A stretch of DNA of 31,302 nt from a virus. Position 1 is the first letter of the stretch. Every line of letters starts with the position of its first letter. Below are positions 1-31,302 of the stretch, in pieces. The DNA is taken from the IMG/VR virus record IMGVR_UViG_3300033052_000006, positions 1 through 31,302 of that record. One strand, 5' to 3'. The position numbers were made by a program, and so were the translations under genes. The notes under the pieces are model-generated. The model worked only from the letters and a program-made list of their open reading frames with translations, had not been told where the DNA came from and ran no database searches.

Positions 1-1332
1 GGATTCAACTACATTGCTTTCCTAAAAGCAACGCCGGGTACGAACAAAGATCTTCCAGTCAAACAAAGCAAAGTCAAGGCTCTATACAACAAACTCAAGG
101 ACGAGAAGTCTGACGTCCGCACGATCAATGTCGATACGACTGATGGTGTCAATCTGATCCAAGGCCCAACCGTCACTAATTGGAAGTTCACGACTCCAGA
201 GTTTATCAAAGCTTCGCACTTCGAAGACACAGACGTCAAGAAAGAAATCGCAAAGCTCGAATCGTTCCTGTCTAAGAAGAACCAAGACATGTCGGACTTG
301 CTCCGTAAGGACGTGACGAACTTCGAAGTTGCACAGATGCCATTGAGTGGGATCAAGACCTCGATGCGTAGTGAAGCCAAGGGCTACAAAGAAGGTGTTA
401 ACAAGAAGATCCTTGATTCGTATAAGCTTCCAATCAAGCAACAGCTATTGGACAAGTTCGTGCGCAAAGTCAAGCCACGCCTCCAAGACCGAGATGTCGA
501 GCCAGATGAAGATCTAGGCATGGAAGGCATTGTCGTGTTGGATCCAAAGTCATTGAAGCAATTCAAGATTGTTGACAAGGATCTATTCACGACATTGAAC
601 AAATTCAATTATGAGATTCGCAACAACATCCGTGGCGTGGTCCGTTCTGATGACGATGAAGCTCCATTGAACCTACGTGGTGGTTTGCTTGGCACAGCAA
701 AGATCCGTATTGCTCGACTCTTTGACATGAATGGGTTGGCCAAGGGCTACACGACCAAGAAGGTCATTGCTAAGTTCAAGGGTGAATCGCCAGAACAAAC
801 TGTTCAGAACATTGCTGACTCGTTGCCAGACTCAGATTATCGCGCGTTCAAGGAAAAGATCAAGGCGATTATCGAATACACCTTGCAGGAACTCCAAGAG
901 ACCTTGGACAACTTCAAAGAGAATCATGCCGACTACAAGGTCAAGCTAGATAACGGCAAGACTGTTGGATACACACAAGAAGTTGTTCGCCGTACGTTGC
1001 TAGTCTTTGCTGAGACTCGCAAATCGTTGCAACGCATGGAAGACAAGATCGAGAACTGTAACTCTATGGAAGATGTTGTTGTGGCCATGTTTGGTAAGCA
1101 GATTAAATCGCTGTTTGGGAACGATCCTGACGAAGGTGAGGAATCTATCACCGAAGACGCGGATGGTGGCGCAGGCGGCGACGTCGGGGACGGAGGCGGC
1201 ATTCCTTTGGGCGGTTGTGTTGTGGCTACATATTCGCCAGCAATCGCGCCAGTGCCTAAGCGATTGTTCAAGGGCAAGATGGTTCGTCGAATCCAGAAGT
1301 CATTTGTCAAAGTCAAGAAAAAGAAGAAATAA
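1..1332 (+). CDS. Nucleotidyltransferase-like phage protein, 5' truncated
   Basis: This frame is open from the first base with no stop before TAA at 1332, so the gene begins upstream and at least 443 residues are present. The internal ATG at 289 lies inside continuous coding sequence and is not taken as the start. A segment at 523-579 reads EGIVV, then about eight residues later FKIVDK. This spacing resembles motifs IV and V of covalent nucleotidyltransferases (RNA/DNA ligase fold), but the nucleotide-binding KxDG motif would lie outside the window. Large T4-like phages often carry uncharacterised proteins of this look. The middle is helical and charged. The C-terminus is a Gly/Asp-rich linker, then a short hydrophobic stretch and a Lys-rich tail ending in six lysines. 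It heads a rightward gene series. The gene call is firm; the enzymatic assignment is tentative. Confidence 0.6.
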   Translation, partial: GFNYIAFLKATPGTNKDLPVKQSKVKALYNKLKDEKSDVRTINVDTTDGVNLIQGPTVTNWKFTTPEFIKASHFEDTDVKKEIAKLESFLSKKNQDMSDLLRKDVTNFEVAQMPLSGIKTSMRSEAKGYKEGVNKKILDSYKLPIKQQLLDKFVRKVKPRLQDRDVEPDEDLGMEGIVVLDPKSLKQFKIVDKDLFTTLNKFNYEIRNNIRGVVRSDDDEAPLNLRGGLLGTAKIRIARLFDMNGLAKGYTTKKVIAKFKGESPEQTVQNIADSLPDSDYRAFKEKIKAIIEYTLQELQETLDNFKENHADYKVKLDNGKTVGYTQEVVRRTLLVFAETRKSLQRMEDKIENCNSMEDVVVAMFGKQIKSLFGNDPDEGEESITEDADGGAGGDVGDGGGIPLGGCVVATYSPAIAPVPKRLFKGKMVRRIQKSFVKVKKKKK

Positions 1333-1352
1333 TTTCTTGAAAGAGCGTAACA

Positions 1353-1360
1353 AATAAATA
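1353..1360 (+). promoter_or_regulatory. T4-type late promoter core AATAAATA
   Basis: The octamer lies 29 bp before the ATG at 1390, between the stop of the first gene and an AAGGGA ribosome site (1377-1382). It matches the T4 late consensus TATAAATA at seven of eight positions. The same box at the same distance recurs before many genes in the window. Confidence 0.6.
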
Positions 1361-1389
1361 GCTATTAAAGCCAAACAAGGGAATTCCAA

Positions 1390-2271
1390 ATGTCTGATTT
1401 TATTAAAGAACTTCTTGCTCTACGTGAAGAAGATGATGTCGTTTCAGCTGGTGATTTGAAGATCGATGACCAAGTTCACGCGAAGTTGGATCAAGAAGCT
1501 GAAGATGACGATATGGATGCGCAGTGCTTCGGGCTAGAAATGGAAGACGGCAAGGTCGTCAAGGTCTATGTCAAGCAAGAACAAGCTGAAGATTTCGAAC
1601 AAGCGTTGAGCCAGAAGCTCGGCGAAGAGGATGATATTCAAACAGTCCTAGATGAACTAGAAAAAGATTTCGAAATTTTAAAGGTCACTTGGCCGGATGA
1701 AGAGCAAGAAGGCGAAGACGAAGAGTCTGAAGAAGATACAAACGAAGATGGTGTTGATCCAGAAGAGCAAGATGGATCCGATTCGTTGAACAGTGAAGTC
1801 AATTACGATGACACCAAGAAAGAAAGCCTAACACTAGGCCAACTCTTCGCTAAGAAGATTTTGGATGAAGCTAAGTGGTCCGATGAAGAATCAAAGGAAT
1901 ACAAAGCCGCTGCTACACCAGATGAAGATGAAGATGAAGGCGGCGATGACGAAGAAGAAACCGAAGAGCCAGCACCAGAAGAATCGAAGCCAACTAAGGT
2001 TGAGTCTAAGTGGAAGATCGAAAGAGATGAAGATGGTATGTCTATCTCGAATGATCGCTTCTCAATGGAGTTGGATGCCGATGAGGCAATGGATCTCGTA
2101 AATAAGATGACAGATAAACAAATTGCACGCTTCAAAAATGAGCATGGCAAGATTGTTTATGTGTTCACGCCACGTGGTTCGGAGTACATCCTTAAAACAC
2201 CTGAGTATCAAGGTGGATTCCGTATCCCACAAGAAATCATCGACCAAATTAAAGAAGATCCTGAAAAATAA
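1390..2271 (+). CDS. Highly acidic phage protein, function unknown
   Basis: A 293-residue protein with an AAGGGA ribosome site 7 bp before ATG and a TAA stop. I do not recognise a family. It opens with a short helical segment (SDFIKELLALREE). Residues 35 to about 200 are extremely rich in Glu and Asp, with low-complexity runs near residues 107-135 and 175-200. The last 90 residues form a more ordinary, probably folded domain (from SKWKIERDEDG to the Lys-rich end). T4 prohead core and scaffold proteins share the acidic, low-complexity character, so a scaffold or DNA-mimic role is possible, but no sequence motif shows it. It sits 8 bp before the exonuclease gene and two genes before a glutamate ligase, which makes it a conceivable substrate or partner; that is inference only. 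Confidence 0.8.
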   Translation: MSDFIKELLALREEDDVVSAGDLKIDDQVHAKLDQEAEDDDMDAQCFGLEMEDGKVVKVYVKQEQAEDFEQALSQKLGEEDDIQTVLDELEKDFEILKVTWPDEEQEGEDEESEEDTNEDGVDPEEQDGSDSLNSEVNYDDTKKESLTLGQLFAKKILDEAKWSDEESKEYKAAATPDEDEDEGGDDEEETEEPAPEESKPTKVESKWKIERDEDGMSISNDRFSMELDADEAMDLVNKMTDKQIARFKNEHGKIVYVFTPRGSEYILKTPEYQGGFRIPQEIIDQIKEDPEK

Positions 2272-2279
2272 TTTTTGAA

Positions 2280-2936
2280 ATGAATCAATTTGACTACAAA
2301 GATGTCAGCACTGTAGATTATCAAGGTCAGCGATGGTACGCCATCGCTGATGGCGTTGCTTATCCAAGCATCACGACCATCCTTGGTAAAACACTTCCTG
2401 CTGAGAAGAAGAAAGCCTTAGACGATTGGCGCAACATGTTGGGCCCAATCAAAGCCGACAAGAAGATGAAAGATGCATGTGATCGCGGAACAAATGTACA
2501 CGCCATGCTCGAACAGTTTTTGAAGGGCGAAGAGGTCTCAACTAAGGGTATTCCGCCAGAGGATATCCAAGTCTTCAATTCGGTAAAGCTACGTTTGAAG
2601 GGCATTACTGGGATCTATGGCCAGGAAATGGCGTTGTGGTCAGACGTTCTGCAAGTTGCAGGCCGTTGCGATTTGGCTGGACTTTGGAAGGGTGAAGAAG
2701 CAATTATCGACTTCAAAACGTCCGGTCGTTCAAAAGAAGAAAAGGAAATTGAGGATTACTGGATCCAGTGCACATTCTATGCATTAGCTCACAATGAGTT
2801 GTACGGAACAAACATTGAGAAGGGTGTAATCATCATGGGCGTTGCTGGTGGCCTACCGCTCGTCTTCGAAAAAGATTTGATGCCTTACGTAGGTAAGCTC
2901 GTAGAACGCATTGATAATTTCTACAAATCTTTATAA
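2280..2936 (+). CDS. PD-(D/E)XK exonuclease, RecB/Cas4/MGME1 type
   Basis: A 218-residue nuclease. The catalytic pattern of the RecB-like PD-(D/E)XK branch appears in order: RGTNVH with His74, Glu116, GRCD with Asp131, then IDFKT with Asp144 and Lys146, and finally Q163 with Y167 (the QxxxY motif). This family binds metal and cuts single-stranded DNA ends; stand-alone phage members are usually annotated as exonucleases working in recombination, repair or end processing. The length fits a single-domain MGME1-like enzyme with no helicase attached. The start ATG at 2280 is 8 bp after the previous stop and has only a weak ribosome site (TTTTGAAATG), so translation may depend on the upstream gene. 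Family assignment is confident; the exact role in this phage is inferred. Confidence 0.9.
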   Translation: MNQFDYKDVSTVDYQGQRWYAIADGVAYPSITTILGKTLPAEKKKALDDWRNMLGPIKADKKMKDACDRGTNVHAMLEQFLKGEEVSTKGIPPEDIQVFNSVKLRLKGITGIYGQEMALWSDVLQVAGRCDLAGLWKGEEAIIDFKTSGRSKEEKEIEDYWIQCTFYALAHNELYGTNIEKGVIIMGVAGGLPLVFEKDLMPYVGKLVERIDNFYKSL

Positions 2937-2941
2937 TTCAG

Positions 2942-2949
2942 CATAAATA
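2942..2949 (+). promoter_or_regulatory. T4-type late promoter core CATAAATA
   Basis: The box lies in the 37-bp gap between the exonuclease stop and the ATG at 2974, 24 bp before that ATG. An AAGGA ribosome site (2964-2968) sits between. It fits the series of boxes in this window. Confidence 0.6.
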
Positions 2950-2973
2950 CTTATTCAAGATACAAGGATTCCT

Positions 2974-3393
2974 ATGACTACCAAAATCCAACTCGACGAA
3001 GCCACTCTAGTCGCTCCAGCATTTTCTGGCGATGACTCCGAAGTCATGAACGCGACCCAAGTCTGGTCGTCGGTCATTTCGTCTGTTTCTCAGCTAGGCA
3101 CTAATGCTGCATATGGCTTCACTTGCTCAGTTGAGAACCGTAAAGCAATTCTCAGCGCATTGATGGGCTATCTCACTTCTAAGCTAGAAGAGATCAACAA
3201 CGTCACGCCTCCTCCAACTGTGACTTCGATGGCTCCACAAACTCAGCCAACCGTTGTTGCTCCAGTCGCATGTGCACCAACTGACACTGCTGGTGAAGTT
3301 GTTGTCAACTACACTGAAGCGTTGAAGCCTAATCCAGTGTTGAAGCGTATGCGTGAACTAGCCGGAATTGCACACGAACAAAACCGCGTATAA
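2974..3393 (+). CDS. Small phage protein with C-terminal RMRELAGI motif
   Basis: A 139-residue protein with a strong AAGGA ribosome site and its own late-type promoter. No enzymatic motif is visible. Residues 1-75 look helical, residues 78-107 are a Pro/Thr/Ala/Val-rich linker, and the end carries KRMRELAGI. Similar basic RMR-L-AG tails occur near the ends of several T4-like phage proteins, including prohead core components, and a virion-internal or head role is possible. It is followed 11 bp later by the RimK fusion gene, so the two are probably co-transcribed. I do not recognise a specific family. Confidence 0.75.
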   Translation: MTTKIQLDEATLVAPAFSGDDSEVMNATQVWSSVISSVSQLGTNAAYGFTCSVENRKAILSALMGYLTSKLEEINNVTPPPTVTSMAPQTQPTVVAPVACAPTDTAGEVVVNYTEALKPNPVLKRMRELAGIAHEQNRV

Positions 3394-3404
3394 GAGAATT
3401 TGAA

Positions 3405-4871
3405 ATGAGAATTGGTGTACTTACCGAAGAACCAAAAAACGAAGACGTTGCTATTGCGTTGAAGGAAGCTGGCGAGAAGTTGGGCGCTGAAATCGTTATC
3501 CTTGACCTCAATGAATTTGGCGTCATCAACTTTGCTAAGCCAGAAGTTCTGTATCAGGGCAAGCCGCTAACCGATCTAGATGCATGTCTAGTTCGTGGTT
3601 CTGAAAGCAAGCTCGCGTTTCGTACTTACATCGTTGATTATTTGACCAAGCAAGGTGTCGTCATGGTCAACAAGACTGATGCGATTAAGATCTGCGATAA
3701 CAAGTTCGAGACCCAATCAGTTCTCAATGGCGTTGGTATCAAAACTCCAAACACCGTTGCATTGGTTCAAATCGAACAACTTGATGCAGCGGTTCATTAC
3801 CTAGAAGAAAAGTTCCCTATGATCGTGAAGACGGTCTCGGGTTCTCATGGCGTTGGTGTGATCAAAGTCGAATCCTACGAGGGTTTGAAATCGATCGTTC
3901 AGTACTTGCTTGCACAGAAGACCGACATCATGGTTCAAGAGTTTATTCCTCACAAGGAATCTGGCCGTATCATGATTCTTGGTGGTGAAGTCATCGCAGC
4001 AGTGATGCGTACGATCCCAGACGGAGACTTCCGTTCGAACATGGATCAAGGCGCAGAACTCAAGAAGCATGAAGCCTCGGAACAAGAAGTTGAGACTGCC
4101 TTGAAGGTGGCTGACACACTTGGATGCATGATTAGCGCAATCGACTACATCATGGACACCGATGGCAACATGGTTATCTTCGAAGCCAACAGCTCGCCAG
4201 GCTTGAAGGGCATTCAGTCCGTCAATGAAGGCGTTGACATTGCTGCGAAGATCATGGAGTTCGTGATCGCTGAAGCCGGAAAGAAGGGTACCTCAGAACC
4301 TCAGGTTCAAGACCAAGAGGAAGAAGAGGAAGAGGAAAAGAAGAAACGCAAGCACTACAATACCAAGGGTTACATCGCGATCCCTGTTGGCGGTTACCAC
4401 AGCCATGATGGTCAACCACCTAAGGATGAAACTCCGCCACCTGACGGCGATCAGGGCGGTTCTGGTGATACTGATGGAACCGACGAAGAAGAGGAAGAAC
4501 AAACCGCTGTAGGCTTGAACGAACAAATCGTGATCAAGCGTATCAATGATGACAAGCCATTCGAAGCTAAGGTCGATACTGGGGCTGATCGCTGCAGCTT
4601 GCATGGCGAGAGCATTGAAGTTGGCGAGAACTTCGTCCGCTTCAAGATCGAAGAAACTACGTACAAAGTCCCGCTTGAAAGACATGTGAATGTCATTCAA
4701 TCGAATGGCAGTGAAAGACGCCCAATCGTTAAGTTCAATGTCGAATTTAACGGCAACTCATATGATGGGATTGAATTCAACATTTCAGATCGTTCCGACA
4801 TGTCGTACCAAGTCATCATCGGTAAGAACTTACTGGAAGCGGCGGAAGTGTTGGTGAACCCAGCACAATAA
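3405..4871 (+). CDS. RimK-type ATP-grasp glutamate ligase fused to RimB-type aspartic protease
   Basis: A 488-residue two-domain protein. Residues 1-295 are a complete RimK-like ATP-grasp ligase: a pre-ATP domain (1-88), NKTDAIKICDNK (89-100), the nucleotide-binding strand and Gly loop around MIVKTVSGSHGVGV (139-152), VQEFIP (177-182), and the metal-binding end IDYIMDTDG...IFEANSSPG (246-266). Residues 300-368 are a charged linker with two glutamate runs (305-311 and 361-365). Residues 370-488 are a retropepsin-like domain of the RimB/ATP-dependent zinc protease family, with AKVDTGA (388-394) holding the catalytic Asp and the diagnostic DRSDMSY...IIGKNLL (462-477). RimK enzymes ligate glutamates to protein C-termini, classically ribosomal protein S6; the protease partner is thought to trim or process the product. 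Both active sites look intact. The ribosome site is weak. The substrate here is unknown. Confidence 0.92.
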   Translation: MRIGVLTEEPKNEDVAIALKEAGEKLGAEIVILDLNEFGVINFAKPEVLYQGKPLTDLDACLVRGSESKLAFRTYIVDYLTKQGVVMVNKTDAIKICDNKFETQSVLNGVGIKTPNTVALVQIEQLDAAVHYLEEKFPMIVKTVSGSHGVGVIKVESYEGLKSIVQYLLAQKTDIMVQEFIPHKESGRIMILGGEVIAAVMRTIPDGDFRSNMDQGAELKKHEASEQEVETALKVADTLGCMISAIDYIMDTDGNMVIFEANSSPGLKGIQSVNEGVDIAAKIMEFVIAEAGKKGTSEPQVQDQEEEEEEEKKKRKHYNTKGYIAIPVGGYHSHDGQPPKDETPPPDGDQGGSGDTDGTDEEEEEQTAVGLNEQIVIKRINDDKPFEAKVDTGADRCSLHGESIEVGENFVRFKIEETTYKVPLERHVNVIQSNGSERRPIVKFNVEFNGNSYDGIEFNISDRSDMSYQVIIGKNLLEAAEVLVNPAQ

Positions 4872-4883
4872 TAAGGAAGATTC

Positions 4884-5651
4884 ATGTATAGCCCGAACAA
4901 CATTCGCTTTCGTATTGTATCAAGCAGCGCCATCGCTCGATTCCGTCAGGATCAAGCGTTTGACTTCAATGAGCTGATCAATAACGAGGCGTATTCGTTC
5001 TCTGCAGAAGCGCGCGAAACGCTTCTATTGAACTACGACCTATGGTTTAAATTCATTCTCCGTTTGGAGAAGGTCTTGATTCGTAATCATCAAAGCACTG
5101 AAAAGCTTGGTGCTTTGGTTGAACACATCGAGATGTTTGCGCACGAAGTCGTTACCGAGATCGATGATATTGTTCGCAGCCATCCAACCATTTTCGACAG
5201 CCACAGCAAGTCGTCACATGCTATTCGCAAAGCGTATGGCTTGTACCATGAGTACTTGCTGAAGCTTCTCTTGGGGTGCCGAGGCGATTCGATGTATGTC
5301 GCGTTCCCTAAGATCGTCAATGCCATTTCTAACTGCCTCCACAATCTCCTTTTCATTCTACACGAAGTCGAGAATTTGAAGAAAGGCAATGCGTTCCTTT
5401 CATACACCTTGGAAGTCGATGAGTTGATCGACGCCTTGGGACATTGCCCTCTGACCTATCGCGCTAAGCTCTATCACGAAACGTTTGGTATCGATCAGTT
5501 TGTAATCAAGAACTACACATCTGGTGAAGTCAATGACTTTTGCATTGACTGGATCTACAAAGAAGGGTGTGGTGTCTCGCGTATTGAGAAACTCCAGAAC
5601 TTTGAACATCCTGATGTAGAACTTCCCGATACCTCGAAAATCAGCAAATAA
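4884..5651 (+). CDS. Phage protein of unknown function
   Basis: A 255-residue protein starting 12 bp after the RimK fusion stop, with a good AAGGA site before the ATG, so it is probably in the same transcription unit. No known motif is visible. The sequence is mostly helical (a long amphipathic stretch over residues 45-125, then LLFILHEVENLKKG) and has scattered cysteines. No signal peptide or clear membrane segment is apparent. It ends with tandem in-frame TAA stops. Its position makes it a candidate partner of the ligase/protease fusion, but this is guilt by association only. Confidence 0.75.
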   Translation: MYSPNNIRFRIVSSSAIARFRQDQAFDFNELINNEAYSFSAEARETLLLNYDLWFKFILRLEKVLIRNHQSTEKLGALVEHIEMFAHEVVTEIDDIVRSHPTIFDSHSKSSHAIRKAYGLYHEYLLKLLLGCRGDSMYVAFPKIVNAISNCLHNLLFILHEVENLKKGNAFLSYTLEVDELIDALGHCPLTYRAKLYHETFGIDQFVIKNYTSGEVNDFCIDWIYKEGCGVSRIEKLQNFEHPDVELPDTSKISK

Positions 5652-5683
5652 TAAAGATTTTAAAGTGTAAAAGTCCGTAAAAG

Positions 5684-5691
5684 AATAAATA
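5684..5691 (+). promoter_or_regulatory. T4-type late promoter core AATAAATA
   Basis: It lies in the 99-bp gap before the ATG at 5751, leaving a leader of about 55 bases, longer than for most other boxes here. A GAGGGA ribosome site is at 5743-5748. Confidence 0.5.
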
Positions 5692-5750
5692 CTCTTGGAA
5701 CTGGTACTTAAATCATTTCCGCGCCTAAATGCTGATTTAACCGAGGGAAT

Positions 5751-6182
5751 ATGGAAGTTCTTCTAAAATTCATCAATGATTTAATTACCAGTGGAGGAGT
5801 TCCAAAGCTTTGGATCGCCATCGGTATTGGGCTGGCCGGCCTAGGTGGATTGATCTATTACCTTATCAAAGCCGTCCTTTATCTGAACACTTATCTTAAG
5901 AATCCTGCTTTGGAGAATGCTGTTACCAAGGAAGAATTGAACGCGATTAAAAATACTTTTCAATCAGACAACAAAGCCATTTTGAAAATTTTGGATGATG
6001 TTGGTGTACGTTTGAAATCTATTGAGAATTCTAATGATCATGTCCTTGAACTAAATAAACAACTCGAACACGAAATTGCTTTAGTCAACAAGATAGCCGA
6101 AGAGATTAAGGATCTACAACAAGACGAAGTCGAATCAAATGTCGCAGTACGCAAAGACCTTTCTGCATTAGTTTCTGACTAG
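5751..6182 (+). CDS. Membrane-anchored coiled-coil protein interrupted by in-frame amber codon
   Basis: 143 residues to a TAG at 6180-6182. Residues 19-46 form a single hydrophobic membrane segment (WIAIGIGLAGLGGLIYYLI), and residues 58-140 are a heptad-like coiled coil. The same frame stays open for another 36 codons after the TAG, to TAA at 6291-6293. The added part (K-A-Q-Y-I-E-I-T-R-Q...) continues the coiled-coil pattern, giving a 180-residue product if the amber is read through. A rho-independent terminator follows the TAA, not the TAG, which also suggests the longer frame is the original gene. Either this is a recent nonsense change, a sequencing error, or regulated readthrough. Function unknown; a membrane-tethered structural or lysis-control role is possible. 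Confidence 0.75.
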   Translation: MEVLLKFINDLITSGGVPKLWIAIGIGLAGLGGLIYYLIKAVLYLNTYLKNPALENAVTKEELNAIKNTFQSDNKAILKILDDVGVRLKSIENSNDHVLELNKQLEHEIALVNKIAEEIKDLQQDEVESNVAVRKDLSALVSD

Positions 6183-6293
6183 AAAGCCCAATACATTGAA
6201 ATCACACGTCAAGTACAAGGTTTGCAAAAAGATTTAGCTTCTTTACAAGGTACGATTATAGGTCTGAGCACACAACGCTCACGCCTCATGTAA
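6183..6293 (+). other. In-frame extension after the amber codon (possible readthrough segment)
   Basis: 36 sense codons in the same frame as the gene before it, ending in TAA. The encoded segment is heptad-like (I-E-I-T-R-Q-V-Q-G-L-Q-K-D-L) and continues the upstream coiled coil. No start codon with a ribosome site opens this segment on its own. Confidence 0.6.
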
Positions 6294-6297
6294 ATAA

Positions 6298-6322
6298 AAG
6301 AGCTGGTTTCCCAGCTCTTTTT
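6298..6322 (+). terminator. Rho-independent terminator
   Basis: A 9-bp stem AAGAGCTGG / CCAGCTCTT with a 4-base TTTC loop, followed by a run of T. It lies directly after the TAA of the extended coiled-coil frame. Confidence 0.85.
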
Positions 6323-6338
6323 GCTTCCGCTGAAATCT

Positions 6339-6346
6339 CATAAATA
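6339..6346 (+). promoter_or_regulatory. T4-type late promoter core CATAAATA
   Basis: It lies between the terminator and the oxygenase gene, 30 bp before the ATG at 6377, with an AAGGA ribosome site in between. Confidence 0.6.
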
Positions 6347-6376
6347 TAAGAAAAATCATAACAAAAAGGATTAACG

Positions 6377-7009
6377 ATGTCGAAGGTAAAATCTCCATTC
6401 CTAGTGTATCAGGAATTTTTATCGCCTAAAGCTTGCCAAGAAATTCTCGATGCGGTAAAAGTTGCTGCACCGAATAGAGACCCAGACGGCTACACGCTGA
6501 AGCTCGAACGCTTCCATAACGAGTCTGAAGACAAAATCTTCGCTAAGTTCAAACCACTCATTCCTGAAATTGAAGCCCACTATGGCCTCAAATACAAGGG
6601 CACAGAACACCTCATCTTCCAACACTTCCCAGAAGGCATGAAAGGCCTTGCTGAACAACCACACTGCGAAAGCTCTCAATACCTTCGCAAGAAGTGGGTC
6701 AAGGTTCGCGAACGCGATCTCACTGGGATTCTCTGGCTAAAGGACTACAACGATCAGGTTCCTCTCGATCCAAAGATCGAAGTCTATGGTGGCAAACTCG
6801 AATTCCCAGCATATGGATTCAGCCTTCAACCACAACGCGGAACGCTGATGATCTATCCAGCTGGCCCACACTTCATCACTGCAACTTCGCCGGTTCTTGT
6901 TGGCGACCTTCACGCAGTTCGATTCCATATTGCCGCAGATGGGACATGGCTATACCAACCATCGAACTTCAATGGTAAATGGCAAGAATGGTTCCAAGAA
7001 TACGCATAA
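6377..7009 (+). CDS. 2OG-Fe(II) oxygenase (prolyl-4-hydroxylase-like)
   Basis: A 210-residue single-domain protein. The C-terminal half has the signature of the 2-oxoglutarate/iron oxygenase family: EQPHCESS with His96 and Glu98 (the HxD/E iron ligands), TGILWLKDYN, YGGKLEFP (GG at 138-139), GTLMIYPAGPHFITATSPV with distal iron ligand His165, and GDLHAVRFHI in which Arg182 is the likely 2-oxoglutarate anchor. Family members hydroxylate amino acids or nucleobases using O2. T4-like phages, cyanophages in particular, often carry such enzymes with unknown targets. It is a separate unit with its own late-type promoter and terminator at the end of the rightward block. Confidence 0.88.
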   Translation: MSKVKSPFLVYQEFLSPKACQEILDAVKVAAPNRDPDGYTLKLERFHNESEDKIFAKFKPLIPEIEAHYGLKYKGTEHLIFQHFPEGMKGLAEQPHCESSQYLRKKWVKVRERDLTGILWLKDYNDQVPLDPKIEVYGGKLEFPAYGFSLQPQRGTLMIYPAGPHFITATSPVLVGDLHAVRFHIAADGTWLYQPSNFNGKWQEWFQEYA

Positions 7010-7010
7010 C

Positions 7011-7037
7011 AAAAAAGGCTCCCATTGGGAGCCTTTT
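7011..7037. terminator. Bidirectional terminator between convergent genes
   Basis: A 7-bp GC-rich stem GGCTCCC (7017-7023) / GGGAGCC (7027-7033) with loop ATT is flanked by six A on the left and TTTT on the right. It can terminate both the rightward oxygenase transcript and the leftward 7041-7187 transcript. Confidence 0.9.
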
Positions 7038-7040
7038 CTT

Positions 7041-7187
7041 TTAGTAATGATCGTTAATACGTCTTAGTTCTTCTTCACGTTCACGAATCATATTATCCTC
7101 AACCCACTTGTCGGTGTTGTAAGGTTCATTGCGTTCTCGACGCAATTGATCAATTTCTCTACGAAGCTGTTCTTCTCTACTTTCCAT
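7041..7187 (-). CDS. Small charged helical protein (48 aa)
   Basis: Reads MESREEQLRREIDQL... and ends ...RRINDHY before TAA. An AAGGAT ribosome site lies about 9 bp before the ATG at 7187. The protein is almost entirely Arg/Glu-rich helix with a short Asn-Pro-Tyr break, and looks like a short coiled coil. It starts 11 bp after the PAAR gene stop and is followed by a terminator, so it closes the leftward unit. Function unknown. Confidence 0.7.
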   Translation of the reverse strand: MESREEQLRREIDQLRRERNEPYNTDKWVEDNMIREREEELRRINDHY

Positions 7188-7198
7188 ATTCTATCCTT

Positions 7199-7450
7199 TC
7201 ATTCTGCAAAAACATCTGGTGAACCAGTCGTGATCGTATCAGGCCCATCATTATCCTGATCGCCAACCCGCGCAATTGGCATCCCATTCGCAAACACAGT
7301 TGCTGAGCCGGTCGTAATCACATCTGGATTATCATTGTCAACGTCACCAACTCTCGCCACTGGCATTCCATTAATGAACACATCTGGCGATCCAGTTGCA
7401 ATTGTGTTGCCATCTGAATCGCTATCACCTACTCTAGCAACTTGAGGCAT
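7199..7450 (-). CDS. PAAR-like spike tip protein
   Basis: 83 residues made of three repeats of the pattern ARVGD-(Asp-rich loop)-I-x-TGSxxVFxNGMP. This is the framework of PAAR-domain proteins, which cap the central spike of contractile tails and type VI secretion (T4 gp5.4 is the phage example). The framework residues VARVGD, GSPDVF, NGMP and TGS are all in place. It has no His and no Cys, the residues that hold zinc in classical PAAR tips. Each repeat instead has an Asp-rich loop (DSDSDGN, DVDNDNP, DQDNDGP). Its ATG overlaps the previous stop (TAATG), so translation is coupled. Family call is strong; lack of zinc is read directly from the sequence. Confidence 0.88.
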   Translation of the reverse strand: MPQVARVGDSDSDGNTIATGSPDVFINGMPVARVGDVDNDNPDVITTGSATVFANGMPIARVGDQDNDGPDTITTGSPDVFAE

Positions 7451-7677
7451 TATGCACCTCCAGGAAGCGGTGTTGGATTGTTCATCTCATCAACAACCTT
7501 CTTAAGCTGATTTCCATTCTTCAACGAATTGATCGTCATAGCACGAGTGAACGCTGGACTAATCCCAGAAGACCCACCACCTTCAAGGGCATCAGCAATA
7601 CGAGTCAGTTGTGCGATGATTGCGGTAAGCTCAACCGAATAGTCAAGCGTATTGGTGGTCGTATTAACTGTTGCCAT
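7450..7677 (-). CDS. Small protein upstream of the PAAR tip
   Basis: 75 residues with an AAGGTGAG ribosome site before the ATG. Residues 13-33 look helical (YSVELTAIIAQLTRIADALEG), followed by a Gly/Ser turn and a second helical part. No family recognised. One-base stop/start overlap with the PAAR-like gene suggests a tail or spike assembly role. Confidence 0.7.
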   Translation of the reverse strand: MATVNTTTNTLDYSVELTAIIAQLTRIADALEGGGSSGISPAFTRAMTINSLKNGNQLKKVVDEMNNPTPLPGGA

Positions 7678-7685
7678 GACTCACC

Positions 7686-7928
7686 TTATTCGTCGTAGTC
7701 TTCGTCGTCGCCGTCTTCATCGTTCTCATCGATGCCGCTGACGTCATCGGCGTTATCTTCGATGTAGTTTTCGATTTCTAGGAGAAGATCGGTAGCACGT
7801 TCCCAAAGATCAGCAAGGTCTTGGTCCTTGATTTCTTTGAAGTTGATTGCGTGTTGAATTGCGTAGCCAAGACTTTCATTCTCAACAACACCTTGTACTT
7901 CGCTAACAGACAGCTTTCTCTTTGCCAT
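7686..7928 (-). CDS. Small acidic-tailed phage protein (80 aa)
   Basis: I place the start at 7928 (MAKRKLSVSEV...) because an AAGGA site sits 6 bp before it; the longer in-frame start at 7997 would overlap the lysin stop and a hairpin. The N-terminus is basic, the middle helical, and the last 20 residues almost all Asp/Glu/Asn. Function unknown. It lies between the lysin and the spike genes. Confidence 0.7.
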   Translation of the reverse strand: MAKRKLSVSEVQGVVENESLGYAIQHAINFKEIKDQDLADLWERATDLLLEIENYIEDNADDVSGIDENDEDGDDEDYDE

Positions 7929-7952
7929 GAATTTCCTTATTATTATTTTTGT

Positions 7953-7985
7953 ATGAGGCAGAAGAATTTTATCAATCTGCCTCAT
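7953..7985 (-). terminator. Hairpin after the lysin gene, weak terminator
   Basis: Perfect 9-bp stem ATGAGGCAG / CTGCCTCAT with a 15-base loop in the gap after the lysin stop. On the leftward strand the stem is followed by an A-rich rather than T-rich stretch, so it may protect or process RNA rather than terminate. Confidence 0.4.
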
Positions 7986-7999
7986 TGATGTAAACACAA

Positions 8000-9667
8000 T
8001 TATGCAACTAATTCGTTTGCTCGATCAACACGAGCTAGCCATCCACGTAGATATTTTCCGAACTTAGATGGATTACCATTTGCTAAATCTTGATAGTAAT
8101 TTCGCATCATGTTGTTGTATCGCTTCGCAGCATCTTTCAACTCAGCTTCAGACATCGATTGCGCTTTAGTGATTGCAGCCGACACACTCGAAACGCCTAA
8201 TGCTTGAGTCAGGAAAGTCTTTGCTTTGCCTGGACCAGGGTTCACACAAGCGTTAAAGTGAACAGCACACAATGGCTTTGGAAGATTCTGACACTGATTA
8301 GCAGTCCAATACTTCGTTTGATACACGTTTCGTGCTCCATCCAATGTCAGGCCAGTAATGTCGATTGGATTAAACTTCTTAGCGACACCAAACTTAGTCT
8401 CGCCGCCAGTATCAGTGACATAGCCAGTTTTGCGGCGTTGTGGATATGTTGCAATCAAACCCTGCTGAGTTTCGCTGTCATTTGGATTAAACCAAGATCC
8501 GACTTCTTCCTTCATCACGAATGTAAATGAATCAGTCCAGCATTCTCCAGTCAAAGGCGCAGCAGTGTTGTAAGGCGTATTATTGCCTGGGCCTGGATTT
8601 CCATTTTCCGAGACATAGCCAGAGCAATGATTGCTCGCCATTGCTGGAGTAATCCCAACCGCGTTGCCGTTGTTTTGAGTTGTTGTCGAAGATGCATTGG
8701 CTGAGCTTGGATCTGGATCCTTGCCAGTATCAAGTGCAGTTCGAGCTGAAGCATCATCAAACGTGACTTGACCAGAAATGTATGCAGCCGGATCATAGAC
8801 GGCTGCTGCTTGATTACTCGATGCAAACTCTGGGCTACGAATCTCGAAGTGCAAGTGTGCGCCAGACGAGTGGCCAGTATTGCCTTCCAAACCCAAGACA
8901 TCACCGGCCGAAACTTGTTGACCGACCTTTACTACAACAGTTGCCAAGTGACCGTAGACAGTGATGCAAATCTTCTTGCCGGAAGAGTTCTTATGTCCGA
9001 TGTAGACCACATTGCCGTAGCCAGAAGCCGAACCATTGCTGACTGCACGAATGACTTCGCCAGATGCCGCAGCGCGAACGTTGCCAACCTTTCCACCCGG
9101 ATAAGCTAAGTCGATGCCTTTGTGAGGACGACCACGCTTTGGATCATCCCAAATCTTTGTTCCATCCACCGATGCGGTGCAACGGCAGGTGATGACAGAA
9201 CCAGGCAATGGATGGATGAATTTAATTGAATCTTCGCCTTGCGACTTTGAAGCAACAAGAAGGTATGACTTGCTATCAATGACAGAATTATCAGCGCGAT
9301 ATGCTGTGATCGTTGTCGAGTACTTGCCTTCCATCGATGCCGTTCCTGAGAACTTACCAGTTGCAGTATCGAACGTCACTCCAGGAATCGAAGTCCCATT
9401 TGCCCAATGATCGACCGGATCTGATCCTGGCGTCATTTGCATTTGTGTCGTGACAGAGAGATCAAGGCCGACTGGAATCGACACGTTCATAATCTTGTTC
9501 TTCTCTTGAGGACCACCATTCAACTCTTGTTCGGCATTGCCGGCACGAGCTAGATAGCCTTCATCACATTCACCAGATTGCTTATAGGTTGGCGAACTGT
9601 AATTGTCCTCATTGATGTTCCATGGATCGCCCGGTGCAATCGCCTTTCCATTACCACCACAACTCAT
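8000..9667 (-). CDS. Two-enzyme peptidoglycan hydrolase: M23 endopeptidase plus GH108 muramidase
   Basis: 555 residues. Residues 1-55 are Cys/Gly-rich. Residues 60-140 resemble a putative Ig-like domain (GVTFDTATGKFSGTAS pattern). Residues 150-295 are an M23 (LysM-associated) zinc endopeptidase with RPHKGID (His182, Asp186), VYGH (His240) and HLHFEI (His271, His273). After a low-complexity linker (300-340), residues 375-555 match the GH108 muramidase family: MKEEVGSW (candidate catalytic Glu387/388), DTGGETKFGVAKK, DITGLT..GA..VY...YW, then the C-terminal peptidoglycan-binding-like part. It would cut both peptide crosslinks and glycan strands. No signal peptide is seen, so a holin would release it. 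It overlaps the o-spanin stop by 4 bases (ATGA). It could act as endolysin or as tail-associated lysin. Confidence 0.9.
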   Translation of the reverse strand: MSCGGNGKAIAPGDPWNINEDNYSSPTYKQSGECDEGYLARAGNAEQELNGGPQEKNKIMNVSIPVGLDLSVTTQMQMTPGSDPVDHWANGTSIPGVTFDTATGKFSGTASMEGKYSTTITAYRADNSVIDSKSYLLVASKSQGEDSIKFIHPLPGSVITCRCTASVDGTKIWDDPKRGRPHKGIDLAYPGGKVGNVRAAASGEVIRAVSNGSASGYGNVVYIGHKNSSGKKICITVYGHLATVVVKVGQQVSAGDVLGLEGNTGHSSGAHLHFEIRSPEFASSNQAAAVYDPAAYISGQVTFDDASARTALDTGKDPDPSSANASSTTTQNNGNAVGITPAMASNHCSGYVSENGNPGPGNNTPYNTAAPLTGECWTDSFTFVMKEEVGSWFNPNDSETQQGLIATYPQRRKTGYVTDTGGETKFGVAKKFNPIDITGLTLDGARNVYQTKYWTANQCQNLPKPLCAVHFNACVNPGPGKAKTFLTQALGVSSVSAAITKAQSMSEAELKDAAKRYNNMMRNYYQDLANGNPSKFGKYLRGWLARVDRANELVA

Positions 9668-9957
9668 TTTTGACCTTCAGCTTTAACTTGATCGTCTTGG
9701 ATCTTTGCAATGTTCTTTAGTTTGGCTTCAAGATCGTTTGTACGACCTTCCGAACGAGCTAGCCAATCCGCTGCGTCCTTTTGGGTTGCAGTCTTAAGGT
9801 CGATCGGAGCAACCTTCTCAGGAACCACTAGGACCTCTTTAGGGAGCGGCGAGACCACGTATTTGTATTGAACCACTACGCTAGGTTTGACGACTTCCTG
9901 CGGCGTGCAGCAACCGGCCAACACCAGGAGTGAGAGTACTAGTAAAAGTTTCTTCAT
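9664..9957 (-). CDS. Outer-membrane spanin (Rz1-like lipoprotein)
   Basis: 97 residues beginning with a lipoprotein signal MKKLLLVLSLLVLAGC; the lipobox LAGC places the lipidated cysteine at residue 16. The mature part is Pro/Val-rich and then helical, as in o-spanins. Its start overlaps the stop of the i-spanin by 4 bases, and its own stop overlaps the lysin start by 4 bases. With the inner-membrane partner it would fuse the two membranes in the last step of Gram-negative lysis. The assignment rests on lipobox plus context. Confidence 0.85.
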   Translation of the reverse strand: MKKLLLVLSLLVLAGCCTPQEVVKPSVVVQYKYVVSPLPKEVLVVPEKVAPIDLKTATQKDAADWLARSEGRTNDLEAKLKNIAKIQDDQVKAEGQK

Positions 9958-10400
9958 TGTGCAGCCTCACGAGTATTTTGAATAGACTTGATTGTGTCAC
10001 GAAGAACATTGGCAAGAGGGCCATCATCTTGCGGCTTGGTATCTGCGATGCGACCACGTAGCCCAGCAATGGTTTTTTCATTCGTCTTCTGAGCCTGTTG
10101 GAGCTCAGCAACACGCTTTGCCGAATCCGTTTTAGCGTCAGATAGTTCTTGAATCGTGATTTGATTTTCTTTGTTGACGCTGACAGCGTTGGCAACATCG
10201 ATCTTGAGTTGATCGCGTTCCTTAGCCAGCGTCACGTTCTTAGCTTGTTCTGCAGCAATGGCTTCATCCGTGAGTTCGAAACGATGATGGATATCCCATG
10301 CTCCGTAGAGAGCAGCAATGACAACCAATGTGATGAACGCAGCTTTTGGGTTTGTGAATAGGCCTTTGACAAGACCCCAAATGGTTTCCAGAATAAACAT
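9954..10400 (-). CDS. Inner-membrane spanin (Rz-like)
   Basis: 148 residues. One N-terminal membrane segment (about residues 18-36, KAAFITLVVIAALYGAW) is followed by a long periplasmic coiled coil rich in Lys, Glu, Gln and Ala, with the usual i-spanin topology. The ATG at 10400 is 28 bp downstream of a perfect TATAAATA late promoter. Overlap with the lipoprotein gene confirms an Rz/Rz1-type pair arranged end to end rather than embedded. Confidence 0.85.
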   Translation of the reverse strand: MFILETIWGLVKGLFTNPKAAFITLVVIAALYGAWDIHHRFELTDEAIAAEQAKNVTLAKERDQLKIDVANAVSVNKENQITIQELSDAKTDSAKRVAELQQAQKTNEKTIAGLRGRIADTKPQDDGPLANVLRDTIKSIQNTREAAQ

Positions 10401-10427
10401 ATGATATGCCTCTGTGATTTTGATTTG

Positions 10428-10435
10428 TATTTATA
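10428..10435 (-). promoter_or_regulatory. Perfect T4-type late promoter TATAAATA
   Basis: Read on the leftward strand this is an exact match to the T4 late consensus. It sits 28 bp before the i-spanin start and just downstream of the terminator palindrome of the holin-like gene, so it begins a separate spanin-lysin-spike transcript. Confidence 0.75.
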
Positions 10436-10439
10436 CGAA

Positions 10440-10465
10440 AATGGCCGATCATATGATCGGCCATT
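10440..10465 (-). terminator. Perfect 26-bp palindrome, terminator of the holin-like gene
   Basis: AATGGCCGATCAT and its reverse complement form an uninterrupted inverted repeat, followed on the leftward strand by TTTTC. It lies 10 bp after the end of the upstream gene and 4 bp before the TATAAATA box. Confidence 0.75.
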
Positions 10466-10474
10466 CTTTACTCT

Positions 10475-10798
10475 TTATTTCTTTGGTTTAGGATGCGGTG
10501 TTCCTTTATTGAAACCTGAATCAACTGCATATCCAGTTGTTAGGCCTGCATAAAGGACTGCCCAAATTGTTGCATCTGGAGCGATTATGCCAGTGCTGAG
10601 AGCACCGATCACTGCCATCCCAAATGCGCCAAAAGTCGTAAGAGTGTTGTTCAAATTATCAGTACCAAAGTAGCCAGTCAATGAAGATCCGGTCTCTTTG
10701 CGAGCACGTTTCTTCAAGTAGTGGGCTACCATGCCTACGAAACCCGAAGCGATGAACAACCAATCAGCTTGAGTCACTTGGGCAAAAATAGAAGTCAT
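10475..10798 (-). CDS. Holin-like small membrane protein
   Basis: 107 residues with about three hydrophobic segments (roughly 12-28, 52-70 and 74-92) and a basic tail ending HPKPKK. Size, hydrophobic pattern, charged C-terminus and position directly before the spanin pair fit a holin that would open the inner membrane for the M23-GH108 lysin. There is no residue-level signature, so the role comes from topology and context. An AAGGAA ribosome site precedes the ATG. Confidence 0.65.
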   Translation of the reverse strand: MTSIFAQVTQADWLFIASGFVGMVAHYLKKRARKETGSSLTGYFGTDNLNNTLTTFGAFGMAVIGALSTGIIAPDATIWAVLYAGLTTGYAVDSGFNKGTPHPKPKK

Positions 10799-10808
10799 TT
10801 TCCATTCC

Positions 10809-11789
10809 TTAGAAGTTAGTTACCGTTGCGAGTGTGGGTGATGCAATCCCCGTTAGCACCGATGCCGCCTTCTTATAACCAATAGAGGCATTCGTACCAG
10901 ACGCCACACTATCGCTGAAAGCATTAGTGTGACCATCTGTTAACGTAACGCGAACTTTCACCGTAGTTCCATTGCCACCATTGACACCAGCTACGCTCGA
11001 GACCAGAGCATCGACAATCACATCGTTTGCACTATACGCGCCAGTACCAATGTCGGTGCCGTTGAATACAGTTTGATATGATCCCGTCAACTCGTAATAA
11101 CCAAGCGCGGCTGGCGTACCACCGGATCCGGATCTCGTCGTTGCATGAGCTCCGATCGAAATCGTTCCAAGCGCAGACAAAATCGAGTTCCAGTTAGAGT
11201 CTTGAGTCGTTGCAGTGGAGGGATGAGCCAACACTACGTCGATTGCACCAGAACTATTAAAGAAGAATCTAGCTGCATCTTCCGATGCAAATGTTGCTGT
11301 AAATTCTGCAGTAATAGCGCCGGTGCCAGAACCCCAAACTGATCCTCGAGTAATCGTCAACGCTCCAGATGTTACTGACAACGATGCACCGCCATTATTG
11401 TTCATACGGTTGGTATCGATGTTAGCAATCATGGTCGGAAGATCATAAGCAGTAGTAGCAGGAACTTCAGCTTTCACTACGACACCAGAAACAAAGTCAG
11501 AAGATGGAGGCAATAACGTTGTTGCTGTGCCTTGAAAGCTAGCCATGTTAGCGATGGCTGTTCTTAGGTTAGCCCAATCCGATGCCAGAATACGTTGTCC
11601 GGTTGCAACCGGAGTATTCAGCGTTGGAGTGGTTTGTCCATACCCGCGATCTCCATAGCCTACACCGAGCAAAGCAGCTACCTTTTGGGTGGCTGCTGCC
11701 GCCGAAGCATATGCACTTGTGATTACAGTAGTTCCAACGAAAGTGTTGTAATCGCTGGCTGCGGGAGAATTACCTTTTGAATGTGCCAT
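10809..11789 (-). CDS. Virion structural protein with N-terminal GYGQ / DWANLR motif
   Basis: 326 residues from ATG at 11789 (MAHSKGNSPAASDYN...). An upstream in-frame start at 11858 would run into the fibre gene and across the promoter at 11822, so I reject it. The first 100 residues carry the pattern ASDYNTFVGT...GYGQTTP...ILASDWANLRTAI seen in tail-associated structural proteins of T4-like environmental phages. The remainder is a Gly/Ser/Thr-rich beta-type sequence, like fibre or adhesin material. It is the last structural gene before the lysis cassette. Tail location is likely; the exact part is unknown. Confidence 0.75.
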   Translation of the reverse strand: MAHSKGNSPAASDYNTFVGTTVITSAYASAAAATQKVAALLGVGYGDRGYGQTTPTLNTPVATGQRILASDWANLRTAIANMASFQGTATTLLPPSSDFVSGVVVKAEVPATTAYDLPTMIANIDTNRMNNNGGASLSVTSGALTITRGSVWGSGTGAITAEFTATFASEDAARFFFNSSGAIDVVLAHPSTATTQDSNWNSILSALGTISIGAHATTRSGSGGTPAALGYYELTGSYQTVFNGTDIGTGAYSANDVIVDALVSSVAGVNGGNGTTVKVRVTLTDGHTNAFSDSVASGTNASIGYKKAASVLTGIASPTLATVTNF

Positions 11790-11821
11790 TTCTATTTTGT
11801 TATATGTTATTGGTTTGGACC

Positions 11822-11829
11822 TATTTATT
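11822..11829 (-). promoter_or_regulatory. T4-type late promoter core AATAAATA
   Basis: Read leftward it lies 33 bp before the ATG at 11789 and overlaps the last bases of the upstream fibre gene stop. Confidence 0.6.
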
Positions 11830-13750
11830 ATGCATAGACTGCAGTCAAAGCATACCACTTGGTAGCCGAAACTGCAACGAATTCAATTTTTGCCAATGTT
11901 CCCAAAGAGAACGCAGCGTTGGCTGCCAATGCATCGATCGATGCACCAGAAGCCGGATACACGTTAATTGCGGACCCGAGCGTGTTGACGACTGTTACCA
12001 ACATACCTGCGGCAGCGGAAGGCAAGACAACACCACCAGTACCAGAAGTCACGACTGCTATTGCAGTCGTCAACGCTGTACCGGTACCTTGCGTTGTACC
12101 AGCTGCTGCTACTGCTGCATTAACAGAGCTATTAAAGAACGTACCATTAATTTGCGAAGCAATAATCTGCAACGCACCATTACCAGTCGAACCAGTACCA
12201 CCAGACGCGATGATACGCGCATCAAAATCAATAGAGTTTCCGCTTGAATGGAAATCAATATATGGCGTGTTCGATGCGCTCAACGAACCAAGTTCCAATC
12301 CGGCGTTAGATGCAGTAAAGTTAGTTACTGCTGCTTGGAATGTCGCGCCGCCAATTACAGAAAGCGTACTCGAGAACGATCCAGTAGTAAATGCACCAGT
12401 TGAAGCGGTTGTCGCGCCAATTGAAGTTCCATTGATTGTGCCACCAGTGATCGTTGCGCTACCAGTGTTAACCGAGTTACCAGTGATGGATCCAGTGAAC
12501 GTCACATTACCAGAATCATCCATTGACATGATGGCTGTGGTATATGCGTTGTTGATGATCTGGAACGCTCCAGAGTTCGCGCGAATCGTCTTGCTTGGTG
12601 TTGTACCACCGTTGCCGGTCAACTTGATGTTCGAACCATTACCACCTGTATCAACGACTGTCAATGCTGCAATAGTACCAGACGTAGTAAACGTAGCACC
12701 AGGAGCCGAGATCGCGTATGAGAATGATGGAGCCGATGACATCCAAACTGATTTGGTTCCTCCAATAATATCCCATTCCGTACTACCACGTGACACCAAA
12801 ATTAGTGAGTCGCCTGGAGCAAGGTTAATTGTCTGAGTTGTAGTTCCGCCAATTACAGGTGGGTTATATAAGAAGTCCGAGCCTTGGCATGAAACTGCCC
12901 ATGTCTGGGTAGAGTGGTTCACAATTTGAATCTGTGCGCCAAGCCAGCAAGTCGCGCCAGAAGGCAATGTCAAAACCTGAGATGCAGTTGAGCCGCCAAG
13001 CTGAATCTGCTGCCCCATATTGGTCACAGTCAACGTAGTATTCGCGTTAACGAACGTGAATCCATTCAAGCTGCCAGTATTCTTACGAACGAATGCAGTA
13101 GTTGCAACGTTTGTTGTGTTATCGGTTACAGTCTGCGTAACTGCGGTCACTGTACCCGGGAATGAAACTGTGCCCTGAATCGTGGTAGTGGTCGTGCTAG
13201 TTGCGGACCCAATGTTGATGTTGGTCGTTGAACCAGAAACACCAGCAGTACCGATGTTGAGAGTTTTTGTCGATCCGGAAAGCGTTGCACCAGTTCCTAA
13301 GCCATAGGTCGAAGTAGCGGTGGATGAACCAACGGTTACAGTAGCAGCCGAGAATGTCGTAGTTCCGCTGAATGTCTGAGTCAACGAACCAATCGTTGCC
13401 AAAGCGCCAGTCAAGTTTGGCAGAGTGTACGTTCTGGTCGTCGCGGTTGTGATACCGCTTAGCTCGAACTTTGCAATTTTCGTAGGATCGGTATTATCGT
13501 TCAACGTGAAAGTCACATCGTCAACCGCGCCATATCCAGAAATATCTGAAGTCGATAGCGTAATGTTGCCAACACGTCCTGCCACAGTGTAAACAGGTCC
13601 GATTTCAACGATCGCATCTGCGCCGTCATTCTTTTTTAGGTATAACTTACCATCGTAAGTATTCATACCAAGTTCGCCCAAAGCAAGATCCGAAGTCAAT
13701 GGGACCTTACTCGCAACTGAAGATCTTTTAAGGAGAAGCTGATTTGCCAT
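11828..13750 (-). CDS. Tail fibre / adhesin protein A
   Basis: 640 residues. The first 75 (LLLKRSSVASKVPLTSDLAL...TYDGKLYLKK...VAGRVGNITLSTSD) are closely shared with fibre B and partly with fibre C, and probably form the attachment or trimerisation part. The middle is Thr/Ser/Gly repeat sequence typical of elongated phage fibres. Residues 545-640 (AAVAAAGTTQG...INVYPASGASI...) are a globular module also present in fibre B, here at the very C-terminus where a receptor-binding head would be. AGGGA lies 9 bp before the ATG. The host receptor cannot be read from sequence. Confidence 0.85.
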   Translation of the reverse strand: MANQLLLKRSSVASKVPLTSDLALGELGMNTYDGKLYLKKNDGADAIVEIGPVYTVAGRVGNITLSTSDISGYGAVDDVTFTLNDNTDPTKIAKFELSGITTATTRTYTLPNLTGALATIGSLTQTFSGTTTFSAATVTVGSSTATSTYGLGTGATLSGSTKTLNIGTAGVSGSTTNINIGSATSTTTTTIQGTVSFPGTVTAVTQTVTDNTTNVATTAFVRKNTGSLNGFTFVNANTTLTVTNMGQQIQLGGSTASQVLTLPSGATCWLGAQIQIVNHSTQTWAVSCQGSDFLYNPPVIGGTTTQTINLAPGDSLILVSRGSTEWDIIGGTKSVWMSSAPSFSYAISAPGATFTTSGTIAALTVVDTGGNGSNIKLTGNGGTTPSKTIRANSGAFQIINNAYTTAIMSMDDSGNVTFTGSITGNSVNTGSATITGGTINGTSIGATTASTGAFTTGSFSSTLSVIGGATFQAAVTNFTASNAGLELGSLSASNTPYIDFHSSGNSIDFDARIIASGGTGSTGNGALQIIASQINGTFFNSSVNAAVAAAGTTQGTGTALTTAIAVVTSGTGGVVLPSAAAGMLVTVVNTLGSAINVYPASGASIDALAANAAFSLGTLAKIEFVAVSATKWYALTAVYA

Positions 13751-13769
13751 TTGGAATATTCCCTATGAA

Positions 13770-13787
13770 AGGACATAGATATGTCCT
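13770..13787. other. Short inverted repeat in the leader of fibre A
   Basis: AGGACATA-GA-TATGTCCT, 8-bp arms, 20 bp before the fibre A start. It may be an RNA stem or protein site; it has no T-tract of its own. Confidence 0.35.
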
Positions 13788-13797
13788 ATAAAACAAA

Positions 13798-13830
13798 AAT
13801 AGTCTAGTGCCATTACGACACTAGACTATT
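13798..13830 (-). terminator. Terminator of fibre B
   Basis: A 12-bp stem (AATAGTCTAGTG / CACTAGACTATT) with a 9-base loop is followed on the leftward strand by ATTTTTGTTTT. It lies 20 bp after the fibre B stop and its outer edge overlaps a late promoter box. Confidence 0.85.
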
Positions 13831-13834
13831 TATG
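13827..13834 (-). promoter_or_regulatory. T4-type late promoter core CATAAATA
   Basis: On the leftward strand it precedes the fibre A gene, 77 bp before its ATG, and shares four bases with the stem of the fibre B terminator. Confidence 0.5.
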
Positions 13835-13849
13835 CTATTCTTGAAATAA

Positions 13850-15757
13850 TTAGAACGAGCCGCCGTCGATTGTTCCTGAAAGATCAGCGGTCGGAATCGT
13901 TGCGGAAGCAGTCATTGCTGATGTTCCATTGCCCTTGACGTAACCAGTCAACGTTGCCGCACCAGTACCACCGTTTGCCACTGCAAGAATACCAGAGATG
14001 AATTGAGCTTGAGTGATTGCCTGGTTTGTTGTATGCCATTGTGTAGACGATGAGCCAAACACTTCAATAAATCCACTTGCTGGAAGTGAAATCGGAGTGT
14101 TAGCAGACAAACCATCAAATGCATGACCAACTGCTGGATACACGTTAATCGCCGAGCCAGTTCGGTTGACAATGACCGCATACTTACCTGAAACTGCGCC
14201 AGGAACAACAACACCGCCAGTACCAGACGTGACAATATTAATATCGCTTGACAATGCCGTTGCTGTACCTTGAGTTGAACCCGCTGCCGCAACACCGGCG
14301 TTAGTCGAGCTTAACAAACCTGCTGCGGTAGAACCAGCCGGAATAGTAAATGCTGTTGTTAGACCTGTTAAAGTTGTAATATCACCATTGGCGCCTGATT
14401 GTGCGGCACTTAGGTTTGAACGAGCAGTAGTAGCATTGTTTGCACCGGTACCACCGTTTGCTACAGCAACAACACCGGTCACGTTTGCAGCATTACCAGA
14501 AATGTTTGTTGAGCCTAGGGCCGTAGCGATCTGAGCACCAGTCGCAGCAGTAAATGCCGAAGTACCGTTACCGTAAACCACACCGGTCAACGTTGTTGCA
14601 CCAGTACCACCCTTCGAGACTGAAATCGTTGTACCGCTCCAAGTACCAGTCGTGATCGTGCCAAGCGTTGTAATCGAAGTTTGACCGACATAGGAAGAAG
14701 AGATATCGACACCAGAACCAGAAACCGAAATGCGGTTAGTCGTGCCTAATACGCTCAACGTGTTGCCAGATTTTGATAGACCGTTACCAGCTGTAATCTG
14801 ACCTGCACCAGAGAATTGGGTGAACGTTAGAGCAGTCGAACCTAGAGTGATTGGTCCATTCGTTACTAAAACAAATCCATTGTCGCCGTTGACTGTACCA
14901 TCCGTGACAAAGGTAAACATACCTGGCGTAACTTTAGCTGAAGTATCAGCGTCAGACGAGCGAGACCAAGCGCCAGATGCAGCAACATAAATCCCGTTTT
15001 CGGCACCAGCGGTTTGATCCTTTAGCAGGACACGATCGCCAGAGGCAACAGTAATGCCATCAATGGTAAGTAGGCCACCAGTCGCGAAGTCGATGTTAGA
15101 GCCAGTCGAAGCAACGCGAACAGAGTCTTTCACATCCAAGCTTTGCTGAATCGCATCAACGTATTGCTTGGTTGCAGCGTGGAGAGCTTGGGTTGGGTCA
15201 CCTGACAACGTTAGGTTGCCAGTCATGGTTCCGCCAGCCAATGGCAATGCACCAAGGTTTGTCAGAGCTGCTGGTGCCGATGTTGCGCCAGTACCGCCAT
15301 TAGTGATTGCAACTGTGCCAGTTACGTTGGCTGCTGTTCCAGAGACGTTACCAGTGATGTTCGCGGTAATTGTACCAGCAGTAAAGTTTCCTGAGGCATC
15401 TCGAGCAACAACGGTAGAGGCAGTGTTTGCGCTCGTTGCGTTTGAAGTAATGACACCAGTGCCAGAGTTGTAAGACAATCCAGTACCAGACACGCTGATT
15501 GCTGATCTAGCACGAGTGTTTGTGAAATACTGGTTAGTGGACTCAGCAACATCTGACGTGCTAAGAGTAATGTCGCCAACACGCCCAGCAACCGTATAAA
15601 CAGGACCAATCTCAACAACTGAAGCTGATCCGTTATTTTTTAATAGGTACAACTTACCGTCATAGGTATTAAGCGCGATTTCACCAAGCACCAAATCCGA
15701 AGTCAAAGGGACTTTGGCTGCAGTTGCAGATCGCTTCAAGAGAATTGAATTAGCCAT
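13850..15757 (-). CDS. Tail fibre / adhesin protein B
   Basis: 635 residues. The N-terminal 75 residues match fibre A closely (ILLKRSATAAKVPLTSDLVL, VYTVAGRVGDITLSTSD). A segment around residues 175-195 (LPLAGGTMTGNLTLSGDPTQ, HAATKQYVDA) is the common phage tail-fibre repeat. Four copies of a GGTGA motif are spread through the protein, two of them followed by TLTG-V/Y-x-GNGTSA. Residues 487-578 hold the same module that ends fibre A, here followed by about 55 more residues finishing in IDGGSF. Long side-fibre or baseplate-attached fibre is likely. Confidence 0.85.
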   Translation of the reverse strand: MANSILLKRSATAAKVPLTSDLVLGEIALNTYDGKLYLLKNNGSASVVEIGPVYTVAGRVGDITLSTSDVAESTNQYFTNTRARSAISVSGTGLSYNSGTGVITSNATSANTASTVVARDASGNFTAGTITANITGNVSGTAANVTGTVAITNGGTGATSAPAALTNLGALPLAGGTMTGNLTLSGDPTQALHAATKQYVDAIQQSLDVKDSVRVASTGSNIDFATGGLLTIDGITVASGDRVLLKDQTAGAENGIYVAASGAWSRSSDADTSAKVTPGMFTFVTDGTVNGDNGFVLVTNGPITLGSTALTFTQFSGAGQITAGNGLSKSGNTLSVLGTTNRISVSGSGVDISSSYVGQTSITTLGTITTGTWSGTTISVSKGGTGATTLTGVVYGNGTSAFTAATGAQIATALGSTNISGNAANVTGVVAVANGGTGANNATTARSNLSAAQSGANGDITTLTGLTTAFTIPAGSTAAGLLSSTNAGVAAAGSTQGTATALSSDINIVTSGTGGVVVPGAVSGKYAVIVNRTGSAINVYPAVGHAFDGLSANTPISLPASGFIEVFGSSSTQWHTTNQAITQAQFISGILAVANGGTGAATLTGYVKGNGTSAMTASATIPTADLSGTIDGGSF

Positions 15758-15785
15758 GTATTATTTTTCTTTAATGGTTGCTTGG

Positions 15786-15793
15786 TATTTATC
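15786..15793 (-). promoter_or_regulatory. T4-type late promoter core GATAAATA
   Basis: On the leftward strand it is 29 bp before the fibre B ATG at 15757, in the 59-bp gap after fibre C. Confidence 0.6.
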
Positions 15794-15816
15794 CAAATAG
15801 TTACAAAATGTAATGC

Positions 15817-16533
15817 TTAATACACCCCTCCGTCGACATCACCATTGATGTCAGCCATTGTTAGAGTGATAACGCCAGTACGTCCTGCAACAGATAGAAC
15901 TTCATATGCGGTACCATCTAGCTTGTCCCAAGTCGTGCCGTCAAAAATAACAACATCACCAACGTTCCAGCTATCCAAACCATTTAGGTTGGTGTTGCCA
16001 GCAACAGAGACCTTGTAGTAATGACCTTTTGTTCCAACGCTAGAAGTTAGTGTTGGAGTGTTGGTTCCAGCGTTCCATGTTCCTTGATAGACAACAGAAC
16101 CAACCACTGCAGCAGTCAGTTGTGAAGCTGGGAGGCGCCCAGTTGCATCAAGAGTAGCTAGGCCATTTGCTGCGCCACGAGTAGCGGCATCAGCAGGAGT
16201 AAATCCAAGGGCGTTTGTGACATCAGTCGAAACTAAAGGACCGCCATTGACAACTCGTCCTTTTGCATCGACTGAGACTTTGGTGTACGTACCAGCAGCG
16301 ACACCAGTGTTGGACAATGATAGTGCAACAGAACCATTTACTGCTGTTCCGATGACATCACCGGTAAATTCCGAAGCACCTGCGCCAAGCTCAATGATCG
16401 TCGCGGTGCCATCATCCTTGCGCATGAACAGCTTACCATCATACGTGTTCAATGCCAATTCACCTAAGATGAGATCGGCTGTGGTAGGAACCTTTGAAGG
16501 CGTTGACGTGCGCTTAATGAGAATATGAGACAT
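15817..16533 (-). CDS. Short tail fibre-like protein C
   Basis: 238 residues. The N-terminus (HILIKRTSTPSKVPTTADL, GELALNTYDGKLFMRKDDG) is homologous to the first 50 residues of fibres A and B. The central region has NALGFTPADAATRGAANGLATLDATGRLP, a common linker of phage fibres, and a YQGTWNA...GHYYKVSVAGN module frequent in tail proteins. The VAGRTGVITLTMADI motif, N-terminal in fibres A and B, appears here at the C-terminus just before the final DGGVY. AAGGA ribosome site; 10 bp downstream of the preceding gene's stop. Confidence 0.82.
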   Translation of the reverse strand: MSHILIKRTSTPSKVPTTADLILGELALNTYDGKLFMRKDDGTATIIELGAGASEFTGDVIGTAVNGSVALSLSNTGVAAGTYTKVSVDAKGRVVNGGPLVSTDVTNALGFTPADAATRGAANGLATLDATGRLPASQLTAAVVGSVVYQGTWNAGTNTPTLTSSVGTKGHYYKVSVAGNTNLNGLDSWNVGDVVIFDGTTWDKLDGTAYEVLSVAGRTGVITLTMADINGDVDGGVY

Positions 16534-16542
16534 TTTTAATCC

Positions 16543-16866
16543 TTAGAAGAGACCACCATCAACCGTATCAACAGTGTCAAGCACAAACTGTTGAGTTGCG
16601 ATGACATTGGTATCTACGCGAAGACTGACAACGCCATTTGTTCCACCACCAATCAATCCAGTCCCGGCTAAAACTTCGGTAACATCACCGGTAAGCCACT
16701 CGGTTCCGTTGAATGTGTACATCCCTGGATCGTATCCAGTGAGAGCGACCGACAAATAGACCATGCGACCGGGCGTAAGGTCTGTGGTCGGAAACGCGGT
16801 AACTGACTCAACTTCGAGATTCTTAACGTCTGAGGTGTCAACTAAATTGAGACCATCGATTAACAT
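16543..16866 (-). CDS. Small fibre-associated protein with DGGLF end
   Basis: 107 residues with AGAGGAA before the ATG. The middle (PGMYTFNGTEWLTG) looks like a small beta domain found in tail proteins, and VLAGTGLIGGGTNGVVSLRVDT is typical fibre shaft sequence. The C-terminal DGGLF matches the ends of fibres B and C. Likely a small fibre or connector subunit; no exact family recognised. Confidence 0.75.
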   Translation of the reverse strand: MLIDGLNLVDTSDVKNLEVESVTAFPTTDLTPGRMVYLSVALTGYDPGMYTFNGTEWLTGDVTEVLAGTGLIGGGTNGVVSLRVDTNVIATQQFVLDTVDTVDGGLF

Positions 16867-16875
16867 AATTTCCTC

Positions 16876-17088
16876 TTATAGTAAACGCGCTTGTCCAGTT
16901 CTATTTGATGAAAATCGAATCTCGACTGTGTTCATGTTAATAAACAGAATGTCAAGAGGAATAATCTTCACCAAAGAACCATTGTCATACACCAATACAT
17001 CAACAACCGGATAGGTGTTGAGATTGTGAGTAACTGTCCAGACCTGTGCAGCGACTGTCTGAACGTGTTCATAAGCAGTAATACACAT
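16876..17088 (-). CDS. Single-domain tail-associated protein (HNLN domain)
   Basis: 70 residues with an AAGGAG ribosome site. The core VWTVTHNLNTYPVVDVLVYDNG followed by ...NTVEIRFSSNRTGQARLL is a small beta domain that also appears inside the gp6-like protein and at the C-terminus of the 466-residue structural protein. Here it is the whole protein, which suggests a small adaptor on the tail or fibre. Function not proven. Confidence 0.75.
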   Translation of the reverse strand: MCITAYEHVQTVAAQVWTVTHNLNTYPVVDVLVYDNGSLVKIIPLDILFINMNTVEIRFSSNRTGQARLL

Positions 17089-17097
17089 GATTACTCC

Positions 17098-17316
17098 TTA
17101 TGGACGACGAGTTGCTGTGGTGAGTTGCTTAATTGCAGTATTGAATGCAACTGGTTCTACTAGAAGATTACCAAGATCGTAATCATCTACTGTTTTCGCG
17201 TCTACATTTTCGAAAATGAACGTACCTTTGTTTCCGTTCTTTTCGATATGCGACAATTTGGCGCCCAATACTTTCAAAGAAGCAGCCAAGATGATGTCTG
17301 TTGTACGTAATTCCAT
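17098..17316 (-). CDS. DUF5659-like small phage protein
   Basis: 72 residues. The pattern TTDIILAASLKVLGAKLSHIE...GTFIFEN...DDYDLGNLLVEPVAFNTAIKQL fits the small DUF5659-type proteins found in phages: alternating A/L in the first helix, a beta strand, then VEP and a last helix. No known function. It is the first gene of the small leftward cluster that leads into the fibre genes. Confidence 0.65.
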   Translation of the reverse strand: MELRTTDIILAASLKVLGAKLSHIEKNGNKGTFIFENVDAKTVDDYDLGNLLVEPVAFNTAIKQLTTATRRP

Positions 17317-17389
17317 TTTGAGTATCTCGGTTAATGGTTGGTGGATGCAGTTGCGGCATCCGGCGCGACCCTATGTATGTTATAGTTAC

Positions 17390-17397
17390 TATTTATT
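17390..17397 (-). promoter_or_regulatory. T4-type late promoter core AATAAATA
   Basis: Leftward box 74 bp before the ATG at 17316. The leader between them contains a small stem (GGATGC 17343-17348 / GCATCC 17356-17361). Confidence 0.5.
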
Positions 17398-17438
17398 GGT
17401 TTGAGGCTTTTTCCAGAACAAAGTTTTAGATTCTGGTG

Positions 17439-17444
17439 TACAAT
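17439..17444 (+). promoter_or_regulatory. Possible sigma70-like -10 box TACAAT
   Basis: Located 32 bp before the rightward ATG at 17476, with no convincing -35 hexamer. It is a candidate only, offered because this gene lacks a NATAAATA box on its strand. Confidence 0.3.
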
Positions 17445-17475
17445 AGGTCATAAGAAGCTTGAACTGGAGCAAGTC

Positions 17476-17721
17476 ATGCCGTCCTACAACTTAGAAGAGG
17501 CCAATGCAATCAGCGAAGAGCTGCCAAATCGCTGTGCAGTCAAGCTGATGTTTACAGAGAATGGAGTTGGAGAAACACTTCTCGTGATTGTCGATGATCA
17601 AGAAGCTGGCACAACGACCTACTATGGAACGTTAAGCCAAAAGCCAAAGATGCTCAAGGGAGTTGGGATTGGTGATCCGATCCAGTTCACAATCATGAAC
17701 GTGTTCGAGATCATAGAATGA
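17476..17721 (+). CDS. Isolated small rightward gene, 81 aa
   Basis: I place the start at ATG 17476 (MPSYNLEEANAISEEL...) because a GGAG site lies 6 bp before it; the same frame is open from a TTG at 17401 but without a ribosome site. The second half (YYGTLSQKPKMLKGVGIGDPIQF..MNVFEIIE) resembles a small beta-barrel pattern of G-x-L-x-x-x-P followed by GD-x-I-x-F seen in DUF2314-like proteins; this is weak. It runs against the flow of the late block and ends in its own palindromic terminator, so it is probably an early, independently expressed gene. Confidence 0.7.
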   Translation: MPSYNLEEANAISEELPNRCAVKLMFTENGVGETLLVIVDDQEAGTTTYYGTLSQKPKMLKGVGIGDPIQFTIMNVFEIIE

Positions 17722-17747
17722 AAAATGGGACCGTACGGTCCCATTTT
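17722..17747. terminator. Perfect 26-bp palindromic bidirectional terminator
   Basis: AAAATGGGACCGT and its exact reverse complement, with A and T runs on the two sides. It lies between convergent genes: it starts right after the TGA of the rightward gene and ends 3 bp before the stop of the leftward 17751-18332 gene. Confidence 0.9.
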
Positions 17748-17750
17748 AGT

Positions 17751-18332
17751 TTAGCTGACAGAAATCGTCAAGGTGTAGGTAATCAAGATACTGCGGTTCG
17801 CAGTCTTTTCAACTGGGCTGAAAATCAAGTGCGATAGCAACAATGGTGGCGTATCGTTTGTGTACAAACCAAGCTCATCAAACGTGTATGTGCTGTCTGG
17901 GTCGGTCGTTGCGTTATCGCTCGGCGCTTGACCAGCTGGTTCATCCGCAGTCAGTTCCAAAGTGCAAGTCACAATTGAAGTAATCGAAGGCGAAGGCGAA
18001 GCGGCCGAGACCACCGAGTTACCAGCCGCAACAGAGATATCGTGGCTGTCAATGACTTCCGAATAAGTCTCATTGTACAGAGTTGCGTTGACACCAGTCA
18101 CGTTTGGTGGAAGATACGAGATGTTCAAGCTTGCATCGATGTGTGTGCCACCATTACCAAGAGCCATGCCGTAAACCCAAGCATTGGATTCATGCGCCAA
18201 CCCTCTAGCAATGACACGGGCCATGTTTTGCGGGTGAATCGCATTATCCTTGTCGACCAAAACTTCGCCGGTTTCCTTGTCAACCATCTTGACGTGGCCG
18301 TGAACTTTCGTGTTTAGAAGGGACGTAATCAT
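17751..18332 (-). CDS. Virion structural protein (tail/baseplate, 193 aa)
   Basis: 193 residues. The pattern HPQNMARVIARGLAHESNAWVYGMALGNGGTHID near residues 33-65 and the end YTFDELGLY...LLSHLIFSPVEKTANRSILITYTLTI are typical of a tail-associated structural protein seen in large myoviruses. Two beta-rich parts are joined by an Ala/Ser-rich linker. A GATAAATA box is 25 bp before its ATG. It follows the 466-residue structural gene, which supports a baseplate or fibre-connector role. I cannot assign it to a numbered T4 protein. Confidence 0.75.
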   Translation of the reverse strand: MITSLLNTKVHGHVKMVDKETGEVLVDKDNAIHPQNMARVIARGLAHESNAWVYGMALGNGGTHIDASLNISYLPPNVTGVNATLYNETYSEVIDSHDISVAAGNSVVSAASPSPSITSIVTCTLELTADEPAGQAPSDNATTDPDSTYTFDELGLYTNDTPPLLLSHLIFSPVEKTANRSILITYTLTISVS

Positions 18333-18356
18333 TTTTGTTCCTATTATTGTTGTTTT

Positions 18357-18364
18357 TATTTATC
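18357..18364 (-). promoter_or_regulatory. T4-type late promoter core GATAAATA
   Basis: On the leftward strand it is 25 bp before the ATG at 18332, with AGGA between. It lies in the 42-bp gap after the 18375-19775 gene. Confidence 0.6.
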
Positions 18365-18374
18365 AGCTTTCAGT

Positions 18375-19775
18375 TTATACCAAACGGATGACTACTGCAC
18401 GTGGCGCCGATAGAGTCACAAGAATGACGCCAACTGTTGGGTATACGACCGATTGCGGCAAGAGCATGTGATTATCCCAGTACACAGTCACAATTGGGTT
18501 GTAGCCATAATCATGAACGATTTCAATTGTGGTCATCGGATCATTGACATAAATCAATCCATTACCATCTGGTATGTAAGAACCAATTACGAAAGTCTTG
18601 GTGTCATACGGAGTCGTATCAAACAACTCAGTATCATAGCCAGTCGACTCAGTTACCTCAATACGCAGATAATCACGAACACGAGCATCTGGGACTTCTG
18701 TCGTATTGGTCTCGTGGATATTGAACAGACGATAGTAGCCAAGTGTCACTTCACCAGATGGCGAATCATACGAGACCGTATCGTAATCGTTGATGTCGTA
18801 ATATCCAGTCTTGTCCTTATTAATGTCAATCCCGAAGATCGTAGAGGCCGAGGTATCGAATGGGAAGACATCGTAGCCATAACCATCCAAGTTCGAACCA
18901 GGATTATCCTTCCAAGTTCCCGGATCAACGATCCATGCATTGACCGAATCAGAGAACGAAACCAAGTCCTTGACTTCAAAGGTCTCAGTAAACTTGGTTT
19001 GAGTCCAACCATTATAGGCTTCACGCTGCTCGACACGAATCCAAACATTAGTATTCAGCGATGGGGCTTTGATGAAGTCAAAGACATAATATGGCTGACC
19101 CTTCGAGTTATTGACGATTCGGACATACCCGATTGGCGATAGGAAAATGTCAACCGGAATATCCGAATTGAAGGTCCATTCAGTATTTGTGTCATCGAAA
19201 ATCTGCTCGTCAAATGGCATAATCGCGTATGCCGCATCTTGAGGCAGATAACTCAAGGTGTATTGTTGCCAAACGATTTCTGACGTCCCTAGGCCAATGA
19301 AGACACGATCCGATACAGTCCAGTTTAATTGAACCTTCGCGTTCAAGGTCGGCGTGTAGAGCGGCTTAAATGTGACCTCAGTACGATCTGCGTTCAGAGT
19401 GTAGTGATGGTTCAGAACTTGTAAGTCACCGTTGACCGAAACCTGGATGGCATCGTTGGCTGGAACCAGATAGACACCAGGACGCCCAGGAACGGCGTCA
19501 GTGACACCGACACGGATATCCTGATGGTAATCTTCAGAGTATCGAGGAAAGACCGCTGCTGGGATCTGATAGCGGGTTCTCTTGCCATCAGAGACTTTAC
19601 GAAGTTCCCAAACGCTTGAGAACTTCATGTCCATCTTTTCCGCGTCCGTCATAGTGACGAACATGTTGTCATTAGTCTGGTACTCTACCGTGACTTCTGT
19701 TAGCTTCGAGTGGAACGGCTTAATATCATTGATGTATGATACTAGGCTTGTTACATCGTTTAGGTCTGATCTCAT
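18375..19775 (-). CDS. Virion structural protein (baseplate wedge candidate, 466 aa)
   Basis: 466 residues, beta-rich, many aromatic and Asp residues. Near the N-terminus it has YINDIKPFHSKLTEV, a motif I associate with structural proteins of giant myoviruses. Around residues 290-365 there are repeated Tyr-Asp segments (YGYDVFPFD, GYYDINDYD, YDTELFDTTPYDTK). The C-terminal 70 residues (IEIVHDYGYNPIVTVYWDN...VTLSAPR) are a version of the HNLG-type domain also found in gp6 and in the 70-residue protein at 16876. Its start overlaps the upstream stop by 4 bases (ATGA). By position it could take the place of T4 gp8; this is inference. Confidence 0.75.
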   Translation of the reverse strand: MRSDLNDVTSLVSYINDIKPFHSKLTEVTVEYQTNDNMFVTMTDAEKMDMKFSSVWELRKVSDGKRTRYQIPAAVFPRYSEDYHQDIRVGVTDAVPGRPGVYLVPANDAIQVSVNGDLQVLNHHYTLNADRTEVTFKPLYTPTLNAKVQLNWTVSDRVFIGLGTSEIVWQQYTLSYLPQDAAYAIMPFDEQIFDDTNTEWTFNSDIPVDIFLSPIGYVRIVNNSKGQPYYVFDFIKAPSLNTNVWIRVEQREAYNGWTQTKFTETFEVKDLVSFSDSVNAWIVDPGTWKDNPGSNLDGYGYDVFPFDTSASTIFGIDINKDKTGYYDINDYDTVSYDSPSGEVTLGYYRLFNIHETNTTEVPDARVRDYLRIEVTESTGYDTELFDTTPYDTKTFVIGSYIPDGNGLIYVNDPMTTIEIVHDYGYNPIVTVYWDNHMLLPQSVVYPTVGVILVTLSAPRAVVIRLV

Positions 19776-21583
19776 TGCGTTAAACCATAAGTGGCGAATA
19801 GTCTGATCGAATGCGCTGCAATCATCGATGTTTTGAAGATGTCAGTAAATTCGTAGTTCTCGGCTAATGCGTCATACAAAACAGTAAAGAAGATTTCATT
19901 TACCTGTTTTGGTTTGGCGTTCGCCCAAATGTTATTCATCGTCTGTCTGATCAACGCCGAGGTCGAGAATAGGTCCTCGATATTCGAAGCATCAATGAAA
20001 CTAATTGGATCTGGAACCTCTTGTCCACCATTAGCCTGAGAAATCGCGGTCAGCGAAGTATTCAAAATCGCGTACTTAATTGAGTTCAAAGCTAGATCTT
20101 GGTCGACAAAGGCTTGGCCAGATTCAAAGCCATAACGAGTTCTCGTTCCATTACGCTCATCATATGCGATGTTTGCAAGTGATGGAACTGGATCTCCAAC
20201 TGCACTGAATCCACAAGCCGCATCGGTAAGAATATCCCAGAGCTGCTTTGGAATCAATGTGTTCTGCTGTTCTCTAATCAGTGTCCATTCAGTATGGACA
20301 TTCTTCAACTGAATGTTACGCGGATCGTCACGCAAAATAAAATCGCGAGTGAAACGAACCTTGTACGTATCATCCTCAGTCACATAGTTGTTCAAACCAA
20401 CCCCAATGACTTGATTGTAATATGGAGTCGATGTGCCAGACGGATTCGTAATATTCTGCAAAATCACATATGGATCGGTATTCTGCTTCAACGCGTTCTT
20501 GGCCGATTGAATCGACATTGAACGACCTTTAGTCGCCAAGTTCTTATTCTTTACCCAGAAGTAGTACAGCGTGTTCGTGAGAACACCAGAATCATTTCTG
20601 ATTTCTCTTACAGTATATTGATAGTCGTATTTATACTGTGTGGTCTGAAGAGGATTATCGCTCGTTGGGTTTGCATCCGGATCAAATGCCAACTCAGTTG
20701 TCGTTGGAGAATATGCCTTCAAGATCACAGTGACCTTGTCACCTAGATTGATAGTTAATCCAGAACAATCCACTACGTTCTTTGATACAGTTACACCAGA
20801 CAATGTCTTGTACTGACCATTGACATACAATGTCAAGCGATCAGACGGAACGGTCGTCTCATTCTCAAATGTGAACGTGACCGATTCAGGCGTTCCATCA
20901 TACTTGCCTTGCTTCTTGGTGTCGTCAATCAGATCAAACTCGCCCCAAGTGTACGTGAAAGAATTTGCTTCAGTTCCAGACGGCAAAGTCAAAGGAGCTT
21001 TCGCATCAGCTTTGATTTCAGTGACGACTGCAGTCGAGAGCAATGGCACATCGCCAAAGTCGCCGTAATAAGGCTGCCACTTGTTGTTCGGCGCTGCAGT
21101 GTCAGCAGTCAAATCGGATTGGGTTGGTGTGTCGTAAAGAACCCAGCCCTGGTAATCGCCGAGAGACAAGTCAGCATCGGTTCTAGCAGGAAGGGTTGCT
21201 GCACCAAAAGGGATCGTGACGTCCACCGGCACAGCGGCACGGACGTGAACATCTGAGGCAGTACAAACGGCATCAGCAATCGCATTGGTACGCTTTGCGA
21301 TTGTATCGAAAAGGGTATGTGTGTAGTCGACAGTCGTTTCGCCAGAAACCTGGATGCCCATGACATCGAAGAGTAATGTGAAGACAGCATCTTCTTCGTT
21401 TGCAACATCATCGACTAGGAGGGTTTGCGTCAAACCAGTGCTAACATTCGTGCAAGTCACTAGCGCAACCCCAGAGCCATTCACTGTTTTGGTGAATGAA
21501 AGTTGGCCGACCATATCCGAAGAGAACGTTGCCTCTTCGTATCGGCTAGCACTGAGATTTTTGATTAGATGAATACTTGGCAT
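19772..21583 (-). CDS. Virion structural protein (603 aa)
   Basis: 603 residues. The N-terminal half is beta-rich with a small domain SDRLTLYVNGQYKTLSG, and the C-terminal half is helical (ANIWANAKPKQVNEIFFTVL type segments near residue 560). No catalytic motif. It lies between the 1899-residue protein and the 466-residue protein and is translationally coupled to the latter. It has a TGTAAATA late-type box 29 bp before its ATG. A baseplate or tail structural role is inferred from neighbours, size and promoter type. Confidence 0.75.
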   Translation of the reverse strand: MPSIHLIKNLSASRYEEATFSSDMVGQLSFTKTVNGSGVALVTCTNVSTGLTQTLLVDDVANEEDAVFTLLFDVMGIQVSGETTVDYTHTLFDTIAKRTNAIADAVCTASDVHVRAAVPVDVTIPFGAATLPARTDADLSLGDYQGWVLYDTPTQSDLTADTAAPNNKWQPYYGDFGDVPLLSTAVVTEIKADAKAPLTLPSGTEANSFTYTWGEFDLIDDTKKQGKYDGTPESVTFTFENETTVPSDRLTLYVNGQYKTLSGVTVSKNVVDCSGLTINLGDKVTVILKAYSPTTTELAFDPDANPTSDNPLQTTQYKYDYQYTVREIRNDSGVLTNTLYYFWVKNKNLATKGRSMSIQSAKNALKQNTDPYVILQNITNPSGTSTPYYNQVIGVGLNNYVTEDDTYKVRFTRDFILRDDPRNIQLKNVHTEWTLIREQQNTLIPKQLWDILTDAACGFSAVGDPVPSLANIAYDERNGTRTRYGFESGQAFVDQDLALNSIKYAILNTSLTAISQANGGQEVPDPISFIDASNIEDLFSTSALIRQTMNNIWANAKPKQVNEIFFTVLYDALAENYEFTDIFKTSMIAAHSIRLFATYGLTQ

Positions 21584-21604
21584 AAAGTCCTATCTTTTAT
21601 TGTC

Positions 21605-21633
21605 CATCTGCTATTTACAAGAAATAGCAGATG
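21605..21633 (-). terminator. Perfect 12-bp hairpin after the giant structural gene
   Basis: CATCTGCTATTT / AAATAGCAGATG with a 5-base loop, in the 70-bp gap between the 1899-residue gene and the 603-residue gene. There is no T-tract on the leftward strand, so it may be a weak terminator or an RNA 3'-end protector. Confidence 0.55.
21612..21619 (-). promoter_or_regulatory. Late promoter variant TGTAAATA inside the hairpin
   Basis: On the leftward strand it lies 29 bp before the ATG at 21583, the same spacing as other boxes, but it is one base off consensus and lies within one arm and the loop of the hairpin. Confidence 0.45.
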
Positions 21634-21653
21634 TCCCAAAATGAGCTTTATGT

Positions 21654-24600
21654 TCAGTATGTATAGGTCGGTGGATTAAACACCGGAGTATCGAACGAAG
21701 TCGACGATCCAACCACCACGCTTTGATTCAAACCCGTCACAACTGCTTCGCCATATGGCTTAGTCAGTTTGAAGTTGTCGGTATCAGTCACGTCATCAAC
21801 GTTGTAGTGGAACACACCACCGCTGATCTTGTTGCCAATCGTCAAGTCTTCAAACGCTGAAGTCCAATCGCTTGCTGAAAGGATTGCCATCGTTGCACCA
21901 GACAAATCGGTACGGAATGCGACCTTGTACTCACCAACTGAGCTTAGGAACGGAAGCTGAGATCCAGGTGCATCGGAGTACCCCCATGCAATTGGACGTT
22001 GCTGCCATGTTCTCTTTCTCGAGTACAACTCTGGCATTGCGACTTCACCAGAAGCACGAACATCAGCCGGAATTGATGAATCACCTTCTTGAGTCTTGAC
22101 CAAAGTCGCATACTCGGAAGGATGAACAGACGACTCAACCCATTCATACAACTCAACCGACGAGAAGTCGGCCAACGCTCCCCAGTACGAGAGACGCGAA
22201 TCCAAGTTAGGGAAGATCAAAGTATCCGAATATGGAATGTACTCGAGATCCTTTGTGTTCCACCAGATACGACCCACGTCCTTGTTATCCCATGGACGGT
22301 ATGGATCGTAGTTCGCGTTGTTGCTTGTACGAACCGAGTAGTTGTACTTTGCTGGTTCCTCTTCAGTGACCATGTCCACAATCTCCAAAGCTTCTGGAGT
22401 ATGCGAGCCACGTGCTGGATCCCACAAAGCCAAATCCTCAACAATGACTTCGTTCTTGTAGTCAATCAGCTTAGCTGGGCTGAACTTTGGCTGCGATGGC
22501 GAGAAGCAACGTACAACGAACTTACGTGGCGCCGACAATGTGTACGTATCCAAGTCGATCGCTGACGTATCGTTTGTAAACGAAATCGTCGAGGCATTGA
22601 CCAGTGTGAAGTTGTTAACACGGATCAAGAATGGCGACATATCACCAGTCTTCAAGAACACTTGTTCAAAAACTTGAACGGTGTCCGCAATGACTTGCTT
22701 ACCATTCTGCGCCAAGTCGTACAACGTGCCAGGCCAAACGTTCGTAAACGTGAGCTCAGCAATCTGCTCAGCTGCAAACGAAAGGTCAGTCGTTGGATCG
22801 ACTTGACCAACCCAACGCTCTTCATCCAACGCGCTGATATTGATGAAGCCAAGAGCCGATGCGGTCGAATCTTGATTAAACTGGATCTTCGTGAACTTGT
22901 GCTGAGTATCGGCCGAATTCAACTTGATCTCTGGGAACAAGAGTTGGCGTGCATCACCAAATGATGCAAGCTTGTACGCCCAGTATTCATCGATGTGTGC
23001 CGATTGGAATCGCGATGAATTCAAGAACGCATCAACTGACATATTTGAACCCTTGTTGCTGATCAAACCTCTCCAGAAACCGAATTGAGTCTTGTCAGAA
23101 ATATCGATGTCAGTCATGTACGACTTGCTGTCGTAGCCTAGGAGGCCACGTGCGTGCTTAGCCGTTGCGCTGTTATCGATCATCTTGTCAGCATCGTAGT
23201 AGTTCAGCATGTCCGATACCGAAGCTTCGATGTTGCGCTTGACACCATCGGCCTTGATGTAGTGACCCCCAAACGACAAACGTCCATTGAAGTTCAACTG
23301 ACGATTTGCGGTGATGTTCAAGCGGTTAACGCGAACGCCAAGGAACGGATCATACAGCAAACGTTGACGAGACTTGTCGTACGTGTAATCTTCGAACAAG
23401 ACGATGTGCTCGTACTCATCGATTAGCAAGTGGATCCCGCCGATTACGACCTTAGACTGAATTTCAGTCATCGTGTCATTACGGAAGATCTGGATGTCCT
23501 TTTGTGCAATCGTGTTGCCAAACGAATCAAATACCGATTGGGCAGTCGTGACATCGGAGATCGTTGGGTTTCTCAAGTTCGAGACAAAGCCGTGCGGAGT
23601 TTCGAACCACACTGCGGTCGAGAACGGATTCAAGATCGTACCAGTTCCAGCTTGGACTCCCAAATATTGCTGGTTGATGAAACGTTCGATGTAGAACTGC
23701 CATGAGATATTACGACCGGTCGCAGGATCGATCGATGGCTCTGTTCCAGCATTGAATCTCCAACCATCTTCTGTCAGCTTGTCAACATAACCGAATAGGA
23801 CATTTGCAACGTTCTCAATCCCAGTAACTATGAATGGCATCGTTTGAGTCACGAGTTCATCACGCTCTGTCAAGTGAGTCCAAGAGTCTTTCGAGTTTGC
23901 TTTCTCAAAAGCAAAGTACGTCTTGAACTTGCCATCAGCCTTGTACGTGTAGTACTGGATCGTTGGGTTATGTGTATTGAATGTCTCAATACGGAACTGC
24001 CAATCTTCACCCTTGTTAGCAGGCAAAATCTTGCCATCAACGGTCACAGTCGTCCCAATGCGGATCAACTGAATACGAATCGCGTTCAGCCAATAGCTCT
24101 TGATGTTCTTGTTCTGCTTGAGAACAATCGAGTGGTCGCTGCTGTGAACTGGGAACTGATCAGACTTAACGCTGAACGTTTCAGTATTGACGAGACCAGA
24201 CAAACGGTAGCCAAGCTTGAGATCCCAATCGCGAAGAATGTTTGACGACAAAGCAATGCTCATGTCAACAGCATTGTAGCGATTGTAGTTAACGAACCAT
24301 TGGTTCAAGCCAGCAAACTTCGCGTACTTAGTTGGAACATAAGTGACCTCCATCGATGGAACCTTAACAATTAGCTTATCGCCAATGTTGAAGTCAGTGC
24401 CGTTGTCGAGAACATAAACGCGTAGACCGGCTGTAATCATCTCGGTGTTGCACACGTACGAAGATGTCATCAAACCCGAAATGTTGCCAACCAATGAGAA
24501 CATGCTGCCATTTGGCGTATTGCCAACGCAAGTCAAGGTCCATTGCGTGTCATCTGTATTCGATGAGATATCCGAGACCATGAAGCCACCAAACTTAGGA

Positions 24601-27353
24601 GTTGGTGTTTCACCATGGAGAATGAATTCAGTGTGGCCGACTTTACGGTGCTCGTGACGATCGATATTGTATTCATCAACAGCCACGATGTTGTAACCCC
24701 AAGTCACATTCACGAAATTGATAGGATCAAGTTTGAAGCAAACCTTCAAGCAGTCGTATGCATAGTCAACGGAGTTTCTCCATTGAACTTCGGTTGGACC
24801 GTTCTCGCCAAACGCAAATGGAATCGCGATGCCCGAAGGGATCGTCGTCATCAACGCGTTGACAGACGAAGGTAAGCTTGGTGAAACATATGGCGGCAAC
24901 AAGGTGTCGGTGAACTTATCAACACCGATCTTCTTGGTCCATGGTCCGGTTGGCGCTGGAAATGGAGCGGTATCGTTCTTGATGTCGGACCACATTTGGG
25001 TCGTCCAGAGTCGCGAGCTGTCCGCAGATGCGTACACGCCATCCCACCAGCTTGGCTTAGAAGTGTAGCCTTGTAGAACCCATGGTTCCAAGTTTGGACG
25101 AGTCGTGCCAAAGTAAGCTTGGTAAATCGTGAACCAGCGAGCCGCACCAGCCGGAACACCAGCCACAGAAACATTCTTGTAGTTCCATGTGAACGCATCG
25201 GTTGGATCGTAATCCGATTGTGTGATGTCCAAGCCATGGTTGGCCGCGTACACTGCGAACTCTTGTTCAAGCAATGTATTCGAACGTGGCTGACCCACAC
25301 CAAGTGCTAGACCGACATCGATCTTCTGTGGCAGCGCAGGGCAAGCCGTGTACAGTTGTCCTTCAACCATCAAGAACAATTGTGAGATAGCCGCCGACGT
25401 GTTGACCACCTTCCAAGGTGCCATCATGTCTGTGACAACAACAAAGACCTTGGTTTCAGCGTTGTATTGGTACAGAATGTGGGCTTCACGGTTGTAGTAG
25501 TAATCACCATCCGCGTTGTTTAGAGGCTCAACCGAATCAGACGTGATCGAGTAGACCTTCAACGTGGCCGTGTTTTGATCGTACCAGAATTGATTCTTGT
25601 AAGGCTTCAATGGTGGCAAGTAGCCGTTCACACCAGCTGTCGTTTCGCCATCTGAACGCAAGAAGGTCATGTGAGCAATGTTCTGCTCAAGTTCAACGTC
25701 AGAAGTCTTGACTTCTGAGTAGTGGCCATCATGGTGGCGCATGGTCAACACGCCAGTAATCTTGTCAAAGAAGATGCGTGGTTGAACTGCAGTCGCCAGA
25801 CCAAGGTAAGGCAGCGTTGCTGGGAATCCCGGGATGCCAGAGGTCGTGTCTGCAAAGACAGACGAATCATTACGAGTTGCCACGAACGCCAAGAACGAAT
25901 CGTATAGAGATTGAAGCTTTGGATCAATCGTGTTCGTCAACGTGGTTGTGAATGGCTTGACTGTTCCATCAGTCATCAAGTCAGCAATGTTACGCTCAAC
26001 GTATTCGGTGACTGCGCCAAGCATTTGCGCGTATTGAAGCTTAGCAAAGTTGATGATGCCGGGAACAGTGCTATCAAGCTGGTTCGTCAAACCTAGGAAT
26101 AGACCGAAGTTACTGTTGTAATCCTTGATGCGGCCGCCATAGCCAGGATCGTGCTGAGCCATTTGGCGGTAGTTGTTCGTACCGTATGGGTTGCCAGAGA
26201 AACCAGGTTGGGCGGCGATGATCGATACAAAGTGTCCTAGGAGGTCGCCATAGCCGATCTCTTTGCGATATTCATGCGAGATGTTGTAGAACATCTGGTT
26301 CGGAAATTTCCACGCCCCTACGGCATCCTGGTCGGTCTTAGGATCTCCGACAACAGGCTTGCCATCTGCATCAGGCACATAGTAAGCTGGCGATTCTTCT
26401 GGGCCATTTCTCCAGATTGAGCGCAATGCGCCATTGCGCTTATAGAACAAAAGGCGCTTGCCGTCTTTGCTGAGAAGACCTTGTCCAAAGACATAGTCGT
26501 TGTTCGAGTTCGTCTTAGCACGGAATTTGAGTTGTGCATCGATTGGGAACTCATTGCCTTCAGCATAGTAGAAGATTGGGCTGACGAATCCAGAGTGTGA
26601 CCCATCTTGTAGGTACAAGTTGAACAGAGGCTTCTGGTTGAATTCGGTCTTGTAGCCATCAGCCGTTTGATCCACCATGGTTCCAATCGAATCTGGCTTA
26701 CCATTGTTCATGTGGAGAACCATCTCGGCTTCCATACCATCTGGGAACAAGATGATTGGTCGCAATGCTTGGATCGTCGAGTCAATCGAGAATGAGTACC
26801 CTTGAGCCTCGAAGAATTCATTCGCGTCAGCTTCATGGATCCAGTAGTTGTATTTAGCCCAGTCAGAGGTTCCGCTTTTCTGGATCACGTAGTACTCCGG
26901 AGCCATGGTTGGGTTGTGGACCGGAGACACTCCCATCAAGTGTCCGTACCAACGGTAGCGTGAGTAGTTACAGAACGCATCTAGGTTGATTGGCGGAGCG
27001 AAGTTGAAGCTATTCGCCTTACCCCAATTGGCAAACTCGGTGATGTCGACACCAAGCATGTCAAGCTTGAGAAGGACATCCTTGAATGAGAAGATGTATT
27101 CTTCAGAGCCGAGTTTTGTGTAGACAGAAGGGATCAGCGAATTGATCTTGCGATCAAAGTCGGCAGCTTCGATGTATGGCGAAGTATCATTAGCTAGTGT
27201 ATCGCCAACATACCCCAATAGAGGCACAGCTTCTTCTTTCGTTAGAAACTTGTTATGAAGGTTTCTAAGAAGAGAAGTGTTTGCGGCTGAGTGGTAGGTT
27301 TTTGGGATGTAGTTAACTAAATCGGTATATTTCTTTGTATAGTCTGTCGACAT
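21654..27353 (-). CDS. Giant virion structural protein in the gp7 position (1899 aa)
   Basis: 1899 residues, the largest gene in the window. An AGGGAAG ribosome site and an AATAAATA box 35 bp upstream support the start at 27353. The first 150 residues (YTKKYTDLVNYIPKTYH..., NWGKANSFNF, YSRYRWYGHLMGV) look helical and aromatic; the rest alternates beta-rich regions with many Trp and Tyr. No enzyme motif is visible. It is the first large gene after the gp6-like protein, where T4 has gp7 (1032 residues), the scaffold of the baseplate wedge. Equating it with gp7 is inference from order and size; it is nearly twice as long, as can occur in large-genome T4-like phages. Confidence 0.8.
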   Translation of the reverse strand: MSTDYTKKYTDLVNYIPKTYHSAANTSLLRNLHNKFLTKEEAVPLLGYVGDTLANDTSPYIEAADFDRKINSLIPSVYTKLGSEEYIFSFKDVLLKLDMLGVDITEFANWGKANSFNFAPPINLDAFCNYSRYRWYGHLMGVSPVHNPTMAPEYYVIQKSGTSDWAKYNYWIHEADANEFFEAQGYSFSIDSTIQALRPIILFPDGMEAEMVLHMNNGKPDSIGTMVDQTADGYKTEFNQKPLFNLYLQDGSHSGFVSPIFYYAEGNEFPIDAQLKFRAKTNSNNDYVFGQGLLSKDGKRLLFYKRNGALRSIWRNGPEESPAYYVPDADGKPVVGDPKTDQDAVGAWKFPNQMFYNISHEYRKEIGYGDLLGHFVSIIAAQPGFSGNPYGTNNYRQMAQHDPGYGGRIKDYNSNFGLFLGLTNQLDSTVPGIINFAKLQYAQMLGAVTEYVERNIADLMTDGTVKPFTTTLTNTIDPKLQSLYDSFLAFVATRNDSSVFADTTSGIPGFPATLPYLGLATAVQPRIFFDKITGVLTMRHHDGHYSEVKTSDVELEQNIAHMTFLRSDGETTAGVNGYLPPLKPYKNQFWYDQNTATLKVYSITSDSVEPLNNADGDYYYNREAHILYQYNAETKVFVVVTDMMAPWKVVNTSAAISQLFLMVEGQLYTACPALPQKIDVGLALGVGQPRSNTLLEQEFAVYAANHGLDITQSDYDPTDAFTWNYKNVSVAGVPAGAARWFTIYQAYFGTTRPNLEPWVLQGYTSKPSWWDGVYASADSSRLWTTQMWSDIKNDTAPFPAPTGPWTKKIGVDKFTDTLLPPYVSPSLPSSVNALMTTIPSGIAIPFAFGENGPTEVQWRNSVDYAYDCLKVCFKLDPINFVNVTWGYNIVAVDEYNIDRHEHRKVGHTEFILHGETPTPKFGGFMVSDISSNTDDTQWTLTCVGNTPNGSMFSLVGNISGLMTSSYVCNTEMITAGLRVYVLDNGTDFNIGDKLIVKVPSMEVTYVPTKYAKFAGLNQWFVNYNRYNAVDMSIALSSNILRDWDLKLGYRLSGLVNTETFSVKSDQFPVHSSDHSIVLKQNKNIKSYWLNAIRIQLIRIGTTVTVDGKILPANKGEDWQFRIETFNTHNPTIQYYTYKADGKFKTYFAFEKANSKDSWTHLTERDELVTQTMPFIVTGIENVANVLFGYVDKLTEDGWRFNAGTEPSIDPATGRNISWQFYIERFINQQYLGVQAGTGTILNPFSTAVWFETPHGFVSNLRNPTISDVTTAQSVFDSFGNTIAQKDIQIFRNDTMTEIQSKVVIGGIHLLIDEYEHIVLFEDYTYDKSRQRLLYDPFLGVRVNRLNITANRQLNFNGRLSFGGHYIKADGVKRNIEASVSDMLNYYDADKMIDNSATAKHARGLLGYDSKSYMTDIDISDKTQFGFWRGLISNKGSNMSVDAFLNSSRFQSAHIDEYWAYKLASFGDARQLLFPEIKLNSADTQHKFTKIQFNQDSTASALGFINISALDEERWVGQVDPTTDLSFAAEQIAELTFTNVWPGTLYDLAQNGKQVIADTVQVFEQVFLKTGDMSPFLIRVNNFTLVNASTISFTNDTSAIDLDTYTLSAPRKFVVRCFSPSQPKFSPAKLIDYKNEVIVEDLALWDPARGSHTPEALEIVDMVTEEEPAKYNYSVRTSNNANYDPYRPWDNKDVGRIWWNTKDLEYIPYSDTLIFPNLDSRLSYWGALADFSSVELYEWVESSVHPSEYATLVKTQEGDSSIPADVRASGEVAMPELYSRKRTWQQRPIAWGYSDAPGSQLPFLSSVGEYKVAFRTDLSGATMAILSASDWTSAFEDLTIGNKISGGVFHYNVDDVTDTDNFKLTKPYGEAVVTGLNQSVVVGSSTSFDTPVFNPPTYTY

Positions 27354-27387
27354 TACTGCTTCCCTAACGTGTAGATGTTTATCACTT

Positions 27388-27395
27388 TATTTATT
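27388..27395 (-). promoter_or_regulatory. T4-type late promoter core AATAAATA
   Basis: On the leftward strand it is 35 bp before the ATG at 27353 of the giant structural gene, in the divergent region with the rightward gene at 27475. Confidence 0.6.
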
Positions 27396-27417
27396 AGAAT
27401 GCCGGCTCCTAAAAAAG

Positions 27418-27447
27418 TTGTACTTTTTCAAGAAAGCTGTATATAAT
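27418..27447 (+). promoter_or_regulatory. Sigma70-type promoter, TTGTAC - 18 bp - TATAAT
   Basis: A perfect -10 TATAAT (27442-27447) and a good -35 TTGTAC (27418-27423), preceded by an A-tract that could act as an UP element. It reads rightward into the small gene at 27475 and is the only clear host-type promoter in the window, which suggests early expression. Confidence 0.75.
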
Positions 27448-27474
27448 GACTTTAACTTCAAACGGAGATCAAAC

Positions 27475-27708
27475 ATGGCACAGACGAACGAAATGACCGA
27501 ACGCCTGATCAAGTGGCTGAAGAATCATGGTGCCATTCAGGTCGTCCTCAAGAATGGATGGGGTGTGATGGTCTGGAAGTATGATGAAGACAAGAAGGAA
27601 TTCTTGTCTCAACGCGGTGGGTATCGCTGGGATGCTAGCGGTAAGTCAATCAACAAATCAGCCAAGAATGACTTCGATCTAACTAACAAGCAAAACTCGT
27701 ACATGTGA
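27475..27708 (+). CDS. Isolated small rightward gene, 77 aa
   Basis: 77 residues from the ATG at 27475 (MAQTNEMTERLIKWLKNHG...), chosen because GGAGA lies 6 bp before it and the TATAAT box ends 27 bp before it; the open frame back to 27418 overlaps the promoter. It is basic and Trp/Lys-rich, with RLIKWLKNHGAIQVVLKNGWGVMVWKYDEDKK in two halves (helix, then strands). No family recognised. It has its own promoter and terminator within a leftward late block, so it is likely an early moron-like gene. Confidence 0.75.
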   Translation: MAQTNEMTERLIKWLKNHGAIQVVLKNGWGVMVWKYDEDKKEFLSQRGGYRWDASGKSINKSAKNDFDLTNKQNSYM

Positions 27709-27727
27709 ATTTTTTTGCAGTATGAAG

Positions 27728-27753
27728 AAAGGGAGCCAATGGCTCCCTTTTTT
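27728..27753. terminator. Terminator of the small rightward gene
   Basis: A 10-bp stem AAAGGGAGCC / GGCTCCCTTT with loop AAT followed by TTTT. It lies 20 bp after the TGA and borders the stop of the convergent leftward gene at 27752, so it may serve both. Confidence 0.9.
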
Positions 27754-28171
27754 ATTTCTTGCTAATCAAAAACAACGCAAGAGGCATTTCATCTCCCCAT
27801 TTTGTTCGATCGATCTTTTTGAATAGATACCCATCTGGAACAAATCGTTTGAGAAGCCTCTCATACGCAGTAATTCTAGATTTCTCAGTCTTATCTGCGG
27901 CAAAAACAAATTCATCATCTGGATGCTTCTTAATCAACATCTCAAATGATTTCTTTACAGCTGCCATGACTTCAAATTCCTTTCCGGACTTAGTCATAGA
28001 ATATCGATGTCCATCCTCAGAAAATTCTACTTCCCATCTCCCAATGTCAGAGTAATTCGCAGTGAAGTCGATTTCGCGGCCACCAACTTCTACGCTAGTC
28101 CCAAAGGTCTTATCCGTGTCAGCAACAACTCTGATCTTGGCATCGGTGTTCAATAGCTCATTCAGTTTCAT
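27752..28171 (-). CDS. Small phage protein, paralogue 2
   Basis: 139 residues beginning MKLNELLN. It is clearly related to the neighbouring 28168-28593 product: shared MKLNE-LLN start, a beta-rich N-terminal half with W-x-V-E-F and DGHRYSMTKSGKEFEVMA, then KKSFEMLIKKH, FAADK-EKSR, AYERLLKRFVPDGYLF. The same layout is found in small uncharacterised T4-like phage proteins. The start overlaps the upstream stop by 4 bases. Function unknown. Confidence 0.8.
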   Translation of the reverse strand: MKLNELLNTDAKIRVVADTDKTFGTSVEVGGREIDFTANYSDIGRWEVEFSEDGHRYSMTKSGKEFEVMAAVKKSFEMLIKKHPDDEFVFAADKTEKSRITAYERLLKRFVPDGYLFKKIDRTKWGDEMPLALFLISKK

Positions 28172-28593
28172 TTCTCGTCCTTCTTGATTCGAAACTCGAC
28201 TGCATCTTCCGCTTGCCAGCTGTCTCCAGCTTGTTCTCCGGTGGTAAACGAATAGCCTTTAGGGATAAATCGCTTCAACAGTTTCTCATATGCTGAAGCT
28301 CGTGACTTATCCTTCTTATTAGCCGAGAACTTCATTTCTTTTGGATCATGTTCTTGAATCAACATCTCCATCGATTTCTTGATCATGGCAAAGACTTCAA
28401 ATTCGTTTCCGGATTTAGTAAGGTCGAATGTGTGTCCATTTTCATTGAACTCAATCGACCATACCTCTTTGAATTTGTACGCATGGAATTCGATAGTTCT
28501 CTTTCCAATCGCAGCCTTTGTCACGAACATCGCTGCTTGATTCACATAAACCTCGATGTCCGCTTTACTATTCAAAATCTCATTTAGCTTCAT
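28168..28593 (-). CDS. Small phage protein, paralogue 1
   Basis: 141 residues beginning MKLNEILN, with WSIEFNENGHTFDLTKSGNEFEVFA, then IKKSMEMLIQEH, FSANKKDKSRASAYEKLLKRFIPKGYSF. It is a tandem duplicate of the following gene, roughly half identical by eye, and its start overlaps the gp6 stop by 4 bases, so the two are made from the gp6 transcript. No known role. Confidence 0.8.
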   Translation of the reverse strand: MKLNEILNSKADIEVYVNQAAMFVTKAAIGKRTIEFHAYKFKEVWSIEFNENGHTFDLTKSGNEFEVFAMIKKSMEMLIQEHDPKEMKFSANKKDKSRASAYEKLLKRFIPKGYSFTTGEQAGDSWQAEDAVEFRIKKDEK

Positions 28594-31002
28594 AGGTTCT
28601 GCCTCAATGTAGTAGCGGTAAACGTGCTGACAATTTCAATGTCAGCTAATTGAGCGCAGCTCTGGAGGATTTCATCCTCACCAGAATCGATCACGAACAA
28701 CGAACCAAACGAGTTGTTCACGTACAATGGAACCAATACAACAGATGCAACGTCTAATGGCAAACGTTGGTGAATCAACGAAATCAATTCAGTCGCATAG
28801 AACGTATCGCCGAAGTCCCAGTTGTCAATCGTAAAGAACGTGTTGATCACCGAGATGATTTCAGCCTTAACTTGATCATCCGTCAATGTCGAGCTTGGGT
28901 TCTTAATAACGCGGAAACGTGCACGCAATTGCGAATCAGCCAAGTCACCAAACAACAGCTTGATCTTACCAGAGTGCATAACCACAGTGTCCGAGATCAT
29001 CTTGGTCGACAACAACGAGCTGTACGAGTTACGCAACTCGAGTGGAGTTGGAGGAACTGGAACATAGTTCGTGGTTCTTGCAATGTACTGAGACATTGAA
29101 TCGTTGTAGCCGCTAGTCAAGACAAACATGTCAATGATGTTCGAGGTCGATGGATCGATCAGGTTCGTGTTCGGGCTGAAATGCTGCCACAAGAAATCTA
29201 GACCATCACGCCCAAACTTACGAATGTACTGGCCATCAGTCGAAGTCAACGAGCCTTGAGCAAACAGATTCTTGATCGCTGGCGTAGCAGTGATTGGATC
29301 CGCTGCATAATTAGGATCAGTTGCATCTGGCGCCTTGAAGTACACGTAGTCAACGCTATCATAGTTGTACAAGACAACCTTACCATATACTGGCATTGCA
29401 CCACCAAGTGCTGGATCGGTGAACGTGATCAACGTGTTGTTCTCATCAACTGCAGTGACTGAAGCTACAGCAACAGAGCTCGACACACGAACATAGCTAA
29501 TCACCGGCGTGAACGTACCGAGATTGTGATTGATGTTCCAGGTTGCGTTCAACGTAGGTTGGCTGTAAGCAAACTTGGTTCCAACGTCAACCAATTGCGT
29601 GAACGACATGCTATCGTCTGGAATGCCATCGCCAGAAAGCGCCGAGCCAGTTTGATCGGTTGGCTGAACTTCTAGCGCGTTGACATTGATCACGCCATTG
29701 TCATACTTGACAGCATCAACAACATCAAAGTTACGGTTGGTTCCAATTGCAAGAGTACGAGCGCGATTCAAGTTTGACTTGAGTAGTGCAACACGGTCGT
29801 GAACGCGATCCTTGGTGTTCGAGTCCATCAAGTATGAATCCGAATTGTACCAGAACTTGGTCGTATCCGATTCGACCACAATCTTCAAGTCACGAAACTT
29901 GATTTCCCATTCTAGTGGATTACCTTCCGAATCATCGATACGGCTGATCACGAAGACCCAGGAACGGTCGAAGCTTGGCATTCCTGGGAATGAGTACGTG
30001 GTATCGAAGTCGTTGGTCAAATCAAGGAGTTCTCCGCTGATCGTAAACCAGCGACCATTCAGGTTGACGCCCTGATACGTTACGTCGCCGAAGGTGAACG
30101 TACGGAGTGTTGCGACACCTGATACTACATCGATGACAAAAGAATCGCCTAGAACGAATCCTGATGCGCCTTGGTCGATCGAGAAAGAAATCTTGCCATT
30201 GCTATATGGATCCTCCGCATTTGCAAGCATCGTGCCTTGGTAGCCACTGACCGATCCAGTCACTGAGAACAGGAACGAAGATGCGTTCTGGTTCACGAAT
30301 TCGATCGTCCAAGTTTCGTCTGGCGCATTGTTAGCGACTGTAATTCCAGAGATTGTGCCATCACCATACATCCCGATTTCATTCGAGAAGTATAGGCCGA
30401 ATTGTGATTGCTCAGAAGCTTGTTGCAAACCAGATGGCAAGCCATTCAAGTATGGTGAAGTCCCATTGATCGTACGAGGCATCGTATCGTCATAGATCAA
30501 GTAGTCAGCATCGTTTGACACGTTGGCATAAGTCGTACCGCCAAGAATCACAGTCGAGATTGGTTCACCGTAGAAGTGGCGATCCAACATACCTTGGATT
30601 GCAGTCTTCTCTTGAATACCAAGCGTGGCGTCCTCAATGAATTTGTAACGAGGATTGACTGTGACGTCATGAAGCTGCGAGTTCTGTGCTGTGATGTACG
30701 TGAGCACGTTCAGTGTATTCGAGGTCTTGAGCAATGGCTCGAGAACTGAGTCAATCAACGTACGTGACGAAGCTGTGCTGATGACCGAGTTCAGCTTCAT
30801 GTCGTAGTACATGCGCAAGTCATCGCCAAAGATCTTAACGTTCTGGTAGTTGCCGGACGCATCGTTCCAATCGATGTACTTTGGTTGGCCTGCAAACGTA
30901 CGGTTGACAGCCTTGAGCTTGAGGATCGATGAATCACGGAGTAACAAGGTGTTGTAGTCTTGACCGTTAACCATACGACCTTGCGAGTAGAAAGTCGATG
31001 GC
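28590..31002 (-). CDS. Baseplate wedge protein, T4 gp6-like, 5' end misplaced
   Basis: About 803 genuine residues. The segment PSTFYSQGRMVNGQDYN is the conserved gp6 / baseplate-J motif (AP-x-x-Y-x-x-Q-x-R-x-V-x-x-x-DY). In T4, gp6 forms the ring that ties wedges together. A WNINHNLG domain near 29400-29556 is shared with two other proteins here, and the C-terminal region (TDDQVKAEIISVINTFF...DTFYATELISLIHQRLP) also fits baseplate wedge proteins. An open frame continues to an ATG at 31073, but those 24 residues are antisense to the true upstream part of the same gene, which lies in + orientation at 31003-31223, so they are spurious. The stop overlaps the next start (ATGA). Joined correctly the protein would exceed 870 residues. 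Confidence 0.85.
30924..31002. repeat. Left arm of a 79-bp perfect inverted repeat
   Basis: It is the exact reverse complement of 31224-31302, the last 79 bases of the window. Both arms encode the same gp6 peptide (PSTFYSQG to RDSSI), on opposite strands, separated by 221 bases. Confidence 0.95.
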
Positions 31003-31302
31003 AACTTTGCATCTATCCCAGTTGGCAATTTCAACCTATGGGTTCGCCAATCGTTGAACTCGAACATTGTCATTCAGAAGAATCGTATTGTTAATGTTCC
31101 ATTTGGCTTCAACTACAACTCGACATACGACATCACTGAAACTGCTTCGATGACGTTCTCGTTGGTCTCAAGCCTCCAGAACTCGGCTGCTTCGGAAGAC
31201 ATCGAGCACATTCGTCGTACTGCGCCATCGACTTTCTACTCGCAAGGTCGTATGGTTAACGGTCAAGACTACAACACCTTGTTACTCCGTGATTCATCGA
31301 TC
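31003..31302 (+). CDS. Upstream part of the gp6-like gene on the opposite strand (partial)
   Basis: 100 codons open to the window end, encoding NFASIPVGNFNLWVRQSLNS... through EDIEHIRRTAPSTFYSQGRM to RDSSI. The first 74 residues read naturally as the part just before the gp6 segment encoded leftward at 28590-31002, and the last 26 are identical to it. The same frame has a TAG at 30986-30988, inside the copied arm, so it cannot extend further left. It is a displaced gene fragment rather than a separate gene, probably created by an assembly fold-back. Confidence 0.85.
31224..31302. repeat. Right arm of the 79-bp inverted repeat, ending at the window edge
   Basis: Exact reverse complement of 30924-31002. 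Identity starts abruptly at 31224 and runs to the last base; whether it continues beyond cannot be seen. Confidence 0.95.

What the first reader, a model, noticed from the sequence alone, without database searches (positions are those of the whole stretch)
3405..4871. Phage-encoded glutamate ligase and protease in one polypeptide (RimK-RimB fusion)
Seen: an intact RimK-like ATP-grasp domain and an intact retropepsin-like domain (DTGA, DRSDMSY) in one frame, joined by a 70-residue linker with two oligoglutamate runs. Known: RimK adds glutamates to the C-terminus of ribosomal protein S6, and RimB-type proteases are encoded beside rimK in some bacteria. Inference: the phage may write and erase glutamate tails on host S6 or on a virion protein, and the Glu runs in the linker could act as a built-in substrate mimic or autoinhibitor. 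A candidate substrate in cis is the very acidic protein at 1390-2271.
Basis: partly seen in the sequence, partly recalled or inferred. Interest (0 to 1): 0.75.

Follow-up and report, generated by a model that had tools for sequence, protein, structure and literature searches.

The report
Phage glutamate ligase–protease fusion enzyme
This phage gene joins an intact RimK-type ligase (likely adds glutamates to proteins) to a RimB-type protease (known relatives cut glutamate tails off); such phage fusions were first glimpsed in 2008, but lineage-specific tails and leaders seen here suggest testable ways it acts on itself or on the host.

Summary
Window 3405-4871 (+) is one intact 488-codon frame: RimK pre-ATP-grasp plus ATP-grasp (1-286), a disordered acidic linker (about 296-365, with 7-Glu and 5-Glu runs) and a RimB/PF05618 retropepsin domain (369-487). 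All catalytic residues checked are kept. The same ligase-first order occurs in every viral locus found with both domains (about 100), including Pelagibacter phage Mosig and Yersinia phages YerA41 and GN1, where it goes unrecognised. Bacteria have separate genes or the reverse order.

The architecture is not new: Monier et al. 2008 saw RimK with C-terminal DUF785 in marine phage contigs and haloarchaea; Little et al. 2025 characterised the reverse bacterial RimBK. I found no report of these: (1) the lineage sister to the window's ends in ...EEE in 12 of 13 members, like the acceptor end of S6; (2) the other major lineage starts with a leader like the T4 capsid-targeting sequence, and the YerA41 homologue was found in virions; (3) the window's 7-Glu run meets the published RimB cut-site length.

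The target is unknown. S6 is not favoured: the S6-ligase equivalog model fails and polyglutamate-pocket residues are lost. The acidic neighbour is an unlikely substrate.

The parts
3405..4871 (+). RimK-RimB (K-B order) fusion gene, 488 aa
   Evidence: full-length relatives
3405..3686 (+). RimK pre-ATP-grasp domain (residues 1-94)
   Evidence: PF18030
3696..4262 (+). RimK-like ATP-grasp domain (residues 98-286); K100, K142, E179, R188, R202, F209-R210, D247, E260 and N262 kept
   Evidence: PF08443; residue table; fold match to RimK 7qys/7qyr/5zct, TM-score by target about 0.9
4290..4499 (+). disordered acidic linker (residues 296-365)
   Evidence: pLDDT below 50; fast-evolving
4317..4337 (+). 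7-Glu run (305-311); meets the published length rule for RimB cutting; shared only with L001
   Evidence: rule from PMC11957791
4485..4499 (+). 5-Glu run (361-365) just before the RimB domain; kept in window, L001 and L006/L015
4509..4865 (+). RimB/PF05618 retropepsin-like domain (residues 369-487)
   Evidence: PF05618; solved relative 9g58 E 1e-6
4575..4586 (+). catalytic DTGA (391-394); D391, T392, G393 and R439 invariant in 22 fusions

Best explanation
A phage-encoded bifunctional protein-tail editor. Shown: one polypeptide with a complete RimK-type ATP-grasp active site and a RimB-type retropepsin active site, kept together in ligase-first order across a large family of phages, with both domains conserved. 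Inferred: the ligase half adds amino acids, most probably L-glutamates as alpha-peptides, to the C-terminus of a protein in the infected cell. The tethered retropepsin half, probably as a dimer of two fusion molecules, trims such Glu tails and may stimulate the ligase, as free RimB does to RimK. The Glu-rich disordered linker keeps the two together and can compete as a substrate. The target is most probably a host (or early phage) protein other than, or not only, ribosomal S6, so that the enzyme sets the tail length on a host process during infection. In other lineages a T4-like leader suggests that the enzyme is packaged and injected with the DNA; the window's own lineage lacks that leader and would make it after entry.
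For: Pfam and NCBIfam domain assignments. ATP/Mg ligands identical to solved RimK in all fusions tabulated. DTG and R439 invariant. Best fold matches are solved RimK structures, including one with RpsF, 5zk6. K-B order in 46 of 46 sequences of the first harvest and 76 of 76 of the second, counts that include some repeats. The two domains' trees show the same main split, so they have travelled together. Bacterial RimB cuts Glu tails, and free RimB stimulates RimK poly-Glu synthesis (PMC11957791). The YerA41 homologue is a middle gene whose product was found in virions (PMC7354516). A leader matching T4 IPIII 'MKTYQEFIAEA' is on 59 of 69 fusions with an N-terminal extension against 15 of 682 other ORFs, at least 4 of the 15 being truncated fusions.
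Against: No activity has been shown for any phage member. Bacterial RimBK of D. psychrophila showed protease activity but no glutamylation of the one RpsF tried (PMC11957791). Polyglutamate-contact residues R8 and S14 are missing in the window, so the donor or acceptor may differ. YerA41 'virion' proteins also include cytosolic enzymes, so carry-over is possible. No phage S6 gene was found in 13 viral records, and the hosts are unknown.
Confidence: 0.5

Rival explanations
1. The main substrate is the enzyme itself. In the sister lineage the ligase extends its own ...EEE C-terminus; in the window lineage the retropepsin cuts the 7-Glu linker and frees the two enzymes (a self-timed polyprotein), or the linker blocks it until the right moment.
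For: 12 of 13 members of the sister lineage end exactly in EEE (the other in EE) although the rest of the tail differs; counting all fusions, 15 of 86 end in EEE against 1 of 690 other ORFs. Codons vary among GAA and GAG, and in most cases the next gene starts too far away for the tail to be a ribosome-binding site. E. coli S6, the RimK acceptor, ends ...AGDSEE. RimB cuts internal runs of 6 or more Glu; the window and L001 fusions are the only ORFs with such a run in 220 ORFs of three related contigs. The K-B fusion of a Haladaptatus plasmid ends ...NEE.
Against: The 7-Glu run is absent in L006 and L003, and the window lineage ends ...NPAQ/NPAA/NPQE. The T4-leader lineage has neither feature. 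Acidic disordered tails can have other roles. The EEE tail is one inherited trait, so the counts are not independent.
Confidence: 0.2
2. It is an amino-acid ligase/protease pair with another donor or acceptor than poly-Glu on S6, for example a modifier of a virion or phage protein.
For: R8 (near-invariant in the bacterial RimK sampled) and S14 are lost in the K-B fusions tabulated, bar an R in the divergent YerA41-type protein; H215/R216 vary. It fails the S6-ligase equivalog, with MptN (a glutamate ligase on a coenzyme) the next-best model. The YerA41 homologue was found in particles.
Against: It passes the RimK-family alpha-L-glutamate ligase cut-off; R64, R189 and N262 of the glutamate site are kept; it is always joined to a RimB-type domain whose characterised relatives are Glu-specific. 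No other window ORF with relatives has a conserved Glu-ended C-terminus that would mark a partner.
Confidence: 0.22
3. A poly-alpha-glutamate synthase: the fused RimB domain stimulates untargeted poly-Glu synthesis, draining host glutamate or making a polyanion.
For: Free RimB stimulates RimK poly-Glu synthesis (PMC11957791).
Against: RimB also cuts Glu runs; pocket residues R8 and S14, near the bound Glu chain in the RimK structure, are lost.
Confidence: 0.07
4. Chance join, frameshift or assembly artefact.
For: None found.
Against: Independent full-length relatives in about 100 viral loci and two sequenced phage lineages.
Confidence: 0.01

Closest known systems
Phage RimK with C-terminal DUF785 in GOS marine contigs (Monier, Claverie and Ogata 2008, PMC2530865)
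   Same: Same two domains in the same order, in phage contigs next to T4-type genes; the authors also report K-B order in Halobacteria
   Different: DUF785 was then of unknown function; Glu-run linker, EEE tail, T4-like leader and virion link were not described in the passages read
Bacterial RimBK hybrid (Desulfotalea psychrophila DP2392; Little et al. 2025, PMC11957791)
   Same: RimB and RimK domains in one chain; protease active on polyglutamylated RpsF
   Different: RimB at the N-terminus; all four bacterial hybrids read here (L109, L111, L112, L212) are B-K
Pseudomonas RimA-RimB-RimK system
   Same: Homologous ligase and retropepsin; the model for writer and eraser of RpsF tails
   Different: Separate genes; polyglutamate-pocket residues R8 and S14 present
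Cyanophage 'ribosomal protein S6 glutaminyl transferase' (S-RIM8, S-RIM12, S-CAM8)
   Same: Phage RimK-like ATP-grasp
   Different: About 296 aa, no RimB domain; a separate branch of the tree
T4 internal proteins IPII/IPIII
   Same: Sister lineages carry a leader matching MKTYQEFIAEA
   Different: The window protein has no leader; the enzyme domains are unrelated

Membership tests
RimK-family alpha-L-glutamate ligase (TIGR00768/PF08443) | Model score over curated cut-off | tested here: met
   TIGR00768 175 against 143 bits; PF08443 133 against 21 bits
RimK-family alpha-L-glutamate ligase (TIGR00768/PF08443) | ATP/Mg ligands (K100, K141, E178, D248, E260, N262; RimK numbering) | tested here: met
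   identical in all K-B fusions tabulated
Ribosomal protein S6--L-glutamate ligase (RimK proper) | S6-ligase equivalog NF007764 | tested here: not met
   117 against 331 bits
Ribosomal protein S6--L-glutamate ligase (RimK proper) | Polyglutamate-contact residues S7, R8, S14, R64, S68, R189, N262 | tested here: not met
   R64, S68, R189, N262 kept in the window; S7 to T, R8 to E, S14 not kept
Ribosomal protein S6--L-glutamate ligase (RimK proper) | Adds Glu to S6 C-terminus | not testable with these tools
   needs assay
RimB/PF05618 retropepsin-like protease | PF05618 over cut-off and DTG aspartate | tested here: met
   50.8 against 27 bits; D391-T392-G393 invariant
RimB/PF05618 retropepsin-like protease | Cuts runs of 6 or more Glu | not testable with these tools
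   needs assay
Bacterial RimBK hybrid | RimB domain N-terminal to RimK | tested here: not met
   order is K-B in all viral fusions; B-K in bacteria
Phage RimK-DUF785 (Monier 2008) | DUF785 C-terminal to ATP-grasp, in phage contigs | tested here: met
   PMC2530865
T4-type packaged internal protein | N-terminal capsid-targeting leader | tested here: not met
   window starts MRIGVLTEE; leader present only in the other lineage

The most novel reading that the evidence does not exclude
Phages use a packaged or early-made ligase-retropepsin as a reversible tail-writing machine that carries its own acceptor (EEE tail) or its own cut site (7-Glu linker), so that self-modification sets when and how much of a host or virion protein is polyglutamylated.
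Probability: 0.15. Interest if true: 0.85.

Novelty: new variant of a known kind. Interest (0 to 1): 0.5.

Why it matters
RimB was shown only in 2025 to be a Glu-specific retropepsin, and the natural target of hybrid Rim enzymes is unknown. This phage family is widespread (at least 595 related stretches in one scan of viral contigs), pairs the two activities in one chain, and carries two lineage-specific marks, an S6-like EEE tail and a T4-like packaging leader, that make target, timing and self-modification directly testable. It would also give a possible function to Mosig_00005 ('glutathione synthetase') and YerA41_066 ('structural protein').

Tried and rejected
Artefact or frameshift: rejected by independent full-length relatives. 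Phage-encoded S6 as target: no PF01250 hit in 13 viral records. Acidic neighbour as substrate: no Glu-ended C-terminus, no Glu run of 6 or more. EEE tail as a ribosome-binding site for the next gene: the next start is too far away in most loci. Glu runs as a conserved device: the 7-Glu run is not conserved beyond L001, and only L019 has another long one. Window protein as a packaged protein by the T4 leader: leader absent. Host S6 tails as a guide: S6 of the bacterial relatives read does not end in Glu in most cases, but the hosts are unknown. The AlphaFold model does not fix the orientation of the two domains (pTM 0.59).

Full report
Observation. The frame at 3405-4871 is intact and codes for 488 residues. 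Pfam finds the RimK pre-ATP-grasp domain at 1-94, the RimK ATP-grasp domain at 98-286 and PF05618 (RimB, 'Zn_protease') at 369-487. An AlphaFold2 model built on 20 viral relatives has confident domains, a disordered linker at 296-365 and uncertain domain orientation (pTM 0.59). Its best solved matches are RimK structures 7qys, 7qyr and 5zct, with TM-score normalised by target about 0.9. The linker holds 7 Glu at 305-311 and 5 Glu at 361-365. Between window and L001, omega is 0.10 in the RimK part and 0.35 in the linker; synonymous sites are saturated or nearly so in most comparisons, so only the contrast in dN (0.13, 0.71 and 0.15 for RimK part, linker and RimB part) should be used.

Surroundings. 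The window is a viral record of 31,302 bases with myovirus-type genes on the minus strand: a baseplate wedge subunit (28590-31073), a virion structural protein (21654-27353), a PAAR protein and an endolysin-like protein. On the plus strand the fusion follows an RNA-ligase-like protein, an acidic protein, an exonuclease and a small protein, and precedes proteins of unknown function and a 2OG-Fe(II)-oxygenase-like protein; this order recurs in L001 and L015.

Relatives. Viral scans gave 46 fusion sequences in the first harvest (26 after removing shared C-termini) and 76 in the second, all with the ligase first; the two harvests overlap in part. Among named phages the fusion is in Pelagibacter phage Mosig and Yersinia phages GN1 and YerA41. 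Cyanophage RimK-like proteins lack the RimB domain and form another branch. In bacteria rimB and rimK are separate neighbours or fused in the reverse order. A haloarchaeal plasmid has the K-B order, as Monier et al. noted for Halobacteria (PMC2530865). Trees of the RimK part and of the RimB part both divide the phage fusions into the same two major lineages. The phage fusions are one side of a branch with strong support in the first tree (100/99) and with weak support when the haloarchaeal row is added (87/45 and 84/69), so a single origin is likely but not proven.

Active sites. In every K-B fusion tabulated, K100, K141, E178, R189, R203, F210, R211, D248, E260 and N262 (RimK numbering) are kept. 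In the RimB part D391, T392, G393 and R439 are invariant across 22 sequences. The residues that hold the growing Glu chain in the Pseudomonas RimK structure (S7, R8, S14, R64, S68, R189, N262; PMC10092738) are only partly kept: R8, nearly invariant in the bacteria sampled, is E in the window and variable in the relatives, and S14 is lost. The protein passes the RimK-family alpha-L-glutamate ligase model but fails the S6-ligase equivalog. Chemistry is therefore likely conserved; acceptor choice is open.

Three lineage features. First, in the lineage sister to the window's, the C-terminus ends in EEE in 12 of 13 members of the tree and in EE in the other, with otherwise different tails. In the first 14 loci 11 of 11 such fusions and none of the other 179 ORFs (which include three window-lineage fusions) end so; over all viral loci it is 15 of 86 fusions against 1 of 690 other ORFs. 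E. coli S6 ends ...AGDSEE, so these tails look like a built-in acceptor. Second, in the other major lineage a leader such as MEKFKSFITEAK or MKAPKFREFITEAK is common: 59 of 69 fusions with an extended N-terminus carry it, against 15 of 682 other ORFs, at least 4 of which are truncated fusions. T4 internal proteins II and III start MKTYQEFIAEA, the capsid-targeting sequence whose residues 4 and 7 direct packaging and 8 and 10 direct cutting (PMC9026906). In Mosig the fusion is the only one of 184 ORFs with such a start. The YerA41 homologue, by its position after the two ribonucleotide reductase genes (g109, g110), is g112 'ribosomal protein modification protein', a middle gene whose product was found by LC-MS/MS in purified particles (PMC7354516); the matching of gene numbers is my inference, its own leader does not fit the motif, and cytosolic enzymes were found there too. 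Third, the window and L001 fusions are the only ORFs with 6 or more consecutive Glu among 220 ORFs of the window and two related contigs; bacterial RimB cuts runs of that length, also inside proteins (PMC11957791). The run is missing in L006 and L003. All counts treat related sequences as separate and must not be read as independent tests.

Mechanism. The best-supported reading is a tail editor: ATP-driven addition of amino acids, probably Glu, to a C-terminus, and removal by the tethered retropepsin. Self-modification or self-cutting is a serious rival and could be part of the same mechanism. S6 is possible but not favoured. The acidic neighbour is unlikely. Steps shown: domain identity, active-site conservation, lasting linkage. 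Steps inferred: donor, acceptor, dimerisation, timing, benefit to the phage.

Known and new. The architecture in phages dates from 2008 (PMC2530865) and the reverse bacterial hybrid was assayed in 2025 (PMC11957791). I found no report of the EEE tail, the T4-like leader, the Glu-run linker or the recognition of the RimB domain in Mosig and YerA41, but only an open-access library was searched.

Noticed in passing
window 1390-2271; A6: The acidic neighbour belongs to a conserved family upstream of the fusion in the window and EEE lineages; 4 of 10 members have a weak, sub-threshold similarity to DarA_N (phage P1 defence-against-restriction protein).
   Followed up: partly
L032:6125-8236 and L033:4873-6930: Three-domain fusions: a nucleotidyltransferase-like domain (PF01467, detected in L032) ahead of RimK and RimB.
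   Followed up: partly
L001:2163-3926, L002:1885-3612, L015:3191-4984; window 1-1332 is the truncated orthologue: RNA-ligase-like proteins (weak PF09414 hit in L001) start with an FKDYL/FKSYL-type leader resembling the leader of the other fusion lineage, hinting at a shared packaging signal.
   Followed up: partly
L014:5424-6392: A phage protein of 322 aa with a RimB domain but no RimK domain.
   Followed up: no
L210:2540-3616: Haladaptatus plasmid K-B fusion, not listed in the plasmid gene table, apparently lacking its N-terminal part; it also ends ...NEE.
   Followed up: partly
L019:8605-11833: Five consecutive ORFs ending in nearly the same peptide (TNGLRQYAKL-type); similar endings occur in L018, L010, L024 and L025.
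   Followed up: no
window 11828-16533: Tandem ORFs, probably tail-fibre-like, that all match the same L001-contig protein.
   Followed up: no
L198-L200 (Pelagibacter phage Mosig): The phage carries an annotated 30S ribosomal protein S21 and a tmRNA, so it may already interfere with host translation in other ways.
   Followed up: no
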